From assembly GCA_017301975.1 (NCBI GenBank), contig JAFLEI010000008.1, positions 1 through 64,000 on the forward strand: a stretch of DNA of 64,000 nucleotides. The letters run 5' to 3'. Within the stretch, counting starts at the first letter, position 1. Each line of letters opens with the position of its first letter. The position numbers were made by a program, and so were the translations under genes. Source of the DNA: Verrucomicrobiota bacterium. Its GTDB lineage: Bacteria > Verrucomicrobiota > Verrucomicrobiia > Verrucomicrobiales > Verrucomicrobiaceae. The notes beneath the pieces were generated by a model. That model did not search any database. It was not told the DNA's origin and was given only the letters and a program-made list of their open reading frames with translations. This document shows, in pieces, positions 1 through 64,000 of the stretch.

Positions 1-534
1 AGGTCACGTGCGGATAGCAGGATGGAAAGCGCTTGAGCCCAGGCGCCCTCGCTGGAGGAAGCCGTCACCCAATCTCATCAACAACACACCCCCAAACACT
101 AGGCGAAAAAACTCGCCGTAGTCTCCCTCAAAAAAAGGAACACGAAGAAAAACAACAACTCACCTTTGACAATGCCCTCATAGCAGGTCGGCCGTGTTTG
201 GCGTCCAAAACGTTTCACCGTCCACCGCCACCTCCGCCAAACCGCCCGACTGCGAGGACTCCCGCACGCCCCGGCATTGGCCGTGCTCTCAAAGGGGCCT
301 CCCAATCTTCGCACCGCGTGCTTCAACACACAATACACACGGCGTCATTCTCCACCGATCCTGCGACGCCATGCGCCAGCCTTCTCGCCATGGAAAATCT
401 CCGGACTCATCTTCAACCTCGCTTGGTAGGAATCAGAAACGACGCTCGTTGAAATGCCGAACGCCTGTCCGCACTGCAGCGCTGCTCGCGTCTCAGCCCA
501 TCCGCCACCCCACGCCCATCGCATTCCCCGCCCA
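1..534. other. Left-edge stretch with no supported gene
   Basis: This stretch lies downstream of hflC and reaches the window edge. Short open frames exist on both strands, but none shows a recognisable domain, a signal peptide or a convincing start. The plus strand is A-rich around 100-160 and C-rich further right. I saw no tRNA-like T-loop and no recognisable SRP, RNase P or tmRNA core. A gene or RNA that begins left of the window could end here unseen. Confidence 0.5.
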
Positions 535-1590
535 CTATCTCCCCACCTCCATCAGCGTGGGCAGCTTGTGCAGCGGGGTAAACTCATGGTTCGCAGCCCC
601 CGCAGCCGCCTTCACTCCTTGCGGATTGCTCGACTTCAAAAACCGAAACAATTCGCTCTCCGTCGTGAAAATCATCGTCGTATCCGCAGTGATCAGCTGC
701 TTGTAAGTCTCCATCGTCTTGAGAAATTCAAAGAGCTCCGCAGCCTCCGGCGTCTGGTTGTATGCCTTCGCATAGATCTCCGTTGCCTTGGCATCCGCCG
801 CCCCCTCCAGCTCCTGCACCTTGCGGTACGCCTCAGACTCAATCGTCGCCATGTCACGCTCGCGCTCCCCATTGATCTTCGCCGCCTCGCCTTCGCCTTC
901 CGCACGGTGCAGCTTCGCGATCTGCTCACGCTCGGAAATCATCCGTTGATGAATCGACTGGCTCACTGACGGATCGTAATCGATCCGCTTGAACCGCACA
1001 TCCAGCAGCCGGATGCCATAACCCTCGATCTTCGGAATCGCGTTTTTGAGCACCTCCGCCTCCAGCTCCACCCGCCCATACTTGATCGGTGGCAGCACCC
1101 CGATCCGTGAATCAGCCGTGGAAGGAATGCTGCCGCTGCCGCTGAGGTTGGCCACATCACGCACCGCCTTGCGGTCCTTCGTCGTGCGCACCGCCTCGAT
1201 GAACTCATGTTTCGCGATCACGATGCGCGTCTCGCTCGCCAGAATGTCATCCAGCCGCGACAGCGCCCGCCGCTCGTCCGTCAGCTGGCGGAAAAACACC
1301 AGCGGGTCGTCGATCTCCCAGCGCCCAAACACATCCACCACCACGATGACCTTGTCCTTCGTCGTCATGTTCGCCGAAGGCCCGTCCCATTCCAGCACCC
1401 GCTTGTCCAGTCGGTTGACCGTCTGCACAAACGGCGTCTTCCAGTGCAGTCCGGCGTTCCGAATCGACTCGCCCACTGGCTTCCCGAATTGGGTGATCAC
1501 CACCTGCTCCGTCTCGCTCACCGTGTACAACCCGGAGCCCGCCACGATGGCCAGTGCCAGGACAACTATCAAAATCAGGGGGGCTTTCAT
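535..1590 (-). CDS. hflC: HflC, SPFH/band 7 membrane protein, FtsH modulator
   Basis: HflC forms with HflK a large inner-membrane complex that surrounds and tempers the AAA protease FtsH. The 351-residue protein starts with one membrane segment (about residues 4-22) followed by TVSETEQVVITQFGKPVG, the usual entry to the SPFH/band 7 domain. A long Ala/Glu/Lys-rich helical stretch follows at about 205-275 (EGEAAKINGERERD), as in HflC/stomatin proteins. E. coli HflC has 334 residues, so the length fits. The start codon overlaps the hflK stop in an ATGA (1587-1590), so the two are probably translationally coupled. FtsH is not in the window. Confidence 0.9.
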   Translation of the reverse strand: MKAPLILIVVLALAIVAGSGLYTVSETEQVVITQFGKPVGESIRNAGLHWKTPFVQTVNRLDKRVLEWDGPSANMTTKDKVIVVVDVFGRWEIDDPLVFFRQLTDERRALSRLDDILASETRIVIAKHEFIEAVRTTKDRKAVRDVANLSGSGSIPSTADSRIGVLPPIKYGRVELEAEVLKNAIPKIEGYGIRLLDVRFKRIDYDPSVSQSIHQRMISEREQIAKLHRAEGEGEAAKINGERERDMATIESEAYRKVQELEGAADAKATEIYAKAYNQTPEAAELFEFLKTMETYKQLITADTTMIFTTESELFRFLKSSNPQGVKAAAGAANHEFTPLHKLPTLMEVGR

Positions 1591-2588
1591 CGTGTGGCAG
1601 GGGCAGGGTTGGTTTGCGGTTCCGCCTGGCGGAGATTCATCAGTGGCAGAAATGAGGAGGCCTTGTCATCCAGGATGATCTTGCCCGGCACCTGGGACAG
1701 CACCTCTCCCATCGTTTCCAGATACAGCCGCTTCTTCGTCACCTCCGGTGCCTTGAGGTACTCGGCCAGCACAGACTTAAAGCGCGCGGCATCCCCTTCG
1801 GCCTCATTGATGCGTTTCGCCGCGTAGCCCTCCGCTCCCTTGAGCTTCTGTTCCGCTTCACCCCGCGCCTTCGGGATGATCTGGTTGTAGTTCCCGCTCG
1901 CCGTGTTGATCGCCGACTCCCTCTCCTGCTTCGCGCGGTTCACATCGCTGAAGCTAGCCTGCACATCAGAGGGCGGATTGATGTTGCCCAGTTGGATCTG
2001 GTCAATGCGCACGCCCATGTTCAGTGCCGCCACCAGTTCCCGCAGACGTTCCGCGCATTTCGTCTCCATTTCCTGCCGCCCTATCGTCAGCACTTCATCC
2101 ACCGTACGATCCCCCACCACCTCGCGCATCACCGCTTGGGACAGGTCCCGCAGCGTCGGCACCGGCTCGCGGAAGTTGAACACATACGCCACCGGATCGT
2201 TGATGTGGTACTGCACCACCCACTCCACCAGGGCCGTGTTCAGGTCCCCCGTCACCATCGTCTTCTCCCCCTCCTGGTCACGGTAGTCCGCATACTGGTA
2301 CGGATTCGTCGCCCCCTGCGTGCCAAAGCCAAACTCCAGCTTCTGCTGCCGCAAAATCTCCACCAGCGTCATCGTGTCGATCCCCCACGGCAGCTTGAAA
2401 TGCAGGCCCGGCGTCTCCGTCTTCAAGTAACCGCCAAAACGCTGCACCACCGCCACCGACTCCGCCGGCACCTGATACACGCCCGAGAAAACACCCACGG
2501 CAAGAAACACTCCGATCAGCCCCGTCAGTATCACGCGCGGGTTGAAGTTGATCTGGGGCGCATTCGCAAAAGGTCGTATCTCGCTCAT
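1587..2588 (-). CDS. hflK: HflK, SPFH/band 7 partner of HflC
   Basis: This is the first gene of the hflKC pair. The 333-residue protein has a short polar N-terminus, one membrane helix at about 18-37 (LIGVFLAVGVFSGVYQV) and then VPAESVAVVQRFGGYLKT, a typical HflK band 7 beginning. The motif TLRDLSQAVMREVVGDRTVD near the middle and the coiled region KARGEAEQKLKGAEGYAAKR near the C-terminus match HflK. It lacks the long Gly-rich cytoplasmic N-terminus of E. coli HflK (419 residues), as is common outside proteobacteria. Family rules predict that it assembles with HflC and binds FtsH. Confidence 0.9.
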   Translation of the reverse strand: MSEIRPFANAPQINFNPRVILTGLIGVFLAVGVFSGVYQVPAESVAVVQRFGGYLKTETPGLHFKLPWGIDTMTLVEILRQQKLEFGFGTQGATNPYQYADYRDQEGEKTMVTGDLNTALVEWVVQYHINDPVAYVFNFREPVPTLRDLSQAVMREVVGDRTVDEVLTIGRQEMETKCAERLRELVAALNMGVRIDQIQLGNINPPSDVQASFSDVNRAKQERESAINTASGNYNQIIPKARGEAEQKLKGAEGYAAKRINEAEGDAARFKSVLAEYLKAPEVTKKRLYLETMGEVLSQVPGKIILDDKASSFLPLMNLRQAEPQTNPAPATR

Positions 2589-2625
2589 CCCGCGAGGCTA
2601 CTGCATTCCACCGGCACGGCAAAGC

Positions 2626-3594
2626 CTACTTCATTCCAAAGTCCGCCACATATTGTTCCACGATCACCTTCAGCTCCGGCGGCCTCGGCAGGCCAATCGC
2701 CTCCGCGCGCGCCCCGTCCACCTGCTGTGGCCAGTTGTCCACGATCCCCTGAATCCGCGCATCAAACGCATCCACGATCGGCCCCAGCTTGATCCCTCGT
2801 TCCGCCGCCACTTCCTGGATCACCTTCTCGGCAATGTTCGGCGTCACTCGGTGCGCCGGCAGCACATACGCGCGGTCTTTGCCCAGCTTCTCCTCTGTCA
2901 CCTCGCTCAGCACAATGAACGACTCAATCACCGTCCGGTACCCCGTCATCGGATGCGGTTGATCCCGTCGGATCGGCAGCATGCACGCCTCCCCGTTCAG
3001 CGGCTCACGAAACATCCCGCTCGCCCAGCTCGATGCCGCCGCATTCGGCTTCCCCGGCCGCACGATCACCGTCGGCAGCCGCACACTGCGTCCGTCAAAG
3101 TGGCCCTTCCGCGTGTGGTCGTTCACCATCATCTCGCACATTGCCTTGGTCATCCCGTAGGTCGTCTGCGGCAGTTGCTTCGTCACGTCAGACATAAGTT
3201 GCGACATGTCCAGCCCGCCATACACCGCCACACTGCTCGCAAACACCACCCGCGGCCGGCCTTCCGCCGCACGCGCTGCCTCAAACACATTGCGCCCGCC
3301 CTCCAGGTTCACCCGCATCGCATCATCAAATCGCTCCTCACACTCCCCGCTCACCATCGAGGCCAGGTGAAAGATCACGTCAAACTTCGCACCCGTCGCC
3401 GCCAGCACCGTCGCCCGGTCCCCAATGTCCCCCTTCACATGCTTCACTCGCACGTCCGTCGGCTCCCCACGGAAAAACGCATCCAGCAAAATCATCTCCG
3501 TGATTGCTCCGCCGCACCACGTGCCGCGTTCCAAAAGTTTCTGCGCAAGTTGTGAGCCGAGGAATCCGCCGCCGCCGGTGATGATGATTTTCAT
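2626..3594 (-). CDS. denD: NAD-dependent epimerase/dehydratase-family SDR, D-erythronate dehydrogenase-like
   Basis: This extended SDR of 322 residues probably oxidises D-erythronate at C2 using NAD. The N-terminus MKIIITGGGGFLGSQL is a Rossmann GxxGxxG motif. The catalytic Tyr and Lys lie in TTYGMTKAMCE, and the preceding Ser is in FASSVAVYGG. RPGKPNAAASSWASG and the following REPLNG are hallmarks of the DenD subfamily as I know it. I chose the internal Met at 3594 because it begins directly with the Rossmann strand and its ATG overlaps the upstream gene's stop (ATGA, 3591-3594). No DUF1537 kinase or isomerase of the four-carbon acid-sugar pathway is nearby, so the substrate is an inference. 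Confidence 0.75.
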   Translation of the reverse strand: MKIIITGGGGFLGSQLAQKLLERGTWCGGAITEMILLDAFFRGEPTDVRVKHVKGDIGDRATVLAATGAKFDVIFHLASMVSGECEERFDDAMRVNLEGGRNVFEAARAAEGRPRVVFASSVAVYGGLDMSQLMSDVTKQLPQTTYGMTKAMCEMMVNDHTRKGHFDGRSVRLPTVIVRPGKPNAAASSWASGMFREPLNGEACMLPIRRDQPHPMTGYRTVIESFIVLSEVTEEKLGKDRAYVLPAHRVTPNIAEKVIQEVAAERGIKLGPIVDAFDARIQGIVDNWPQQVDGARAEAIGLPRPPELKVIVEQYVADFGMK

Positions 3595-4163
3595 GTGTGT
3601 GTCGAAGCACATAGTTGGGCTTGCTGCGCCGAATGATCAACTCGCATTGCGGCGGTTGTGCCCGCAATCGAGCCGGCGAGCAGCAGCACCGCCCCCGCTC
3701 CCAGCGAGCCACCCGCCAGAATGTTCACCAAAGCCCACACCGCCACCAGTATGCCAATAAACAGCAGCGCAATGACGATCATCCGCGGCACGGCGGAGAA
3801 GCCCACCATGTTGAGCATGATCACCACGATGGCAAAACCGCTGCAAACACAGCCCGCCCAATACGGCAGCCTCACCGGTCCCAGGTAAAGTGCCCCGCTT
3901 GCCGCATCCACGGGAAGGGGCATCCCTTGAAATCCACGGCGCGTCATCGTGACGGCCATCTGCTCCATTCCGTAGATGCCGCCTCTCACACTAAATTGAT
4001 GCTCCACCTCCCGCTTCATTTCCTCGGGCGAAAATATGCACGATCCCCATTCAGCGTACAGAGAGCAAAGGACCAGCACCAGGGCCGAAAGTTGCATGAC
4101 GACACGATTACCCAGGTGGACGTTAAAGTGCATGCATGGCTTTTTAGCGGAATGACCTAACAA
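3591..4163 (-). CDS. Small membrane protein of unknown function
   Basis: Up to 190 residues. A hydrophobic N-terminal segment (VVMQLSALVLVLCSLYAEWG) precedes a periplasmic-looking stretch with Glu- and Arg-rich parts. Three close C-terminal membrane helices follow (around WAGCVCSGFAIVVIMLNMVG, MIVIALLFIGILVAVWALV and LGAGAVLLLAGSIAGTTAAM). I do not recognise a family. The open frame starts with TTG at 4163. An internal ATG at 4097, just before the first hydrophobic segment, is an alternative; neither has a clear ribosome site. Its stop overlaps the downstream dehydrogenase start by four bases, which suggests coupling with that gene. Confidence 0.6.
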   Translation of the reverse strand: MLGHSAKKPCMHFNVHLGNRVVMQLSALVLVLCSLYAEWGSCIFSPEEMKREVEHQFSVRGGIYGMEQMAVTMTRRGFQGMPLPVDAASGALYLGPVRLPYWAGCVCSGFAIVVIMLNMVGFSAVPRMIVIALLFIGILVAVWALVNILAGGSLGAGAVLLLAGSIAGTTAAMRVDHSAQQAQLCASTHT

Positions 4164-4225
4164 AGAGCAAGCGCATTTGCCTTCTCGATTGCATGACAGG
4201 GCCTCTGTGCTAAGCGCCCACTCTC

Positions 4226-5098
4226 ATGAGCAAGCCTCTCACAGGACACAAGATCGGATTCGTCGGACTCGGCAATATGGGCCGCGCCAATGCACGCCAC
4301 CTCCATGAAGCCGGCGCCGACGTCGTCGTCTGGAATCGCAGCCCCGCTCCCGCCGAGGCCGCCGTCGCCCTCGGCCTGCGCCGCGCTGCCTCCCTGCCGG
4401 AGCTCGCCCGCGAGATCGGCCCCGGCGTCATCTGCATCAATCTCACCATGACCGATGTCGTCGAAGCCGTCGTCTTCGGCCCCGGCGGCCTCATCGAGGG
4501 CCTTCACCCAGACGCCCTCATCATCGACTTCGGCACCACCGGCGTTCCCGAGACCAAAAAATTCGCCGAACGCGTGAACTGGGTGGACGCCCCCGTCTCC
4601 GGCGGACAGGTCGGCGCCGAGGCCGCCACCCTCACCATCATGGCCGGCGGCAGCGAGGCAAACTTCCAGCGTGCCCTCCCCATCTTCCAGGCCGTCGGCA
4701 AAAACATCACCCACCTCGGCCCCGTCGGCAGCGGTCAGGTCACCAAATTGGCAAATCAGCTCATCGTCGCCCAGACCATCGACGCCGTCGCCCAAGCCCT
4801 CCGCCTCGCCGAACTCTCCGGCGTCGATCCCGCCCTCGTCAGAAAGGCCCTCCTCGGCGGCTTCGCCGAAAGCCGCATCCTCGATCTCCACGGCGACCGC
4901 ATGGTCCGCCGCGACTTCGCCCCCGGCGGCCGCGCCACCCTCCAGCTCAAAGACGTCCGCCTCATGTCCCAGCTCGCCGACTCCGTCGGCCTCGACTCCC
5001 CCACCCTGAAAAACTCCCTCGCCCAGTGGGAAAAATTCGTCCACGAAAAACACCTCGGCGACCTCGACCACTCCGGCCTCTTCAGGTTGTATGAATGA
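4226..5098 (+). CDS. NAD(P)-binding beta-hydroxyacid dehydrogenase (3-hydroxyisobutyrate/L-threonate dehydrogenase type)
   Basis: 290 residues, the usual length for the beta-hydroxyacid dehydrogenase family, which oxidises 3-hydroxyisobutyrate, tartronate semialdehyde/glycerate or L-threonate. The Rossmann motif is IGFVGLGNMGRANARHL at about 9-25. The substrate loop reads DAPVSGGQVGAEAATLTIMA, and the catalytic Lys lies in GPVGSGQVTKLANQL. The all-helical C-terminal dimer domain follows. It is divergent from the denD-like gene, with a short gap containing both starts. LtnD, the L-threonate dehydrogenase, belongs to this family, so a role in four-carbon sugar acids is possible but unproven. 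The last bases overlap the ATP-grasp gene. Confidence 0.85.
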   Translation: MSKPLTGHKIGFVGLGNMGRANARHLHEAGADVVVWNRSPAPAEAAVALGLRRAASLPELAREIGPGVICINLTMTDVVEAVVFGPGGLIEGLHPDALIIDFGTTGVPETKKFAERVNWVDAPVSGGQVGAEAATLTIMAGGSEANFQRALPIFQAVGKNITHLGPVGSGQVTKLANQLIVAQTIDAVAQALRLAELSGVDPALVRKALLGGFAESRILDLHGDRMVRRDFAPGGRATLQLKDVRLMSQLADSVGLDSPTLKNSLAQWEKFVHEKHLGDLDHSGLFRLYE

Positions 5099-5918
5099 GC
5101 CCGGGAAAAGCGACCACCCAATCACAGTCCTCCTCGGTCCCCGGGCCACGGACGACTCTGTTGCCATCTGGCGGGTCTGCGTGGCTAATCAATGGCCGGT
5201 TCATCGCATTCAGGCATGGCGTGTCCCAGACGCACTGCGTTCCCTTCAAAGCACCATCATCATCTACGGCGAGCCCCTGTTCGCCGAAGCCGTGGCAGAT
5301 CAGATAGATCTCACCCTGCTGGAGCCCTCCATCGACTGGCTCACCACCGTCCCGCCGAAATACCTGTCACGTGAGATAGACTTCATGACTCTCGGCAGCG
5401 CCCGCCTGTTGGACTCGCCCGCCTTCCTCAAACCTGCCGACGGAAAAATCTTCGAGCCTCGCGTCTACACTACAGGAAGAGATCTTCCTTCTGAAGAGCA
5501 GGTGGACCAAGACATCCCCGTCCTCCGTTCCGGCATCATGGATTTCCGGCTCGAAGTCCGGTGCTTCGTTTTGGATCGTCACATCATGACGATGAGTCCC
5601 TATTGGAGGGAAGGGGAGCTGGCCCGCTCCGATAACGACCAATGGCCATTCCTCCCTGGTGAAGAAACAGAAGTTCGCACCTTCGCAGAGAGCATCCTGT
5701 CAGACACCGCCGCCTCTCTTCCTCCCGCCTGTACTCTCGATGTCGGCAGGACTCATCAAGGCACCTGGGCCATTATTGAGGCAAACCCCTGCTGGGGTGC
5801 CGGCCTCTATGGCTGCGACCCATCTAAGGTCCTCCAAACCATCCAGGCCGCCATTGTCCCCAGATCAGAGATCACCGCGTCACATCGTCCCTGGATCGCA
5901 AAACGCAGGAGCGCATAA
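5091..5918 (+). CDS. ATP-grasp protein, R2K-like (DUF4343 type)
   Basis: This 275-residue protein looks like a compact ATP-grasp enzyme of the R2K clade, thought to act as a peptide or amide ligase. Visible parts are a nucleotide-lid-like FLKPADGKIFEPRVY near the middle, DFRLEVRCFVLDRHIMT, and a C-terminal metal/ATP site LDVGRTHQGTWAIIEANPCW followed by GAGLYGCDP. The Glu-Ala-Asn in that segment is the typical magnesium-binding end of ATP-grasp folds. The start ATG lies eight bases inside the preceding dehydrogenase gene, so the two are probably co-translated. The substrate is unknown, and I see no peptide-natural-product gene nearby. Confidence 0.7.
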   Translation: MNEPGKSDHPITVLLGPRATDDSVAIWRVCVANQWPVHRIQAWRVPDALRSLQSTIIIYGEPLFAEAVADQIDLTLLEPSIDWLTTVPPKYLSREIDFMTLGSARLLDSPAFLKPADGKIFEPRVYTTGRDLPSEEQVDQDIPVLRSGIMDFRLEVRCFVLDRHIMTMSPYWREGELARSDNDQWPFLPGEETEVRTFAESILSDTAASLPPACTLDVGRTHQGTWAIIEANPCWGAGLYGCDPSKVLQTIQAAIVPRSEITASHRPWIAKRRSA

Positions 5919-6215
5919 GCCTAAAGCCAGCTTTCGCCACGGCGAAGCCAAGTAGCCTTGTTCCTGTGGAACAAGGAACGCTCCGCCTCACTCCCAACGC
6001 TTATCACCCAAAAGCTCTGGACAAATGAGACCGTTCATGACCTTCCAGTGCTCCACACGAGCGCCAGCATAGTAGTCCACACAACGGCGAAGCCAGCCGA
6101 AGGCAATCCTCTGTGCGGCGCTCCGCCATCACCCTGCACTCCGCCCATGCCACGTCTTCCGGCCAATTTAAAATTCTCAGTTTTCAGTTCCCAGTTTTCA
6201 ATCTCTGCAAGCGCA
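5919..6215. other. Intergenic stretch with dispersed-repeat copies
   Basis: This gap separates the ATP-grasp gene from the convergent SDR gene. It holds one clear copy (5941-6007) and one degenerate copy (about 6086-6127, starting GGCGAAGCC and ending GCGCTCCGCC) of the repeat found again at 8779. No gene was recognised. Confidence 0.6.
5941..6007 (+). repeat. Dispersed repeat family B, copy 1
   Basis: About 67 bases beginning GGCGAAGCCAAGTAGCC and ending CTCCCAACGCTTATCAC. A second copy lies at 8779-8847 in the same orientation. The core is a perfect hairpin with arms CCTTGTTCC and GGAACAAGG around TGT. Both copies lie just downstream of a plus-strand gene, which may indicate a shared 3'-end function, but that is inference. 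Confidence 0.7.
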
Positions 6216-6971
6216 TCACGCATGCATCACCTGCCCCCCATCAATATTGATCGTCTGCCCGGTGATGTTCTTCGCATGATCTGACGCCAGAAACGTCGCC
6301 ATCCCCGCATACTCCTCCGGCATCTGCCAGCGCCCCAGGTGGGACACCTTCTGGATCTTCTCCGCCGCCCACGCATCAAAGCTCTGCCGCTTGTCCTCCG
6401 GCAGCTTCTTCTGCCCCGCCGCCCAGATGGATTGATTCAGCTCCGTCTTCACCATCCCCGGCGCCAGCGCATTCACCCGCACATTGTGCGGCCCCAGATC
6501 CTTCGCCGCACACTGCGTAAAGTTAATCAGCGCCGCCTTCGACGCACTGTACGGCGGATCCGTCTGCGACCCCATCTGCCCCGCCACCGACACCAAAAAC
6601 AGCATCGATCCGCCACCGCTCTCGATCAGCCGCGGCGCAAACGCATGCGCCACATTCACCGCCCCGATCAGGTTCACCTCCAGCACCCGCGCCCAGTCAC
6701 ACGGCTCCAGATTCCAAAACGGAAACCCAAACTTCCCCGAGCCAATGCCCACGCAAAACACCACGTGATCCACCCTCTCAAACTCTCCCGCAAAAGCCTT
6801 CACCCCCTCATAGCTCGCCACATCCCCCGCAGTCACAAAATCCGCCGTCTTCTCCCGGTCAAATCCCCGCACCACGCATCCCTCCGCCACAAACCCATCC
6901 GCAATCGCCCGCCCAATACCGCGCGCAGCTCCAAACACAGCGACCGATTGCCCAGCAAGATTCAAATTCAT
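6216..6971 (-). CDS. Classical SDR-family oxidoreductase
   Basis: A 251-residue classical short-chain dehydrogenase of the FabG-like kind. The cofactor loop is VAVFGAARGIGRAIADGF near the N-terminus, with Ala replacing the usual Thr/Gly start of TGxxxGIG. The active-site Ser is in LFLVSVAGQ and the Tyr/Lys pair in PPYSASKAALINF. The C-terminus ends with the common sequence NITGQTINIDGGQ. An acidic residue after the second strand (RGFDREK) suggests NAD rather than NADP preference. The substrate cannot be read from sequence, and neither neighbour gives a pathway context. Confidence 0.85.
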   Translation of the reverse strand: MNLNLAGQSVAVFGAARGIGRAIADGFVAEGCVVRGFDREKTADFVTAGDVASYEGVKAFAGEFERVDHVVFCVGIGSGKFGFPFWNLEPCDWARVLEVNLIGAVNVAHAFAPRLIESGGGSMLFLVSVAGQMGSQTDPPYSASKAALINFTQCAAKDLGPHNVRVNALAPGMVKTELNQSIWAAGQKKLPEDKRQSFDAWAAEKIQKVSHLGRWQMPEEYAGMATFLASDHAKNITGQTINIDGGQVMHA

Positions 6972-7126
6972 CCCTCACTATGGACACCCCGTCCGCTTAT
7001 GCAAAGACCACCTGAGCGCCATGTATGGCCATCCAGGTGGTCTTCAAAACGCTCGCCGCGCAAATCTGCCTCGTCTCTGGAACACCAGCGGCGACTCAGC
7101 AGATCAGATCTTCGGATCGCAACCGA

Positions 7127-7483
7127 CTATTTGCCGGAGGTGCGGACAGTCTCGTAGGACGATGTGGATTGGGTCACGACCTGCACGGTCGGTGCCGGCG
7201 GCAAAACAGTGCCGTGGTCCCAGCTGTTGCCCACATTGTTTGGATCGTCTTCCCATGTGAAGTTCTCACCGTAGTTGATCGTCGGCTGTGGCCACACGCT
7301 GTAGCCATTGCCGTAGCCGCCGCCATGGCCGCCAAAGCTCGGCGCTCCGTTGAAATTGCTGCTATAGTACCTGCCACCCAGAGCCACGCGCCTGTAGCCG
7401 CCATCATTCCAGCTATGACCACAGGAAGTGAGGGACAGAACGGCAAGAACCGAGAGAATGACCAGGGAGTGAACGGATTTCAT
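7127..7483 (-). CDS. Small Gly/Tyr-rich lipoprotein, unknown function
   Basis: A 118-residue predicted lipoprotein. The signal peptide MKSVHSLVILSVLAVLSLTSC ends in lipobox LTSC, so the mature protein would be acylated at Cys21 and membrane-anchored. The mature part is low in complexity, with GGHGGGYGNGYSVWPQP and several Tyr/Asn/Gly segments, and ends with a Thr/Ser-rich tail. I do not recognise a family. It stands alone between an SDR gene and the divergent DUF1080 gene. Confidence 0.7.
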   Translation of the reverse strand: MKSVHSLVILSVLAVLSLTSCGHSWNDGGYRRVALGGRYYSSNFNGAPSFGGHGGGYGNGYSVWPQPTINYGENFTWEDDPNNVGNSWDHGTVLPPAPTVQVVTQSTSSYETVRTSGK

Positions 7484-7718
7484 GGAACGGATGATATGAG
7501 TGCTGACAGGTTATTTTACGAAGAATTGGCCAAGCCGAAGAAAAAAGCAATCCTATAAATCCAGCTCCGTGATTCCCTGACCCTTCCGAAGGTCAGTTCA
7601 TCGCCGCTCGGCCCCCCTAAAACAGTCTTCAGCGCCCCAATCCCGTCCTCTTCGCCGCTCCATTTTCCTTCCAAAACTTGGAATCTTCCCCGCCCCCTCC
7701 GCGTTACCACTTCACCCC

Positions 7719-8360
7719 ATGAAACACACCCTCCTCGCCCTTCTCGCCACCGCCTCCCTCTCCTTGGCCGTAGAGCCCCCCGACACCACCGGCTGGAAGG
7801 ACCTCATTGCCCCGGACCTCTCCAACGTGGTTGATCCCGCAGGCTGGATCAATAAAGGCGGTGAATTCGTCGCCACCACCCACGACACCCTCTGGACCAA
7901 GGAATCCTACGGCGACTTCATCCTCGATCTCGACTTCAAAGTCGAAAAGGAATCCAACAGCGGCATCTTCCTCCGCTCCGGCAACATCAAAGACGTCCTC
8001 TCCGCCCTCGAAATCCAGGTCCACGACTCCGCAGACGGCAGCAAATACGGCATGGTCGCCGCCATCTACGACGCCATGCCCCCCAGCAAGAGCATGGCCA
8101 AACCCGTCGGCGAGTGGAACCACTTCACCATCACCTGCAAAGGCCCCCTCGTCAGCGTCGTCTTCAACGGCGAAGAAGTCATCAACGCCAACCTCGACAA
8201 CTGGTCCGAAGCCGGCAAAAACCCCGACGGCACCCCCAACAAATTCAAGAAAGCCCTCAAAGACTACGCCCGCTCCGGCCCCATCGGCCTCCAAGGCCTC
8301 CACGGCAAAGCCCAGGCCCCCGTCTACTACCGCAACATGAAGATCAAGGTGCTCGAGTAA
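7719..8360 (+). CDS. DUF1080 (3-keto-disaccharide hydrolase-type) secreted protein
   Basis: A 213-residue exported protein with a cleavable signal (MKHTLLALLATASLSLAVE) and one concanavalin-like DUF1080 domain covering nearly all of the mature chain. Family hallmarks are GWKDLIAPDLSN at the start, DFILDLDFKVEKESNSGIFL in the centre, GEWNHFTITCKGPLVSVVFN, and the final GPIGLQGLHGKAQAPVYYRN. Members hydrolyse 3-keto-glycosides or simply bind glycans. They are strongly expanded in Verrucomicrobiota and Planctomycetota. The upstream gap contains no other gene. The following small gene starts 35 bases after the stop and may be co-transcribed. Confidence 0.85.
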   Translation: MKHTLLALLATASLSLAVEPPDTTGWKDLIAPDLSNVVDPAGWINKGGEFVATTHDTLWTKESYGDFILDLDFKVEKESNSGIFLRSGNIKDVLSALEIQVHDSADGSKYGMVAAIYDAMPPSKSMAKPVGEWNHFTITCKGPLVSVVFNGEEVINANLDNWSEAGKNPDGTPNKFKKALKDYARSGPIGLQGLHGKAQAPVYYRNMKIKVLE

Positions 8361-8395
8361 AACCTCGCGCACTTCCCGACCACTCGGTCAAAGCC

Positions 8396-8722
8396 ATGAC
8401 AGCACTGCTTTCCGAGTGGTCTCCCAGCCGCCCCGACTGGTTTCGAAATGAGGATCAGCTGGACCGTGTAAGAGCGGCCCTGCATTCCAGATTCGCAGAC
8501 GTCCGCGATCAGGAAGAATGTCGCTACCTCATGCGGCTCTGGTGGCATTTGGATACGACCACCTCAGAGGTCTCATATGATGAGCTTGCACAGGTAGTAT
8601 CCCCACAAAAGCTTCGCAGGCTGGATCAGCTCTTCGACTTCATGGCCGTAAGAAACTATGACGCCATCGACGATTGGATTTCCAGTGTTACACGAGAAAT
8701 GATCGAGACACTCGATCGCTAG
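8396..8722 (+). CDS. Hypothetical protein, 108 residues
   Basis: The frame is open further upstream, but that part overlaps the DUF1080 gene and is low-complexity Arg/Pro-rich shadow sequence. The ATG at 8396 gives a balanced soluble protein beginning MTALLSEWSPSRPDWF. It is acidic and aromatic-rich, probably helical (QEECRYLMRLWWHLDT, RRLDQLFDFMAVRNYDAIDD), and has no signal peptide or membrane segment. I do not recognise it. Its size and composition resemble small helical orphan or immunity-like proteins, but nothing beside it supports such a role. Confidence 0.6.
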   Translation: MTALLSEWSPSRPDWFRNEDQLDRVRAALHSRFADVRDQEECRYLMRLWWHLDTTTSEVSYDELAQVVSPQKLRRLDQLFDFMAVRNYDAIDDWISSVTREMIETLDR

Positions 8723-8778
8723 ATTCGAAAATGGGCTTGCTCCGCTAGGCAAACTCGAACGACACCTGAAGTGCACTC

Positions 8779-8847
8779 AGGCGAAGCAAAGTAGCCCTGT
8801 TTCTGTGGAACAAGGGGCCGCTCCGCCTGCTCCCTGACGCTTAACCA
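8779..8847 (+). repeat. Dispersed repeat family B, copy 2
   Basis: About 69 bases starting GGCGAAGCAAAGTAGCC and ending CTCCCTGACGCTTAACCAC, closely matching the copy at 5941-6007. The central hairpin is less perfect here (CCCTGTTTC against GGAACAAGGG). It lies between the convergent ends of the small hypothetical gene and the ABC-F gene. Confidence 0.7.
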
Positions 8848-8868
8848 CGTGAAACAAAACGGCCTCCC

Positions 8869-10776
8869 TCACCCCCCACACGCCGCCTTGATCTCCTCCA
8901 GCTCCGCCCACCGCGCAAACTTCCCCTCCAGCTCATGCTTCTTCGCATCCAGCTTCGCGATGTAGTCATTCGTCCCCGCCCCCAGCTTCACAAACGTCTC
9001 CGGGTTGCTCAGCTCGGCCTCCATCGCCGCGATCTCGCTCTCCAGCGTCGCCATCGCCGCCTCGCACTCCGCCAGCTCCCGCTGCTCCTTTTGCGACATC
9101 TTCTTCGGCTTCGCGTTTCCGCCCGCCGCAGCAGCTGCAGGCTTCTCCTTCTTCACCGCCGCATTCACCATCGCCAGCTCCGCCGCCGCCTTCGCCGCAC
9201 GCTTCTCCTGGTAGTAGCTGTAGTTCCCCGCGCATTCATGGATGCGCCCCTGGCCCTCAAACGCGATCAACCGGTCGCAAACCCGGTCTAGGAAATACCG
9301 GTCATGGCTCACCACCAGCACGCAGCCCTTGAAGGAAAGAATCGCCTCCTCCAGCACCCGCATCGTCTGCAGATCCAGATCATTCGTCGGCTCATCCAAA
9401 ATCAAAAAATTGCCACCCCGCCGCAGGATCTTCGCCAGCAGCACGCGGCTCTGCTCCCCACCACTCAGCTCCTTCACCCGCATCGTCACACGCTCATCCG
9501 TGAAAAGGAATCGCCGCAGGTAGGTGCGCACATGCATCTTCTCCGGCCCAAACTGCACAAACTCAGACATCGGCCCCGCCACCTCCTCCATCACGCTGTT
9601 CTCCGGGTTCAGCAGCAGTCGCTGCTGATCCACATAGTTAAACACCGTGCGCTTGCCAATCGTGACCTTCCCCTCGTTCGGTGCCTGCTGCCCCATCAGC
9701 ATCCGCAGCAGCGTCGTCTTGCCCAAGCCATTGCGCCCGATGATCCCCGTGCACGTCCCCGCTTCAAAGCTCAGATTCAGATGACTGAACAACCACCGGT
9801 CGTTGATGTGCGCGCCGATCTCCACCGCATCGATGATCGTGTTCGCCAGCGCAGTCGCCGGCGGAATGATCAAATCCATCACCAGCTCCGCCTCAGGCGC
9901 GTCGATGGCCGCCACACGGTCATACTCATCCAGTCGTGATCTCTGCTTCGTGCCCCGGCCTCTCACACCCGCACGCACAAACTCCAGCTCATGCCGCAGA
10001 AAGCTCTGCCGCCTTCTTTCGGAATTCGCCTCTACCGACTCACGGATCGCCTTGCTCTCCAAAAAGTCACTGTAGTTCCCCGGATGACTGTAAATCCGGC
10101 TGTCATCGATCTCAATGATCCGCGTCGCCACCCGGTCCAAAAAGTACCGGTCATGCGTCACAAACAGCACCGCACCCGTGAAGTCCCGCAGGAAAATCTC
10201 CAGCCATTCGATCGACTCCGCATCCAGATGGTTCGTCGGTTCGTCCAGCAGCAGCAGATCCGGCTGCGACACCAGCGCCCGCGCCAGCGCCACCCGCCGC
10301 TTCTCACCACCAGAAAGCCCTTTCACAATGCGATCCGCCGCCGGCAGCCCCAGCTCATTCATCGCCGTGCTGATCCGCGTCTCCACGCCCCAGCCATCAT
10401 GCAGCTGGATGTGATGCAGCAAATCATCCTCCTGGTCCCCCTTGTAGTCGCCAGACTCGTAGCGCTCCACCATCTCCAGCAGCGCGGCAGCACCCGCCCG
10501 CACGTTGTCGATCACGCTCGCCTCATCATCCAGCACAAACTCCTGCGCCAGATGGCTCACAATGATCCCATTCCTCCGCGAGATCGTCCCGCTGTCCGGC
10601 TTCTCCGTCCCCACCAGGATGCGCATCAGACTCGTCTTTCCCGAGCCATTCCGCCCCACCAGCCCCAGCTTCTCACCCTCATGAATGCTCATCGTCGCAT
10701 CATTAAATACCTGCTGCAGCCCAAATTGAAGGCGCAGGTCTTTGGCGGAAACGACAGCAGGAGTAATAGGAGACAT
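8869..10776 (-). CDS. ABC-F family ATPase (Uup-like)
   Basis: A 635-residue soluble protein with two ABC ATPase domains and no membrane segments. ABC-F proteins bind the ribosomal E site to relieve stalled translation or confer antibiotic resistance. Domain 1 has Walker A GLVGRNGSGKTSLMRIL, signature LSGGEKRRVALARAL and Walker B LLLLDEPTNHLD. Domain 2 has GIIGRNGLGKTTLLRML, LSGGEQSRVLLAKIL and FLILDEPTNDLD. A Lys/Glu-rich C-terminal coiled coil (about 545-630) fits the Uup branch, though Uup assignment by eye is not certain. Both ATPase sites look intact. It is a single-gene unit. Confidence 0.9.
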   Translation of the reverse strand: MSPITPAVVSAKDLRLQFGLQQVFNDATMSIHEGEKLGLVGRNGSGKTSLMRILVGTEKPDSGTISRRNGIIVSHLAQEFVLDDEASVIDNVRAGAAALLEMVERYESGDYKGDQEDDLLHHIQLHDGWGVETRISTAMNELGLPAADRIVKGLSGGEKRRVALARALVSQPDLLLLDEPTNHLDAESIEWLEIFLRDFTGAVLFVTHDRYFLDRVATRIIEIDDSRIYSHPGNYSDFLESKAIRESVEANSERRRQSFLRHELEFVRAGVRGRGTKQRSRLDEYDRVAAIDAPEAELVMDLIIPPATALANTIIDAVEIGAHINDRWLFSHLNLSFEAGTCTGIIGRNGLGKTTLLRMLMGQQAPNEGKVTIGKRTVFNYVDQQRLLLNPENSVMEEVAGPMSEFVQFGPEKMHVRTYLRRFLFTDERVTMRVKELSGGEQSRVLLAKILRRGGNFLILDEPTNDLDLQTMRVLEEAILSFKGCVLVVSHDRYFLDRVCDRLIAFEGQGRIHECAGNYSYYQEKRAAKAAAELAMVNAAVKKEKPAAAAAGGNAKPKKMSQKEQRELAECEAAMATLESEIAAMEAELSNPETFVKLGAGTNDYIAKLDAKKHELEGKFARWAELEEIKAACGG

Positions 10777-10966
10777 GATTTGGGGGGCGGATCAGATAGC
10801 ACGGTCTCCCTCTCCCTGCGACAGATTCCCTTCATCCACTCCACATTCCGCGTTCTGCATTCAGGCATCAAAGCGTCCAAATCATGGCTCAATGAGGACT
10901 TTAACACCCGGAAACCAATGCAGGTCCGGCGTTGAAATGTCTCACCTGAGCCGTTATTCTTTCCCC

Positions 10967-11137
10967 ATGAGTTTCACCGCCGTTTATGAACCTGCCGCCG
11001 AGGGCGGCTTCACCTGCTGGGTGGAGGAAATTCCTGCCGCCATCTCCGAGGGCGTTACCATCGAGGAAGCGGAAAGCAATCTCATGGAAGCTTTGAAGCT
11101 CGTGCAGGAATGCCAGCCCTGCATGGCGCTCAGTTAG
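10967..11137 (+). CDS. Orphan HicB-family antitoxin-like protein, short
   Basis: A 56-residue protein that begins MSFTAVYEPAAEGGFTCWVE and continues EEIPAAISEGVTIEEAESNL, the characteristic HicB fold. HicB proteins usually neutralise the HicA mRNA nuclease. The C-terminus ends abruptly (VQECQPCMALS) where relatives carry a further helix or DNA-binding part. I find no HicA-like frame in the gaps on either side. Either this is a free-standing HicB-like domain or a decayed toxin-antitoxin remnant. The frame is open a little upstream, but the ATG at 10967 matches where family members start. Confidence 0.65.
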   Translation: MSFTAVYEPAAEGGFTCWVEEIPAAISEGVTIEEAESNLMEALKLVQECQPCMALS

Positions 11138-11465
11138 ATGCGGTGAGTCATTCGTTTTTGCCCGCCAATTGCGAGACCTGGCGGCTTGCTAAAGCCATCT
11201 CACGCGAGATCATTGCTGACCGATAGCGAGCCCTCACCAGCCCCAAAGGGGCTGCGGATTATAGCCCAGGGTCAGCCGAGCCTAAGCGAGGCGACCCTGG
11301 GTCATGGAACCTCACCGGGAAGCAAACCCAATGCATCGCCACATCCCATGCCTACCAGCAGCGTCTGCAAAGAGTCCCGCCACACGCCCGCACCTTGATC
11401 AGACAGCGCTCCAATACCCGCACAACCCGGATGCCCGCTTAACGGACTGCCATTTAGTTCCTCCC
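11138..11465. other. Intergenic stretch holding repeat family A copy 1
   Basis: This region lies between the HicB-like gene and the GDPD gene. No gene was recognised. Its main content is the structured repeat at 11235-11384. Confidence 0.6.
11235..11384 (+). repeat. Dispersed structured repeat family A, copy 1
   Basis: About 150 bases, starting CACCAGCCCCAAAGGGGCTG. They contain two hairpins: CAGCCCC/GGGGCTG around AAA, and CCCAGGGTC/GACCCTGGG around an internal GAGCCTAAGCGAG. Downstream shared blocks are CCGGGAAGCAAACCCA and CCAGCAGCGTCTGCAAA. A second copy lies at 19029-19182 on the same strand. The second hairpin keeps pairing in both copies although its bases differ. Confidence 0.75.
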
Positions 11466-12251
11466 TCACCTCAGCGCCTCCCTCACCATCACCGGATCAT
11501 CCGTCGTGATCCCGTCCACCCCCAGCGCTGCAAACTTCTTCACATCCGCCGCCTTGTTCACCGTCCACACATAAAGCCCAAAGCCCGCATCGCGGATCTG
11601 CTTCACCATCGCCTCATCCCACGGAAAATCACTCGTCCCCAGATCCAGTCCATCCAGCTTGTCTGCCTTCGTATCTGCGATCAGCTGCGTCAGATCCGTC
11701 ATCTTCTTCTCTTTCGTCTTCCCAGACGCCAGCCGGTAAACCTTCATCCACGGCATCGCCTTCTTCGACTCCGCCGCTGCCCCGCGATTGAACGCGATGA
11801 TCACCAGCTGCGCCGCGCGATCCTTCATCGGCTCCAAAATCCGCTTCAGCTCCGGCACGATCTCCGCCCCGCACTTCACCTCAATAAAAAACCGCTGCTT
11901 GCCCACGGGCATCGTCGCCAGCGCCTGCTCCAGCGTCGGAATCTTCTCACTCGCCCACTCCTTGCCCTTCCACGATCCCGCATCCAGCGCCGTCAGCTCC
12001 GCCTGTTTCGCCGTCGCCACATCCAGCTTCACGCCCGTCGTCCGCTTCGCGTCCTTGTCATGGATCACCGCCGTCTTCCCGTCTGCGGTCAGGTACACAT
12101 CCAGCTCGCACGCATCCGTCTGATTCTTCCACGCCAGATCAAAAGCCCCGAGCGTGTTCTCCGGCGCACGCGCGGAAAACCCGCGATGCGCGACGATTTC
12201 AACAGCGTGGACGGACATGGCGGAAAGGAGGAAAAATGCGGCGAACTTCAT
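11466..12251 (-). CDS. Glycerophosphodiester phosphodiesterase, secreted
   Basis: This enzyme hydrolyses glycerophosphodiesters to glycerol-3-phosphate and an alcohol. From the ATG at 12251 the 261-residue protein has a signal peptide (MKFAAFFLLSAMSVHA) and then the GDPD TIM barrel. Key residues are His22-Arg23 in IVAHRGFSARAPENT, Glu49 and Asp51 in CELDVYL for metal binding, and His64-Asp65 in AVIHDKDAKR. FFIEVKCG and the closing DGITTDDPVMVREAL also fit. A start at 12279 is possible and would add ten residues. The gene is divergent from the phosphodiesterase at 12298 with a very short gap, so they probably share a promoter region and both release phosphate from organic esters. Confidence 0.88.
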   Translation of the reverse strand: MKFAAFFLLSAMSVHAVEIVAHRGFSARAPENTLGAFDLAWKNQTDACELDVYLTADGKTAVIHDKDAKRTTGVKLDVATAKQAELTALDAGSWKGKEWASEKIPTLEQALATMPVGKQRFFIEVKCGAEIVPELKRILEPMKDRAAQLVIIAFNRGAAAESKKAMPWMKVYRLASGKTKEKKMTDLTQLIADTKADKLDGLDLGTSDFPWDEAMVKQIRDAGFGLYVWTVNKAADVKKFAALGVDGITTDDPVMVREALR

Positions 12252-12297
12252 GAGGGAGAAAGCAAACGACACAAGCATCCGTAACCCTTCGCCCCAA

Positions 12298-13683
12298 ATG
12301 AAATTTTGTTTCCTGCTCGTCATCAGCATCATCATTGTTCGCACGCTGACGTCCTGCTCCAAGTCGCCTTCGACCAATCCGAAGGACCAGCACGTCATCC
12401 TCATCAGCCTTGATGGCTTCCCCGCATGGCTCTGGAATGATGAATCGCTGCAGATCCCCAATCTGCGCAAGCTCGCCGCCGAAGGTGCCAGCACCAAGGC
12501 CATGACCGTCAGCAATCCCTCCATCACCTGGATCAATCACACCACCCTCGTCACCGGCGTGGAGCCCCGCAAGCACGGCGTCCTCTTCAATGGACTCCTA
12601 GTCCGCCAGGGAGATAACAAACCGCCAAAGATCGAGCAGTGGGCCGACAAAACCAGGCTCGTCTTCGCCCCCACCCTCTACGACATCGCCCATGACGCCG
12701 GCCTCACCACCGCCGAGTCCGACTGGGTCGCCGTCACCAAAGCCAAGACCATCGACTGGAGCTTCGCCGAACTCCCAGACGCCGAAGGCAAAGTCGAAAA
12801 AGAAATGATCGCAGCCGGCGAGATCAAGCCCCAGGACATCGCCTGGATGCAGCTCGGCCCCCAGCGCAAAAGCGTCACCTTCCTCGACAACATGTGGACC
12901 AAGGCCGCCATCCACATCTTCAAGACCCACAAGCCCAACCTGCTGCTCTATCACACCCTCAACACCGACTCCACCCATCACACCTACGGCCCCGGTTCCA
13001 TGGCCAGCTACACCGCGCTCGCCTACACCGACCGCCTCGTCGGCGACCTCGTCAAAGCCGTCGAAGACAGCGGCCTGCGCGACAGCACCACCTTCATCAT
13101 CGCCACCGATCACGGCTTCAAAAAAGTCACGAAGATCATCCTTCCCAACGTCGAGCTGAAAAAAGCCGGACTCGCCCAAGGTCTCGGCCCCACCATCAAC
13201 ACCTGCGACGCCTACTCCATGACCCAGGGCGGCATGGCCTTCGTTTACATCACCAATCCCGCCCGCAAAGCCGAGCTCCTCCCGCAGCTCAAAGAAATGT
13301 TCGCCAAGACCGAAGGCGTGGACCGCGTCATCGACGGCAAAGACGGCCACACCCTCGGCATGCCCATTCCCGAAGAAAACCCCGGCATGGGAGATCTCGT
13401 CCTCTATGCCAAACCCGGCTACGCCTTCAAAAACGACGCCGGTGGTGACGCCACCGTCACCCCCTCCGTCAACTACGCCGGCACCCACGGTTATTTGAAC
13501 ACCGACCCCGAACTCGACGGCATCTTCATCGCCAGCGGCCGCGGCATCAAAAAAGGCATCGTCCTCGATCGGATGGCCAACCTCGACGTCGCCCCCACCA
13601 TCGCCAAACTCATGAGCCTCAAGCTCCCCAATGCCGACGGCCGCGTCCTCGACGAAATCCTAATTTCCGCCGACAAGAAATAA
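12298..13683 (+). CDS. Alkaline phosphatase superfamily, type I phosphodiesterase/nucleotide pyrophosphatase lipoprotein
   Basis: A 461-residue protein of the NPP branch of the alkaline phosphatase superfamily, which cleaves phosphodiester or pyrophosphate bonds with two zinc ions. The N-terminus MKFCFLLVISIIIVRTLTSC is a lipoprotein signal with lipobox LTSC. HVILISLDGFPAWLW carries the first metal Asp. The nucleophile region is NPSITWINHTTLVTGVEP. Metal ligands lie in NTDSTHHTYGPG and IIATDHGFKK, with a late His in YAGTHGYLNTDPELDG. I chose the ATG at 12298 because it starts the signal peptide; the frame runs open further upstream. The neighbouring divergent GDPD suggests a joint phosphate-scavenging role. 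Confidence 0.85.
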   Translation: MKFCFLLVISIIIVRTLTSCSKSPSTNPKDQHVILISLDGFPAWLWNDESLQIPNLRKLAAEGASTKAMTVSNPSITWINHTTLVTGVEPRKHGVLFNGLLVRQGDNKPPKIEQWADKTRLVFAPTLYDIAHDAGLTTAESDWVAVTKAKTIDWSFAELPDAEGKVEKEMIAAGEIKPQDIAWMQLGPQRKSVTFLDNMWTKAAIHIFKTHKPNLLLYHTLNTDSTHHTYGPGSMASYTALAYTDRLVGDLVKAVEDSGLRDSTTFIIATDHGFKKVTKIILPNVELKKAGLAQGLGPTINTCDAYSMTQGGMAFVYITNPARKAELLPQLKEMFAKTEGVDRVIDGKDGHTLGMPIPEENPGMGDLVLYAKPGYAFKNDAGGDATVTPSVNYAGTHGYLNTDPELDGIFIASGRGIKKGIVLDRMANLDVAPTIAKLMSLKLPNADGRVLDEILISADKK

Positions 13684-13803
13684 TTATACTGCCGCGCATC
13701 ATAAACTTTCTTTTTGAAAAGATGCCCTTCCAACTGCTGCATGGCCTCCCGAGGCAGGGACGCCCGCACAGAGCCGGTGCTGCGATGCCGCGGATCGACA
13801 CAT

Positions 13804-13858
13804 CAGCGCTCCCAGCAAAGAACTGCGCGCCGTACGGGAGTCCGGGCTGGGAGCGCTG
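13804..13858. repeat. 13-bp perfect inverted repeat
   Basis: The left arm CAGCGCTCCCAGC (13804-13816) is the exact reverse complement of GCTGGGAGCGCTG (13846-13858), with a 29-base loop. The right arm overlaps the next hairpin, so the segment can fold in two alternative ways. Confidence 0.7.
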
Positions 13859-13878
13859 GTTTTTAACCGGCTCTGGGA
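13847..13878 (+). repeat. REP-like hairpin family C, copy 1
   Basis: The sequence runs CTGGGAGCGCTGG, then a T-rich turn, then AACCGGCTCTGGGA. It matches the copy at 14348-14378 in flanks and position of the turn, while the stem bases differ (TGGTT/AACCG here, CGATA/TATCG there). Confidence 0.65.
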
Positions 13879-14083
13879 GCTCCGCCACACGAACACGCGC
13901 CGCATTTCAATCATACCGGCATGCAGCATCACTTTCATTTGAGGCGGCACACTTTTAAAGATTGGTGATGCACGGCAGTATAACTGCTCATCGCAGCAGA
14001 GATCGACACTAATGGACTAAAGCTCACTCAGGGAAGCGCATGCATCTCGGCATTTAGCACCGGAGACAAAAGACTTTAGGAGC

Positions 14084-14099
14084 GCGGAATTTATTCCGC
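14084..14099. repeat. Short perfect palindromic hairpin
   Basis: GCGGAAT and ATTCCGC flank TT, a 7-base perfect stem within the gene-free region. It could be a REP-type element. Confidence 0.5.
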
Positions 14100-14226
14100 A
14101 GCAGGTCGCAATTTCGAGCGCGTGAAGCTGGGCTTTAAGCATCCCAAACAGGCCGGTTCTGGAACGTGAATGCGGCGCGAATGAAATGCGAAGGGCATTT
14201 GCTCCCGGAGGGAGTACGGAACGTAG

Positions 14227-14265
14227 CCGGTGGTGAAGCGAGGCTTGCCCAGCGAGAACCACCGG
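14227..14265 (+). repeat. Hairpin with 8-bp stem
   Basis: The arms CCGGTGGT (14227-14234) and ACCACCGG (14258-14265) enclose a loop containing AAGCGAGGC. The layout is like the second hairpin of repeat family A, including a GCGAG loop motif, so it may be a related family. Confidence 0.55.
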
Positions 14266-14347
14266 ACCACGCCCATGACATCATTCTCATCAGAGCCGCA
14301 TGCCGGAGGTATGCGAGAAGCGTTCTGCCTCCTGTGGAGGCTCATTG

Positions 14348-14378
14348 CTGGGAGCGCCGATATTTTATCGGCTCTGGG
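14348..14378 (+). repeat. REP-like hairpin family C, copy 2
   Basis: CTGGGAGCGCCGATA, then a short T-rich turn, then TATCGGCTCTGGG. It is the sister of 13847-13878 with the stem changed on both sides, so pairing is retained. Confidence 0.65.
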
Positions 14379-14734
14379 CGAACGTCCCTGCTGCGCCCTT
14401 CCCCACATACTCCGCCGAAACACAACGCACATTCACATCATAACCCCACCACACTTCATTCGAATCTACCCCTCTTCCCATTCCTTTGCCAAAAACAAAC
14501 GCCTCCTCTCGCCCACAACCCACTCACACCCCACCCATCCCTCAGGTGCATTTTAGATGCATCCTTATGCGCCTTCAACCGCCACCCCCTGACAGATTCA
14601 AACACCCCCACCTGTAACCTCCCCCGTCATCCCCCTCACCATGTCCCCTTGTGAGGCACTCCCAGCACACCCGCCCGCAAGAAACTCCCCCGCCACCACG
14701 TTTCTACCCGTGCAACCACTTTAGCATATAGAAA

Positions 14735-15574
14735 ATGCCCGCCACCCGCTCACCCCGCCGCCAGCCAAGGACCAAGCCAAAACCCAAGGCCCCCGTCCAC
14801 GACTCCGGCTTCAGCACCCCCAGTCTCGACCGCGCCCTGGCCGTGCTCCAATGCCTCGGCGGTCATCCCCTCGGCCTCACTCTTTCCGAAATCGCCGCAG
14901 ATCTAAAACTCTCCGTCAATTTCGTCTACCGCGTCACCCAGTCCCTCGTCTCCCACGGCTACCTCGTGCGCGATGCCGAAAAACGCTTCAGCGTCGGCTC
15001 CGCCATGCTCAAACTCTGCCAGCCCGTCATCGATGACATCCCCCTCACCGAGGCCGCTCTCCCCGCCATGCGCTGGCTCAGTGATCAAACCGGTGAAGCC
15101 ACCCACCTCGGCATCCTCAGCGGCTTCGAAGGCATCGTGCTCGAGCGCGTCATCGGCCGCGCCATGATCAAATTCTACGTCGAGCGCGGCACCCGCTTCC
15201 CCATTCACACCAGCGGCCCCGGCAAGGCGATGCTCGCCTTCAAACCCGAACCCGAGCGCGACGAAATCATCGCTGGAATGAAGTTCGAACGCTTCCAGCC
15301 CTGGACCATTTCAAACCGCAAAGACTTCCTCAAGTGCCTCGATGAAGTCCGCATCAACGGCTTTGCCACGGATGTCGGCGAACACCTCGAAGGCCACCAC
15401 TGCCTCGCCGCCCCCATCTTCGATGCCGAAGGAAACGCCATCGCCTCCCTCTGGATCACCGGCCCCAGCCAGCGTCTGAGCGAAGACCGCATGACCAAAC
15501 TCGCCGCAGTAGTGAAAAAAGCCGGCGACATCGCCACCACAGCCCTGCGTGGAGGCGCCCTAGGCCGTGGTTGA
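14735..15574 (+). CDS. IclR-family transcriptional regulator
   Basis: A 279-residue DNA-binding regulator. After a basic Pro/Lys-rich N-terminal extension (about 1-25) comes the IclR winged helix-turn-helix at about 30-90 (SLDRALAVLQCLGG, LTLSEIAADLKLSVNFVYRV, GYLVRDAEKRFSVGSAML). The C-terminal effector-binding GAF-like domain covers about 105-275, with the usual GPGKAMLAF. IclR proteins commonly control uptake and breakdown of aromatic or sugar-acid substrates and often their own gene. The next gene on the strand is the DUF1592 cytochrome, a possible target, but a hairpin and 175 bases separate them. The effector is unknown. Confidence 0.88.
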   Translation: MPATRSPRRQPRTKPKPKAPVHDSGFSTPSLDRALAVLQCLGGHPLGLTLSEIAADLKLSVNFVYRVTQSLVSHGYLVRDAEKRFSVGSAMLKLCQPVIDDIPLTEAALPAMRWLSDQTGEATHLGILSGFEGIVLERVIGRAMIKFYVERGTRFPIHTSGPGKAMLAFKPEPERDEIIAGMKFERFQPWTISNRKDFLKCLDEVRINGFATDVGEHLEGHHCLAAPIFDAEGNAIASLWITGPSQRLSEDRMTKLAAVVKKAGDIATTALRGGALGRG

Positions 15575-15638
15575 AAGCTTCCACGTGGGGTCAGTCCGCA
15601 GAACGGTGCAGATCGCGCCAGCGTCCTGGAGTGCTCCA

Positions 15639-15689
15639 GTCCTCTGGAGCTTTCCGCACGCCATGGGACATTCGAAAGCTCCGGAGGAC
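15639..15689. repeat. 16-bp inverted repeat upstream of the DUF1592 gene
   Basis: GTCCTCTGGAGCTTTC (15639-15654) faces GAAAGCTCCGGAGGAC (15674-15689) with one mismatch and a 19-base loop. Further GGCGC/GCGCC pairing lies just outside. It may be a REP element, an attenuator or a terminator-like structure between the IclR gene and the cytochrome gene. Confidence 0.6.
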
Positions 15690-15749
15690 CGGCGCAGTCC
15701 AAAACGCAAAGCGCCGGTGCTGCCGAGGTTTCAAACACCGCCTGGTCGC

Positions 15750-18272
15750 ATGAAGCATCTCCTCTCCATCCTGAGCCTTCTTCTGGCACAAGCGCAGGCC
15801 CACGCCCAAAGCGCACCGCCCCAGATCGAGCAAAGCTGCCTCGAATGCCACGACCAGGACACCACCAAAGGCAGCCTCGATCTCACCGCGCTCCCTTTTG
15901 ATCTCACCAATCCCGCCACCCGCGAACGCTGGATCCGCATCTACGACCGTGTCGAAAAAGGCGAGATGCCCCCCAAGCCCGAAGACCTCGCACCGCCAGA
16001 CCGCGCCGCCCTCGTCAAATCCCTCTCCACCTCCATCTACAACGCCGATCACGCCGACATCCTCGCCCACGGACGCGGCCCCCTCCGCCGCCTGAACCGC
16101 GACGAGTACGAACAAAATCTGCGCGATCTCCTCCACCTTCCCGACCTCGACATCCGCGACATCCTCCCCGAGGACCGCGAAGGCCACCGCTTCAACAAAA
16201 CCACGGACATGCTCGACATGTCCCGCGTGCAGCTCGTTGCCTATCTGGACGCCGCAGAGGCCGCACTGCACGCTGCCATGACCACCGAAGCAGCCCCACC
16301 ACCGGTAATCAAATATCGCGCCGTCGGCACCGATCTCTTCCCCGGCACCGGCACCTTCGGCAACCGCGAGGCCATGTTCTTCACCCGCGACAACAAGGCC
16401 GTGGAATTCAAAGGCCAGCGTGATAAATCCGAAAAGGACGTCGCCAAAGACGAAACCATCGAGATGGCTTTGTTCCGTTCAGCCAGTTGGCCCTACCTCG
16501 GCACGCCCAAACACTTCACCGCCAAACGCACCGGCAATTACAAAGTCCGCTTCTCCGCCCGCGCCGTACTCCAGCAGCCCGGCTACGTGATCACCCCGGC
16601 CACGCAGCCCCTGCCCATGACCTTCCGCACTCGCAAACCCGCCGGCGTGGACATCATCAACGAAGTCCACGACTCCGGCGGCATCATCGACATCCAGCCC
16701 GAAAAGCGTGTCTATGAAACCACCGTGCGCCTGCGCGAAGGCGAAGCCATCGAATACAGCCTGCTTGGCCAGCCCATGCCGCTGGCCATGAACCCCAACG
16801 GCTCCGCCCCCACCTACCGCTATCCACCTTTCCCCGAAGGCGGCCAGCCCGGCATCGCCGTCCAGTGGCTCGAAATCGAAGGCCCCATCGAATCACAAAC
16901 CTGGCCTCCGCCCTCCCACCGCGTCCTCTTTGATAACCTCGGCATCGAGCCCAAACCCCAGGACCCACAACAAGACGCGAAACGCCTCCTGCGTCGCTTC
17001 GTCAAACTCGCCGCCCGCGAGCCCGTGCCCGAGGAAGACCTGCAATTGTTCGATGCCCTCATCCAGGCCCAGCTCGCCAAAAACGCCTCCTTCGCGGAAG
17101 CCATGCTCGCAGGCTACAAAGCCTTCCTCGCCTCCGGCGACTTCATCTACGTACGCGAGCCGATGAAAGCAGACGACCACTTCGCCATCGCCTCCCGCCT
17201 CTCCCACTTCCTCACCAACTCACGTCCTGATGCAAAGCTCATGGACCTCGCGCAAAACAAAAAACTGCGCGATCCCCAGACTCTCCGCGCCGAAACCGAA
17301 CGCCTCATCGCCAGCACCGGCTTCGACCGCTTCGTCAAAAACTTCACCGATTGCTGGCTCAACCTCCGCCACGTCCGCCGTGACGACCCCGACATCCGCC
17401 TCTTCCCCGAGTATCGCTTTGACGAATACCTCGTGGAAAGCATGGAGCGCGAAACCCGCACCTTCTTCACCGCCATGATCCGCGACAACCTGCCCGCCAG
17501 CGTCCTGGTCAAAGCAGACTTCGTCTTCGCCAACGACCGCCTCGCCAAACACTACCAGCTTCCACCACTCACTGGCTCCGCCATGCGCAAAGTCACTCTG
17601 CCCAAGGACAGCCCCCTCGGCGGCCTGCTCACTCAGGCCGCTGTTCTGAAAGTCAGCGCCAACGGCACCACCACCTCCCCCGTCGTGCGCGGCGCCTGGG
17701 TCATGGAACGCCTCATCGGCCAGCCACCCCCGCCACCACCCTCAAGCGTCTCCGCCGTCGAGCCCGACATTCGCGGTGCCAAAACCATCCGCGATCTCCT
17801 CGCCCTCCACACCAAATCCAAATCCTGCGCCGCCTGCCACGCCCGCTTCGATCCCGTCGGCCTCGCCCTCGAAAACTTCGACATCCTTGGCGGCTGGCGC
17901 ACCCACTATCGCGGCCTCGAAGCAGGCCAGCGCATCACCGGCATCGACCGCGCCGGACACAGCTACAGTTACACCGTCGCCACCCCCGTCGACACCACCG
18001 GCAAACTCCTCGACGGCCGCACCTTCCAAAACATCAACGACCTCAAAACCCTCATCGCCGCCGACCCCCGCCAGCTCGCCCGCAACCTCCTCCACCAGTT
18101 TACAATATATGCGACCGGCACCCCCGTCCGCTTCTCCGACCGCCCCCAAATCGAATCCCTCCTCAACTCCTCCGCCAAAAACAACTACCCCATCCGCGAC
18201 CTCCTCCACGCCCTCATCCAAAGCCCCATCTTCCTCGGTTGTTCTTCTGAAACAGCCAGTCCCCAAAAGTGA
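15750..18272 (+). CDS. Secreted PSCyt-type cytochrome protein with DUF1587/DUF1592/DUF1588/DUF1585
   Basis: An 840-residue exported protein of the large planctomycete/verrucomicrobial cytochrome family. The signal peptide is MKHLLSILSLLLAQAQAHAQ. A PSCyt1-like haem motif CLECH follows closely, then DUF1587 (LRRLNRDEYEQNLRDLLHLP), a long variable part, the DUF1592/1595 core, and DUF1588 with a second CxxCH (CAACHARFDPVGLALENFD). DUF1585 closes the chain (NLLHQFTIYATGTPVRFSDR). Proteins of this class normally pair with a Tat-exported DUF1552 protein; that gene follows at 19236, after an oppositely oriented two-gene insertion. The ATG at 15750 begins the signal peptide. The exact reaction is unknown; a role in polysaccharide oxidation is often proposed. 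Confidence 0.88.
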   Translation: MKHLLSILSLLLAQAQAHAQSAPPQIEQSCLECHDQDTTKGSLDLTALPFDLTNPATRERWIRIYDRVEKGEMPPKPEDLAPPDRAALVKSLSTSIYNADHADILAHGRGPLRRLNRDEYEQNLRDLLHLPDLDIRDILPEDREGHRFNKTTDMLDMSRVQLVAYLDAAEAALHAAMTTEAAPPPVIKYRAVGTDLFPGTGTFGNREAMFFTRDNKAVEFKGQRDKSEKDVAKDETIEMALFRSASWPYLGTPKHFTAKRTGNYKVRFSARAVLQQPGYVITPATQPLPMTFRTRKPAGVDIINEVHDSGGIIDIQPEKRVYETTVRLREGEAIEYSLLGQPMPLAMNPNGSAPTYRYPPFPEGGQPGIAVQWLEIEGPIESQTWPPPSHRVLFDNLGIEPKPQDPQQDAKRLLRRFVKLAAREPVPEEDLQLFDALIQAQLAKNASFAEAMLAGYKAFLASGDFIYVREPMKADDHFAIASRLSHFLTNSRPDAKLMDLAQNKKLRDPQTLRAETERLIASTGFDRFVKNFTDCWLNLRHVRRDDPDIRLFPEYRFDEYLVESMERETRTFFTAMIRDNLPASVLVKADFVFANDRLAKHYQLPPLTGSAMRKVTLPKDSPLGGLLTQAAVLKVSANGTTTSPVVRGAWVMERLIGQPPPPPPSSVSAVEPDIRGAKTIRDLLALHTKSKSCAACHARFDPVGLALENFDILGGWRTHYRGLEAGQRITGIDRAGHSYSYTVATPVDTTGKLLDGRTFQNINDLKTLIAADPRQLARNLLHQFTIYATGTPVRFSDRPQIESLLNSSAKNNYPIRDLLHALIQSPIFLGCSSETASPQK

Positions 18273-18656
18273 TCAGCCAGCCTTGCGCACCACTTGGAAC
18301 TCTTTTCTGGAATTGAAGAAACAAATGTCGAACTCCATGAAAAAATTGGTCTGCCCAAGCACGAGAGGTACATGGTCAGAATTGCACCATGCGAAAGCCT
18401 GCGTGGTTCCGCTGAACTCGCCAAAGTCTGCCGTCAGCATCACTGCCATGGCCACCGCACCACTCGGTACTCCCGCAATGCGAAGGGTTGCTTTATTCGG
18501 ATTCCATACCAATCCCAACTTCAAACCTGCGGTCCACGGCAGAACGTTGACATCCGCCCCGCTGTCCACCAATGCCGTGTATTCCTCGGCTGAACCGCCG
18601 CCTTTCAATGTAATCGGCAACATCGGGCGTTGCCGTGCATCGTATGGAAACCGCAT
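18273..18656 (-). CDS. Retropepsin-like aspartyl protease domain protein
   Basis: From the ATG at 18656 this is a 127-residue single-domain protein (MRFPYDARQRPMLPITLKGG). The active-site motif is TALVDSGADVNVLPW, a DSG triad as in retroviral-type aspartic proteases. A typical later strand, HVPLVLGQTNFFMEFDI, corresponds to the LLGxxFF element of the family. Such small retropepsins act as dimers. It follows the small gene at 18664-18894 with a 7-base gap, so the two form one unit. Its stop abuts the stop of the convergent cytochrome gene in the palindrome TGATCA (18270-18275). There is no signal peptide. The substrate is unknown. Confidence 0.75.
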   Translation of the reverse strand: MRFPYDARQRPMLPITLKGGGSAEEYTALVDSGADVNVLPWTAGLKLGLVWNPNKATLRIAGVPSGAVAMAVMLTADFGEFSGTTQAFAWCNSDHVPLVLGQTNFFMEFDICFFNSRKEFQVVRKAG

Positions 18657-18663
18657 AGCCGAT

Positions 18664-18894
18664 TCAATGCTGGTTGGCCTCAAGAACTCCCAGCAAAGCC
18701 TGCGCCGCCCCATCCTCAAACTGAGGCGATTGAAGCGCATAGGTGCGTCCGTGTTCCAACGGCTCGACGCTGTCTTCGTTATCAATATCAACCGCCAGAA
18801 AGCGAATCAAACGAAGCTTGTCCGCTGCGGGCAGCAACAGAGCCGATGGCAGGATCTCGCTGAGAGTCATGGACAAGTTTAGTCGGTTGAGCAT
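18664..18894 (-). CDS. Small conserved partner protein of the retropepsin
   Basis: A 76-residue soluble protein, first of the two-gene unit with the retropepsin. It has a helical first half (MTLSEILPSALLLPAADKLR, LIRFLAVDID) and an acidic second half (VEPLEHGRTYALQSPQFEDG). This two-part layout, with a late TY-x3-SP motif, resembles small proteins I associate with aspartyl protease-like genes in cyanobacteria, where they look like toxin-antitoxin pairs. That likeness is from memory. The start could instead be the Met at 18870. The function is unknown; inhibition or substrate presentation for the protease is a guess. Confidence 0.6.
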   Translation of the reverse strand: MLNRLNLSMTLSEILPSALLLPAADKLRLIRFLAVDIDNEDSVEPLEHGRTYALQSPQFEDGAAQALLGVLEANQH

Positions 18895-19235
18895 TCAAAG
18901 TCAAAATCCAATGAACCCTTCCTACATTGCCAATTTTTTCTCCCGCAGCCACTCCTTGCGCCCACTCGCCGCGATCACAACGTTACGTGTCCGACTCACA
19001 CTACCCTTCGCCACTCCACTCCGCCGTACACCAGCCCCAACGGGGCTGCGTAATATAGCCCAGGGGTGCCGAGCTTTAGCGAGTGCTCCCCTGGGTATGG
19101 CAATAAGCGACCGGGAAGCAAACCCACCGCCCCGCCGCACCCAACGGTCACCAGCAGCGTCTGCAAAACGCCCCGCCTCACATCTGCGCGCACGCTAACT
19201 ACCTGTCATCCGATCGCCTCCCATCTCCTTGTCCC
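18895..19235. other. Intergenic stretch holding repeat family A copy 2
   Basis: This gap is upstream of both the retropepsin unit (minus) and the DUF1552 gene (plus), so it should hold their divergent promoters. The only recognised element is the repeat at 19029-19182. Confidence 0.6.
19029..19182 (+). repeat. Dispersed structured repeat family A, copy 2
   Basis: It starts CACCAGCCCCAACGGGGCTG and keeps the hairpins CAGCCCC/GGGGCTG and CCCAGGGG/CCCCTGGG, the internal GAGCTTTAGCGAG, and the blocks CCGGGAAGCAAACCCA and CACCAGCAGCGTCTGCAAAA. It is in the same orientation as the copy at 11235-11384. Confidence 0.75.
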
Positions 19236-20534
19236 ATGAACGCTCCTTACATCGCCAAACCCCTTTCTCGCCGTCGCTTCTTGCATAGCGCCGGAGTGAC
19301 ACTCGCCCTGCCGATGCTGGAATGCCTCCGCCCCGTCTTCGGCCGCGCCGCTCAGGTGAAGCCACCCCAGCGCCTCCTCATCATCTCCAACAACCTCGGC
19401 TTCCTCCCCAAACCCTTCTTCCCCAAAACCACCGGCCGCGACTACGAACTCTCTCCCACCCTCGCCACCCTCAGCGACGTCCGCAACGAGTTCACCCTCT
19501 TCAGCGGCACATCCCACCCCGACGTCAACGGCGGCCACAGCGCCGAAAACTGCTTCCTCACCGCCGCACGCGGCCCCACCAAGAGCGGCTTCCGCAATCA
19601 AATCTCCCTTGACCAATACATCGCCGAAAAACTCGGCCAGCAGACCCGCTATCCAACACTCAACCTCGGGGTCAACATCGACAAAGCCAACCGCAGCCTC
19701 TCCTGGACCCGCGATGGCGTCCTCCTTCCCGCCGAAGACAGCGCCCCCGCCCTCTTCCGCCGCATGTTCGTCCAGGGCGATCCCGCCGCCGTGAAAAAAC
19801 AGCTCCAGCAGCTCGACGAACGCGGCAGCATTCTCGACACCCTCCTCGATCAAACCAAACGCCTCAGCCGCGACCTCGGCACCACCGACCGCGCTCGCCT
19901 CGATCAATACCTCACTTCCGTCCGCGAAGTCGAAGAGCGACTCCTCACCGCCCGCGAATGGGAGCTCAAACCCAAGCCCGTCGCCACCCAGCCCGAGCCC
20001 AAAGACATCCAGGACAAAAAACTAATCTTCGAAAAGCTCGACCTCATGCTCTCCATGGCCCAGCTCGCCTTCGAGTCGGACTCCACACGCATCGTCACCC
20101 TCATGGTCGATGCCTTCGCCACGCCCGCCTTCCATCTCCCCGGCGCTGACAACACCACCGAAGGCTACCACGGCCTCAGCCATCACGGTCAGGCCGAAGA
20201 AAAAGTACGCCAGCTTGCCGAAGCCGACCTTGAGCAGATGCGCCTCTTCAAAAAGCTCATCCAAACCCTCGCCTCAAAACGCGAGGACGACGCCCGCCTT
20301 CTCGACCGCACCATGGTCCTCTTCGGCAGCAACATGGGAGACGCCAATACCCACGACAACACCAACCTCCCCATCCTCCTCGCCGGCGGCGGTTTCAAAC
20401 ACGGCCAGCACCTCGCCTTCAAACGCGACACCAATCTCCCCCTCAGCAACCTCTTCCTCTCCCTCCTCCACCGCCTCGGCGTCGACTCCGACCAATTCGG
20501 CTCCAGCACCAGCACTCTCACTGGCCTGACCTAA
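19236..20534 (+). CDS. Tat-exported DUF1552 protein
   Basis: A 432-residue protein with a twin-arginine signal (PLSRRRFLHSAGVTLALPML) followed by a DUF1552 domain over the rest of the chain. Recognisable parts are RLLIISNNLGFLPKPFFP, FSGTSHPDVNGGHSAENCFL, and the late GYHGLSHHGQAEEKVRQL and VLFGSNMGDANTHDNTNLPI. The fold is related to the DUF1501/alkaline phosphatase superfamily. DUF1552 proteins are the usual partner of DUF1592-type cytochromes, here at 15750. The pair is split by an opposite-strand retropepsin module and a repeat. The catalytic role is not established. Confidence 0.88.
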   Translation: MNAPYIAKPLSRRRFLHSAGVTLALPMLECLRPVFGRAAQVKPPQRLLIISNNLGFLPKPFFPKTTGRDYELSPTLATLSDVRNEFTLFSGTSHPDVNGGHSAENCFLTAARGPTKSGFRNQISLDQYIAEKLGQQTRYPTLNLGVNIDKANRSLSWTRDGVLLPAEDSAPALFRRMFVQGDPAAVKKQLQQLDERGSILDTLLDQTKRLSRDLGTTDRARLDQYLTSVREVEERLLTAREWELKPKPVATQPEPKDIQDKKLIFEKLDLMLSMAQLAFESDSTRIVTLMVDAFATPAFHLPGADNTTEGYHGLSHHGQAEEKVRQLAEADLEQMRLFKKLIQTLASKREDDARLLDRTMVLFGSNMGDANTHDNTNLPILLAGGGFKHGQHLAFKRDTNLPLSNLFLSLLHRLGVDSDQFGSSTSTLTGLT

Positions 20535-20649
20535 CACAGCGATAACTCCCCAGCGCCACCGCATGGAAGTACGACGGACACTCCTGTCTGTCGATCAGCG
20601 CTCCCCAATCCTCCAGCCCCCTCGAACAACCCAACGCCGTATCGTAGTG

Positions 20650-20690
20650 CCGGGTTCGCTTCGCGGCTTCGCAGCAGCCGCGAATCCGGG
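20650..20690. repeat. Long hairpin upstream of the histidine kinase
   Basis: The outer arms CCGGGTTCGC and GCGAATCCGG pair with one mismatch. The inner arms TTCGCGGCT (20660-20668) and AGCCGCGAA (20676-20684) pair perfectly around TCGCAGC. It sits between the DUF1552 gene and the kinase gene and could be a REP element or terminator; there is no T-run after it. Confidence 0.6.
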
Positions 20691-20743
20691 TCTGGAGACC
20701 CTGTCCCGCCTTCACGTGGGTTGCACTCATTCCATTGTCGGGA

Positions 20744-22648
20744 ATGGTTCCCTCTTTGAAACCAGCCCTGCTCATCCTTGCATCCTTCCTCGCTGCCGGT
20801 GCTCCATGGTCATGGCTGAACCCGCAGCTCTCCACCCTGGACCACCGCCAGCACGAGCTCCAGACCGCGCTGTCAAAACTCCCCGCCCTGCCCGCACCCC
20901 AGCCTCTGGAGCACGCAGGCTTCCACAGCGGCCTCGCCCCACAAGCCGACTCCGTCCGCTGGGTCCAGATCGACCTCGGTGCCGAGTACCCGCTCGACTC
21001 CGTCGTCGTCATCCCCGCCATGCTCGGCGTGGTCGAGGCCTACGGCTTCCCCAGTCGTTTCCGCATCGACGCCTCAAACGACCCCCTTTTTGCCGAATCC
21101 GACACACTTTTAGACCATTTCTCCGGCAATAACCCACCCTCATCCGCACCATGGTTCGTGGCAGGAAATGGAATCAAAGCACGCCACATCCGCTTCACCG
21201 CCACCACCCTTGCCGCCCAGCCCCGCGGCACCCGCCGCTTCATCTTCTGCCTCGGCGAACTCATGGTCTTCAGCCAGGGCCGCAACGTGGCCCTGCACGC
21301 CCAGGTCCTCGCCCCCAACTCCGTCGAAACCCTCCCCACCTGGTCCCCCCGTCACCTCGTCGATGGCGCTTACTCTCTCGGTCTCCCAGTGCATCCGGAT
21401 GAAACAAACGGCAACGGCTGGCACAGCGGTATCTCCACCACCGCCGACACCGCCAAATGGGTGCAGGCCGATCTGGGGGCACCTCGCGACATCCAGGAAA
21501 TCCGCCTCATTCCCGCACACCCCCGTGACTACCCCGAGCGCTCCGGCTTCGGCTTCCCCCGCCGCTTCAAAGTGGAAGCCGATGGCCGCACCATCTTCGA
21601 AAGCACAGACTTCCCCAATCCCGGCGACACCCCCGTGGCCTTTCCCACCCCCGGCCTGCGGGCTCAGACCATCCGTTGCACTGCCACGCAACTCTGGGAA
21701 CGTAGTGGCGACTTTGTGTATGCGCTTGCAGAACTGCAGGTCTTCGACGCAGGAAAAAACATCGCCCTTGAGTCAGTCATCACCAGCTCCGACGACACCA
21801 TCACCCCCTCATGGAGCCGCGCAGGCCTGATCGACGGACGCAGCAGCTCCGGCGTTCTTCTCGATGAAGTCTCATGGCTCGCCGATCTCTCCCAACGCCG
21901 ACAGATCACCGATGAGCTCACCACACTTGAAGTTCAGCGCATAGCCGCGCTAACCATTGCGCATAGCCGCGCAGCATGGCTCGCAAGCGCAGTGTTTTGC
22001 CTCGCCATCGTCATCGCCTGGCTGGCGGTCCTGCGGTCACGCCGTTCCCGCCGTCGCGAAATGGAATCTCTGCGCCACCGCATCTCGCGCGACCTCCACG
22101 ACGAAATCGGCAGCCACCTCGGCAGCATCCGCCTCATGTCAGAACTCGCCCTGCGCGATGGCTCCGTCTCCGATTCCCTCGAAGAAATCCACCGCCTCGC
22201 CGGTGAAGCCGCCGAGTCCATGCGCGGCATCATCTGGCTCGTCCGGGAAGGCGATTCGCCGCCGCTGACCAGCCTCGTCGAAGCCATGCGCCAAAGTGCC
22301 GCTGCCTTGATGCGGGACATTGACTGGCATCTTGAGGCGACAGAATGCAAATCCGCGACTGCTTCGCTCGAATTCCACCGGCAGGTCTTCCTCCTCTTCC
22401 GCGAAGCCGCGCACAACATCACCCGTCACGCGAATGCTGCACAGGTGCGCATCGAGGTGCACTGGAGGGCAAAACACTTCCATCTCCTCATCGAAGACAA
22501 TGGCTGCGGCTTTGATGCCGCAGCCGTCACCGCTGGAAATGGCCTCGCCAATCTCCACCACCGCGCCACCGTTCTCGGCGGCACCTTGCACATCACCAGC
22601 AGTCCCGGCAGCGGCACCTGCATCACCTTGGAGGCCGATTTCTCATGA
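20744..22648 (+). CDS. Sensor histidine kinase with discoidin-like extracytoplasmic repeats
   Basis: 634 residues from the ATG at 20744; a TTG at 20735 is an alternative. An N-terminal signal/anchor (about 5-22) is followed by two discoidin (F5/8 type C)-like repeats, with WVQIDLGAEYPLDSV near 73 and WVQADLGAPRDIQEIRLIPA near 239. A membrane helix spans about 411-430. The cytoplasmic part is a NarX/DesK-type kinase: HisKA_3 with His452 in SRDLHDEIGSHLG, then a HATPase domain with FREAAHNITRHANA, LLIEDNGCGFD and GNGLANLHHRA. The last four bases overlap the response regulator, its evident partner. The extracellular repeats suggest sensing of a carbohydrate or of a secreted protein. Confidence 0.85.
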   Translation: MVPSLKPALLILASFLAAGAPWSWLNPQLSTLDHRQHELQTALSKLPALPAPQPLEHAGFHSGLAPQADSVRWVQIDLGAEYPLDSVVVIPAMLGVVEAYGFPSRFRIDASNDPLFAESDTLLDHFSGNNPPSSAPWFVAGNGIKARHIRFTATTLAAQPRGTRRFIFCLGELMVFSQGRNVALHAQVLAPNSVETLPTWSPRHLVDGAYSLGLPVHPDETNGNGWHSGISTTADTAKWVQADLGAPRDIQEIRLIPAHPRDYPERSGFGFPRRFKVEADGRTIFESTDFPNPGDTPVAFPTPGLRAQTIRCTATQLWERSGDFVYALAELQVFDAGKNIALESVITSSDDTITPSWSRAGLIDGRSSSGVLLDEVSWLADLSQRRQITDELTTLEVQRIAALTIAHSRAAWLASAVFCLAIVIAWLAVLRSRRSRRREMESLRHRISRDLHDEIGSHLGSIRLMSELALRDGSVSDSLEEIHRLAGEAAESMRGIIWLVREGDSPPLTSLVEAMRQSAAALMRDIDWHLEATECKSATASLEFHRQVFLLFREAAHNITRHANAAQVRIEVHWRAKHFHLLIEDNGCGFDAAAVTAGNGLANLHHRATVLGGTLHITSSPGSGTCITLEADFS

Positions 22649-23277
22649 ACACGCTCTGGATCGTTGAAGACCACGCTGCATTTCGGCGCACGTTGGTGCG
22701 CGTCTTGAATGCCGAGGCTGACCTGAAATGTTCACGCGATTTCGACTCCTGCGAAAAGTTATTCGCCGCACTGGGCAAACCTGAGGTGCCCGATTTGATC
22801 CTCCTCGATGTCGGACTGCCCGGCATGAGCGGCCTTGAGGGCATTCGCTTGGTCAAGGAGCGCGCACCCAAAGCTCTCGTCGTCATTCTCACGGTCTTTG
22901 AGGACGATGACAAAGTCTTTCAGGCCATCTGCGCTGGTGCGGCTGGTTATCTTCTCAAAACCAGCAGTGGCACGGACATCTCGCAGGCAGTTCGGGATGC
23001 CCTGGCGGGTGGATCGCCAATGAATCCGCGCATTGCACGCCGAGTGCTTGAGATGTTCTCAAAGCTGGCTCCGAAGCAGAACGACTACGGCCTCAGCGAA
23101 CGGGAGAAGGAGATCCTACAGCTCATGACCACCGGGCTGATCAAAAAGGAGATCGCCGACAGGCTCACGCTCAGTATTCACACGGTCGATACTTACCTTC
23201 GGCGCATCTACGAGAAACTGGCGGTGAATACGCGCACCGGTGCCGTTGCCAAAGCGCTCAAAGAGGGGCTCGTGTGA
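22645..23277 (+). CDS. NarL/FixJ-family response regulator
   Basis: A 210-residue two-component response regulator. The receiver domain (about 1-120) has the acidic pair Glu8/Asp9 (LWIVEDH), phospho-acceptor Asp55 in LILLDVGLPGMSG, Thr83 in VVILTVFEDDD and Lys105 in GYLLKTSSG. The LuxR-type helix-turn-helix is at about 145-208 (LSEREKEILQLMTTGLIKKE, LSIHTVDTYLRRIYEKL). The ATG overlaps the kinase stop (ATGA at 22645-22648), so the pair is coupled. The next gene, a PSCyt protein 55 bases downstream on the same strand, is the most obvious candidate target. Confidence 0.92.
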   Translation: MNTLWIVEDHAAFRRTLVRVLNAEADLKCSRDFDSCEKLFAALGKPEVPDLILLDVGLPGMSGLEGIRLVKERAPKALVVILTVFEDDDKVFQAICAGAAGYLLKTSSGTDISQAVRDALAGGSPMNPRIARRVLEMFSKLAPKQNDYGLSEREKEILQLMTTGLIKKEIADRLTLSIHTVDTYLRRIYEKLAVNTRTGAVAKALKEGLV

Positions 23278-23332
23278 CTGTCCCGCGCTCGCGTGGCATG
23301 AAAAGTCTCGTTGAGCGTCGTATTAGTGTTCC

Positions 23333-26266
23333 ATGCGTCTTCCTGTGCTCCTCGTCTTTGCCGCCGTGCCTGCCTTCGCGGTCGATTTTGTGCGCGAAGT
23401 GCAGCCGATTTTCAAACAGCACTGCTATGAGTGCCATGGGGCGAAAAAGCAGAAGAACGACTATCGGCTTGATATCAGGGCCGTCGCTCTGACGGGTGGC
23501 GAGGATCATGCGCCGAACATCGTTCCAAGGAAAAGCGCGGAGAGCCCGATTTTTCGTTTCGTGAGCGGTGCGGATGCGAAGATCTCGATGCCGCCGAAAG
23601 CAAAGCTCAGCAGCGCGGAGATCGATGTGATCAAACGCTGGATTGATGAAGGTGCCCTGTGGCCGGACGGCGTGGACGCGGCCAAGGTGGAGGACCGGCT
23701 GGATTGGTGGAGCTTCAAGCCGCTGTCGAAAAAGGATGGAAACATTGATGACTTGATTCGTGCGAAGCTCACGGAGCATGGTCTCAAACCCGCGAGACAG
23801 GCGGAGGTGCGCACCCTGATTCGCCGCTTGTACTTTGATCTCACCGGGCTGCCGCCTTCCTCAGCGGAGGTCGAACGTTATGCGGCGCTGCCGTATGAGA
23901 GGCTGGTGGATGATCTGCTGGCGTCACCGCGTTATGGTGAGCGCTGGGCGCGGCATTGGCTGGATCTCGTGCACTACGGAGAGACACATGGCTACGACAA
24001 AGACAAGCCCCGCATGAACGCCTGGCCCTACCGTGACTACGTCATTCGTGCGCTGAACAGCGACAAGCCTTATGCGCGTTTCATTGAGGAGCAGATTGCG
24101 GGGGATGTGCTGTATCCCGGCACCACGGATGGCATCACGGCGCTGGGGTTCATATCCGCGGGGCCGTGGGATTACATCGGGCATGCGGAGGTGCCTGAGT
24201 CGAAGCTGGATGGCAAAATCGCCCGGCATCTGGATCGCGATGACATGGTGCAAAACACGATGGGTGCGTTTTGCTCGCTCACCGTCGGTTGCGCGCAATG
24301 CCACTACCACAAGTTTGATCCCATCTCGCAGGAGGACTATTATTCGCTGCAGGCGGTTTTTGCCGCAATTGACCGCACGGATGTGAACTACTACCCTGAT
24401 GCTGCTTCGATGCAGCAGTTTGTGGATTTGGAGCAGCAACACAAGAAAATTGCTGCCAGCATCAAGGTGCTGGAGGGGCCGCTGAAGGAGAAAGCCGGTG
24501 AAGCCTACAAGGCACTCAGCAAGCGCATCGACGGTGCAGCCGACAAGGAATCCAAGACGAATCCGAATGTGAAGCCGGACTTTGGTTATCACAGCGCCAT
24601 CGCCATGGATCAAAACACGGTGAAGTGGGTGCAGGTGGATCTCGGCAGGAGCGTGGAGATCCAGCGCATTGTGCTGAAGCCCTGCTACGATGACTTTGGC
24701 GGCATCGGCGGTGGTTTTGGTTTCCCTGTGCGTTTCAAGGTCGAGGCGAGTGATGATCCTTCGTTTAAAACCGGCGTGAACCTCATCTGGCGGAAGCATG
24801 ACGCGACGTTCATGAACGACTTCAAAAACCCCGGGCTCACTCCCTTTGAAACGGGCACGGCAGAAGATGACGGCGCTCGGGGTAGATATGTGCGCGTCAC
24901 TGCGGTGAAGCTGGCGGAACGCAAGAACGACTACATCTTGGCGCTGGCGGAGATGGAGGTCTTTGCGGACAAAAATGGGGTGAATCTGGCTGCAGGGAGG
25001 CCGGTGACAGCGCTCGACAGCATTGAGGCCGCGCCACGATGGCAGAAAGACAATCTCACGGACGGCATCGCGCCTGAGGCACGCACGCAGGAGGACAAGC
25101 AGCGACTCATCAAAGAACGTGATGCCCTCATGCTCGCCCAGGCGGATGCTGCGACGCGCAAGCAGCTCAACGAGCTACGCAACAAGCGCGGCGTCATTGA
25201 TGCCGAAATAGCGAAGCTGCCTAAGCCTGGCAAGGTCTATGCGGGAGCCATTCACACGGGCACAGGGGCCTTTCGGGGAACGGGCAACGAAGGCGGGAAG
25301 CCACGGGTGATCCAGGTGCTCAAACGTGGCGACATCAAACAGCCGGCGAAGGAAGTGGGGCCGCAGAGCATCGTGGCGCTCAGTAAAGCTTTTCATGATG
25401 AGTATCAGCTTGCTGGCGAGGGTGAATCCGCGCGCCGAGCGGCCTTGGCGCGCTGGATCACCGACAAGAACAACGTGCTCACGTGGCGCAGCATCGTGAA
25501 CCGTGTGTGGCAGCATCATTTTGGGCGTGGGCTGGTCGATACCGCCAATGACTTTGGACGCATGGGCGGAAGGCCGAGTCATCCTGAACTGCTCGACTGG
25601 CTGGCGGTCACGTTTCGTGATGACCTCGGCGGCAGCTTGAAACGGCTGCACAAACTGATCGTGATGAGCGAAACGTACCAGCAGTCGTCAGACAAAGCGG
25701 AGCCGGCAGACGCGAACAACGTTTTTCTCTCCCACCAAAACCGCCGCAAGCTGGACGCGGAATCCATTCGCGATTCCATCCTCGCCGTGAGCGGCAAATT
25801 GGACCTCGCCATGGGCGGGCCGAGTTTTCAGGATTTCGTCATCGAGAAGCCGCAGCACAGTCCGCACTACGAGTATCAGCTCCATGATCCCGAAGACCCG
25901 AAATCCTGGCGGCGCAGTGTTTACCGTTTTATTGTGCGTTCGCAGCAGCAGCCCTTCATGACCACGCTTGATTGCGCCGACCCCTCCATGCGGGTGGAAA
26001 AGCGCAACGAATCGCTCAGCCCACTGCAAGCGCTGGCCATGATGAACAACGGACTCGTTGTCGCCATGGCAAAGCATTTTGCAGAGCGTGTGACGCGGGA
26101 AGCGCAAGGGCTTGAGGCTCAGATTGAGCATGCGTTTGTGCTGGCGCTCTCACGCAGTCCGACTGCGGATGAAATGATGCCGCTGCTTGAATACGCGCAA
26201 CGCGAAGGTTTGGAAAACACCTGCCGGGTGATTTTGAACCTGAATGAATTCAGCTTTGTGAACTGA
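23333..26266 (+). CDS. Secreted PSCyt1-PSCyt2-PSD1 protein with discoidin-like insert
   Basis: A 977-residue exported protein with a signal peptide (MRLPVLLVFAAVPAFA). PSCyt1 carries a haem site at Cys31-His35 (CYECH). PSCyt2/DUF1549 spans about 130-340, with RWARHWLDLVHYGETHGYDK and a second CxxCH in GCAQCHYHKFDPISQEDYY. Unlike the other two such proteins here, it has an insert at about 420-560 with a discoidin-like domain (KWVQVDLGRSVEIQRIVLKP) and a linker coil. PSD1/DUF1553 fills the C-terminal third (NRVWQHHFGRGLVDTANDFG). No DUF1501 gene follows directly; the nearest is at 29729. The function is probably extracytoplasmic and oxidative, but the substrate is unknown. Confidence 0.87.
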   Translation: MRLPVLLVFAAVPAFAVDFVREVQPIFKQHCYECHGAKKQKNDYRLDIRAVALTGGEDHAPNIVPRKSAESPIFRFVSGADAKISMPPKAKLSSAEIDVIKRWIDEGALWPDGVDAAKVEDRLDWWSFKPLSKKDGNIDDLIRAKLTEHGLKPARQAEVRTLIRRLYFDLTGLPPSSAEVERYAALPYERLVDDLLASPRYGERWARHWLDLVHYGETHGYDKDKPRMNAWPYRDYVIRALNSDKPYARFIEEQIAGDVLYPGTTDGITALGFISAGPWDYIGHAEVPESKLDGKIARHLDRDDMVQNTMGAFCSLTVGCAQCHYHKFDPISQEDYYSLQAVFAAIDRTDVNYYPDAASMQQFVDLEQQHKKIAASIKVLEGPLKEKAGEAYKALSKRIDGAADKESKTNPNVKPDFGYHSAIAMDQNTVKWVQVDLGRSVEIQRIVLKPCYDDFGGIGGGFGFPVRFKVEASDDPSFKTGVNLIWRKHDATFMNDFKNPGLTPFETGTAEDDGARGRYVRVTAVKLAERKNDYILALAEMEVFADKNGVNLAAGRPVTALDSIEAAPRWQKDNLTDGIAPEARTQEDKQRLIKERDALMLAQADAATRKQLNELRNKRGVIDAEIAKLPKPGKVYAGAIHTGTGAFRGTGNEGGKPRVIQVLKRGDIKQPAKEVGPQSIVALSKAFHDEYQLAGEGESARRAALARWITDKNNVLTWRSIVNRVWQHHFGRGLVDTANDFGRMGGRPSHPELLDWLAVTFRDDLGGSLKRLHKLIVMSETYQQSSDKAEPADANNVFLSHQNRRKLDAESIRDSILAVSGKLDLAMGGPSFQDFVIEKPQHSPHYEYQLHDPEDPKSWRRSVYRFIVRSQQQPFMTTLDCADPSMRVEKRNESLSPLQALAMMNNGLVVAMAKHFAERVTREAQGLEAQIEHAFVLALSRSPTADEMMPLLEYAQREGLENTCRVILNLNEFSFVN

Positions 26267-26376
26267 TCGCCTGCGAAGGTGCGAGAGGGCAGTCCCGTGC
26301 TGTTGAAAATGCTTGGTTCTGGCACTGAGGTGAAACATATGATGGGGATTTTCCGTGATGCACATCCCTCAACTCC

Positions 26377-28008
26377 ATGACCTGGTCCCAAAACTACGAT
26401 CCACTCGGCAATCTTGTTCTCTCCTCCTGCGTCGCGGCGGTGCCTGTGGTGGTGCTGCTGGGGCTGCTGGCCTTTTGGCATGTGAGGGCTCAGCTTGCGG
26501 CGGGTGCCGGGCTTCTGACTGCGCTGTGGATCGCGGTGCTTGTTTATGGCATGCCGGCGGGGCTTGCAGGAATGGCGGCGGTGAACGGGGCCGTGTTCGG
26601 GCTGTTTCCCATCGGGTGGATCGTGCTGAACGCGATGTTTGTTTACAACCTGAGCGTGGAGACGGGACAGTTCGCCGTGCTGCAGCGGCAGATCGCCAGC
26701 GTGTCGGGGGACCGACGCATTCAGGCGCTCCTGATAGCGTTCAGCTTTGGCGCATTCATCGAAGGTGCGGCGGGTTTTGGTGCGCCGGTGGCGATTACAG
26801 GGGCGCTCATGATCGGACTTGGCTTCAAACCGCTTGAAGCCGCGAAGCTGGCGCTGATCGGCAACACCGCGCCGGTGGCGTTTGGATCACTCGGCACGCC
26901 CTTGACGACGCTGGCGGACATCACCCATCTCGATCTGCATCAGCTCAGCGCAATGGTCGGCAGGCAGCTGCCGATTTTCTCGCTGGCGGTGCCGTTCTGG
27001 CTGGTGGCGGCCCAGGTCGGCTGGCGAGGCATGCTGGCTGTGTGGCCGGCGTGTTTCGTGACAGGCCTGAGCTTTGGCGTGATGCAGTTTCTCGTGAGCA
27101 ACTATCACGGCCCATGGCTGGTGGACATCATCAGCGCGGTGGTGGCGATGGCGGTGCTGGTGCTGTTCATGAAGGTGTGGAAGCCCAAGGATGCGGAGGA
27201 GAAGCCCAAGGTGGAGGCAATACCAGCAGGTGCTTCGCAGGCACCCTGGAAGGCGTGGCTGCCGTGGGTGTTTCTGACGGCGCTGGTGTTTGCCTGGGGC
27301 ATGCCGGCGGTGAAAAGCGGGCTGAACGGCGTGTTCAATGCGGAGATCAAGGTGCCGATGCTGCATCTGGCGGTGGAGCGTGTGCCGCCGGTGGTGGAGC
27401 ATGCAGAGATGGAGAAGGCGGTGTTTAAATTCAATGCGCTCTCGGCCACCGGCACAGCGGCGATGCTGGCGGGAATGCTGGCGGGGCTTTGTCTCGGGCT
27501 GTCGCCGATGCGCATCGCGAAGCTGTATGGCACGACGATCTGGAAACTGCGCGTGCCGTTGCTGACTATCGCGCTGATGCTTGCGCTGGGGTATGTGACA
27601 CGCTACAGCGGCACGGACACAACGATGGGCCTCATGATGGCCGGTACAGGCATGCTGTTCCCGTTTTTCTCCCCCTTGATCGGCTGGCTCGGGGTGACGC
27701 TCACGGGCAGTGACACGGCTTCGAATGTGCTGTTTGGCAATCTGCAGCAGGTCACGGCGAACCAACTGCATCTCTCGCCCATTCACATGGCGGCTTCGAA
27801 CAGCTCCGGCGGGGTGATGGGCAAGATGATCGATGCGCAGAGTATTGTTGTGGCTGCGGTGGCAACAGGCGGTCAGGCAGACAGTCCGGACGCTGGCACG
27901 GTGCTGCGAAGTGTCTTCTGGCACAGCATCGCGCTGGCGCTGCTCATGGGTGTGCTGGTGATGGTGCAGGCATACTGGATGCCGTGGATGATCGTCGGCG
28001 GGAAATGA
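26377..28008 (+). CDS. lldP: L-lactate permease family transporter
   Basis: A 543-residue integral membrane protein of the LctP/LldP family, which imports lactate or glycolate with protons. It has about twelve or more hydrophobic helices across the whole length. The signature loop FGAFIEGAAGFGAPVAITGA lies at about 127-146, followed by GNTAPVAFGSLGTPLTTLAD. A conserved late loop reads GSDTASNVLFGNLQQVTANQ, ahead of NSSGGVMGKMIDAQSIVVA. The length matches E. coli LldP (551). No lactate dehydrogenase genes are adjacent. It converges with the MFS gene, with only nine bases between the stops. Confidence 0.9.
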   Translation: MTWSQNYDPLGNLVLSSCVAAVPVVVLLGLLAFWHVRAQLAAGAGLLTALWIAVLVYGMPAGLAGMAAVNGAVFGLFPIGWIVLNAMFVYNLSVETGQFAVLQRQIASVSGDRRIQALLIAFSFGAFIEGAAGFGAPVAITGALMIGLGFKPLEAAKLALIGNTAPVAFGSLGTPLTTLADITHLDLHQLSAMVGRQLPIFSLAVPFWLVAAQVGWRGMLAVWPACFVTGLSFGVMQFLVSNYHGPWLVDIISAVVAMAVLVLFMKVWKPKDAEEKPKVEAIPAGASQAPWKAWLPWVFLTALVFAWGMPAVKSGLNGVFNAEIKVPMLHLAVERVPPVVEHAEMEKAVFKFNALSATGTAAMLAGMLAGLCLGLSPMRIAKLYGTTIWKLRVPLLTIALMLALGYVTRYSGTDTTMGLMMAGTGMLFPFFSPLIGWLGVTLTGSDTASNVLFGNLQQVTANQLHLSPIHMAASNSSGGVMGKMIDAQSIVVAAVATGGQADSPDAGTVLRSVFWHSIALALLMGVLVMVQAYWMPWMIVGGK

Positions 28009-28017
28009 GCCGCGGGG

Positions 28018-29604
28018 TCAGGGCTTCACATCGCGCAAATTGACCATGAGCAGGTGCCGCACGCGGGGTGGTTCGGCACCGCGATGAAAATTTTGCACAG
28101 CGAGCTCGATGCGCTGGTCCTCCATGGTGGCGCGCTCGTGCTGCCGCAGGTGCTCGGCCCAGGAGCCGACGAGGAAGGTTTCACGGTAATGGGTGGGATC
28201 TTCGAGGTCCGCGAAGAGAGAGCAGCGGAATGCGCCGTCGCGCAGGCGTGTTTCGCGCAGACGGAGCATGGCGGCGCGAAACGCGGGGGCGTCTTTGGGA
28301 TCGATGTGATACTCGATGGTGATGAGGACCGGGCCGTCGCTGGGGGCGGGTTCGGTGGGCATCGCGCTGTGAGGCAGCATGTGGCCGGAGGGGGAGAGAT
28401 CCAGCTTTTCCACATGGCTGATAGGCAGCAGGCGTGCGAGCAGGGCGCTGAAGAGAAGGCAGCCTGCGGCGATGCCGAGAGCGACAGGCGCATTGAGATG
28501 ACTGGTGAGTTGACCCCAGGTGAGAGCGCCGATGGCAAAAGCACCCTGCATCACGACCAGATAAATCGCAGAGCTGCGGGCGCGCACCCAGTTCGGGAAC
28601 ACACTTTGCGAGGCCACGCTGAAGGTGTTCATGCCGCTGATCCACGCAGCACCTGTGACCATGAGGACAAGGCCCATGGCGAACTTCCCAGGCACCAGCG
28701 CGAGGATGGCCGTCATGGCTGCTGAGACCACACTGGCTCCGAACAGCACATGATCGAAGGTGAAGCGTTCGCGCAGGCGTGGCAGCCAAAGCAGGGCCAT
28801 GAGGATGGCACCGCCGCCGTAGCAGCCCATGAGGATGCCAAAATCTGCGGCGGCCCATTGGCGTGAATGAACGATGATCGGCAGCAGCACCACCGGGGCT
28901 ACCGCAGCAAACATGTGGATGCCCCCGCGGCAGAGGACCGCCTGCATGGCGCGGGCATGGCGCGCGTAGCGGATGGCGGCGGCCATGGCGCCCAGCATCT
29001 GCTCCTGCTGGGCGCTGCGCGGGGTGGCGATGTAGCTGCCGGTGCACATGACACCGATCACGGCGACAAAGGAAAGCGCGTTCAACGCAAAGACCGGCGC
29101 GGGCCCGAGCGCGGCAAGCAGCAGGCCGCCAAGGATGGGGCCGAGTGAGCGGGCGATGTTGAACCCCACGCCATTGAGGGCGATGGCGTGGGGGAGCTGC
29201 TCCCGGCCCACCACTTCCGGGATGAGCGCCTGCCAGGCAGGCATGGTGAAGGCTGCGGCGACGCCAAGCTGAAAAGTGGCGAGAAGCAGCAGGGTCTGCG
29301 TGAGAGCGCCGTACCACGCCAGCAGCGCCATGCCGCCCGCAGTGAGGAGGGCACCGGTTTGCGCGATCAGGATCAGGCGCCGCCGGTCCACCAGATCTGC
29401 CAGTGCCCCGGCGGGCAGGGCCAGGAGGAAGAGCGGCAGGCTGGACATCGTCTGCATGAGCGACACGAGGTAGGGCGAACTCGTCATCGTGGTCATCGTC
29501 CAGACGGCCGCCGTGTCATTCATCGTGGTGCCGATGTTTGACCCGATGCTGCCCAGCCACATGGCACGATAGACAGAATTGCGGAGCGGGGACCAGGCTG
29601 ACAT
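28018..29604 (-). CDS. MFS transporter (EntS-like, MFS_3) with C-terminal ABM-like domain
   Basis: 528 residues from the ATG at 29604 (MSAWSPLRNSVYRAMWLG); the open frame upstream reads through the divergent gene's promoter region. The first 420 residues form a twelve-helix major facilitator of the MFS_3 group, including ALPAGALADLVDRRRLILIA, the typical loop after helix 2. The last 90 residues are soluble and look like a ferredoxin-fold ABM-type domain (VLITIEYHIDPKDAPAFRAA, HYRETFLVGSWAEHLRQHER). Such fusions are common in MFS_3 proteins. It probably exports small molecules. It is divergent from the DUF1501 gene, with about 125 bases between. Confidence 0.85.
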   Translation of the reverse strand: MSAWSPLRNSVYRAMWLGSIGSNIGTTMNDTAAVWTMTTMTSSPYLVSLMQTMSSLPLFLLALPAGALADLVDRRRLILIAQTGALLTAGGMALLAWYGALTQTLLLLATFQLGVAAAFTMPAWQALIPEVVGREQLPHAIALNGVGFNIARSLGPILGGLLLAALGPAPVFALNALSFVAVIGVMCTGSYIATPRSAQQEQMLGAMAAAIRYARHARAMQAVLCRGGIHMFAAVAPVVLLPIIVHSRQWAAADFGILMGCYGGGAILMALLWLPRLRERFTFDHVLFGASVVSAAMTAILALVPGKFAMGLVLMVTGAAWISGMNTFSVASQSVFPNWVRARSSAIYLVVMQGAFAIGALTWGQLTSHLNAPVALGIAAGCLLFSALLARLLPISHVEKLDLSPSGHMLPHSAMPTEPAPSDGPVLITIEYHIDPKDAPAFRAAMLRLRETRLRDGAFRCSLFADLEDPTHYRETFLVGSWAEHLRQHERATMEDQRIELAVQNFHRGAEPPRVRHLLMVNLRDVKP

Positions 29605-29728
29605 GTTGTATGTAGCATAACGTTTTTGCCAGCCTGCGCGACTGTGCAATTCACTTCCTGCCAGACCTCGCGCGATTGCGTGACAAGGGACGGCTGGCCA
29701 GACACGTATGAACACCTACTGTTGTCTC

Positions 29729-31162
29729 ATGTTTACCCGCCGCCAGCTTTTGCAAACCGCCGGACAAGGCTTTGGCGCGCTCGCGTTTCATTCGCTGGCC
29801 AGCGCGGAGACGGCGCATCGTTCCCAAGTCGTGGTGCCGAAAGCCAAACGTGTGGTGCAGCTCTTCATGGGCGGTGCCGCGAGCCACATCGACCTTTTTG
29901 ATTACAAGCCCGCGCTGATCAAGCACCATGGTGAAGATGCCGACTTTGGTGAAAAGGTGGAGGCCTTTCAAAATGGCCTGGGCCCCTGGAAAAAGCCCGT
30001 ATGGGACTTCAAACCCTACGGCCAGAGTGGACGGATGCTGAGCGATGCCGTGGCACCGCTGGGCGCATGTGCGGATGACATGGCCTTTGTGCACAACATG
30101 GTGGGCAAGACCGGTGTGCATTCGCAGGGCACGCTGCTGCAGGCTACGGGATTCAATCTGCCAGGCTTCCCAGGCGTGGGCTGCTGGGTGAGCTACGCGT
30201 TGGGCTCCATCAGCGACAATCTGCCGACGTTTGTCGTGCTGCCGGATCATCGCGGCTTTGCCTCGAACGGGCCGAAGAACTGGGACAGCGCGTTTTTACC
30301 CTCGCAGCATGCGGGGACGATCATTTATCCCGGAGCGGAGACACCCATCGCGGATCTGTTTCCGCACAAGGCCGGTCGCTACATCAGCGCAAAATCTGAC
30401 CGCGAAGGCTTCGCGCTACTGGAGCAGCTCAATCGCAAACACATGGCCGCGCATCCGGAAGACTCTCGTCTGGAAAGCCGCATCCAGAGCTACGAACTCG
30501 CCGCGAAGATGCAGCTCGCCGCACCGGAGGCGCTGGACATTTCGAAGGAGTCCGCCGCCATGAAAGCGATGTACGGCATCCAGGAACATCGCAAAGTCTG
30601 GCCCACCGAAATCAATCCTGAAGAAGAGGCCGACTACATGGGCCGCAAGTGCCTGGCCGCGCGCCGCCTGCTGGAGCGCGGCGTGCGCTTCGTGCAGATC
30701 TGGAGCGGCAACGACAACGGCTTCCCGCGCCGCAACTGGGACAGCCACGAAGATGTGGAGCGCGACCATGGTCCGCTGGCCTGGGGCATGGCCAAGGCGG
30801 TTTCAGCGTTGATTCTTGATTTAAAACAACGCGGACTGCTCGATGACACCATCATCCTCTGGACCACCGAATTTGGCCGCATGCCGAGCACGCAAGGCGG
30901 CAAAGGGCGCGATCACAACCCTTATGTCTTCACCAACTGGCTCTGCGGCGGCGGGATCCAGGGCGGCGTCACTGCCGGCGAGAGTGATCAATGGGGGTAT
31001 AAGCCGCTGGATCGAGCGAATCCTACCACCTGTTACGACATTCATGCCACGATGATGCACCTGCTAGGGATTGATCACACGCAGCTCACCGTCCGCCACA
31101 ATGGCATTGATCGGCGGCTGACGGATGTGCATGGGCAGGTGATCCGGGGGCTGTTGGGTTAA
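29729..31162 (+). CDS. Tat-exported DUF1501 protein
   Basis: 477 residues from the ATG at 29729, where MFTRRQLLQTAGQGFGALAF forms a twin-arginine signal. The mature chain is one DUF1501 domain of alkaline phosphatase-like fold: QLFMGGAASHIDLFDYKPAL at the start, a central SAFLPSQHAGTIIYPG, and ILWTTEFGRMPSTQGGKGRD followed by the His-rich end (HATMMHLLGIDHTQL). DUF1501 genes usually follow a PSCyt/PSD1 gene. Here the nearest one upstream is at 23333, separated by a permease and an exporter. Its stop overlaps the convergent LysR stop within TTAA (31159-31162). Confidence 0.88.
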   Translation: MFTRRQLLQTAGQGFGALAFHSLASAETAHRSQVVVPKAKRVVQLFMGGAASHIDLFDYKPALIKHHGEDADFGEKVEAFQNGLGPWKKPVWDFKPYGQSGRMLSDAVAPLGACADDMAFVHNMVGKTGVHSQGTLLQATGFNLPGFPGVGCWVSYALGSISDNLPTFVVLPDHRGFASNGPKNWDSAFLPSQHAGTIIYPGAETPIADLFPHKAGRYISAKSDREGFALLEQLNRKHMAAHPEDSRLESRIQSYELAAKMQLAAPEALDISKESAAMKAMYGIQEHRKVWPTEINPEEEADYMGRKCLAARRLLERGVRFVQIWSGNDNGFPRRNWDSHEDVERDHGPLAWGMAKAVSALILDLKQRGLLDDTIILWTTEFGRMPSTQGGKGRDHNPYVFTNWLCGGGIQGGVTAGESDQWGYKPLDRANPTTCYDIHATMMHLLGIDHTQLTVRHNGIDRRLTDVHGQVIRGLLG

Positions 31163-32070
31163 AACAGGATGTTATCTACGAACCGCTGCACGTGCTGCGG
31201 CTGTTTTCGATGTTTTCTGGTAACGGCGACGATGTCGCGTTCGAAGCGTTCAGGGAAGGGAAGGGTGACGATGGATTCCTTTCTTCGATAGAGAGCGAGT
31301 GCGCGCCGTGGGACGAAGGCGAGACCGAAACCGGAGGCGACGAGATTGATGATGAGGTCGAAGCTGTCCAATTCCATCGCGGGCTGGAGGTCAAGCTGCT
31401 GCCGTTTCATCCAACGGCGGAGGTTTTTGCCGGTGTTTGTTTCAGGCGCAATGTGGAGCCAGGATTGTGAGGTGAGCCAGAGTTTGAATGATGCAGCTCT
31501 TTTGAGTGGAGCTTTGGCTGCAACCGCAGCCGGGGCGATCAGTTCAAATGCGTCTTTGAAGCGATGGGTGACCTTGATGGATTCCGGCAGCGGTGAGGGA
31601 GGACACAGGAGGCCCACGTCAATTTCGCCTGCATCCAGAGCAGTTAGGATGGAGCTGCTGGTGTTGTAGCTGATGCGGCATACGACTTCGGGATGACGCT
31701 GGTGATTGGCGTGAAAGAGTCCCGGCATGTGGGCCATTGCCAGGGTGCGTGAGACGCTGACGCGAACTTCAGGCCGGATGGAGCCAAACTCAGCCTGCAA
31801 ACCGTCCAGCGCCGATGCGACACCGCCAATGAGGCGTGCGGCTTCAGCGGCGAGAAAGAGGCCTGCTTCGGTAATTTCGACAGACCGTGTGGTGCGATTG
31901 ATCAGACTCAGGCCGAGGCGCTCCTCTAACGACTGCATCTGCCGTGTGAGTGCGCTTTGCGACAGCCCTGCCTCGCGTGCGGCCCGTGTGAAGCTGCGGT
32001 GCTTCACGACGAGGTGAAAGAGGTGCAGGGCGTAGAGGTCGAAAGGTTTCCGGGCCAGATATTGTTGCAT
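31159..32070 (-). CDS. LysR-family transcriptional regulator
   Basis: A 303-residue LTTR. The N-terminal winged HTH covers about 10-70 (LYALHLFHLVVKHRSFTRAA, REAGLSQSALTRQMQSLEER) and the C-terminal periplasmic-binding-like effector domain about 90-295. LysR proteins usually control a divergent neighbour and themselves. The divergent gene here is the ferredoxin at 32158. A near-perfect palindrome (32060-32084) covers this gene's own start codon, which would suit autorepression. The start Met is followed by QQYLARKPFD; no other plausible start is nearby. Confidence 0.88.
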   Translation of the reverse strand: MQQYLARKPFDLYALHLFHLVVKHRSFTRAAREAGLSQSALTRQMQSLEERLGLSLINRTTRSVEITEAGLFLAAEAARLIGGVASALDGLQAEFGSIRPEVRVSVSRTLAMAHMPGLFHANHQRHPEVVCRISYNTSSSILTALDAGEIDVGLLCPPSPLPESIKVTHRFKDAFELIAPAAVAAKAPLKRAASFKLWLTSQSWLHIAPETNTGKNLRRWMKRQQLDLQPAMELDSFDLIINLVASGFGLAFVPRRALALYRRKESIVTLPFPERFERDIVAVTRKHRKQPQHVQRFVDNILF

Positions 32071-32084
32071 CTAGAGCAACAATA
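32060..32084. promoter_or_regulatory. Palindrome over the LysR start codon, candidate operator
   Basis: The arms TATTGTTGC (32060-32068) and GCAACAATA (32076-32084) are exact reverse complements around A-TCTAGA. The LysR start codon (32068-32070 on the minus strand) lies inside it. It fits the dyadic T-N11-A type of site bound by LysR proteins, in the ferredoxin/LysR divergent gap. Confidence 0.6.
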
Positions 32085-32157
32085 CCTGAATTTAATGCAT
32101 TTCACGCAATTAATCAGAGGTGCGACTGCCTGGGCGCGGACAACCCCGCCTTTACCC

Positions 32158-32391
32158 ATGCCAAATGTTGAAGACCGTCTCCCTCAAAATGTATCAGGCC
32201 GTTTCTACGTCGATAGCACCTGCATTGACTGCGATTTATGCCGCGGCAATGCACCCGATTTTTTCCGCCGCGATGACGAAATCGGTTACAGCATTGTGTT
32301 TCGTCAGCCGGTGACTGAAGCGGAGATTCAACTCTGTTTGGAGGCTCTGGAGGGCTGCCCCACGGAATCGATTGGGCAGTCCATCCAGTGA
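32158..32391 (+). CDS. Single-cluster [4Fe-4S] ferredoxin
   Basis: A 77-residue electron carrier. Three ligand cysteines lie in CIDCDLC (Cys22, Cys25, Cys28) and the fourth in the CP motif of EGCPTESI (Cys67). This is the spacing of monocluster ferredoxins with one [4Fe-4S] centre. NAPDFFRRDDEIGYS between them is typical of that group. The ATG at 32158 gives the usual length. It is divergent from the LysR gene, with an 87-base gap carrying the candidate operator. The downstream ceramidase-like gene begins 52 bases later. No obvious redox partner enzyme is adjacent. Confidence 0.85.
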   Translation: MPNVEDRLPQNVSGRFYVDSTCIDCDLCRGNAPDFFRRDDEIGYSIVFRQPVTEAEIQLCLEALEGCPTESIGQSIQ

Positions 32392-32443
32392 CGAAATCCA
32401 GAATCTGTTTGAGAGCTTGCTGCACGGCCTCCGTAGTGAAGTC

Positions 32444-33787
32444 ATGAACAAGCTTATCACTTTCCTAGCGCTGCTGGCACTCCCGGCTTTCGGCGAATCC
32501 CTGCGGCTCGCGACGTTTCGTGCGGACGTCACTCCGCAGGTTGGCGCGCCTTTGTGCGGCGGGCTGGTGAAGCAGGTGGCGGGGGTGAGCGAGCGGCTGC
32601 TGGCGCTGGGCGTGGTGATTTTGAGCGATGACAAGCCGGTGGTGCTGTGCGCGGTGGACTGGTGTGAGATCCGCGCGGGGGATCATGTGCACTGGCGGGA
32701 GGTGCTGGCGCAGGCGGCGGGGACGACGCCGGAACGCGTGGCGGTGCAGAGCCTGCACCAGCACAATGCGCCAATCGGAGACGCGGCATCGCACCGGCTG
32801 CTGGCGGGTTTTACCTCGCCGCCGAGTGTGATGGATCTTGAGTGGGCTGAGCGTGCGCTGAAGGGTGTGGCGGCGAGTCTTGAGGCCGCGCTGAAGAAGG
32901 CTGAGCCGCTGACGCACAGCGCGCATGGCGAGGCGGCGGTGGAGAAAGTGGCCTCGAATCGCCGCATCATGGGTGACGATGGGAAGGTGGCGAAGATGAG
33001 GCTGAGCTCGACGAAGGATGCGGCGCTGCAGGCGCTGCCGGAGGGGCTGGTGGATCCGCTGCTGAAGACGATCAGTTTTTGGAATGGCGAGAAGAAGCTG
33101 GCGGTGCTGCACTACTACGCAACGCATCCCATGAGCTACTATGGCGACGGCATGGTGACGTATGATTTTGTGGGCACCGCGCGCGAGCGGCGCACGCAGG
33201 ACGATGGTGTGCCTCATCTGTACTTCACCGGCTGCGGTGGCAACATCGGGGCGGGGAAATACAATGATGCCAGCAAGGAGGCGCGGGTGCGGCTGGGTGA
33301 GAACATTCATGCGGCGATGGTGGCTTCCGAGCAGCAGATGAAGCGGGTGCCGCTGACGAAGGTCGAATGGCGCGCGCGTCCGGTGGTGTTGAAATCGAAT
33401 CCTGAGTTTCCCGAGGAACGCATGCTGAAAGTGTGTGAGAACGCGACGGCTGTGGCTTCGACGCGCATCAGTGCCGCGTTCCGGGTAGGCTTCGTCCGCC
33501 AGAGTGCGGCAGGGGTGCCGATCCAGTTCACCAGCCTGCACTTGGGAGATGAGGTGTGCCTGCTGCATCTGCCGGGGGAGACCTTCATCGAGTATCAACT
33601 TTTTGCCCAGCAGCAGCGCCCGGGTGGATTCGTCGCCACGGCAAGCTATGGCGATGGCGGGCCTGGGTACATCCCGCTGGAAAAATCCTTCGCCGAAGGC
33701 GGGTATGAGCCGACGCAGGCCTTTGCCGCACCGGAGTCCGAAAAGGTGATGCGGGAGACGATTGTCGAGCTGCTCCGCGCGAAGTGA
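32444..33787 (+). CDS. Secreted neutral/alkaline ceramidase-like (N-terminal domain) protein
   Basis: A 447-residue exported protein with signal peptide MNKLITFLALLALPAFG. The mature chain begins ESLRLATFRADVTPQVGAPL, the conserved opening of the neutral/alkaline non-lysosomal ceramidase N-terminal domain. Zinc-ligand-like histidines appear in VAVQSLHQHNAPIGD and in HYYATHPMSYYGDG, and a Gly-rich GGPGYIPLEKSFAEGGYEP lies near the end. Verrucomicrobia and planctomycetes encode many such single-domain relatives. True ceramidase activity is not shown, and other amidase or lipid substrates are possible. The frame is open upstream, but the ATG at 32444 starts the signal peptide. Confidence 0.8.
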   Translation: MNKLITFLALLALPAFGESLRLATFRADVTPQVGAPLCGGLVKQVAGVSERLLALGVVILSDDKPVVLCAVDWCEIRAGDHVHWREVLAQAAGTTPERVAVQSLHQHNAPIGDAASHRLLAGFTSPPSVMDLEWAERALKGVAASLEAALKKAEPLTHSAHGEAAVEKVASNRRIMGDDGKVAKMRLSSTKDAALQALPEGLVDPLLKTISFWNGEKKLAVLHYYATHPMSYYGDGMVTYDFVGTARERRTQDDGVPHLYFTGCGGNIGAGKYNDASKEARVRLGENIHAAMVASEQQMKRVPLTKVEWRARPVVLKSNPEFPEERMLKVCENATAVASTRISAAFRVGFVRQSAAGVPIQFTSLHLGDEVCLLHLPGETFIEYQLFAQQQRPGGFVATASYGDGGPGYIPLEKSFAEGGYEPTQAFAAPESEKVMRETIVELLRAK

Positions 33788-33803
33788 GGGGTGGCGATGA
33801 GCT

Positions 33804-34382
33804 TCAGCCCTGAAGCGTCCAGCGACCGAGCTCCTGGAAAGTCTTTCTTTTCATGATGGCCTTGAGCAGGACGATTTCGTGCACCGTCCAGATCACGGGT
33901 TCCACATATTCTTCTTTAACGATTATGTCATCGTACAGCAGCGTGACATGCGGCGTGAAGTGGCCGGCTGGCTTGCCCATTTCGCGTTTCAAGCGTGAGG
34001 CGAAAGCTCGCAGGGCTTCATTGCCTTCGCGGTCTGCGAGGACACAGGGGAAATTGGATTTCTTCTCCGAGAAGCTTTTCACCCGGTCAAAGAGCACCTC
34101 AAAAGGACTGACACCTTTCACCACTTTGGCGGCGACCATTTGAGCCATTTGAACCGACCTCTCCAACGCATGTAGGGCATGATCGAAAGTATGCAGGGTG
34201 ACATGGAAGCGACCCGTGGGGCGGGGAACGCCCTTCAGCCCGTGTCTGGCCCTCACCTCGCATGCGCAGCGGGCGATCTGCTCTGCAGCCACCTGATCAG
34301 GAAGGATGGCTAGAAAGACGCTGGTGACCGGCTGCTCTTCAAGGGCGGCGGGCATGTCGGAAAATAGGAACTGGTCGTTCAT
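33804..34382 (-). CDS. thpR: 2'-5' RNA ligase-family 2H phosphoesterase
   Basis: 192 residues from the ATG at 34382 (MNDQFLFSDMPAALEE). The two HxT-type motifs of the 2H phosphoesterase fold are RFHVTLHTFDHA in the first half and HFTPHVTLLYDD in the second. Bacterial members hydrolyse or form 2'-5' RNA linkages or cyclic phosphodiesters in vitro. The biological substrate is not known. The opening TSVFLAILPDQVAAEQIARC is typical. It is divergent from the YhcH gene and convergent with the ceramidase-like gene. Confidence 0.82.
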   Translation of the reverse strand: MNDQFLFSDMPAALEEQPVTSVFLAILPDQVAAEQIARCACEVRARHGLKGVPRPTGRFHVTLHTFDHALHALERSVQMAQMVAAKVVKGVSPFEVLFDRVKSFSEKKSNFPCVLADREGNEALRAFASRLKREMGKPAGHFTPHVTLLYDDIIVKEEYVEPVIWTVHEIVLLKAIMKRKTFQELGRWTLQG

Positions 34383-34509
34383 GGACAGGGGGTGGAAGGC
34401 AGGGACACTCAGCGGGACTGATGACAACGCAATGCGACATGAGGCTCTCGGTTCACCTTTGTGCGTTGCACACGGCTCAAGCATGGTGTCGATTTAATGC
34501 CTTCCTCTC

Positions 34510-34968
34510 ATGATCCTCGACACTCTTGAAAATTCCGCCCGCTACGAGTCTTTCAATTCGCGTTTCGCGAAGGCCTTTGCCTATCTCCGCACGGTGGACG
34601 GCACGCAGCCGCTGGGGCGGTTTGATCTCGATGGGGACCATTGCTTTGCGCTGGTGCAGACCTATGAGACGAAACCGATGGAGAAGGCGAAGTTTGAGGC
34701 GCATCGGAAGTATATTGATGTGCAGTTCATTTACAGCGGTCGTGAAACCATCCTCTGGGCGCCGCTGGCGGCGATGAAGGAGGAGACGATGGCCTACAAC
34801 GAGGAAAAAGAGGCCGCGCTGTGGAAACTGATCCCCGATGTGACGCCGCTGCACCTGAGCGGCGGGCACTTTGCCATCCTTTATCCGCAGGATGCGCATG
34901 CCCCCTGCATCGAGTGGGACAAGCCGGAGCAGGTGTTCAAAGTGGTGGTCAAAGTGGCGGTGGAGTAA
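34510..34968 (+). CDS. YhcH/YjgK/YiaL-family protein (NanQ/EbgC-like anomerase)
   Basis: 152 residues, the standard length of this cupin-like family. E. coli YhcH (NanQ) is a sialic acid anomerase, while EbgC and YiaL modify or bind other sugars. Conserved parts are EAHRKYIDVQFIYSGRET, the metal-binding-type loop FAILYPQDAHAPCIEWDKPE, and the final VFKVVVKVAVE. It starts a plus-strand run that ends with a sialidase at 50382, so a role in sialic-acid or related sugar metabolism is possible. However, no NanA, NanE or NanK is present. Confidence 0.85.
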   Translation: MILDTLENSARYESFNSRFAKAFAYLRTVDGTQPLGRFDLDGDHCFALVQTYETKPMEKAKFEAHRKYIDVQFIYSGRETILWAPLAAMKEETMAYNEEKEAALWKLIPDVTPLHLSGGHFAILYPQDAHAPCIEWDKPEQVFKVVVKVAVE

Positions 34969-35016
34969 TCCGCCGCAAAAACGAGCGTACTGGGGGCGTA
35001 GGTTTATTCCCCCCTG

Positions 35017-37629
35017 ATGAAGCTGACGCCTGCTGTTCTCTTTTGTTCCCTCACCGTGACCGTTCGCGGCGCGGATCGCATGCTCACGTTTGAGAAAGAC
35101 GTGCGCCCCATCGTGAAGGCCCATTGCACGCACTGCCATGGGGAGGAGGAGAAGCCCGAGGGCGGCGTGGATCTGCGGCTGCGACGTTTCATGGATCTGA
35201 AGCTGGACGGCGGCAGCCATGTCGTCGTGGCTGGACATCCGGAGCAGAGCGAGCTGGTGCGCCTGATCAAAAACGGGGAGATGCCGAAGAAGGGCAAGCA
35301 GGTGTCTGAGGCGGAGCTGGCGATCATTGAGCGATGGATCGCCCAAGGGGCCAAGACCGCGAGGCCCGAGCCGCTGGCGCTGGCTCCAGGACCGATGATT
35401 TCAGACGACGACCGCGAGTACTGGGCTTTTCAGCCGGTGAAACGTCCTGCGGTGCCTGCCAATGTGGATGCCAAGAAGGTGCGCACCCCGGTGGATGCCT
35501 TCCTGCTCAAATCGATGGCGGACAAGGGGCTCACCTTTGCGTCCGAGGCTGATAGGCGGACACTGATTCGCCGCGTGACGCTGGATCTCACCGGGCTGCT
35601 GCCGACGCCGGAGGAGGTGGAGGCCTTTGTGAGTGACAAATCACCGCTGGCCTATGAGCAACTGGTGGAGCGCCTGCTGGCCTCGAAAAACTATGGCGAG
35701 CGCTGGGCGCGCCATTGGCTGGATGTGGTGGGTTACGCGGATTCGAACGGCTATTCAGAGGCCGACTCGGTGCGACCTCAGGCGTGGCGTTATCGTGATT
35801 ACGTGATCCGTGCCATGAACACGGACAAACCGTGGAGTGAATTTATTCAGGAGCAGCTCGCGGGGGACGAGCTTGCCGGTGCGACGCATGGAGACTTCCA
35901 GCAGGCGGTGCTGGATCCGCATCGGACTGATCAGCTCATCGCCACCGCCTTCCTGCGCATGGCTCCTGATGGCACGGGCGATGCGCCGGATGATGCAAAA
36001 CTCGCGAAGAATCAGGTGATCGCCGAGCAGATGAAGGTCACGACCTCGTCTCTCATGGGCATGACGGTGGCGTGTGCGCAGTGCCACGATCATCGCTACG
36101 ATCCGATCACACAGGCCGACTATTACCGCCTGCGTGCCGTGTTTGATCCGGCCTACAACTGGGAGGCCTGGCGCGCACCTGCGCAGCGTCTGTATTCCCT
36201 CTACTCCCCGGAAGAACGAGCCAAGGCGGCTGCGATCGAAGTCAAAGCCAAGGAGATCGAGGCCGAAGCGCGTGCGATGAGCAAAAAGTTCCTCGATGAA
36301 ATTTTCGAGGTTGAGATCAAGAAGGTGCCCGAGGCGGAGCAGGCGGCCTTCCGTGTCGCCCGTGACACGCCGAAGGACAAACAGACGCCTGAGCAGAAGA
36401 CGCTCATCAAAAAGTATCCTTCCGCGCTCGCGACCTACTCGCTCGATCTCTACGACAAGAAGAAGCAGGACATCGTGGATGCGAAGATGGCCGAGGCCAA
36501 AAAGCTGCGGGAAACCAAGCCGGCGGAAGGCTTTGTGATGGCGCTGACGGAAGTGAAGGGCCAGGTGCCCGTGACGAAGCTTTTCAATCGCGGGGATCAT
36601 GATCAGCCCAAGCAGGCTTTGACCCCCGGAGAGCTGAGCATCCTCGCCAGCCCGGAGATCGAGCCTTTCAAACCGGTGCCGGTGAGCAGCGGCTCCAGTG
36701 GTCGCCGTCTGGCCTATGCGCAGTGGCTGACCAGCGGCAAACATCCGCTGACGGCGCGAGTGCTGGTGAACCGCTTCTGGATGAACCACATGGGACGTGG
36801 CATCGTGAACACGCCGGGTGATTTTGGCCGCCAGGGCGAGCTGCCCACGCATCCGGAACTGCTCGACTACCTCGCCGACGAGTTTGTGAAAAGCGGCTGG
36901 AAGCTGAAGTCCCTGCATCGCCTGATTCTGCTGAGCAACGCCTACCGCCAGTCCTCGGTGAACACTGCATCCATGCACAGCGATCCGGAAAACAAACTCT
37001 ACGCACGGTTCAAGCTGCGCCGTTTGGATGCCGAGACGCTGCGTGACTCTCTGCTGGCGGTTACCGGCACGCTGGTGCAGTCGAGCTACGGCCCGCCGAG
37101 CGGCATTGGTCGTGATCCGCAGGGCCGCGTCATCACCGGCATCGACAAGGGAACGATCACTCTGAACAAGGTCGATCCCGGCGGTGCGGACGACTTCCGC
37201 CGCTCCATCTATGTGCAGGTGCGCCGCAGCAAGCCCGTCACAGTGCTCGACACCTTTGATGCGCCCGTCATGACGCCGAACTGCGAGTTGCGTGCGCAGA
37301 CCACTGTGGCTCCGCAATCGCTGTTGCTCATGAACGACACCTTCGTGCTCGACAGCTCGCTCCGCCTCGCAGGCCGCCTGGAGGCTGCGGCCCCTGGCAA
37401 TCGCACGGAGCAGATCAAGCGCGCCTGGGAACTGCTCTTTGGCAAGCCGGCGACGCAGGCTGATGTCACACGCGGCATCGCCTATCTCGATGAGCAGACC
37501 AAGGCGCTCGCCCAGTATCACCACGACATCCAGCATCCGAAAGGGGTCGTGCCCAATCCGCCGCAGGAAGCCATGGCCAGTCTTTGCCAGATCCTTTGCA
37601 GCTCAAACCGCTTTTTATACGTAGAGTAA
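35017..37629 (+). CDS. Secreted PSCyt1-PSCyt2-PSD1 (DUF1549/DUF1553) protein
   Basis: 870 residues with a signal peptide (MKLTPAVLFCSLTVTVRGA). PSCyt1 haem motif CTHCH is at residues 37-41, followed by GEMPKKGKQVSEAELAIIER. PSCyt2/DUF1549 covers about 155-370, with RWARHWLDVVGYADSNGYSE and a second CxxCH (CAQCHDHRYDPITQADYYRL). A Lys/Glu-rich coiled linker lies at about 400-530. PSD1/DUF1553 forms the rest (RFWMNHMGRGIVNTPGDFGR, PNCELRAQTTVAPQSLLLMN). Its DUF1501 partner would normally come next, but the AT-rich STAND NTPase gene lies in between, and DUF1501 resumes at 40416. Confidence 0.9.
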   Translation: MKLTPAVLFCSLTVTVRGADRMLTFEKDVRPIVKAHCTHCHGEEEKPEGGVDLRLRRFMDLKLDGGSHVVVAGHPEQSELVRLIKNGEMPKKGKQVSEAELAIIERWIAQGAKTARPEPLALAPGPMISDDDREYWAFQPVKRPAVPANVDAKKVRTPVDAFLLKSMADKGLTFASEADRRTLIRRVTLDLTGLLPTPEEVEAFVSDKSPLAYEQLVERLLASKNYGERWARHWLDVVGYADSNGYSEADSVRPQAWRYRDYVIRAMNTDKPWSEFIQEQLAGDELAGATHGDFQQAVLDPHRTDQLIATAFLRMAPDGTGDAPDDAKLAKNQVIAEQMKVTTSSLMGMTVACAQCHDHRYDPITQADYYRLRAVFDPAYNWEAWRAPAQRLYSLYSPEERAKAAAIEVKAKEIEAEARAMSKKFLDEIFEVEIKKVPEAEQAAFRVARDTPKDKQTPEQKTLIKKYPSALATYSLDLYDKKKQDIVDAKMAEAKKLRETKPAEGFVMALTEVKGQVPVTKLFNRGDHDQPKQALTPGELSILASPEIEPFKPVPVSSGSSGRRLAYAQWLTSGKHPLTARVLVNRFWMNHMGRGIVNTPGDFGRQGELPTHPELLDYLADEFVKSGWKLKSLHRLILLSNAYRQSSVNTASMHSDPENKLYARFKLRRLDAETLRDSLLAVTGTLVQSSYGPPSGIGRDPQGRVITGIDKGTITLNKVDPGGADDFRRSIYVQVRRSKPVTVLDTFDAPVMTPNCELRAQTTVAPQSLLLMNDTFVLDSSLRLAGRLEAAAPGNRTEQIKRAWELLFGKPATQADVTRGIAYLDEQTKALAQYHHDIQHPKGVVPNPPQEAMASLCQILCSSNRFLYVE

Positions 37630-37718
37630 GGGCTAAAATAATGGCTTACGGTAAGTAAACTGCCGAGAGTGCGTGATTGGGTAGGATATTAGTTGGCATA
37701 TACCTAAATAGAAAATAG

Positions 37719-40337
37719 ATGTCTCGTATGCCCAATATTAAGCCGTTAGAGGACATCTGGCAAAGAGTTGAATTTTCAAAACACGACTCGGATTCTGAAC
37801 TGTTCGATGCACTCCTGCTTGCGGGAGAATGCGTTGTAAAGCTTGTGACTTTAGGATTTCTCGCAGCACTTCGACACGAACGATTTAACCAGAGATATCG
37901 ATTGTTGACGAAAATTGCCCAGGCAGATGGAATTGGCGAATGGGCAATGGTTTTGGATGACTTGGTCAAGGGCCCTCCTTCGCACGAATTACTTGATGAA
38001 TTGAAAGCACTGGAAAAAGAGGAGCTTACGCAAATATCAGCACCGGGTTCGTGGCAATATGAGGCAGTTACCTCACTTAAGTTAGTTCTTGATACACTCG
38101 GTTTGAAAGAGGACATCAGTCATCAGAAGATCGATGGTCGCCGTTGGTTCGGTTTATTTGCGACATTGCGAAATGGAACAAGAGGCCATGGCGCGACTCT
38201 CAGCAGCACCAAAAGTTTGGCATGCCCGATTCTTGAGCAGAGCATTCGACTCATCACTGATAATTTCAGTTTATTTCGCCGCGAATGGGCATTCTTGTTT
38301 CGTAACATTTCTGGCAAATATCGAGTAACTCCTATTTCGGAGGCGGTTTCATCCTTCGATGATATCAAGAGTGGCACACAACATAAATATATTAATGGAG
38401 TATATATATACTTCGACTCTCCTCAATATGTTGAACTGCTAGAATCAACCCCAGAGATTACGGATTTCTTTTTTCCAAACGGCAAGTTTGGCGACAAAAA
38501 ATTTGAATTTTTATCTTACGCTACCGGTGATCGCCATGATGGGAATTCATCTGCCTATCTTGCGCCCGCAGAGAACCTTCTAGCAAGTGAAACGAAAGGG
38601 TTAGGCAAGTTTGAGGTTTACGGTAATTGCTTTGCTAATATTCCAGGGGACCCGAAAGATTATATTCACAGACCCATCCTTGAACGCCGACTCGAAGAAG
38701 CATTGATGGCTGAAGAACAGGACCGAATTGTTACACTTTCTGGCCGTGGAGGAATAGGAAAAACCTCTTTAACACTCACGATTCTACACCAGGTGTCAGA
38801 GACAAAACGCTATGAAATGATATGCTGGTTTAGCTCACGGGACATTGATCTTCTTGTAGACGGACCACAATTTGTGAGTCCTGATGTTATTACCCAAGAT
38901 GATGTCTGTCGTTCATTCGTTCGTCTGATGCAGCCAGGTAATGCCAAGGAGAAAGGCTTCAGCGCCAAACAGTACTTCGAGAAACATCTTGGGCGGCAAG
39001 ATTGTTCAATAGGCCCAATATTGTTCGTATTTGATAACTTTGAAACCGTGCGTAATCCAGCTTCACTGTTTATGTGGCTGCACAGCTTCGTCAGGCATCC
39101 AAATAAGGTTTTGGTGACAGCTCGGCACAAAGAATTCACTGGGGATTTTGAGATTCCTGTGGAGGGTATGACCGAAACTGAATGCCTTAAATTAATTGCT
39201 GCTGTTGCGGGAAAGTTTGGAATCGCTGACTTATTGACTCCCGAATACATTACCCGACTCATTGATGAATCCGGTGGCCATCCTTATGTCATCAAGGTTC
39301 TGCTTGGTGAGGTGGCCAAGGCAAGAAAGCTTGTGGATATAAAACGAATTGTGGCGACTCAGGAGCGTATTCTGAATGCACTTTTCGAACGAACTTTTGC
39401 TGCACTCAGTCACGCTGCTCAGCGTATCTTTCTCACTTTGTGTAATTGGAACTCATCTGTGCCATCAGTGGCCATTCATGCAGTTCTGCTTCGTCCTGCC
39501 AACGAACGAATAAACGTTACTGCTGCGATTGAGGAACTGCGTAAAAGTTCATTGATCGAGGTAATCGGCAATAATGTGGTAGATGAAATTGTGACGTTGC
39601 CCTTGGCTGCAATGGAATTCGGAAAAACTAAACTGGCAGCAAGTCCGCTAAAGACCGCCGCCCAGGCAGACAGCCAACTTTTGCAACTCTTTGGTGCTGC
39701 TCAGAAATCAAGCCTTCTGGGTGCAGTTCAGTTAAGAGTTGAGCGACTTTTTACAAATGTTTCACGCATCGTGGCCAAGGAGCCATCAAGACTAAGCGAG
39801 TACCTTCCCATTCTTGAATTAGTTGCGCAGCAAAGCTCAGAAGCGTGGCTTGCATTAGCTTCTTTGTACGAAGAACAAGGCACATCGGATGGTTTGAAGA
39901 AAGCTCAGGAATGTGTCAGGCACTTTCTTGAGTCCGGAAGCGCGACTGAGTCGTCACTTCACTGGAGACGACTCGCCGACCTTTCTGAACAGATCGGTGA
40001 TTTAGAAAGTGCAGTTCATGCTTTAATTGAAATGTGTGAACGTAAAAACGTTCCATTTTTTGTCATCAGCAACGCTGCAAATAAAATTAATAACCTCTTC
40101 TCTCTCAAGAGACTGGAGTTGGATTCAGAAGAAAAACGAATCTTGATTGCAAGGCTCGCAAAAGTCATGTCATTGAGAATGAACGAAGCGAATGCGGACG
40201 ACTATTCTAGAATCGCGTATCTTTACCTTCACTTGAAAAATCAACAGGAGGCAAAGCGAATGACATCGGAAGGCATGAATCTAGACGGAGATAATTCGCA
40301 CTTAAAGCGCTTGGGTCGTAAACTTGCCATTTTTTAG
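37719..40337 (+). CDS. STAND (NB-ARC-like) NTPase with N-terminal HEPN-like region, candidate defence protein
   Basis: 872 residues. The N-terminal 200 residues are helical and contain RNGTRGHG (151-158), which fits the RN-x4-H pattern of HEPN ribonuclease domains. The central STAND NTPase has P-loop SGRGGIGKTS (341-350), Walker B ILFVFDNFE (434-442), a sensor-like KVLVTARHKEF (463-473) and a GxP-type GGHPYVIKVLL (519-529). The C-terminal part (about 700-870) has TPR-like helical pairs (SEAWLALASLYEEQG). Such effector-NTPase-repeat layouts are typical of anti-phage and abortive-infection proteins. The gene is visibly AT-richer than its neighbours and uses A/T-ending codons, pointing to recent transfer. 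A weak promoter (TTGGGT, 16-base spacer, TATACC at 37677-37704) precedes it. The target and trigger are unknown. Confidence 0.75.
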   Translation: MSRMPNIKPLEDIWQRVEFSKHDSDSELFDALLLAGECVVKLVTLGFLAALRHERFNQRYRLLTKIAQADGIGEWAMVLDDLVKGPPSHELLDELKALEKEELTQISAPGSWQYEAVTSLKLVLDTLGLKEDISHQKIDGRRWFGLFATLRNGTRGHGATLSSTKSLACPILEQSIRLITDNFSLFRREWAFLFRNISGKYRVTPISEAVSSFDDIKSGTQHKYINGVYIYFDSPQYVELLESTPEITDFFFPNGKFGDKKFEFLSYATGDRHDGNSSAYLAPAENLLASETKGLGKFEVYGNCFANIPGDPKDYIHRPILERRLEEALMAEEQDRIVTLSGRGGIGKTSLTLTILHQVSETKRYEMICWFSSRDIDLLVDGPQFVSPDVITQDDVCRSFVRLMQPGNAKEKGFSAKQYFEKHLGRQDCSIGPILFVFDNFETVRNPASLFMWLHSFVRHPNKVLVTARHKEFTGDFEIPVEGMTETECLKLIAAVAGKFGIADLLTPEYITRLIDESGGHPYVIKVLLGEVAKARKLVDIKRIVATQERILNALFERTFAALSHAAQRIFLTLCNWNSSVPSVAIHAVLLRPANERINVTAAIEELRKSSLIEVIGNNVVDEIVTLPLAAMEFGKTKLAASPLKTAAQADSQLLQLFGAAQKSSLLGAVQLRVERLFTNVSRIVAKEPSRLSEYLPILELVAQQSSEAWLALASLYEEQGTSDGLKKAQECVRHFLESGSATESSLHWRRLADLSEQIGDLESAVHALIEMCERKNVPFFVISNAANKINNLFSLKRLELDSEEKRILIARLAKVMSLRMNEANADDYSRIAYLYLHLKNQQEAKRMTSEGMNLDGDNSHLKRLGRKLAIF

Positions 40338-40368
40338 ATGCGGGGCTCTGCCCCGCCAACCGCATCTA
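40335..40368 (+). terminator. Hairpin at the end of the STAND NTPase gene
   Basis: The outer arms TAGATGCGG (40335-40343, including the stop codon) and CCGCATCTA (40360-40368) are exact complements. Alternatively, GCGGGGC (40340-40346) pairs with GCCCCGC (40350-40356) around TCT. The run of T lies before rather than after the stem, so it may instead mark the boundary of the inserted DNA. Terminator function is inferred. Confidence 0.5.
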
Positions 40369-40415
40369 TTAACGTTGTCAGATGCTGACCATTTCAAGCG
40401 TATGTTTAGCTTCTC

Positions 40416-41867
40416 ATGAACCGCCCCCAGCTTTGCTCCCGCCGTCACTTCCTGCATGCCAATGGCTACAGCCTTGGCACGCTGGCCCTTGCCTCGCTGC
40501 TTGAGCGCGATGGCCTGCTCGCCGCACCCGTGAAGCCGGAGAGCTTCACCGGCGAGATACGCTACGATCTGCATCCGAAGAAGCCGCACTTTGAGCCGCA
40601 GGCGAAGGCGATGATCTCCATGTTTATGATGGGCGGGCCGTCGCAGATGGACCTGTTTGATCCGAAGCCGATGCTCACGAAGTACGACGGGCAGAAATTT
40701 CCTGGTGAGATCAAGTATGACAATCTCGCGCAGGCTTCATCGAAGTGCTTTGGCTCGCCGTGGAAGTTCCAGAAGCACGGTGAGTGCGGCATGGAGATCA
40801 GCGAACTGCTGCCGAACCTGAGCAAGGTGGTGGATGAGATCACGCTGATCCGCTCGATGACTTCCGGCGTGAGCAATCACGCGCAGGGGCTGTATGCGAT
40901 GAACGGGGGGCGTATCACTGCGGGTCGTCCGGCGCTGGGTTCATGGCTGACCTATGGTCTCGGCAGTGAGACGGATGAACTGCCCGCCTACATGGTGCTC
41001 TCGCACCCCAACGGTCTGCCCACCTTCAGTGGTGAGCACTTCACCAATGGCTGGCTGCCTTCGCTGTTTCAGGGCACGCTCGTGCGCGCCACTGAGCCAC
41101 GCATTCTGAATCTCGACCCGCCGCCGTCTCTGGCCGGTGCGCCGCAGCAGCGCCAGCTTGATCTGCTGAAGGCTTTCAACGAGGACCATCTGGCCCTGCA
41201 CCCCGGCGAGCTTGATCTGCAGGCGCGTATTTCCAGCTATGAGCTCGCGGCCAAGATGCAGGTGGCTGCCAAGGAGGCGCTCGATATTTCGAAGGAGCCT
41301 GAGTATGTCAAAAAACTCTACGGCGTCGACAACCCGATCACCAAGGATTACGCCACGCGCTGCATCATCGCGCGCCGCCTCGTCGAGCGCGGTGTGCGCT
41401 ACGTGCAGGTGCTCAATGCAGGCCAGTCATGGGATCAGCATGGATCGCTCATCACGGCGCTGCCCAAGAACTGCCAGGCCACCGACCAGCCGAGTGCTGC
41501 GCTTCTCATTGACCTCAAGCAGCGCGGTCTGCTGGACAGCACCGTCGTCCACTGGGGCGGCGAAATGGGCCGTCTGCCGGTGCTGCAAAACGATGCGGGC
41601 CGCGAGAAGTGGGGCCGCGACCACAACACCTACGGCTTCAGCATGTGGATGGCCGGCGGCGGCTTCAAGAAGGGCTACGTGCATGGCGAGACGGATGAAT
41701 TTGGCCACAAAGCCGTGATCGACGAAGTGAAGCACTACGACTACCACGCCACGCTGCTGAAGACCTTTGGTCTCGACCACACCAAGCTCACCTACAAGCG
41801 CAACGGCCTCGCCGCCTCCCTCACGGACAATCAGGGCGCCAAGGTGGTGGATGAGCTGCTCGCATAG
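40416..41867 (+). CDS. Tat-exported DUF1501 protein
   Basis: 483 residues. Twin-arginine signal LCSRRHFLHANGYSLGTLAL, then a DUF1501 domain: MISMFMMGGPSQMDLFDPKP, SDELLPNLSKVVDEITLIRS-type region with Glu for Asp, VLNAGQSWDQHGSLITALP, and VHWGGEMGRLPVLQNDAGRE. The His-rich end YHATLLKTFGLDHTKLTYKR completes the phosphatase-like core. It probably pairs with the PSCyt protein at 35017, from which the STAND NTPase gene separates it. Its composition is GC-rich like the other cluster genes. The MFS transporter follows 24 bases later, likely in the same transcript. Confidence 0.9.
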   Translation: MNRPQLCSRRHFLHANGYSLGTLALASLLERDGLLAAPVKPESFTGEIRYDLHPKKPHFEPQAKAMISMFMMGGPSQMDLFDPKPMLTKYDGQKFPGEIKYDNLAQASSKCFGSPWKFQKHGECGMEISELLPNLSKVVDEITLIRSMTSGVSNHAQGLYAMNGGRITAGRPALGSWLTYGLGSETDELPAYMVLSHPNGLPTFSGEHFTNGWLPSLFQGTLVRATEPRILNLDPPPSLAGAPQQRQLDLLKAFNEDHLALHPGELDLQARISSYELAAKMQVAAKEALDISKEPEYVKKLYGVDNPITKDYATRCIIARRLVERGVRYVQVLNAGQSWDQHGSLITALPKNCQATDQPSAALLIDLKQRGLLDSTVVHWGGEMGRLPVLQNDAGREKWGRDHNTYGFSMWMAGGGFKKGYVHGETDEFGHKAVIDEVKHYDYHATLLKTFGLDHTKLTYKRNGLAASLTDNQGAKVVDELLA

Positions 41868-41891
41868 TCCCTCGATCAGTACGCACTCGAC

Positions 41892-43154
41892 ATGACTGCC
41901 GCCGCTGATCCGAATCCACTGCATCGTTCGGCGACCTGGAAGTGGACGATCTGCGGCCTGTTGCTGCTCGCTTCGGCGATCAATTACATGGACCGCCAGA
42001 CACTGGCGAATGCGGCGGTGCGCATCACCAAGGAGTTTCGGCTGTCGCAGGAGCAGTATGGCCACATCGAGGCGGTGTTTGCCTATGCGTTTGCGGCGGG
42101 CTCCATCGTCTTTGGCTGGGCGGCGGATCGTTTCTCCGTGCGCTGGCTGTATGCCATCGTGCTGACGATGTGGTCGCTGGCCGGACTGGCGACGGGTTTT
42201 GTGCACAACGAGCAGGAGTTGCTGTGGTGCCGCATGGCGCTGGGATTTTTTGAGGCGGGTCACTGGCCCTGCGGCATCCGCACCACGCGGGCGCTGCTGG
42301 ATGCGCGGGAGCGTTCCTTCGGCAACAGCGTGCTGCAAAGCGGCACCTCCGTGGGCGCGATCATCACGCCGCTGATCATGAGCGGGCTCATGACGGCCGA
42401 ACTGGGAAGCTGGCGCACGGCGTTTCAAGTGGTGGGCATCACCGGCTTTGGCTGGCTGGTGCTGTGGTTTGCACTCGTGCGCAAGGCGGACCTTCCTGCG
42501 CCGGTTCGTTTGAGCGAGACCTCGGACAAAGGGGATGGCACCAGCCTGTGGAGCGTCATTTTCAGCCGGCGCATGCTCATCATCTTTGTGGTGATCGCGG
42601 GGATCAACACGACGTGGCAGATCCTGCGTGCATGGCTGCCCAAGATTTTGCAGGAAGGGCGTGGATACACGGAGGCGGAGACGCTGTGGTTCACCTCGGC
42701 ATGGTATCTGGCCACGGACGTCGGTTGCCTCGGGGCCGGAGCGCTCGCGGTGTGGCTGGGGCGGCGCAAACTTTCGGTGCATGCGGCGCGGGTGATTGTC
42801 TTTGCGGGCTGCGGGGCCTTGTGCGCCTCCTGCGCGTTCACCCCGTGGCTGGAGCATGGATGGGTGCTGCTCGCGGTCTTCATGCTCGCGGGCGCCGGAG
42901 CGCTGGGTGTGTTTCCGCTGTATCATGCCTTCACGCAGGATCTGTCGGGGCGGCATCAGGGCAAGATCACGGGCATCGCCGGAGTCGTCGCGTGGGTGCT
43001 GCCGGCGCAGGCGCAGCAGTTTTTTGGCAGGCTGGCGGATCGCACGCATTCGTTTGATCAGGGGCTGATTTTGGCCTCCTGCCTGCCACTCATCGCGGTG
43101 CTGCCGCTGTGGTTGTTTTGGGAAAACAAATCGGACCGTTCTTCATCATCATGA
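41892..43154 (+). CDS. MFS transporter, hexuronate/anion-cation symporter type
   Basis: A 420-residue twelve-helix major facilitator. Its opening (WTICGLLLLASAINYMDRQT) and FGWAADRFSVRWLYAIVLTM (the motif A loop after helix 2) fit the ExuT/anion:cation symporter family, which imports hexuronates, glucarate or related sugar acids. GFFEAGHWPCGIRTTRALLD in helix 4 is also family-typical. It lies between a DUF1501 gene and a Tat-exported unknown, overlapping the latter by four bases (ATGA, 43151-43154). Uptake of the sugar acid released by the neighbouring exported enzymes is the likely role. The exact substrate is not readable. Confidence 0.87.
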   Translation: MTAAADPNPLHRSATWKWTICGLLLLASAINYMDRQTLANAAVRITKEFRLSQEQYGHIEAVFAYAFAAGSIVFGWAADRFSVRWLYAIVLTMWSLAGLATGFVHNEQELLWCRMALGFFEAGHWPCGIRTTRALLDARERSFGNSVLQSGTSVGAIITPLIMSGLMTAELGSWRTAFQVVGITGFGWLVLWFALVRKADLPAPVRLSETSDKGDGTSLWSVIFSRRMLIIFVVIAGINTTWQILRAWLPKILQEGRGYTEAETLWFTSAWYLATDVGCLGAGALAVWLGRRKLSVHAARVIVFAGCGALCASCAFTPWLEHGWVLLAVFMLAGAGALGVFPLYHAFTQDLSGRHQGKITGIAGVVAWVLPAQAQQFFGRLADRTHSFDQGLILASCLPLIAVLPLWLFWENKSDRSSSS

Positions 43155-44407
43155 GCTCATCATCCTGGACCCGCCGCTCCTTCCTCATGGCCGGTGCTGC
43201 CGCAGCAGCCACGGCCCATGCAGCCCCCACGCCCGCACGTAAAAAAGTCGCGCTCATCGCCACGGTGATGTTCAAGAACGCGCATGCGATGCATTTCGTG
43301 GACCGGCTTGCCATGGGCCACGCGTGGGCCGGGCAGTGGCTGCCGCCGCAGACGGATCTGGTGTCGCTGTACATCGCGCAGTTTCCTAAAACCGATCTCG
43401 CGCGCGGTCGTTCGGAGCGCTATCACATCCCGATCTATTCCAGCATCGCTGAGGCGCTCACACTGGGCACGGGGAAGCTCGCCGTGGATGGTGTCGTCCT
43501 CATTGGTGAACATGGCGACTACCCTGAAAATGAAAAGGGGCAGACGCTCTACCCGCGCTACGAATTCTTCAAAGAGGTCGTCAAGGTCTTCGAGGCCAGC
43601 GGACGCAGCGTGCCCGTTTTTAATGACAAGCATCTCTCCACCGAGTGGAGCCAATGCACCGAGATGGTGGCTGATGCGAAACGGCTCGGTTTTCCCTTCC
43701 TCGCCGGGTCCTCATTGCCCGTGACACGCCGTCTGCCTGCGGTGGATCTGCCGTGGGGAACACCGCTGGCGGAGAGCGTGGCCGTCGGCTACGGCGGTGT
43801 CGAAAAATACGACTTCCACGGCCTCGAAACCGCGCAGTGCATGTCCGAGCGCCGCCGTGGTGGTGAGGTCGGCATCAAAAGCGTGCGCGCCCTGCGTGGC
43901 GAAAAAATGTGGGAGCATGCCGCCACGCGGAAGAACACGCAGCGCCTGCTCGCCGCCGCTCTCACCCGCAGCCACACATGGCCGGTGGAAGGGTATCCTC
44001 TGGAGCCCGTCAGCTTTGAGTGGGCGCGCAAGATCTTCCCTGATGCCTTCGCGTATTTCATCGAGCATCGCGACGGCTTCCACACCACGCTCTTCATGCT
44101 GCCGGTGCGGGATTTCAACTATGCGGGCCTGAACTCCGAGACGGGCGAGATCACCTCCTGCCAGATGTTTCTGCCCATGCCGGGCTCCAGCTCGACCACC
44201 GCCGACTTTTTCAATCCGCTCGTTCATCACATTGAGGACATGATCCTGCACAATCGTGCACCCTATCCTGTGGAGCGCACGCTGCTCACCTCCGGCATGC
44301 TGATTGCGGCGGTCGAATCGCTGTATCGTAAGGGAGAGGTCATTCAGACACCGGAGATGGGGGTGGCCTACACCGTGCCGAAGGAGTCGCTGTACTGGCG
44401 CGAGTGA
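43151..44407 (+). CDS. Tat-exported conserved protein of unknown function
   Basis: 418 residues from the ATG at 43151. The twin-arginine signal SWTRRSFLMAGAAAAATAHA is followed by KVALIATVMFKNAHAMHFVD, a Rossmann-like first strand. Later elements include VDGVVLIGEHGDYPENEKGQ, VFNDKHLSTEWSQCTEMVAD and FPFLAGSSLPVTRRLP. The layout resembles the NAD-binding half of Gfo/Idh-type oxidoreductases without an obvious GxGxxG, so I do not assign it. It is translationally coupled to the MFS transporter, which suggests joint work on one sugar-acid or glycan substrate. A 222-base gap follows before the next cytochrome gene. Confidence 0.75.
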   Translation: MSSSSWTRRSFLMAGAAAAATAHAAPTPARKKVALIATVMFKNAHAMHFVDRLAMGHAWAGQWLPPQTDLVSLYIAQFPKTDLARGRSERYHIPIYSSIAEALTLGTGKLAVDGVVLIGEHGDYPENEKGQTLYPRYEFFKEVVKVFEASGRSVPVFNDKHLSTEWSQCTEMVADAKRLGFPFLAGSSLPVTRRLPAVDLPWGTPLAESVAVGYGGVEKYDFHGLETAQCMSERRRGGEVGIKSVRALRGEKMWEHAATRKNTQRLLAAALTRSHTWPVEGYPLEPVSFEWARKIFPDAFAYFIEHRDGFHTTLFMLPVRDFNYAGLNSETGEITSCQMFLPMPGSSSTTADFFNPLVHHIEDMILHNRAPYPVERTLLTSGMLIAAVESLYRKGEVIQTPEMGVAYTVPKESLYWRE

Positions 44408-44629
44408 GGAGAGTCATTGTTTGCATCGTGTGTTGCGCAGACGCATTGGCGTGGGAAGCAACAGGTGTGAATCCTTCCGCACAGTTTCCATCGGCCTCGC
44501 TCGTGGCGTTTGCGCCAGATGAAGCGGACCAGTCTGTTTCATGGTGGATGAGCGGATATTCCCATTTTTTGCGGGTATGGCCACAGAGAGATGACTTCCT
44601 GGCGGCGTTGGTTCTTTTGCATAAGACCG

Positions 44630-47600
44630 ATGAAGCTGTCCGCCACCATTGCATGTCTGCTCACCGCCTCAGTCATGAGCGCGGAGGACATCTTCGTCTC
44701 CAAGGTGGAGCCCCTGCTGAAACAGCGCTGCTTTGACTGCCATTCGCATGAGAAAAAAATCAAAGGCGGCCTCGCTCTTGACTCGAAGTCAGGCTGGGAA
44801 AAAGGGGGCGAGAGCGGACCCGCCATTATTCCTGGGAAGCCGGAAGCAAGCCTGCTGATGCAGGCGCTGAGTCATGCGGAAAAGGATGTCAAAATGCCGC
44901 CGAAGAAGATGCTTCCTGGTTCGGAGATTGCGGTGTTTGCGGAATGGATTCGGCTTGGGGCTCCCGATCCGCGCGTGTCAGTGGCGAAGAGCAGCCAGGA
45001 TCTCGCCGCGAGTGACACCTGGGATGTTGAATTCCACAAGCGCCTCGACTGGTGGAGCCTCAAGCCCATGCGCAAAGTCGAACCGCCGAAGTTGGATGAT
45101 GTGGCATGGTCAAAAGAGCCGGTGGATCGTTTTGTGCGTGCGGCGTTGTCTGCCGCCAAACTCCAGCCGGCACCACCTGCGGAGCCTGGCGTGCTGAGGC
45201 GACGGCTTTCATTTGTGCTGACGGGGCTGCCGCCATCCTCGGCATCAGCATCCTTGTCTGACGAGGCCTACGTGGACATGCTGCTGCAAAGCCCCCGCTT
45301 TGGGGAGCACTTCGCACGGCACTGGATGGACGTCGTGCGCTACACGGACACCTATGGCTATGAATGGGACAATCCCGCCAAGGGTGCCTACGAGTATCGT
45401 GACTACCTCATCCGCGCCTTCAATGACGACATCAGTTTCGCTCAGTTCCTGCGCGAGCAGATCGCGGGCGATCTGCTGCCGAGGCCGCGAATCAACATGG
45501 CCTCACAAACCAACGAAAGCCTCATCGGTCCCATGTTTTATCATCTGGGGGAGCATCGTCATGGCAGCAGCCTGATGTTCAATGGCATTCATCAGGAGAT
45601 GGTGAACAACAAAATCGACGCCTTTTCCAAAGCCTTTCTCGCCACCACCGTGGCTTGCGCACGCTGTCACGATCACAAGCTCGAAGCCGTTTCACAGCAC
45701 GACTACTACGCTCTTGCCGCCATCTTCACCACCCCGCGCTGGACCTCCCGTGTGATCGATGCGCCGAATAAAAACGATGCAGCCATCGCGAAGCTCAAAG
45801 AGCTGCGCGCGGCGATTCGCGCCGAAGTGGCAGTTGCGTGGAAGAAGCCGTTCGAGCGGGGCTTCCTCAAACAGTGGGCGGAAACGCACGGTGCCGCATT
45901 GAAAGGCGTGGGTGCACCGCTTGCCGCGCCAGATCAGCTCACACAAAAGGCTGCCGAGTGGCGCAAGGCCCGCATGGCCGCACAAAATGCCAACGCCATT
46001 TTCAAACTGTTGGCCGATCCCGCCAGGGCTCAGCTTCCCCACGGCTGGGTGATGGAGGGCGATGGGATGAAACACGGCTTTGTCGAGGAAGGCACACCGC
46101 TCATCGCGCTCGAAGGCGATGCCGTCATTGCGCGTCTTCTGCCGCGTGGCTGGCACACGCACGCCTTGTCCTCCAAGCTGCCTGGCGCGCTGCGCATGCC
46201 GCCTGAGCATCTCATCCCGGGCAGGTTCGTGAGCCTTGACCTCGCGGGCGGGGAATTTGGCGGCCAACTTGTGATTGATGACCATGCGTTTCAAAATGAA
46301 ACCATCGCTTTCTACACCAACACCATACCCGCATGGCGGAGTTTTGGTGATGCTGAGCTGAAGAATGGGGTGCAGCAGGTCACGGCGGAGTTTGCCACCT
46401 CGTCTTTGAACCCGAATTTCCCACCACGCACCGGTCTGGCAAAGGGTCTCAAGAATGACGACTTCGGCTACGATAAACGCAGCTGGCTGAGCGTCTGTGG
46501 CATTGCCTCCCATGACAAGGCAGGCACGCCGCAGGATGAACAAAATGCATTTGCCGGTTTGTATGACGCTGCCGATTCGCCGGACGCATGGCAGCGCATA
46601 GCGGCATGGTTCAACTCTGCTGTCACGCGGTGGCGCGAGGGCAAAACGCAGCCGGGAGATCAGCCCGTTTTAGACTGGCTGCACAGCAGTGGTTTGCTGC
46701 CAAACAAGGCGGAACCCGGAAGCAGGATCGCGACACTGGTGGCCGAATATCGGAGCGCCGAGGCAGGCATCGGTTTTCCGCGTACGGTCAACAGCATGGA
46801 CCAGCGGGAAACGGCCCCGGCCAGCTACCCGCTCAATGTGCGCGGCAATGTGGATGTGACCGGCACGCTGGTGCAGCCGGGATTTTTGAAAATGCTGGAC
46901 CCCAAGGCGCGAGTGTCGGACCGGCTGACGCTTGCCGATTCGCTGCTGGATCCCGAGCATCCGCTGACGGCGCGTGTCTATGTGAACCGAGTATGGCAGT
47001 GGCTCTTTGGCACCGGACTTGTGGCCACCCCGGATGATTTCGGACGGCTCGGAGTCATGCCTTCGCATCCCGAACTGCTCGACTGGCTGGCGCGAGAGTT
47101 CATTCGCGAAGGCTGGTCCACTAAAAAATTGGTGCGGCGTCTGGTCTTAAGCCAGACCTTCCGGCAGTCCGGTCTCGTGGCCGATGCCGCGCGCGAACGT
47201 GATCCGGAGAACCGCCTGCTGCATCACTACCCTACGCGGCGTTTGGAGGCGGAGGCCATTCGTGATTCACTGCTCGCGATCTCTGGTCGTCTCGACCCGC
47301 AGCATTATGGTCGGCCTGTCCTGCCGTTTCGCAGTGCCGAGGACGCGGCCAAGCGCCTTTTCAGCGGTCCGCTCGATGGTCATGGCCGCCGCTCGATCTA
47401 TCTGCAGATGTCCATCATGGACCCGCCGAAATTTCTCGTCGGCTTCAATCTTCCAGATCTGAAACTGCCTGCCGGCAGACGAGACGTGACGAATGTTCCC
47501 TCCCAGGCGCTGATCATGCTGAATGATCCGTTTGTGAACGAGATGGCCAAATGCTGGGCGGCTGGTTTGCTAAAAAACAAGGACATGAACCGCGAAGATC

Positions 47601-47764
47601 GTGTGCGTCAGATGTTTGAGCGGGCATTGGCTCGTGAGCCGAATGCAGCCGAGTTGAGACGCTGGACTGCCGCCTTGCAGGATTTTGGCGGAGACACGCC
47701 GGATGCATGGGAACGCCTTGCCCATGCGTTATTCAACACCAAGGAGTTTCTCTACTACCGCTGA
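44630..47764 (+). CDS. Secreted PSCyt1-PSCyt2-PSD1 (DUF1549/DUF1553) protein, long form
   Basis: 1044 residues from the ATG at 44630 (MKLSATIACLLTASVMSA, signal peptide). PSCyt1 has a CxxCH at Cys34-His38 (CFDCH) and KMPPKKMLPGSEIAVFAEWI. PSCyt2/DUF1549 follows, with HFARHWMDVVRYTDTYGYEW and a second CxxCH (CARCHDHKLEAVSQHDYYAL). A large middle insert (about 390-690) has beta-rich segments such as FVSLDLAGGEFGGQLVIDDH, perhaps a carbohydrate-binding module. PSD1/DUF1553 closes the chain (NRVWQWLFGTGLVATPDDFG). Its DUF1501 partner starts one base after this stop, the intact form of the pairing. Confidence 0.9.
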   Translation: MKLSATIACLLTASVMSAEDIFVSKVEPLLKQRCFDCHSHEKKIKGGLALDSKSGWEKGGESGPAIIPGKPEASLLMQALSHAEKDVKMPPKKMLPGSEIAVFAEWIRLGAPDPRVSVAKSSQDLAASDTWDVEFHKRLDWWSLKPMRKVEPPKLDDVAWSKEPVDRFVRAALSAAKLQPAPPAEPGVLRRRLSFVLTGLPPSSASASLSDEAYVDMLLQSPRFGEHFARHWMDVVRYTDTYGYEWDNPAKGAYEYRDYLIRAFNDDISFAQFLREQIAGDLLPRPRINMASQTNESLIGPMFYHLGEHRHGSSLMFNGIHQEMVNNKIDAFSKAFLATTVACARCHDHKLEAVSQHDYYALAAIFTTPRWTSRVIDAPNKNDAAIAKLKELRAAIRAEVAVAWKKPFERGFLKQWAETHGAALKGVGAPLAAPDQLTQKAAEWRKARMAAQNANAIFKLLADPARAQLPHGWVMEGDGMKHGFVEEGTPLIALEGDAVIARLLPRGWHTHALSSKLPGALRMPPEHLIPGRFVSLDLAGGEFGGQLVIDDHAFQNETIAFYTNTIPAWRSFGDAELKNGVQQVTAEFATSSLNPNFPPRTGLAKGLKNDDFGYDKRSWLSVCGIASHDKAGTPQDEQNAFAGLYDAADSPDAWQRIAAWFNSAVTRWREGKTQPGDQPVLDWLHSSGLLPNKAEPGSRIATLVAEYRSAEAGIGFPRTVNSMDQRETAPASYPLNVRGNVDVTGTLVQPGFLKMLDPKARVSDRLTLADSLLDPEHPLTARVYVNRVWQWLFGTGLVATPDDFGRLGVMPSHPELLDWLAREFIREGWSTKKLVRRLVLSQTFRQSGLVADAARERDPENRLLHHYPTRRLEAEAIRDSLLAISGRLDPQHYGRPVLPFRSAEDAAKRLFSGPLDGHGRRSIYLQMSIMDPPKFLVGFNLPDLKLPAGRRDVTNVPSQALIMLNDPFVNEMAKCWAAGLLKNKDMNREDRVRQMFERALAREPNAAELRRWTAALQDFGGDTPDAWERLAHALFNTKEFLYYR

Positions 47765-47765
47765 A

Positions 47766-49157
47766 ATGCAGCCGCATGACCATTGTCTTTGCTCGCGCCG
47801 CCAGATTCTGGCAGGGGCTGCCACGGGCTTTGGCATGCTGGCGCTGCGTGCCATGGCGGGTGTGCCGCTTCATTGCCGGGCACGGGCGAAGAACATCATT
47901 TTCTGCTTCATGGACGGTGGTCCCAGTCATGTGGACACCTTTGATCTCAAGCCCATGCTCAAGAAGTTCGAAGGCAAAGCCATCGGCAGTGGGGCGGTGT
48001 CAAAGCGCTCGCAGTCAAATGCGGGCCGCGTCTGGTTTGGCAGTCCCTGGGAGTTCAAGCAGCGCGGGCAAAGCGGCTTGTGGGTGAGCGAGCTTTTTCC
48101 GCACATCGCGCAAGTAGCGGACAAGCTTTGCGTTGTTCGCTCGATGGTTGGCGAATTGCCGCTGCATGGTCAGCAGAACTTGCTGCTGCACACCGGCCGC
48201 ATCCTCGGCCAGGCACCGAGCATCGGCTCCTGGGTCTCCTATGGCCTTGGTACGGAGAATCGCAATCTGCCGGGCTATGTCGTGCTCAACAACGACTGGG
48301 TGCCAAACGGCGGACTCGAAAACTTCGGCAGTTCATTCCTGCCCGCTAGTCATCAGGCCACCATGGTTCGCGCCAAGGGCGTGCCGGTTGATAATATTGC
48401 TCCGCATGATGAGGCGGTCATCCAGCGGCGCAAACTTGCGCTGCTGGCACAGCAGGATGCTGAGTTCGCTGCGCGCACTTCGGACGCACCAATCATTGAA
48501 GGAGCCATAGCGAACTATGAGACGGCGTTTCGCATGCAAAGCGCGGTTCCTGGCATTGCGGACATCGCCGGAGAACCTGAATACATTCGCAGGCTCTACG
48601 GTGTGGATTCCACCGACGAACATCAGCGCTTTTATGCCACCCAGGCCCTGCGTGCGCGGCGCCTGGTGGAAGCTGGGGTGCGGTTTGTCGAAATCACCTG
48701 TCCGAGTTTTGACGGCAACAATTCGCCTTGGGATCAGCACGGGCAGATTCGCCAAAACCATGCCAAAAATGCGCGCATCACCGATCAATCCGTTGCCGCT
48801 CTCATCAGCGATCTCGATCAGCGTGGCCTGCTTGACGAAACCATTGTGCTCTGGGCCGGCGAGATGGGCCGCACACCGCATACGCCTAAAATCAGCGAGA
48901 CCTGTGGTCGCGATCACCATGTGAACGGCTACAGCATCTTCATGGCCGGCGGTGGTTTCAAAGGCGGAATGGCCTTCGGAGAAACGGATGAGTTTGGCAA
49001 TTCCGTCGCCAGCGATCCCGTGGACATCCATGACATTCATGCGACGCTCCTGCATCAAATGGGGGTGGATCACGAAAAACTCATCTTCCGCCACGGTGGT
49101 CGCGATCAGCGGCTCACCGATGTGCATGGGCGCGTGATGCGTGAGCTGACAGCTTGA
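47766..49157 (+). CDS. Tat-exported DUF1501 protein
   Basis: 463 residues from the ATG at 47766, one base after the upstream PSCyt stop, so the two are surely co-transcribed. Signal: HDHCLCSRRQILAGAATGFG. DUF1501 core: NIIFCFMDGGPSHVDTFDLK, GSPWEFKQRGQSGLWVSELF, FVEITCPSFDGNNSPWDQHG, IVLWAGEMGRTPHTPKISET, and the C-terminal IHDIHATLLHQMGVDHEKLI. The frame is open upstream inside the cytochrome gene, but only this start yields the Tat signal at the N-terminus. The beta-propeller gene follows 33 bases later. Confidence 0.9.
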   Translation: MQPHDHCLCSRRQILAGAATGFGMLALRAMAGVPLHCRARAKNIIFCFMDGGPSHVDTFDLKPMLKKFEGKAIGSGAVSKRSQSNAGRVWFGSPWEFKQRGQSGLWVSELFPHIAQVADKLCVVRSMVGELPLHGQQNLLLHTGRILGQAPSIGSWVSYGLGTENRNLPGYVVLNNDWVPNGGLENFGSSFLPASHQATMVRAKGVPVDNIAPHDEAVIQRRKLALLAQQDAEFAARTSDAPIIEGAIANYETAFRMQSAVPGIADIAGEPEYIRRLYGVDSTDEHQRFYATQALRARRLVEAGVRFVEITCPSFDGNNSPWDQHGQIRQNHAKNARITDQSVAALISDLDQRGLLDETIVLWAGEMGRTPHTPKISETCGRDHHVNGYSIFMAGGGFKGGMAFGETDEFGNSVASDPVDIHDIHATLLHQMGVDHEKLIFRHGGRDQRLTDVHGRVMRELTA

Positions 49158-49190
49158 TTTGAAACTCCGTACTCATTCATTCATCGCACC

Positions 49191-50351
49191 ATGAAATCCA
49201 TCGTTGCATTCCTTTCATTGATGACTGTCCACGGCCTTGCAGCCGATCCTGTCGCGGCCTGGTCCAAAGACGTCACCATCAAGCCGGTGTCAGCCATTGA
49301 GGGCCGGCACACCACCCACAGCTACTACCTCACCAATCCAGAAAGCCCGGACGGCACCCGCGTGTTGTTCTTCACCTCCATCGATCCTCAGGGACATCTC
49401 GGCGAGGTGCGCATGATCGAGCGCGCCACCGGAAAGGAAACCGTGCTCGCTGACAACATTCACACCGAGGACGCCCACCGCGTCGCCTGCCAGCAGTGGC
49501 TCTCCGGCGGCAAACGCGTGGCCTACCACGAAGTCATCGAGAAAAAATGGCGCGTGGTCGTCGTGGATGTCGCCACCCTCGCCAAGACCATTGTCGCCGA
49601 AAATCATCAGGTCGGCTTCGGCAGACCCGAAGGTGATCTCGTTCCCATGTACGGCTGCCATTGGAATCCGGGGCCGTATCGTGATCTCGAAGTGTGGGAT
49701 GCATCCACCGGCAAGACCACCACCTACGCCAAGATCTCAGAGGTGGAGGCGAAGTATGGTGACTGGTTGCAGAAGGAGTTCGCGGGCAAGCCATGCTCCG
49801 TCTTCTTTCCCGTGCTCAGCCCGGATCTGAAGCGCGTTTTTTTCAAGGTAGCCGCAGGCAATGGCGGGGACGACTACATGTCCGGCCGCGCCAGTCATCG
49901 CCAGGGCACCGTGGTCTATGACTTTGAAAAAGCATCCTGTGTCTGGCAGCGAAATAAGTGGGGCCACCCGGCCTGGACGCCTGACTCACAGCACATCTTT
50001 GAAGCGGGAAACATCAGCTTCGACATCCAGGACAACCCGGCCAAATACACCCGCCTCAAGGATGTGCCCGTTCTCAGTGGTACGCATCCTTCCGTGAGTC
50101 CGGATGGCACCCTCATGGTCACGGATGGCATGAGCAAAAACGTCGGCGGCAAAGGCGATGAGTGGGGCATTCAGGTGGCGGACATGAACGGTGGTAAATG
50201 GGTCCTGCTGCAGAGCTTTGCCCAAAACGGTGGCGCCAGATCCTGGCGGCGCAATCACCCGCATCCCGCCTTCAGCGCAGACGGCAGACGCATCTACTAC
50301 AATGTCAGCGACGGCCCCTTTACGCGCCTGATGGTGGCGGAACGTCCGTAA
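49191..50351 (+). CDS. Secreted PD40/oligogalacturonate lyase-like beta-propeller protein
   Basis: 386 residues with a signal peptide (MKSIVAFLSLMTVHGLAA). The mature chain is a seven-bladed-type propeller with TolB/PD40-like blades (SVSPDGTLMVTD, HPAFSADGRRIYYNVSD, SPDLKRVFFKVA). RHTTHSYYLTNPESPDGTR near the start and VPMYGCHWNPGPYRDLEVWD resemble oligogalacturonate lyase-family proteins that use histidine-bound manganese. I cannot confirm all metal ligands, so lyase activity is tentative. The placement after a PSCyt/DUF1501 pair and before a sialidase-fold protein fits polysaccharide breakdown. Confidence 0.75.
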   Translation: MKSIVAFLSLMTVHGLAADPVAAWSKDVTIKPVSAIEGRHTTHSYYLTNPESPDGTRVLFFTSIDPQGHLGEVRMIERATGKETVLADNIHTEDAHRVACQQWLSGGKRVAYHEVIEKKWRVVVVDVATLAKTIVAENHQVGFGRPEGDLVPMYGCHWNPGPYRDLEVWDASTGKTTTYAKISEVEAKYGDWLQKEFAGKPCSVFFPVLSPDLKRVFFKVAAGNGGDDYMSGRASHRQGTVVYDFEKASCVWQRNKWGHPAWTPDSQHIFEAGNISFDIQDNPAKYTRLKDVPVLSGTHPSVSPDGTLMVTDGMSKNVGGKGDEWGIQVADMNGGKWVLLQSFAQNGGARSWRRNHPHPAFSADGRRIYYNVSDGPFTRLMVAERP

Positions 50352-50381
50352 TGTGCGCCACGCTGGCGGCGTTGGTAGCCC

Positions 50382-51461
50382 ATGAAAATCTTCGCCGCAT
50401 GGCTGTTCGCATTGTCGTTGTCCGGGTTGGTCGCTCAGGATGTTGAGCCCAAAAGCCTGCAACGCATCGTCGCCATCGAAAATGTGTGTGCGTGGCCAAA
50501 TCTCACCTTGCTGCCGGATGGCACGATCATCGCCATTCTTTTCAACCAGCCGGGCCACGGCACCATGCAGGGGGATGTGGACTGCTATGCCAGCAGCGAC
50601 GGTGTGAAATGGGAGAAGCGCAGCACCGTCACGCAGCATGAGCCGGACACGATCCGCATGAACCATGCGGCGGGATTGGCGAAAAATGGAGATCTTCTCG
50701 TGCTCTGCTCCGGCTGGACAAACTTGAAGCAGCCGCAGCGGCCCAAGCAGGCTGATTTCCGCGATGCCGTCCTGCGCTCCTGGGTCCTCCGCTCAAAAGA
50801 CGCAGGTCGCACCTGGAGCAAGAGCGATGTCTTTCCCCCGACTGAGTCTGACGAATGGACCGAGCACATTCCCTTTGGCGACATCTGGACGGCGCAGGAC
50901 GGCACGCTGCGCACGTCATGCTATCAGGGGCAGATGACGGATCCGACGAAATCGAGCAAGACCAAGGGCTGGCGCTCCTGGTGCTTCCGCAGCGATGACG
51001 ATGGCGTCACGTGGAAGCCGCAGTCCATCATTGGCCCCACGCACAATGAGACAGACATTTTCCCGCTTGGCGGCAAAAGCTGGCTGGCCGCCGCACGCAC
51101 CACGCAGATGGAGCTCTTCCGCAGCGATGACGATGGCGCGACCTGGGGCGCACCCCTCAAGGTGACCGCGCGCAATGAGATCAACGGCCACCTCACACGT
51201 ATGGCAGACAAGCGTCTGCTGCTGAGCTACGGCGTGCGCATCGCCGGGCATCACGGAGTCTGCGCAAAGTTCAGCAGTGACGATGGCAAGACATGGAGTT
51301 CGCCCATCCGTCTCGCACGCAGCGAGGTGAGCGACTGCGGCTATCCTTCCAGCGTTCAGCTCGCGAACGGAAAAATGGTCACCGCCTACTACTCGAAAGC
51401 CGCGCCCGAATGTGATCATTACCACATGGGCGTGGCGATTTGGGACGCTCCAGCCCGGTGA
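50382..51461 (+). CDS. Secreted sialidase-fold (BNR/Asp-box) glycoside hydrolase
   Basis: A 359-residue exported protein (signal MKIFAAWLFALSLSGLVAQ). Five Asp-box-like motifs mark a six-bladed propeller: SSDGVKW (71-77), SKDAGRTW (138-145), SDDDGVTW (204-211), SDDDGATW (248-255) and SSDDGKTW (298-305). The family includes exo-alpha-sialidases, but many environmental members act on other glycans, and I cannot identify the full Arg triad with certainty. It ends the long plus-strand run. The next gene converges on it with one base between stops. Confidence 0.8.
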   Translation: MKIFAAWLFALSLSGLVAQDVEPKSLQRIVAIENVCAWPNLTLLPDGTIIAILFNQPGHGTMQGDVDCYASSDGVKWEKRSTVTQHEPDTIRMNHAAGLAKNGDLLVLCSGWTNLKQPQRPKQADFRDAVLRSWVLRSKDAGRTWSKSDVFPPTESDEWTEHIPFGDIWTAQDGTLRTSCYQGQMTDPTKSSKTKGWRSWCFRSDDDGVTWKPQSIIGPTHNETDIFPLGGKSWLAAARTTQMELFRSDDDGATWGAPLKVTARNEINGHLTRMADKRLLLSYGVRIAGHHGVCAKFSSDDGKTWSSPIRLARSEVSDCGYPSSVQLANGKMVTAYYSKAAPECDHYHMGVAIWDAPAR

Positions 51462-51462
51462 G

Positions 51463-52317
51463 TCAGCGGGCTCCTGGAAATGCGTTCGCACCTTCACGTG
51501 CCTGCTGCTCCTTCAGCAGCTCGGCTTTCACCCGGGCTTCATCTTCTTCAAAGACTGCCAGTCCGATAACGCCCACGTTGCCTGCCCCTCCGCTGGAGGC
51601 AGCTTTGGAGCGTGCCACACTGCCAAACACAAACGATTTCACGGTTGTGCTGTCTTTTCGGAAGCCGTCCACATTATACACCTCTTTGGGTTCCAGCACG
51701 AATCCACGCTGCTTTGGACTCGCCGTTTTTCCCGACAGAACGTTCAACCCGTCCACGCTCAAAACGACCTCGATGCGTTTTTTGGTGCGGTTTTCCAGCC
51801 TTACTTCGTAGTGGCTGCCGTTCTGCCCGATCACAATGCGCTTACCATGGACCTCATAATGCGGGAAGACATCGCCATAGCGAACCAGTCCCACTTTCAG
51901 GCGTTCTCCGGCTGCCTCGAAAAGGCCGCTACGCTTGCTCATGCTGCCGCCCAGAATTTCTGCCATAGCCTTCGCTCCCGTCTCATCATTGTAGTGAAAT
52001 GATTCCACCGCATCGGGTGTGGCGGTCTTGCGTATCAAGCGGGCGTCCTCCAAAACCGAATACTGTTCCCGTCCTGCAGAGGTGCCAAGACCTGGGCGGT
52101 CTTGGATCGGTGTCGTGGAACCTTTAGCCAGGAGATTGTCGATGGAGCTGTTGCTGATCGCGAAGCTGCCGGATCGATTGCCCGAGGTGATGGGGCCACC
52201 ACTATGAATCGGCATGATGGGTGCCGGAGATTTCATCGAGCCGCATGAAGCAATCAACGTGATGGCCAATGAGACGGAACAACAAGCAAACGAACGGAGG
52301 AGTTGGGCTGGGTTCAT
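51463..52317 (-). CDS. Lipoprotein of unknown function, divergent from blaI
   Basis: 284 residues from the ATG at 52317. The signal ends with lipobox LIASC (Cys25), giving an acylated mature protein. The first part is Ser/Pro/Gly-rich (MKSPAPIMPIHSGGPITSGN). Later come a likely beta-rich domain (HYEVRLENRTKKRIEVVLSV, GFVLEPKEVYNVDGFRKDST) and a Lys/Glu-rich tail (VFEEDEARVKAELLKEQQAR). I do not recognise a family. One copy of the operator-like dyad starts one base upstream of its start codon, so it is probably controlled by the divergent BlaI-type repressor. Confidence 0.65.
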   Translation of the reverse strand: MNPAQLLRSFACCSVSLAITLIASCGSMKSPAPIMPIHSGGPITSGNRSGSFAISNSSIDNLLAKGSTTPIQDRPGLGTSAGREQYSVLEDARLIRKTATPDAVESFHYNDETGAKAMAEILGGSMSKRSGLFEAAGERLKVGLVRYGDVFPHYEVHGKRIVIGQNGSHYEVRLENRTKKRIEVVLSVDGLNVLSGKTASPKQRGFVLEPKEVYNVDGFRKDSTTVKSFVFGSVARSKAASSGGAGNVGVIGLAVFEEDEARVKAELLKEQQAREGANAFPGAR

Positions 52318-52339
52318 AAATGCAGAAATATCAGCATTT
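52318..52339. promoter_or_regulatory. Candidate BlaI-type operator 1
   Basis: 22-bp dyad with arms AAATGC and GCATTT separated by ten bases (AGAAATATCA). It sits directly before the lipoprotein start codon. The extended half-site AAATGCTGA/TCAGCATTT is shared with the sites at 52357 and 52445. Confidence 0.65.
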
Positions 52340-52356
52340 GTAATTCTGGCAAGATG

Positions 52357-52378
52357 AAATGCTGAAAAATATGCATTT
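52357..52378. promoter_or_regulatory. Candidate BlaI-type operator 2
   Basis: Arms AAATGC and GCATTT around TGAAAAATAT, the same 22-bp spacing as operator 1. The centres of operators 1 and 2 are 39 bp apart. It lies in the middle of the lipoprotein/blaI divergent gap. Confidence 0.65.
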
Positions 52379-52444
52379 AATATGGCCGTCCTAGAATGCG
52401 ACCTGCGTGGGGTCCTGCAGCAATCCGCACTTGCGATCTTGATT

Positions 52445-52466
52445 AAATGCAGTATTTTCAGCACAT
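52445..52466. promoter_or_regulatory. Candidate BlaI-type operator 3 at the blaI start
   Basis: Left arm AAATGC, spacer AGTATTTTCA, right arm GCACAT (degenerate GCATTT). The right arm overlaps the ATG at 52465, so binding here would directly block the repressor's own expression. Confidence 0.6.
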
Positions 52467-52845
52467 GGCAGTCAAAGACGATCAGCTTTCCAAACGCGAG
52501 CGGCAGGCGATGGACATTGTCTATCGGCTGGGCAAGGCGACTGCGGAGGAGATCCAGGAGGAAATGCCGGACAGCCCGTCCTACTCCGCCGTGCGCGCGC
52601 TTCTGAGCATCCTGGTGGGGAAGAAGCTGCTCAAGCACACCCGCGAATCCCGCCGCTATGTTTATGAGCTCGCCATCTCCCGTGAAAAGGCGCGTGATAC
52701 CGCATTGCGAAAGCTCATGCGCACGTTTTTTGACGGCTCCCCCGGCAAACTGATGGCGTCCTTGCTCGATGCCAAAGATCGCAAGCTGCCGCCGGAGGAA
52801 ATCGCGGCGATCCGCAAACTGCTGGACGAGCAGCAGTCTTCCTGA
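52465..52845 (+). CDS. BlaI/MecI/CopY-family transcriptional repressor
   Basis: 126 residues from the ATG at 52465 (MAVKDDQLSKRERQAMDIVY); an ATG at 52447 would add six. The winged helix covers about 8-75, with ATAEEIQEEMPDSPSYSAVR, ALLSILVGKKLLKHTRESRR and YVYELAISREKAR, all typical of BlaI. The C-terminal helices (RKLMRTFFDGSPGKLMASLL) form the dimerisation and cleavage region. In the family, a partner M56 metalloprotease triggers cleavage of this repressor; that gene follows 19 bases later. Three operator-like dyads in the divergent gap suggest it controls itself and the lipoprotein. Confidence 0.88.
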   Translation: MAVKDDQLSKRERQAMDIVYRLGKATAEEIQEEMPDSPSYSAVRALLSILVGKKLLKHTRESRRYVYELAISREKARDTALRKLMRTFFDGSPGKLMASLLDAKDRKLPPEEIAAIRKLLDEQQSS

Positions 52846-52864
52846 TCCACTCACCTCTCACCCT

Positions 52865-53806
52865 ATGACCGCTTTTTGGATTGCGATCGCTCTCAAAGCC
52901 ACGTTGTGGGCCGCGCTCATGAGCGTTGCCGCACTCGTGGTCCCGGCACAGCATCCGCAGGTGAGGCGTCGTTTTGCCTTGATGGGCATGTGGGGGCTGT
53001 GGCTGCTTCCCTGGATGCCTTTGCCATGGCAGGGTCTTGCGACAGCTTCAATTGGTGTGGCGACTGACATCACCTCTCAGTCAGATTTCGGGTGGCCGGC
53101 TTTGGCGGCGGTCTGGGCTTGCGGCAGCATCGTGCTGCTGCTCCGTGTCGTGCGCGATGTCACCGCCATTCTTCGACTCGTTCGGCAGGCCGAGAAGTCC
53201 ACGCTGAATCCGGGTGGCGCTGTTGAAGTGCGCTTCACGGCGGACATCGAAGGCCCATGCATGACGGGCTGGCTGCGGCCCTGTGTGCTGCTGCCGCTTG
53301 AGGCGGCCTCCTGGCCAGAGGGGACGCTCCGGGCGACTCTGCGCCATGAATGTCAGCACGCGCGGCAGATGGACGGCCTGCACCGCTTCTGCGCCGCTCT
53401 TGTCCGCGCCTGCTTCTGGTGGAATCCCGCCATGCATGCGCTCTGCGGCATCTATGAGGCGGAGTCGGAAGTCTGCTGTGACGAGGAAGCCGCCATGGCA
53501 TGCAGCCGTCGTGAGTATGGAGAAATGCTGCTGGCCCATGCCACCCAGATGCCGCAGCCGGCATTCGCCATGTCTTTTGCTCGTCGCTCGGGCCTGCGCG
53601 TCCGCATTCAGCGGCTGTTTCACAACCGCCGCGATTCCCGCTGGCAGCTCTCCGCACGCTGGCTGGCGGCATTGGCGCTCATCCTCAGCGCCGCTGTACT
53701 CATGGCCTCGATCCGGGTGATGCCGCCCGAGATGGCTCAAGGAAACTCGCTCAAAACCGAGGCGCAGCTCCGTTTAAATGCAAATCCGTTTCCCGGCGCG
53801 CCGTAG
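52865..53806 (+). CDS. M56 (BlaR1-type) membrane metalloprotease without sensor domain
   Basis: 313 residues from the ATG at 52865. Several membrane helices flank a zinc protease domain with His161-Glu-Cys-Gln-His165 (RHECQHARQMDGLHR) and a downstream ESEVCCDEEA that supplies the third ligand Glu. A final helix lies near 275-290 (WLAALALILSAAVLMASIRV), after which only a short tail remains. BlaR1 and MecR1 carry a penicillin-binding sensor at this place, which is absent here. The protein therefore probably senses something other than beta-lactams, or relies on a partner. It forms a unit with the BlaI-type gene. Confidence 0.85.
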   Translation: MTAFWIAIALKATLWAALMSVAALVVPAQHPQVRRRFALMGMWGLWLLPWMPLPWQGLATASIGVATDITSQSDFGWPALAAVWACGSIVLLLRVVRDVTAILRLVRQAEKSTLNPGGAVEVRFTADIEGPCMTGWLRPCVLLPLEAASWPEGTLRATLRHECQHARQMDGLHRFCAALVRACFWWNPAMHALCGIYEAESEVCCDEEAAMACSRREYGEMLLAHATQMPQPAFAMSFARRSGLRVRIQRLFHNRRDSRWQLSARWLAALALILSAAVLMASIRVMPPEMAQGNSLKTEAQLRLNANPFPGAP

Positions 53807-53854
53807 CCAGCACTGTTGCTGCTGAGTGCGTGACTGGAAAATGCTGCGCCTTCC

Positions 53855-55246
53855 ATGAAAACACTCATCCTCTTCCTGCTGTTCTCCGTCAGCACCTTTG
53901 CGGCGAAACCGAACATCATCGTCATTTTCGTCGATAACTTCGGCAACGGCGACCTCGGCTGCTTTGGCTCAAAACTGCACCGCACACCGAATGTGGACCG
54001 GCTCGCAGCGGAGGGAACGAAGTTCACCAGCTTCTATGTGGCCAGCGGGGTCTGCACACCGAGCCGTGCGTCACTGATGACGGGCTGCTATCCGCGCCGG
54101 GTGGGCATGCATGTGAGCGACACCGGCGGCGCGGTGCTGCAGCCGGTCGCACGCAAGGGGCTCAATCCCACCGAGGTCACGATGGCGGAGGTTTTGAAAA
54201 GCGCGGGCTACGCCACGATGTGCATCGGCAAATGGCATCTCGGAGATCAGCCGGCGTTCTTGCCGACAAAGCAGGGCTTCGATGACTTCTTTGGCATCCC
54301 CTACAGCGATGACATGACCAAGGATAAAAAACCAGACATCTGGCCGGAGCTGCCGCTGATGCGCGGAGAAAAAGTCATCGAGGCGCCCGCAGATCGCGAT
54401 CACCTCGTGAAGCGCTGCACTGAAGAGGCGGTGCGCTTCATCGAGCAGCATGCCGCATCTCCCTTCTTCCTATATCTGCCGCACACAATGCCCGGTTCCA
54501 CCGCGCATCCGTTTTCAAGCGAGAACTTCCGTGGCAAAAGCGCGAACGGTGAGTACGGCGACTCCGTGGAGGAGCTCGACTGGAGCACCGGGGAGATCAT
54601 GGCGGCCTTGCAGCGCCTGAAGCTCGCGGACAACACCCTCATCGTCTGGACTTCCGACAACGGGGCCGTGAAACGCAATCCGCCCCAGGGCAGCAATGCG
54701 CCCTATCGCGGTTCAGGCTACGACACGTCCGAGGGCGCGATGCGCATGCCCTGCGTGATGCGCTGGCCGGGCAAGATCGCCGCAGGAACAGTGAATGATG
54801 CGCTCTGCTCCACCATGGACCTGCTGCCAACCTTCGCCAGCATCGTCGATGCCAAGCTGCCGCCGCACAAGATCGACGGCCATGACATCACCTCGATCCT
54901 CTTCAACACAAAAAACACCAGCTCCCCATGGGATGACGACGGCTTCTTCTTCTACCGCATGGATCAGCTTCAGGCCGTACGTGCAGGCGACTGGAAGCTC
55001 TACCTGCCGCTCGAAGGCAAATTCAAGAACCTGAGCGCCAAGCGTGAAGCCTCCAAGTTGGAGCTCTTCGACGTTCGTCACGATGTCGGCGAAGAGCACG
55101 AAGTCTCCGCGCAGCATCCGGAGGTGGTGACACGGCTGACCGCCCTTGCCGAAAAGGCCCGTGCAGATCTGGGCGATTTCAACCAGCCGGGCACAGGCCA
55201 GCGTGAAGCCGGCAGGGTGGAGCATGCGGTACCGCTCTTGCCCTGA
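53855..55246 (+). CDS. Secreted sulfatase (arylsulfatase family)
   Basis: 463 residues with a signal peptide (MKTLILFLLFSVSTFAA). The formylglycine site is Cys67 in CTPSRASLMTG, the canonical CxPSR motif that a formylglycine-generating enzyme or anaerobic SME must modify. KPNIIVIFVDNFGNGDLGCF starts the metal site. The usual Asp-Asp reads Asp27-Asn28 here, a conservative change that may alter the calcium site. TMCIGKWHLGD and IVWTSDNGAVKRNP are further standard motifs. The substrate is a sulfated glycan or aryl ester. It follows the BlaI/M56 pair but has its own 48-base gap. Confidence 0.88.
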   Translation: MKTLILFLLFSVSTFAAKPNIIVIFVDNFGNGDLGCFGSKLHRTPNVDRLAAEGTKFTSFYVASGVCTPSRASLMTGCYPRRVGMHVSDTGGAVLQPVARKGLNPTEVTMAEVLKSAGYATMCIGKWHLGDQPAFLPTKQGFDDFFGIPYSDDMTKDKKPDIWPELPLMRGEKVIEAPADRDHLVKRCTEEAVRFIEQHAASPFFLYLPHTMPGSTAHPFSSENFRGKSANGEYGDSVEELDWSTGEIMAALQRLKLADNTLIVWTSDNGAVKRNPPQGSNAPYRGSGYDTSEGAMRMPCVMRWPGKIAAGTVNDALCSTMDLLPTFASIVDAKLPPHKIDGHDITSILFNTKNTSSPWDDDGFFFYRMDQLQAVRAGDWKLYLPLEGKFKNLSAKREASKLELFDVRHDVGEEHEVSAQHPEVVTRLTALAEKARADLGDFNQPGTGQREAGRVEHAVPLLP

Positions 55247-55271
55247 CCCGCATTGCCTGCTGTGTTGTGGC

Positions 55272-55910
55272 ATGACCCGTGGCAACCGTTCGCTCCTCCT
55301 GCTGATCCTCATCATCCTCGCCGGGATCATCGTTCCGTTCATGATCTGGGGGGCGCAGTTTGACCAGACACTGAGCCTCGCGGGTGCACGCCAGTGGATG
55401 GAAGGCTATGGCTCGTGGGCATGGGCGGCGGGGATCGCGCTGCTGGTGGCTGACATTGCACTCCCTGTCCCTTCCACCGTGGTCATGTCGGCGCTGGGCT
55501 GGATGTACGGCTGGTGGCTGGGCGGGGTGGTCAGTGCGGCAGGCTCCATGCTTTCCGGCATCATCGCTTACGCGGCCTGCCGCTGGCTGGGACGTGGCGC
55601 GGCACGCAGAATTGCAGGAGAGGAAGGGCTGCGCCGTGGCGAGGAAATCTTTGAGCGTCGCGGCGGCTGGCTGGTGGCGCTCTCGCGCTGGATGCCCGTG
55701 CTGCCGGAGGCTGTGGCCTGCCTCGCGGGACTGTCCAGCATGCGGTGGCGGGTGTTCTTGCCCGCGCTGGCCTGCGGCTCGGTGCCCACGGGTTTTGTGT
55801 TTGCGGCGATCGGCCACCTCGGGCAGAGCGAGCCCGCCTGGGCTTTCGCTTTGAGCGCCATCGTGCCCGTTCTTTTATGGATCGGAGCGGCGCGTGTTTT
55901 GAAGCGCTAA
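55272..55910 (+). CDS. VTT/DedA-family (SNARE-associated) membrane protein
   Basis: 212 residues from the ATG at 55272. About five hydrophobic segments surround the VTT core, including VADIALPVPSTVVMSALGWM, GWWLGGVVSAAGSMLSGIIA and RWMPVLPEAVACLAGLSSMR (the conserved Arg/Pro loop). Family members act in membrane-lipid scrambling or ion and small-molecule transport. It starts 25 bases after the sulfatase stop. Its stop overlaps by four bases the stop of the convergent glycosyltransferase gene. Confidence 0.82.
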   Translation: MTRGNRSLLLLILIILAGIIVPFMIWGAQFDQTLSLAGARQWMEGYGSWAWAAGIALLVADIALPVPSTVVMSALGWMYGWWLGGVVSAAGSMLSGIIAYAACRWLGRGAARRIAGEEGLRRGEEIFERRGGWLVALSRWMPVLPEAVACLAGLSSMRWRVFLPALACGSVPTGFVFAAIGHLGQSEPAWAFALSAIVPVLLWIGAARVLKR

Positions 55911-58420
55911 CGCATCTCCATCAGGCCGGCTTTGGATGCCGCCGCACGCGCGAGCCTGCCCATTTCACGGCGCAATATCCACACGCCAAGCGGCACCAGC
56001 AGCACGACGGCGCAGACGGCCACAAGGCCCAGCACGAGCAGCGAGTGCAAACCGGCGGCCATCAAAATCGCGGTGACAATCAGCCACAGCAGCAGATTCC
56101 ACCCCAGGCTGCGGCGGATGCGAAGGAGAAGCTTGACCCGTGTCAGGCAGCGGCCGTCGGCATGAAATTCCGTGACACTCAAAAAGGCGCGGGACACCTC
56201 TGACCAGGGCCAGGCCTCGATGTCAAACCAGCGCCAGCCGTCGTCTTCGCGAAAAACAATGTGCGCGGATCGAAGCACTTTGCGCAGTTCCTGCAGCCAG
56301 GTATCGCGGGTGATGCCGGTTTCACTCCAAAAGCACAGCGTTCCCAGACTGAGGGTGATTTTGTGCGGACGCGTGGGCGGAATGATGTCCGGCAGCAGCG
56401 GATGGCGGCTGGGCCTTGCGCCCAGTAGCAGCATGCCGCGCAGCCGCGCCCATTCGCGCACCATGGGCTGCAAAAAGCTCAGCCACCATAGCAGCAGACG
56501 ATCCGGCAGGCCGTGGATGCCAGTCGCGGCGGCATTGCGGGCGCTGACCTGCCATGCCGACCCCAAGGCAAAGCCCAGCAGCCCCAGGGCCAGCCATGGC
56601 TGCTGACAAACCAGGGCGAGCAGCATCAGTGCGACCCACAGCAGCCCGGTAAGCCATTCCCACCAGCGGAAGCTGGAGGAGGAGTAGATCACCTGAAAAG
56701 CACCGAGCCCCCAGGGGCCGTGGAAGATGCTGCCCTCCACCGGGTGATCTGCCAGATGCTGATCCCCGTAGATGCCGCCACGCCAGCGCGCGCCACCCAG
56801 AATGCCGAAACGTGCGGGATGCGTTTTCATCAGGAGCGCCTCCGCGCAGCCGTAGCCAAACTGCTGCCTCAGATACGCCCGGATCGTGAAACGCCGGTGA
56901 TGCCAGACCATCGCCCCGGGCACAAACAGCAGGCGGCTGCCGGTTTCACGCAGCCGCCAGCAGATGTCCACATCATCACCTGCCGTTTTGAATTCAACCC
57001 GGAAGCCGCCGATGAGATCAAGCGCCTGCTTCCGTATGGCAAGATTGCAGCCCGGCAGGTGCTCGGCCTCGGTGTCATTGAGCAGCACATGCGCCGGCGC
57101 CCCCGGTGCGGCGGCCACCACGCGCTCGACGCGGTTGCGCGGCGGTGGCGGGATGTTGGGCCCTCCGGCAGCGGCGACGGTTTCATCCGCAAAGGCATGG
57201 CTCAGGAAAAGGAGCCAGTCGGGATGCGCGATGCAGTCATCATCCGTGTAGGCGATGATGGATCCGGTCGCCAGCCGGGCGCCGAGATTGCGGGCGGCAC
57301 TGAGCCCGGCGTGCTCCTGATACTCGTACCGCACCTGCGGACAGCGTTTCGCGATCTCGGCGATCTGCGGCCGGGAGCCATCGTCGATCAGCAGCACCTC
57401 AAAATCAGGATAGCGCAGCGCCAGCAGCGAATCCAGGCACGGGCCCAGGGTGGCGGCACCATTGCGCGTGCATACCACGACGGAGATGCGCGGCGGCGCG
57501 TCGGGTGTCAGCAAGGCCGGTGTCAGCTCCCGCTGCACAGCACAGGCAGGGCGTTCGTTTCTCTCCCGATCCACGAGGCCAAACTGCCAGTCGGTGATTT
57601 CCCTGCCGCCCCGATGCCATTCATCCGTGTAGGCAAACCAGACCCTGCCCGCAGTGCCACCGCTCAGCAGGCAGTCATGCTGCCAGCGCATGACTTCCAC
57701 CTGCCGCTGAGGCCCGTGAGTGGCCACATCCAGGCCGAATTCGGTGATGAGCAGGGGCTGGTTGCCGGCTAGATTTTGCCATTGAGCCACGCAGGCGCTG
57801 AAAGCTGCCGCAGATTCCAGGTACACATTCACCGCGAGGAAGTCGGCATTGCGTGGCAAGAGATACCCGGTGGACGGGTAGGTGGCGTAACTGACGAGAG
57901 TCTGTGGCGCATTGCGACGGGCGATCTCGATCAATTTTTCGATGAATGCCCGCACCCGCCGGGGCTTCATCCAGCGCACCAGAGTTTTCTCGATCTCATT
58001 GCCCACAAGGAGGGCGGTGATGCAGGCATGTTTGCCCAGTGCTGCACTGATGGAGGCGATCTGGGCTTTGATCTCACGGCAAAGCGCGCGGCTGGCGAGG
58101 AAATCGACATGCTCGCTCCATGGGATGCCTACGATCAGGCGCAGGCCCAAGGCCTCGACTTCGCGGAGCACAATGGGTGTCGGCGGCACATACAGCCGCA
58201 CGGTATTGAAACCCAGTGAGGCGATGTGGAGCAGGTCGGCCGCCAGTTGGTCGTCCTCCGGAAAGGGCTCGCCGCGGGAGTTCGGTTTGAAGGGGCCGTA
58301 GCTGACTCCACGCACGAAGTGGGCGGTGCCGTCTGCCAGTTGCAGAAACTTTCCTGCCGCCACCACGCGCGTCCCGTGACTCACGGGCGGAAGGGTGGCA
58401 GAGGGCGTGGCGGAAGTCAT
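55907..58420 (-). CDS. Fusion of a GH-A-type glycosidase-like domain with a GT2 glycosyltransferase
   Basis: 837 residues. Residues about 15-300 form a TIM-barrel-like domain with ALLVGNEIEKTLVRW (Glu142, Asn-Glu acid/base pattern) and PLLITEFGLDVATHG (Glu227, nucleophile pattern), as in clan GH-A glycosidases. A GT2 domain follows from about 310: ISVVVCTRNGAATLGPCLDS, the DxD site in YTDDDCIAHPDW (393-395) and the late catalytic GDDVDICWRLRETGS. Hydrophobic helices at about 590-640 and 795-825 anchor the C-terminal part. Hydrolase-like and transferase units in one chain suggest synthesis and trimming of a surface polysaccharide. It ends an operon with the two genes upstream. Confidence 0.82.
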   Translation of the reverse strand: MTSATPSATLPPVSHGTRVVAAGKFLQLADGTAHFVRGVSYGPFKPNSRGEPFPEDDQLAADLLHIASLGFNTVRLYVPPTPIVLREVEALGLRLIVGIPWSEHVDFLASRALCREIKAQIASISAALGKHACITALLVGNEIEKTLVRWMKPRRVRAFIEKLIEIARRNAPQTLVSYATYPSTGYLLPRNADFLAVNVYLESAAAFSACVAQWQNLAGNQPLLITEFGLDVATHGPQRQVEVMRWQHDCLLSGGTAGRVWFAYTDEWHRGGREITDWQFGLVDRERNERPACAVQRELTPALLTPDAPPRISVVVCTRNGAATLGPCLDSLLALRYPDFEVLLIDDGSRPQIAEIAKRCPQVRYEYQEHAGLSAARNLGARLATGSIIAYTDDDCIAHPDWLLFLSHAFADETVAAAGGPNIPPPPRNRVERVVAAAPGAPAHVLLNDTEAEHLPGCNLAIRKQALDLIGGFRVEFKTAGDDVDICWRLRETGSRLLFVPGAMVWHHRRFTIRAYLRQQFGYGCAEALLMKTHPARFGILGGARWRGGIYGDQHLADHPVEGSIFHGPWGLGAFQVIYSSSSFRWWEWLTGLLWVALMLLALVCQQPWLALGLLGFALGSAWQVSARNAAATGIHGLPDRLLLWWLSFLQPMVREWARLRGMLLLGARPSRHPLLPDIIPPTRPHKITLSLGTLCFWSETGITRDTWLQELRKVLRSAHIVFREDDGWRWFDIEAWPWSEVSRAFLSVTEFHADGRCLTRVKLLLRIRRSLGWNLLLWLIVTAILMAAGLHSLLVLGLVAVCAVVLLVPLGVWILRREMGRLARAAASKAGLMEMR

Positions 58421-58490
58421 GCGGGCGTCAGGTTCACATTCGGCGGAGGCCGAACGGTGAAACAGGTACGTGCCGAAGGCCAGTCAGACT

Positions 58491-58832
58491 TCAGACCTCG
58501 GAAGCTTTGTCGCTGGGCGTTTGACTGAGGCGGAGGTTTTCTGGCACCGCAGGATCCTCGATCTCCATTTCCACCCAGCCGTCGCCTTCGCGTTCGATGC
58601 GACGGGCGTTGATGAACATCACGATGCAGAAACCGACAAAGGCCGTGCTGGTCTCCAGCACGAACGGGGTGGAGAAAAAGGTGAAGAAATAGGCCAGCCC
58701 CTGACTCACGATCTCACGTGCGGTCTCGTTCATGTAGGCGGCCACGGCGACGCCTGTAATGATGGCAGCAGACCACAGCAGGGATTCGAGCCACCAGAGC
58801 GATTTTTGGGGAGTGGATTCAGGTGCAGGCAT
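58491..58832 (-). CDS. Small two-helix membrane protein, unknown
   Basis: 113 residues with two membrane helices (LWSAAIITGVAVAAYMN and a second one within FFTFFSTPFVLETSTAFVGF and following residues), a short basic loop (NARRIEREGDGW) and an acidic tail. I do not recognise a family. It starts seven bases after the RodZ-like stop and precedes the fusion glycosyltransferase, so it probably belongs to the same envelope-related operon. Confidence 0.65.
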   Translation of the reverse strand: MPAPESTPQKSLWWLESLLWSAAIITGVAVAAYMNETAREIVSQGLAYFFTFFSTPFVLETSTAFVGFCIVMFINARRIEREGDGWVEMEIEDPAVPENLRLSQTPSDKASEV

Positions 58833-58839
58833 GCGCAGA

Positions 58840-59436
58840 TCAGTTCACCGGGGTAGCTTTAGGGGCGGTACCCGGAAAATCCACTGGTTTTGTGTTCACA
58901 TTCGCCGTCCCGGCTGGATCTGGGGAGGCTGCCACGATCGGCGGGGTCTCGTCATCCTCCTCGACAGGGAGGGCCTTCAGCGCGGCAGGCTCCACCTGGC
59001 TGCTTACTTCAGCCACATGCTTTCCCCACATCGCAGTGCCTGCGAGAACAAAGATAAAGATGGCGAGGGCCGCCGGCAGTGGGGACTTGATCGTGCGAAT
59101 CCGATTCGGAGAGGGAGCAGAGGCGATGTCCGCACTCGTGCCCCGGTCCCGCAGCCATGGCCCTTGGGACTGTGTCAGGTAACGATAGTCGCGCTCCCCG
59201 CCCAGAACTCCCTCGGGCAGTTCTTCCAGCATTGAGGACGCATCCACTTCAAGAAAATCGCTGTACTGCCGTATGAACGAGCGCGCGTAGGTCAGGCTGC
59301 CAAATGCGGCGATGTTGCCGCACTCCAAGTAGCGCAGTCGTTGCGCCGGGATCCGTGTTTCATGCGCGGCATCCGCGATGGACAAGCCGCGCTTTTCACG
59401 TGCTGCGATGAGCATCTGGCCAAAGGTAGCGGTCAT
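58840..59436 (-). CDS. RodZ-like HTH membrane protein
   Basis: 198 residues from the ATG at 59436. The N-terminal helix-turn-helix (about 5-70: FGQMLIAAREKRGLSIADAA, AAFGSLTYARSFIRQYSDFL) is the HTH_25 form seen in RodZ, which links MreB to the cell-wall machinery. One membrane helix follows at about 125-145 (LPAALAIFIFVLAGTAMWG). The outer part is short and Pro/Ala/Glu-rich, lacking the beta domain of E. coli RodZ (337 residues), so it may be a reduced variant. It leads the operon with the small membrane protein and the GH-GT fusion. Confidence 0.72.
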   Translation of the reverse strand: MTATFGQMLIAAREKRGLSIADAAHETRIPAQRLRYLECGNIAAFGSLTYARSFIRQYSDFLEVDASSMLEELPEGVLGGERDYRYLTQSQGPWLRDRGTSADIASAPSPNRIRTIKSPLPAALAIFIFVLAGTAMWGKHVAEVSSQVEPAALKALPVEEDDETPPIVAASPDPAGTANVNTKPVDFPGTAPKATPVN

Positions 59437-59584
59437 AATTTGTTTATAATACGTCAAGTGTGACACCGTTGGCCGTGGGTGCGATCAATTATTTTGAAAT
59501 CGAAACACGCCTAAATGCAGAAAAACCTCAGAGGATGATTCCCTGTCTCCTTGTAATCAAAGCAAGGAATACTAAAGGTCCGCC

Positions 59585-60733
59585 ATGAAAGCTCTCCACG
59601 AGGCCCGCCTGAAGATCCGCCGCGAACTGGAGGCGCCACCTGCCTTGAGAAAATTCGGCAGCGGCTGGATCAGCGGCGTTCTGGGCATGTTGTTTGGCCT
59701 GGCGGCGCTCGGCTGCGTGGTGATGATGCGCCTTCCCGGGGTGTTCACCATGAAGGAGAATGCCGCCTTGATCGGCCACCCCGCATTTCGCACGGGCATG
59801 TTCGTCCTGATGGTGCTGGCGTTTGTGTTTTCCCTCCTCAGCCTTCTGCTGCGTCCGGGCAAGGCGCTCGGCTTCACCGGCATGGTGGCGACTTTGCTGG
59901 CGGTGACATTTGGCGGCGCTTCAGCCTCCGCAGTGGCGCCGGATCTGACGCCAATGTACCTCGGGCTCGATTTCTTCATCCTGCGGCTGCTCTTCACCGG
60001 TTTCCTCTTCATCCCGCTGGAGACCCTTTTCCCGCGCCGCTCGGAGCAGGGGATCTTCCGCCAGGAATGGCGCGAGGACCTGTTCTACTATCTTGTCAGC
60101 AGCATGATGGTGCAGGTCCTCACCTGGCTCAGCTTCATGCCGGCGCAGACATTGTTCAAACACACGGCATGGACGGAGATGCGGGCCTGGGTCGCAGCTT
60201 TGCCCTTCCTCGTCCAGCTCATTGCCATCATGTTCCTCACGGATCTGGTGCAGTACTGGGTGCACCGGCTCTTCCACCGCATCCCGGCGCTATGGCGCTT
60301 CCATGCAGTGCATCATTCGGCGCAAAGCATGGACTGGATGGCCGGTGCACGGATGCACTTCTTCGAAATCCTGGTGCTGCGCGGAACCACGGTTTTTCCG
60401 ATGATCCTGCTCGGCTTCAGCCAGACGGCGGTGAATGCCTATGTGCTGGTGGTCTATTTCTTCGCCACCTTTGCGCATTCCAATCTCGGCTGGAAGCTCG
60501 GCATCTTCGAGAAAGTCTTTGTCACCCCTCGCTTTCATCACTGGCACCACGGCATTGAGAAGGAAGCCATCGACGTGAACTTTGCCATTCACTTCCCCCT
60601 GTTCGACAAACTCTTCGGCACCCACCACATGCCCGAAAACGGCCGCTGGCCCGAAGGCTACGGCATCGGCGGCCATCCCGTGCCCAAAGGCTACTGGCAG
60701 CAGTTCCTGCACCCGTTCCTGCGGAAAAAGTAA
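59585..60733 (+). CDS. Sterol desaturase/fatty acid hydroxylase-family membrane enzyme
   Basis: A 382-residue membrane protein with two N-terminal helices, more in the middle, and the di-iron histidine boxes of the family: HRLFHRIPALWRFH, HAVHHSAQSMDW, and PRFHHWHHGIEKEAIDVNFA followed by FGTHHMPENGRWPEGYG. Such enzymes hydroxylate or desaturate lipids, carotenoids or hopanoids using O2. The substrate is not evident. It is divergent from the RodZ-like gene (148-base gap) and converges directly on the next gene, with stops side by side. Confidence 0.87.
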   Translation: MKALHEARLKIRRELEAPPALRKFGSGWISGVLGMLFGLAALGCVVMMRLPGVFTMKENAALIGHPAFRTGMFVLMVLAFVFSLLSLLLRPGKALGFTGMVATLLAVTFGGASASAVAPDLTPMYLGLDFFILRLLFTGFLFIPLETLFPRRSEQGIFRQEWREDLFYYLVSSMMVQVLTWLSFMPAQTLFKHTAWTEMRAWVAALPFLVQLIAIMFLTDLVQYWVHRLFHRIPALWRFHAVHHSAQSMDWMAGARMHFFEILVLRGTTVFPMILLGFSQTAVNAYVLVVYFFATFAHSNLGWKLGIFEKVFVTPRFHHWHHGIEKEAIDVNFAIHFPLFDKLFGTHHMPENGRWPEGYGIGGHPVPKGYWQQFLHPFLRKK

Positions 60734-63067
60734 TCACTCGTACGTGAGCTGCGCCGTCGCAGCGCAGGCGGCGTCTGCCGTCACGCGCAGCCACCGCGCC
60801 TGCACCGCCGGTTCGAACTCAATGCTGAGCTGGGCGCCTGCTTTCAGGCTGGCTTCTTGATAGGTCACCCATAGGCCGGTTCCAGTCAGATCCAGCTCGA
60901 CCCTCAAGTTGACCTCCTGCGCAGCGTCATGGCTCAGCGTCAGCTTGCGCTTGTCGTAGCCCCACATCAGATAAGGATCGCTCGGCTGCTCCGCTTTGAC
61001 CTGTGTGTTTTTCCATGGTCCGCCCGTGCCGCGTGGTTTGCCCAGTTTCCAGAGATCATCAATCGCTCCGGCCCAAAGGGCGGCTTTGCCGTCGTCACTG
61101 CGGATGATGTGCTCACCGGCAGGCGCATCCGGTTGGATGCCGCTCATGAGAAACAGACCGCGAAACCCGCCAAAATCCGTCACCCTCAGATCATGCGAGG
61201 CAACAGGCCGGATCTTCGCAAATCCATCCGCATTCTCTGCCGGCAGTTCATAAAAGGTGCCGCACGCACTCAGCATGTCCCGTTCCGTCGCCACCTCACG
61301 GCACACCCGCAGTTCGCCAGCATTGGTTGCCGCATCAAATGCGGCGCTCGCACGCGGCAGTCTCCACCTGCGCCCACGATCATCCACGACAAGAACGCTC
61401 GCTTCATCCAGCGTGATCACTTGCTTTGGGATCGCGACCTTCGTCTTCACAAACTGCTCCGCCTTTGCGTCTTCAACCCGTTGTAGTTTCAAGTCGGCTC
61501 CCATCTCGTAATAACCTGCATCAGCCGCAAAACTCAGCGTGCGCTTGTTTTCACCCCGCGCGCGGAAGATGCCGGTCTGGACTTTGTCATCGCCCACACG
61601 TGCCACTCCCCTGAATATCGCATCGGCTTCCGTGCCGCGTGAGTCGTCATTCGTGAGCGTGATAATCACGCTCACATCCCTGCCATCCTGATCAGCCTTC
61701 ACCGTCAGCCAGTCTGACTCGTCGCTGATGTCCTCGCGCTTCGCGGTACCTGCGGTGTGATCAATCCGCCACAGGCTGCGGTGCTTCCATCCTGCGACGA
61801 GGAACGGGTCTGCCACATCGCCCGCCTTCACACTCTCATGCAGCCACACCGCGCCGCTGGCATGGGCGGGCCCGAGTTTGTCTGGTGTGGACGGGCTGGC
61901 AAACCACAGGTTGGACTGCGATTGCCCCACACTGTCGATGCGCCCTTTGACCTTGCGTTTGTTGAGAAACTCCGACTTCGCGGAATCATCGCAGCCGAAG
62001 ACGAGTCGGTCGTTCCAGCGGCAGAAGTCGCCGATCACCTTCATGTAGGCGCTGCGCACGCGGATGCCGTTCGTATTGGCGGCGGAGAAGGTGCGGGGAA
62101 AACGCCAGAAGGCACCGTGCATGGTCATGAGCAGGTCGTCCTCGCCGATGTCACGGATGCGCGGCCATTCGGTGTTCCAGCCGTGCGCGCCATCGTAGCT
62201 GTGACTGACTTTGGGCAGACGAAACGACTGCCACTTGCCGCCATCCAGCAGCATCAGGATGAGCGACTTCGCATCCCAGCCGATGCTCCACACCGGCGCG
62301 TTGGTCTCGCTGCCCTGGATGCCGCCAGGGCCGGTGACTTCGGTGAACTGATTGCGCCGCACCAGCTTCCAGTCGTCGCCGGGTTTGCGCCATTCACCCA
62401 GAGCGCCGCTCGGGGTGGTGGGGTCCGTGAGCACGCGTTTGTCGCGGTCCCCGTTGTTGGCGTAAATCAGGCGGCCCTGGGTTGAGTAGAGACCTTTGCC
62501 ATGATAGCCGGGCAGTTGTGACTCCAGTTTCGTGAGAGGTGTCGTGACCTCGAAACCTTTCTTCAAAGGATTGCCGTCGCGAAGTAGCGAGGTGACAGCC
62601 AGCGACTTCACATCCACCTCATACAGCCCCTCCTCCATCGTCGCATAGTAGATCTTGCCCGCTGGATCGATCAAATGCCGCGCATTGCCCGTGAGCCGCC
62701 CCGGCATTCTGCTCGGCGGAATCACACGCACCTTTCGCTCCGCATCGATGACATACGGCCCGATGAAAAGCTGCTTTGATTCCGCATGAATCATCCGGTT
62801 CGCCGGCGTGCCACCCACGCTCTCAGGGCGCACGATCTGCTTCAAATCAGGCGTGATCTCATAGAGCTTGTCGCTGGAACCAAACGGCAGATGCGGCCCA
62901 TAAGTAATGACCCAAAGACGGCCTGCCCAAGGCACAACCGCACCCGTGCCGCACTCGCCTTCGTTGTTAAACATCGCTAGCGCCGGGTAGATGCCGCTGA
63001 CATGGCGCGGTTCCTCGGCACCGAGGACGCCTGCGAATGCTGCGAGCAGCAGAAGGTTGGGTTTCAT
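60734..63067 (-). CDS. Large secreted beta-propeller protein, unknown function
   Basis: 777 residues from the ATG at 63067 (MKPNLLLLAAFAGVLGAEEP, signal peptide); the frame upstream is open but low in plausibility. The chain is beta-rich with repeated blade-like segments (LWVITYGPHLPFGSSDKLYE, RLIYANNGDRDKRVLTDPTT, DLLMTMHGAFWRFPRTFSAA) and a C-terminal beta-sandwich-like part (VNLRVELDLTGTGLWVTYQE). I know it only as a family of hypothetical proteins from Verrucomicrobiota and Planctomycetota. It is divergent from the AraC regulator, which may control it. No catalytic residues could be identified. Confidence 0.75.
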   Translation of the reverse strand: MKPNLLLLAAFAGVLGAEEPRHVSGIYPALAMFNNEGECGTGAVVPWAGRLWVITYGPHLPFGSSDKLYEITPDLKQIVRPESVGGTPANRMIHAESKQLFIGPYVIDAERKVRVIPPSRMPGRLTGNARHLIDPAGKIYYATMEEGLYEVDVKSLAVTSLLRDGNPLKKGFEVTTPLTKLESQLPGYHGKGLYSTQGRLIYANNGDRDKRVLTDPTTPSGALGEWRKPGDDWKLVRRNQFTEVTGPGGIQGSETNAPVWSIGWDAKSLILMLLDGGKWQSFRLPKVSHSYDGAHGWNTEWPRIRDIGEDDLLMTMHGAFWRFPRTFSAANTNGIRVRSAYMKVIGDFCRWNDRLVFGCDDSAKSEFLNKRKVKGRIDSVGQSQSNLWFASPSTPDKLGPAHASGAVWLHESVKAGDVADPFLVAGWKHRSLWRIDHTAGTAKREDISDESDWLTVKADQDGRDVSVIITLTNDDSRGTEADAIFRGVARVGDDKVQTGIFRARGENKRTLSFAADAGYYEMGADLKLQRVEDAKAEQFVKTKVAIPKQVITLDEASVLVVDDRGRRWRLPRASAAFDAATNAGELRVCREVATERDMLSACGTFYELPAENADGFAKIRPVASHDLRVTDFGGFRGLFLMSGIQPDAPAGEHIIRSDDGKAALWAGAIDDLWKLGKPRGTGGPWKNTQVKAEQPSDPYLMWGYDKRKLTLSHDAAQEVNLRVELDLTGTGLWVTYQEASLKAGAQLSIEFEPAVQARWLRVTADAACAATAQLTYE

Positions 63068-63155
63068 GCGTGGATCAAAGCCATGCAGGCCCTGCTGGCA
63101 ACCCGGCTCAGTTATGCCGCATTGAAATCCCTTACATTCCCCGCATAGCTGGTGG

Positions 63156-64000
63156 ATGCCCAAAAAGCAGGTCATCCAGCTCCCCGCCGATGTCTGGCGC
63201 ACTTTGCGTCACGAGTGGTTGTGGGTGTACCGCGGCCCTGTACCGCAGTGGGAGACATGGTCCGCCGAGATTCCGGTGCCTGCGGGAGTTTTCTTCGTGG
63301 AGCGCGGGGAGGTGCGCATCCGGGCGGATGGTCAGGAGACCCTCGTATCGCGCGGGCAGGCGTTCTTTTCCTCGCCAAGTCTGCGGCGGCACTGGTTTGC
63401 GGCAAACACCCGGCTGCTCTCCGTCGGCTTTCGCAGCCAGTGGCCAGATGGCACCTCATTATTCCGCAATGCCCTCAATTTCGCGGCAAACGCTCCCGCC
63501 TTGCGAAAAGCGACCCAGCGGCTCTTTGCCAGCATTCACGGGTCTCGGAAAGTCGTCACCTATCGTCAAGCCATCACCGCCGCCATGTACTCACCTGCGG
63601 AGTGGGCCGCGCATGAGGCCGCTTTCGCCGCCTGGTTGGTCGCGTGGATGGAAACCTTGGAACAACTGGGAGTGCAGCCCCGGCCCCAGGTGCGGGCGAG
63701 TCGCAGCCGTTTGGATCAACTGGTCGCATGGTTGCAGGCGCTGCCGCTGGATCAAACGAGCCCGAGTTTGCCACCGGATTTTCCCATTGGCAGCCGCCGC
63801 GCGGAGCAATTGATGCAGCAGCAGCTTGGCATTGGCATGCGCCAGTTCATGGAGCGCCGGCGACTTGATGTCGCACGCGAGCGCATTGTGGCGGATCAGG
63901 CCACGCTCAAGGAAATCGCCTTTGCGCTGGGATTTCGTCATGCGTCTCATTTTACCGCCTGGTTCCGCCGGCACACCGGGGCTTCGCCTTCGGAGTATCG
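63156..64000 (+). CDS. AraC-family transcriptional regulator, cut by window end
   Basis: The open frame starts at the ATG at 63156 (MPKKQVIQLPADVWRTLRHE) and runs past the window end with no stop, giving 281 residues so far. The N-terminal part (about 1-110) is a cupin-like sensor (VPAGVFFVERGEVRIRADGQ, SRGQAFFSSPSLRRHWF). The C-terminal AraC HTH pair is nearly complete: GMRQFMERRRLDVARERIV, then TLKEIAFALGFRHASHFTAW, FRRHTGASPSEYR. It is divergent from the large secreted protein gene at 60734-63067, a natural target. The effector is probably a sugar but is unknown. Confidence 0.85.
   Translation, partial: MPKKQVIQLPADVWRTLRHEWLWVYRGPVPQWETWSAEIPVPAGVFFVERGEVRIRADGQETLVSRGQAFFSSPSLRRHWFAANTRLLSVGFRSQWPDGTSLFRNALNFAANAPALRKATQRLFASIHGSRKVVTYRQAITAAMYSPAEWAAHEAAFAAWLVAWMETLEQLGVQPRPQVRASRSRLDQLVAWLQALPLDQTSPSLPPDFPIGSRRAEQLMQQQLGIGMRQFMERRRLDVARERIVADQATLKEIAFALGFRHASHFTAWFRRHTGASPSEY

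Follow-up and report, generated by a model that had tools for sequence, protein, structure and literature searches.

Phage defence candidates (PDC) listed in PADLOC-DB are described as the product of a guilt-by-embedding screen, and experimental validation is pending for most of them (PMC12988326; PMC12548924). The closest comparable study of bacterial retropepsins that we found describes roles in stress tolerance, not toxicity (PMC12239564). In the literature searched we found no mention of PDC-M52, a two-gene entry of this catalogue, no toxicity, inhibition or defence data for any PDC-M52 pair, and no test of protease toxin or defence units built from a retropepsin. To our knowledge, a retropepsin-type aspartic protease has not been described as a toxin class among type II toxin-antitoxin (TA) systems.

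The window, a 64,000-nucleotide stretch of Verrucomicrobiota DNA analysed here as a whole (contig JAFLEI010000008.1, positions 1 to 64,000), encodes a pair of small genes designated A and B. The product of B matches PDC-M52B with an E-value of 5.1e-29 over residues 10-125, and that of A matches PDC-M52A with an E-value of 1.2e-7 over the first 36 of 86 model positions; among homologues of A, 11 of 13 match PDC-M52A, the best at 1.3e-43. Because A and B match the catalogued PDC-M52A and PDC-M52B, the pair is not new. By these profile matches it is a member of PDC-M52, a two-gene candidate phage-defence system already in PADLOC-DB, a listing absent from the earlier note on this DNA.

Coordinates are collected in Table 1. 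As that note had described from a reading of the sequence, both ORFs lie on the minus strand, inverted relative to the plus-strand DUF1592 and DUF1552 genes that they separate, with 7 nt between them, and the stop codon of B touches the stop codon of the cytochrome-type gene in TGATCA, which is a palindrome. Homology of the DUF1592 gene starts near position 15750. Abutting stops occur at three sites (the window and L033, L035 and L036, and L038). In cyanobacterial plasmid pairs, A and B overlap by 8 nt. Two small, co-directional, coupled genes are the layout expected of a type II TA locus. The A+B stretch has a GC content of 0.547, versus 0.62-0.63 in its neighbours.

Table 1. Features of the A+B locus and its flanking genes, in window coordinates.
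Feature	Position	Strand	Description or basis
DUF1592 host gene	15567..18272	+	DUF1587/1592/1588/1585 planctomycete-type cytochrome protein
TGATCA abutting stops	18270..18275		TGA, DUF1592 gene (+); TCA, complement of B stop (-)
Gene B	18273..18656	-	127-aa retropepsin-like aspartic protease, PDC-M52B family
L-V-L-G of B, second retropepsin signature (hydrophobic-hydrophobic-Gly)	18354..18365	-	alignment; followed by invariant N-F-F
Catalytic D-S-G motif of B, residues 31-33	18558..18566	-	alignment; Asp and Gly invariant, middle residue Ser/Thr
Spacer, A stop to B ATG	18657..18663	-	7 nt
Gene A	18664..18870	-	68-aa small protein, PDC-M52A family
In-frame extension giving 76-aa version of A	18871..18894	-	start codon 18894 reads ATA in L033; predicted -10 box overlaps; probably untranslated
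Predicted sigma-70-like promoter, TTGACT-17-TAAACT	18876..18904	-	1 found, 0.3 expected
DUF1552 (HXXSHH) host gene	19236..20534	+	DUF1552 (HXXSHH) protein

The small gene itself stands, while the length of 76 residues first given for its product does not: start 18894 is not conserved, L033, the nearest relative, having ATA in place of this ATG, and in homologues of A the start codon corresponds to the internal ATG at 18870. A search of the stretch gave a single sigma-70-like promoter, TTGACT-17-TAAACT, which overlaps the 76-aa version, and its predicted -10 box ends 5 nt before position 18870; its hexamers are partly kept in relatives. From the conserved start, the ATA in L033 and the placement of the promoter, A is most likely a protein of 68 aa, and its message is probably leaderless.

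AlphaFold predicts three helices for A at low confidence (pLDDT 66), with a low-confidence central linker; the alignments supplied to AlphaFold were made up of rows other than those from plasmids. A sequence search of the PDB with A gave no credible match. In Pfam, A reaches PF09720 (Unstab_antitox) with an E-value of 0.076, below the cut-off. In a profile-profile comparison by hhalign, against a PF09720 profile built from 29 sequences at PF09720 loci of the window's genus, residues 2-33 of A align with a score of 26.0 and a probability of 54%, versus a maximum of 15.9 for 100 column-shuffled A alignments. By this comparison the N-terminal helical half of A resembles Unstab_antitox; the C-terminal half matched neither PF09720 nor anything else.

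B carries D-S-G-A at 18555-18566, followed by L-P, and near its C-terminal end L-V-L-G-Q-x-N-F-F. Both motifs of retropepsin family A2 are thus present in a single-lobed protein of the expected 100-130 residues, with D31, G33, L100 and G101 invariant in an alignment of 11 B sequences, and the catalytic motif is intact. Pfam model Asp_protease_2 gives weak matches for all 11 B homologues, the best at 8.2e-6, and a profile search of the PDB with B returned HTLV-1 protease at an E-value of 0.21. The AlphaFold model of B has a pLDDT of 42, so the fold assignment is drawn from the motifs and the weak Pfam matches. Inspection revealed no recognisable signal peptide in A or B, and B should therefore be cytosolic, judging from its sequence.

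We give about an even chance to the explanation that A and B make up a single PDC-M52-type cassette, coupled in translation and spread horizontally, which acts as a TA or abortive-infection unit. A, predicted to be helical, would be made first, probably from its leaderless message, and would bind and restrain B, a putative cytosolic retropepsin expected to form a homodimer. Loss or titration of A, perhaps during phage infection, would free B, which could then cut host or phage proteins so that growth stops. The likeness to TA units that the earlier note gives for such pairs has indirect support from gene order, coupling, persistence of A (but not of B) by itself, the remote match to Unstab_antitox, and, as described below, mobility and an insertion slot shared with VapBC; toxicity of B, its inhibition by A and a role in defence are inferred.

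In a phylum-wide sample, B occurs in 2 of 388 Verrucomicrobiota genomes. Within the window's genus, nine of 48 genomes have B, nine have A and seven have both, an association with a hypergeometric p of 1.6e-5 when relatedness is ignored. Wherever they are paired, A and B are adjacent, on the same strand, with A first. The pair also occurs in two other Verrucomicrobiota families (G498 and G702, the latter with a frameshifted B) and on three cyanobacterial plasmids, from Pseudanabaena, Nostoc and Rippkaea, so that the cyanobacterial small-protein/protease pairs mentioned in the earlier note do exist, and the co-occurrence proposed as a check extends beyond the genus with the order A then B always kept. 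The cyanobacterial sample was one of plasmids. Phage and viral collections yielded no homologue of B. Order-wide matches to M52A in G670 and G753 were discarded as chance, having stops or low complexity and no B nearby. An origin by transfer from cyanobacteria was considered in view of the lower GC content and not adopted, because the tree of B has long branches and low resolution and gives no direction. In G702 (L069 45-653), A and the frameshifted B adjoin a PIN-domain ORF and a DUF2281 ORF, a neighbourhood that is possibly TA-like.

The two genes differ in how they persist. Twelve intact B genes have a readable 5' side (G000, G188, G390, G393, G394, G395, G399, G404, G498 and the three plasmids; the B of G426 lies at a contig end and is not counted), and a small ORF precedes every one of them, namely A in 11 cases and an unrelated ORF in one (G188). 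A occurs without B three times (G406, G407 and a Euhalothece plasmid), and once with a frameshifted B (G702). An antitoxin may persist alone and a toxin may not, which is the pattern seen here and the one that an antidote-toxin relation predicts, in small numbers. Substitutions in A number 13 nonsynonymous to 10 synonymous in G406 and G407, which lack B, versus 3 to 10 in paired genes (Fisher p = 0.054); relaxed selection on orphan A is only suggested by this non-significant difference.

In G406 and G407, a SUKH gene occupies the position of B. A without B is seen at L040 4931-5572, L041 3566-4210 and L007 3001-3642, with an opposite-direction SUKH-1 (SMI1/KNR4) gene in place of B. On the Euhalothece plasmid (L013 3001-3985), A stands alone directly upstream of a UPF0175/DUF3368 gene pair, possibly itself a TA pair. 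The G188 locus (L008 1260-1872) has a B homologue behind the unrelated ORF, which is 66 aa long, overlaps B by 8 nt as in the cyanobacterial pairs, and may represent a partner exchange. No relatives of it turned up among the sampled genomes; matches to it in three other genomes lie in unrelated frames without a B-like gene nearby and were dismissed as chance, and with them the idea of a second conserved partner.

These patterns bear on two other accounts of the pair. B could be a direct antiviral or stress protease that leaves the host unharmed, with A as a sensor, adaptor or chaperone, not an antidote, that recruits substrate or holds B inactive until a signal arrives. PDC-M52 is indeed listed as a defence candidate and not as a TA system, and the comparable retropepsin work points to stress tolerance, not toxicity (PMC12239564). 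A mere adaptor, however, would not be expected to persist without its protease, as A does, nor to have an N-terminus with a weak antitoxin-like character, and we consider this account unlikely, if the most serious competitor. A second account casts A as effector and B as the enzyme that processes it, cleaving A so that an active peptide is set free or destroyed. Such an arrangement would suit the strict pairing and the translational coupling, and a protease and a 68-aa protein whose central linker is predicted at low confidence, encoded side by side, could be an enzyme and its substrate; yet A stands alone in G406, G407 and Euhalothece, and a specific substrate relation does not predict the B of G188 with its unrelated small ORF. 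We regard it as improbable.

The orthologous DUF1592/DUF1552 junction of the genus (window 18273-19235 and L044-L060) is a cargo slot. It is empty or nearly so (less than about 150 nt) in L048, L049, L051, L052, L054, L056 and L059, and holds only a dispersed-repeat-like stretch in L045. Elsewhere it contains inverted A+B (the window and L033), SUKH and A (L040, L041), SUKH alone (L055, L058), a PIN-domain gene preceded by a small gene, both inverted as A+B is (L057, L060), a Y1/IS200-type transposase (L053, with a same-looking insert in L050), or an unnamed 129-aa gene (L046, also in L044). The VapBC-like PIN pair in the orthologous slot of G424 and G412 has the same inverted orientation. In the window, positions 19030-19100 form a palindrome-rich stretch (AGCCCCAACGGGGCTG ... 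CCCAGGGGTGC...GTGCTCCCCTGGG) resembling a dispersed repeat of the REP type; relatives have it again in this intergenic region, in some cases as tandem copies.

That the pair splits a DUF1592 and a DUF1552 gene, as first observed in the window, proves to be a recurring situation, found again in two further, unrelated pairs of these genes. One (L035, L036) has host genes 28-38% identical to those of the window; the other is in G498, from another family. Further A+B sites lie beside RidA (L037, L038) and beside a sulfatase gene (L034). Three of six sites thus fall in DUF1592/DUF1552 junctions, with p about 2e-7 if sites are random and independent and 13 DUF1552 genes are counted among an assumed 5600. 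The window genome itself has an empty junction of the L035 type (L075), in which the DUF1592 protein ends in RKR followed by a stop, just as in L035 and L036. The cassette therefore lies directly behind the native stop, and the host gene is unshortened. TGATC was considered as an insertion target and found unsupported, since the empty homologue reads TGAACA.

Three separate junctions of this kind, far above chance if the sites are independent, might mean that A+B has a function for the DUF1592 and DUF1552 genes, such as processing of the cytochrome-like protein, and was inserted there for that purpose. We find this very improbable. The DUF1552 protein gives a weak Tat-signal match, but no signal peptide could be recognised in A or B; A+B also occurs on plasmids and next to genes for RidA and a sulfatase; the same DUF pair is without it in most of the relatives sampled; six other confirmed DUF1592/DUF1552 junctions in the window genome have gaps of 9-30 nt and no cassette; and the same slot accepts unrelated cargo.

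Selection was estimated from three independent close genome pairs, which gave dN/dS values of 0.09, 0.16 and 0.11 for A and, in the same pairs, 0.12, 0.08 and 0.16 for B. Values of 0.08-0.16 indicate that A and B are real, constrained genes. Conservation of the small gene, whose lack would have counted against the module, is thus found both in its start and in purifying selection, and these rule out A as a chance ORF or spurious small gene. The remaining account, that A+B is selfish or decaying cargo without current host function, draws on its patchy distribution (2 of 388 genomes in the phylum sample), the loss of B in two species and the frameshift in G702, but constraint on both genes in all three close pairs makes it the least probable of those considered.

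The TA or abortive-infection reading of A+B thus remains the one we prefer for this locus. Its extension to the family is more tentative: PDC-M52 as a whole may possibly be a TA or abortive-infection system with a retropepsin-type toxin, whose cassette settles behind stop codons in the recurrent DUF1592/DUF1552 slot of Verrucomicrobiota. As far as we can tell, the exact start of A and the evidence on selection and asymmetry are new, and so, with the same reservation, is the finding of one DUF1592/DUF1552 slot common to A+B, VapBC-like and SUKH genes. The locus offers compact, conserved pairs of about 600 bp with clear mutants, natural relatives with A only or with a frameshifted B provide ready controls, and the recurrent slot is a route to other small accessory modules in Verrucomicrobiota.

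Compared with catalogued PDC-M52 systems, the pair consists of the same two genes in the order A then B, and the cyanobacterial plasmid pairs tested match as well. It differs in that the window A matches over its first 36 residues only, its C-terminal half diverging, and in that it sits in a chromosomal DUF1592/DUF1552 junction, with neighbours that do not form a defence island. PDC-M08 also has a retropepsin-type component, M08B, weakly similar to the B of Rippkaea (E-value 0.0012), but the window B does not match it. A 216-aa retropepsin-like protein of G498 (L066 1367-2017, contig C418), with an extra N-terminal region, is nearest to PDC-M08B and possibly includes a fused small partner domain. 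Like B, RimB and RloA of Pseudomonas and APRc of Rickettsia are single-domain D-S/T-G aspartic proteases with Ala after the motif and an expected dimeric state (PMC12239564). Unlike B, RloA is a secreted protein with a role in osmotic tolerance, and RimB acts on poly-glutamate. We found none of the three described with a small coupled partner comparable to A.

With PF09720, a RelB/ParD-like addiction module component, A has in common its size, its upstream position in a two-gene operon and the N-terminal helical motif L-P-x-x-x-K-L-x-L-x-x-x-L, but it scores below the Pfam cut-off and its partner is a protease, not ParE/RelE. The toxin of VapBC is a PIN ribonuclease, and neither of its components is homologous to A or B, yet it too is a small cassette of two genes that begins with the smaller one and, in two sister species, lies in the same orthologous slot and is inverted in the same way.

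Follow-up and report, generated by a model that had tools for sequence, protein, structure and literature searches.

A horizontally gained single-gene insert encoding a HEPN-like/NB-ARC/TPR-like protein, a candidate NLR-like defence switch in a Verrucomicrobiota bacterium

The 64,000-nt stretch of Verrucomicrobiota DNA analysed here (the window) carries, between two host genes, a 2,790-bp insert whose sole long gene encodes an 872-residue protein with an N-terminal HEPN-like domain, a central NB-ARC NTPase and C-terminal TPR-like repeats (Table 1). Our preferred reading, to which we assign a probability of roughly 0.6, is that this protein is a single-gene, NLR-like suicide switch, in which sensing would lead to NB-ARC assembly, NB-ARC assembly to paired HEPN ribonucleases, and these to the arrest of the infected cell. 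What the analysis shows is the domain order, the invariance of both HEPN motifs and of the NTPase motifs, a predicted NB-ARC/apoptosome-type fold, the presumed sensor being the fastest-evolving part, and the one-gene insertion.

Table 1. Features of the insert, its flanks and the encoded protein, in window coordinates.
Feature	Position	Strand	Basis
Left flank, PSCyt1/DUF1549/DUF1553 protein, host gene	35017..37629	+	Pfam
Insert without counterpart in relatives, 2,790 bp	37626..40415		empty site in 12 same-genus genomes
CDS of the HEPN-like/NB-ARC/TPR-like protein, 872 aa	37719..40337	+	ATG start, no internal stop; aligns with 48 intact full-length relatives
N-terminal all-helical domain, HEPN-like, residues 8-187	37740..38279	+	AlphaFold2, VIA-align
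E37-x3-K41, consistent with the HEPN motif Ex3[KR]	37827..37841	+	conservation; motif described in PMC3710099
RNGTRGHG, HEPN-type R/H motif, residues 151-158	38169..38192	+	conservation of R, N, H
Mostly beta linker region, residues 190-306	38286..38636	+	DSSP of predicted model
NB-ARC nucleotide-binding core, residues 319-560	38673..39398	+	Pfam NB-ARC 324-540; structural matches
P-loop, residues 342-349	38742..38765	+	alignment
Walker B, residues 434-442	39018..39044	+	alignment
GGHPY segment, residues 519-529	39273..39305	+	alignment
Segment 561-640, winged-helix position	39399..39638	+	within stretch aligned to CED-4/NLRs; domain name inferred
TPR-like helical repeats at the C-terminus (presumed sensor), residues 641-868	39639..40322	+	model, profile, low identity
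GC-rich hairpin, gene 3' end	40335..40368	+	z -2.7 for 40320-40415
Right flank, DUF1501 protein, host gene	40416..41867	+	Pfam

The gene was gained horizontally as a one-gene insert. In 12 same-genus relatives the DUF1553 and DUF1501 genes adjoin directly, and the insert sits exactly between them; the five same-genus genomes that match best carry the DUF1501 flank protein at 96-99% identity. That the gene stands alone, as the first-pass annotation had put it, is borne out by its being the only long gene of the insert. It is AT-rich (45% GC), and among the 58 loci of the family whose flanks exceed 4 kb the gene is AT-richer than its surroundings in 57, with a mean difference in GC of -10 points. 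Nine pairs of loci were compared, and in four close pairs of relatives homology ends around the gene ends, leaving the gene alone common to the pair. A search for repeats within each insert end found no direct repeats and one inverted pair, no target duplication is visible at the insert junction, and the core of the 3' hairpin occurs in a single copy in its own genome. Promoter and terminator scanning gave no excess over shuffled sequences, and no tRNA genes or Rfam families were detected within the 64,000-nt window.

The protein belongs to a full-length family recovered at 63 loci in one-per-species genomes, 62 of them matching beyond the NTPase alone, and reaching 17 phyla among 47 assigned rows, with one occurrence in 387 genomes of the window phylum; the HEPN-like/NB-ARC/TPR-like gene is rare and patchy, yet present in many bacterial phyla. 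Conservation was read from an alignment of 49 sequences, comprising the window protein and 48 of the 63 genome loci; left out were six loci whose match contains stops (L003, L033, L048, L051, L055, L062), seven partial ones (L018, L031, L046, L053, L059, L061, L063), L049 as a near-copy of L047, and L064, which matches in the NTPase only. No relatives were found in 50,697 phage records or 72,556 plasmid records. A linker-NTPase-winged-helix profile (30 rows), used to look for effector swaps, returned one match, the known gene, in 367 genomes of the window phylum and again one match, the known gene, in 299 genomes of the Alicyclobacillus relative's phylum.

We consider it likely, from conserved motifs and a predicted model, that the N-terminus is a HEPN domain. 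R151, N152 and H157 are each invariant in all 49 intact proteins, and their spacing, in HEPN notation, is Rx5H in 48 of the 49 and Rx4H in L060, within the Rx4-6H pattern with a polar residue after the arginine. E37 is likewise present in 49/49, and position 41 is lysine in 46 and arginine in three, which fits the second, acidic motif, typically Ex3[KR], of many HEPN families. Residues 1-190 hold just six invariant columns, and because four of these (R151, N152, H157, G158) fall in the R/H motif, its presence is more than chance.

AlphaFold2 predicts the N-terminal domain confidently as a helical bundle (pLDDT 94.0, pTM 0.90), for which HEPN proteins make up eight of the 50 VIA-align matches listed. 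These are Roquin 4txa (Z 7.9, rmsd 3.4, 116 residues), MtlR 3brj (Z 6.0, rmsd 3.5, 119 residues), HepS 9oij (Z 5.4, rmsd 3.7, 119 residues), the MtlR-type 3c8g (Z 5.2), AbiV 9bj6 (Z 4.7) and Csm6 8jh1, 5yjc and 5fsh (Z 4.5-4.9), a range (maximum 7.9) that unrelated helical bundles also reach in the same list (rhodopsins up to Z 5.7, a designed bundle Z 6.0). The Roquin, HepS and Csm6 structures we take to be HEPN folds, and AbiV 9bj6 was taken as a HEPN protein from its structure title. MtlR is counted among HEPN folds in PMC3710099.

Profile searches gave no such match. Pfam HEPN models hit none of the 49 N-terminal domains; hhalign of the N-terminal profile gave a probability of 0.8% against seven Swt1-like HEPN sequences and 1.6% against two others, with controls at 0.1-2.7% (small sets); and the profile drew a single chance match (E 0.45) from PDB sequences. 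Foldseek with the N-terminal model gave no PDB or BFVD match at E <= 0.001. Across 387 genomes of the phylum, the N-terminal profile, used to look for the effector in other fusions, returned two matches, the window gene itself and a 41-residue stretch containing two stops. The first-pass annotation had called the domain HEPN-like and suggested structure prediction and a fold search as a check; two conserved HEPN motifs, a confident helical bundle and weak structural similarity (Z <= 7.9) support the call, but neither a profile match nor a significant Foldseek match accompanies them.

It is unlikely, in our judgement, that the N-terminus is instead a helical adaptor, either HEPN-like but inactive or unrelated to HEPN, so that an NLR-like defence switch would work via an unlinked effector or by binding. 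The missing HEPN profile match and the weak structural matches speak for such an adaptor, and motif or activity is lost in some HEPN families (PMC3710099); that R, N, H, E and K/R never vary in a domain whose mean identity is 38%, however, looks like catalysis, and no partner gene recurs: in the 896 neighbour proteins from 69 loci the largest family is phage integrase, at seven loci.

For the centre of the protein, Pfam NB-ARC matches residues 324-540 at 46.6 bits (curated cut-off 23.5), and the alignment shows K348, T349, F436-D439 and G520-Y523 to be invariant, within a P-loop core of G342 to K348-T349, a Walker B LFVFD at 435-439 and GGHPY at 519-523. The complete STAND NTPase core proposed at first pass is thereby confirmed, as are the positions it gave in the 872-residue reading frame for the R/H motif, P-loop, Walker B and GGHP. 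For the predicted NTPase region the best structural matches are plant NLRs and CED-4, with Z reaching 20: the wheat resistosome 9h2l at Z 20.1 (3.1 Å, 312 residues, spanning 297-656) and CED-4 2a5y at Z 18.6 (3.3 Å, 313 residues). The predicted model thus shows an NB-ARC/apoptosome-type fold of nucleotide-binding, helical and winged-helix domains, although ORC/Cdc6 proteins also score Z 14-16 against this region, so the fold by itself is no proof of an immune role. Pfam NACHT stayed below its cut-off of 26.7 bits in the window protein (12.5 bits, E 0.13), which does not qualify it as a bNACHT protein.

A family profile links the C-terminal helices to designed TPR proteins (whole-sequence E as low as 7.6e-16, in a row without a single stretch below 0.01), but no Pfam TPR model rises above cut-off in the window protein; TPR-like, the first-pass term for this part, suits the helical repeats. 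Mean pairwise identity is lowest here, at 30-32%, against 38% in the N-terminal domain, 42% in the linker and 50% in the NTPase core; by this sequence measure the TPR-like part, the presumed sensor, evolves fastest. Pfam, the alignment and the predicted model support an effector-NTPase-sensor order, while the whole-protein model has a pTM of 0.62, so its arrangement of domains is not reliable.

PADLOC assigned the window protein to no family at E <= 1, Avs included (its library presumably contains Avs models), NCBIfam has no model for it, and none of the ten PADLOC families weakly matched by members of the alignment bears an Avs name, in keeping with the earlier view that it belongs to no named defence family. 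In CC-licensed PMC papers we found no description of the family in the titles or abstract openings of the hits listed, and no experimental work on the 872-residue protein.

Genomic neighbourhoods bear on function less clearly. Restriction-modification or integrase markers occur at 5/25 test loci and 2/25 controls, a comparison tilted towards the test loci because the markers had been picked there, and at eight of 37 other loci taken without matched controls. Among 116 neighbour proteins PADLOC matched 100 families, and among 114 control proteins 362; these are counts of families, not of proteins. The PADLOC and Pfam neighbour scans covered 21 of 25 locus pairs and 116 of 140 neighbour proteins; PADLOC also took in 114 of 138 control proteins, and Pfam was applied to neighbour proteins only, without a control set. 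Most scanned neighbours are ordinary genes. The check on defence islands proposed with the first-pass annotation consequently gave no clear enrichment, and its anti-phage claim stays a hypothesis: the gene's mobility and AT-richness, the divergence of the sensor and two relatives carried by phage agree with it, but the neighbourhoods are not clearly defence-enriched. We regard the window gene as plausibly a virus-defence gene.

The same neighbourhoods lend something to the view that the protein is a STAND regulator or a switch for the cell's own stress (RNA turnover, dormancy, signalling), as does a weak match of 4/49 members to the AfsR regulator model via shared domains (best E 3.9e-5). We nevertheless find it quite unlikely, given that the family is rare and patchy, that a housekeeping regulator would be expected to move less than this recent insertion indicates, that no partner genes are conserved, and that Pfam detects no DNA-binding domain above cut-off in the window protein.

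Four relatives lie close to mobile-element genes: L066 within a temperate-phage early region, L071 adjoining terminase and head genes, and L065 and L069 near an integrase. They could suggest that the gene serves the elements that carry it, prophages or plasmids excluding competitors, or acts as an addiction gene; we judge this very unlikely, since neither the window copy nor the copies in the four close pairs come with a further shared mobile gene, no antitoxin-like partner recurs and the phage and plasmid records hold no match. Service to a carrier element overlaps with the defence reading.

Several known proteins resemble the window protein in part. With CED-4, Apaf-1 and plant NLR resistosomes it shares the NB-ARC core (Z 14-20, aligned across some 220-360 residues); those animal and plant proteins carry CARD, TIR or CC effectors, not ribonucleases, whereas the effector here is a putative ribonuclease. 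AVAST (Avs) proteins likewise combine effector, STAND NTPase and repeat sensor, and Avs3 8dgc is among the Foldseek matches, but at 2,028 residues in 8dgc it is much the longer protein, it ranks below CED-4 and Apaf-1 in Foldseek, and the window protein has no PADLOC match. The TIR-STAND-TPR protein of P4-like satellites, an anti-phage system that its authors liken to NLRs (Rousset et al. 2022, PMC9122126), has the same N-terminal effector, central STAND NTPase and C-terminal TPRs in one protein; its effector is TIR rather than HEPN-like, and it resides in satellite hotspots, unlike the mostly lone chromosomal gene described here. A HEPN + STAND + TPR architecture was already listed in 2013: Table 1 of Anantharaman et al. 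(PMC3710099) describes, in the Swt1-like family, HEPN fused to STAND ATPase, TPR and S1 (Npun_F6454, MED222_16016, Desac_1927), predicts a defence or suicide role for HEPN proteins and gives the motif as mostly intact in that group. The likeness is one of description; the present N-terminus has no match to Pfam HEPN_Swt1 or to the seven Swt1-like sequences, and Pfam finds no S1 domain in the window protein. By description, too, the protein resembles DS-11, a one-protein CBS-HEPN system whose HEPN residues are required for defence (DefensePredictor, PMC13092281), in that a nucleotide-binding domain would control a HEPN effector within a single protein, with NB-ARC and TPR in place of the CBS domains.

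The suicide switch that we favour presumes HEPN membership, ribonuclease activity, oligomerisation, an infection-linked trigger and a role in phage defence. At rest, the protein would be kept inactive by its NB-ARC core; the C-terminal TPR-like repeats would bind an infection product, or a host molecule altered by infection, whereupon the NB-ARC cores may assemble in an ATP-dependent manner and bring the N-terminal domains together. HEPN ribonucleases are typically active as dimers, so assembly could build RNA-cutting sites from R151 and H157. Cellular RNA would then be cut and the infected cell would halt before phage production.

More tentatively, the protein may be a bacterial resistosome tipped with a ribonuclease, a single-protein immune receptor whose NB-ARC assembly activates paired HEPN sites. 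It would be encoded by a bare single-gene unit that moves between phyla and inserts between genes without bringing a recombinase, mostly away from classical defence islands and hence out of reach of island-based screens. If such a switch is real, one bacterial protein would join a ribonuclease output to the NB-ARC switch known from animal apoptosomes and from plant resistosomes, offering a simple test of how NLR-type assembly can activate a dimer-only enzyme, and a defence family would have been recognised through its mobility and motif conservation where the island search gave no clear signal.

The 872-residue window protein is encoded by a reading frame free of internal stops, and the motifs named in the first-pass annotation, RNGTRGHG at residues 151–158 among them, were recovered at the same residues. 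NB-ARC, at residues 324–540, passes its curated Pfam cut-off and is the only Pfam family to do so in this protein; neither PADLOC (E ≤ 1) nor NCBIfam (E ≤ 0.001) returned a match. Across the 49 aligned proteins (48 intact relatives and the window protein), PADLOC yielded 10 weak families, the commonest being TRIP13 (9 members, best E 9e-5), and NCBIfam yielded one TPR model in 29 proteins, AfsR in 4, ArsA in 3, and a second TPR model in 1.

Features of the window and of two compared loci
Feature	Position	Strand	Remark
Histidine kinase with F5/8-type C domains	20735–22648		
LuxR-type response regulator	22645–23277		follows the kinase
DUF1549/DUF1553 gene	23333–26266		Pfam
DUF1501 gene	at 29708		Pfam
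2'-5' RNA ligase/LigT-like phosphoesterase	33804–34484	-	3.2 kb upstream of window gene, outside insert
DUF1549/DUF1553 gene	35017–37629		Pfam
Perfect 12-nt inverted repeat	37581–37592 / 37755–37766		arms in host DUF1553 end and inside window gene
Insert	37626–40415		
Window gene	37719–40337	+	
DUF1501 gene	at 40416		Pfam
DUF1549/DUF1553 gene	44591–47764		Pfam
DUF1501 gene	at 47685		Pfam
Relative on viral contig L066	7286–9922		
DRT-type reverse transcriptase (UG5-nitrilase), locus L004	2596–5715	-	PADLOC E 9e-125; ~4 kb from Myxococcus relative

The window gene is bordered by a DUF1553 gene on one side and a DUF1501 gene on the other (Pfam), and an empty counterpart of this site was sought among 19 DUF1501 loci from related genomes. 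In 12 of them, every one from the same genus, the two host genes abut, the stop TGA overlapping the start ATG; ten were read from BLAST coordinates, and L089 and L090 also by junction reading. Among the others, L084, L091 and L092 (same genus) have a different upstream context, L094 (same genus) is cut, and of three loci outside the genus, the junction has diverged in L093 and L095, and L096 gave a partial alignment. In the window, 2,790 bp occupy this junction, with the DUF1553 end still reading Val-Glu-stop and the ATG of DUF1501 retained. The proposal that the gene stands alone holds, as it is the only long own-strand reading frame within the insert. Neither a recombinase gene within the insert nor transposon-type repeats at its ends or junction were observed; the 12-nt inverted repeat may be chance or an insertion trace. 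DUF1501 matches at E ≤ 1e-100 number at least 20 in the host genome, and DUF1549/DUF1553 and DUF1501 genes are repeated in the window. The GC content of the gene is 44.6%, versus 60.6% for the remainder of the window; family-wide, 57 of 58 loci have a gene richer in AT than the sequence on either side (by 10 points on average, and by more than 5 points in 50 loci), and the GC of the gene tracks that of the host (r 0.79).

Gene-limited homology recurs among relatives. Four close pairs from different hosts (in order of locus number, L016/L050, L020/L032, L023/L047 and L027/L029) each align over ~2.6 kb; in order of identity, they are Afipia/Ancylobacter at 82%, Streptomyces zingiberis/S. anulatus at 80%, Blastococcus/Actinotalea at 77%, and Salinimicrobium/Dokdonia at 76%. 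The common stretch starts 16–94 bp upstream of the gene, counted from called start codons (that of L032 being provisional), and its end falls anywhere from 34 bp short of the last base of the gene to 6 bp beyond it; in the flanks of these pairs, no homology was seen except one stray 45-bp match. Alignment is likewise confined to the gene in L016/L045 and L012/L015 (67–68%), and in L012/L059, a pair in which a contig ends within the gene. By contrast, S. anulatus and S. halstedii (L047/L049) have 8.2 kb in common, downstream side included, and the viral contigs L067 and L068 are identical across their overlap.

With one genome taken for each of 84,980 species, a pattern-based search turned up 63 loci, a lower bound because such a scan recovers part of the existing relatives. 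In 62 of these, the match extends past the NTPase or reaches 32–66% identity, while in L064 it is confined to the NTPase (23%); six of the 63 have stops within the matched stretch. Aligned relatives are 31–61% identical to the window protein, the nearest coming from an Omnitrophota bin. On a quick tree, phylum names were available for 47 rows and amount to 17 phyla, labels being taken from submitters' titles, with stray contigs possible in bins. The tree requires 24 phylum-label changes, against a minimum of 16 and a mean of 32.7 after shuffling, and none of 200 shuffles went as low. The family is thus widely distributed among phyla and forms clusters in Actinomycetota and in Bacillota. Within the window's own phylum, 1 of 387 sampled genomes carries the gene (E ≤ 1e-60), namely the window's own; in 55 other related genomes, 5 had a match, confined to the NTPase.

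The 896 proteins encoded around 62 genome and 7 viral loci (69 in all) were compared all against all, which gave eight families reaching at least three loci. Named from the Pfam matches of one or two members each, they are tyrosine integrase (7 loci), ABC proteins, a ResIII-type helicase group and HsdM (4 each), HsdR, C5 DNA methylase and an epimerase (3 each), and, judged by position, pieces of the gene itself. Mobile-element and restriction-modification genes therefore recur, thinly. Defence-island enrichment was not evident, since these markers occur at 5 of 25 test loci versus 2 of 25 matched same-contig controls, and PADLOC matched fewer families beside the gene (100 for 116 neighbours) than in controls (362 for 114 proteins); the remaining 37 loci, which have no matched controls, show the markers in 8. 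Relatives lie on 8 IMG/VR contigs, and the phage setting is plain on two. On L066, the relative is flanked by exonuclease genes and a CI-like repressor, as in a temperate-phage early region, and the contig also carries an integrase, ParB and an O-like replication gene; on L071, it adjoins a terminase large subunit and a head gene. An integrase lies within ~1.4 kb and ~4 kb of the relative at L065 and L069, respectively.

Six columns are invariant in residues 1–190 of the 49 sequences: E37, W75, R151, N152, H157 and G158. Two motifs can be read from them: i) the R-to-H spacing is Rx5H (Rx4H in L060), with N directly after the R, a position where a HEPN survey (PMC3710099) gives N, D or H as typical, and ii) E37-x3-K/R41 fits the second HEPN motif in that survey, Ex3[KR], because position 41 is always K (46) or R (3). 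AlphaFold2 predicts an all-helical N-terminal domain (pLDDT 94.0, pTM 0.90). This model drew no significant Foldseek matches in PDB or BFVD, and in VIA-align, where every score was below the trust level for helical-bundle matches, Roquin ranked first (Z 7.9, 3.4 Å, 116 residues), while MtlR (3.5 Å, 119 residues) shared second place with a designed bundle at Z 6.0. Further down come HepS, another protein of the MtlR type, three entries for Csm6, and AbiV; taking the Roquin, HepS and Csm6 entries to be HEPN folds, HEPN proteins make up 8 of the 50 matches listed, interspersed with rhodopsins and receptors. Pfam HEPN models matched none of the 49 N-terminal domains, no other Pfam family matched credibly, and hhalign against small HEPN sets did not rise above controls. 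The earlier HEPN assignment is supported by two conserved motifs but finds no echo in Pfam HEPN models or Foldseek; on motif grounds, the N-terminus is probably HEPN.

The full-length model (mean pLDDT 89.3, pTM 0.62) has usable domain folds, while the domain arrangement is not usable. Stretches of predicted residues 297–700 score Z 14–20 against plant resistosomes and CED-4, and Z 14–16 against Apaf-1 and Dark, but Z 14–16 is also reached against ORC/Cdc6 proteins. The top Foldseek match is the STAND-TPR protein 6mfv (E 1.4e-10, TM-scores just 0.18 and 0.23), followed by CED-4; the C-terminal helices have a profile match to TPR proteins. Mean pairwise identity (1,176 pairs) is 50% in residues 319–480, 46–47% in the two following segments, 42% in the linker, 38% in the N-terminus and 30–32% in the TPR part, a gradient that fits a constant switch with a diverging sensor, although TPRs often diverge anyway.

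The same domain set is listed for a Swt1-like HEPN group in the 2013 survey (PMC3710099), and PMC9122126 describes an anti-phage system consisting of a TIR-STAND-TPR protein. The first-pass annotation could not place the protein in a named defence family; in the present searches, the family has no fitting PADLOC model and its N-terminus no credible Pfam family. From the anatomy, which is what was observed, we infer each functional step: the sensor would bind its trigger, ATP would drive assembly, the N-terminal domains would pair and cleave RNA, and the infected cell would be arrested.
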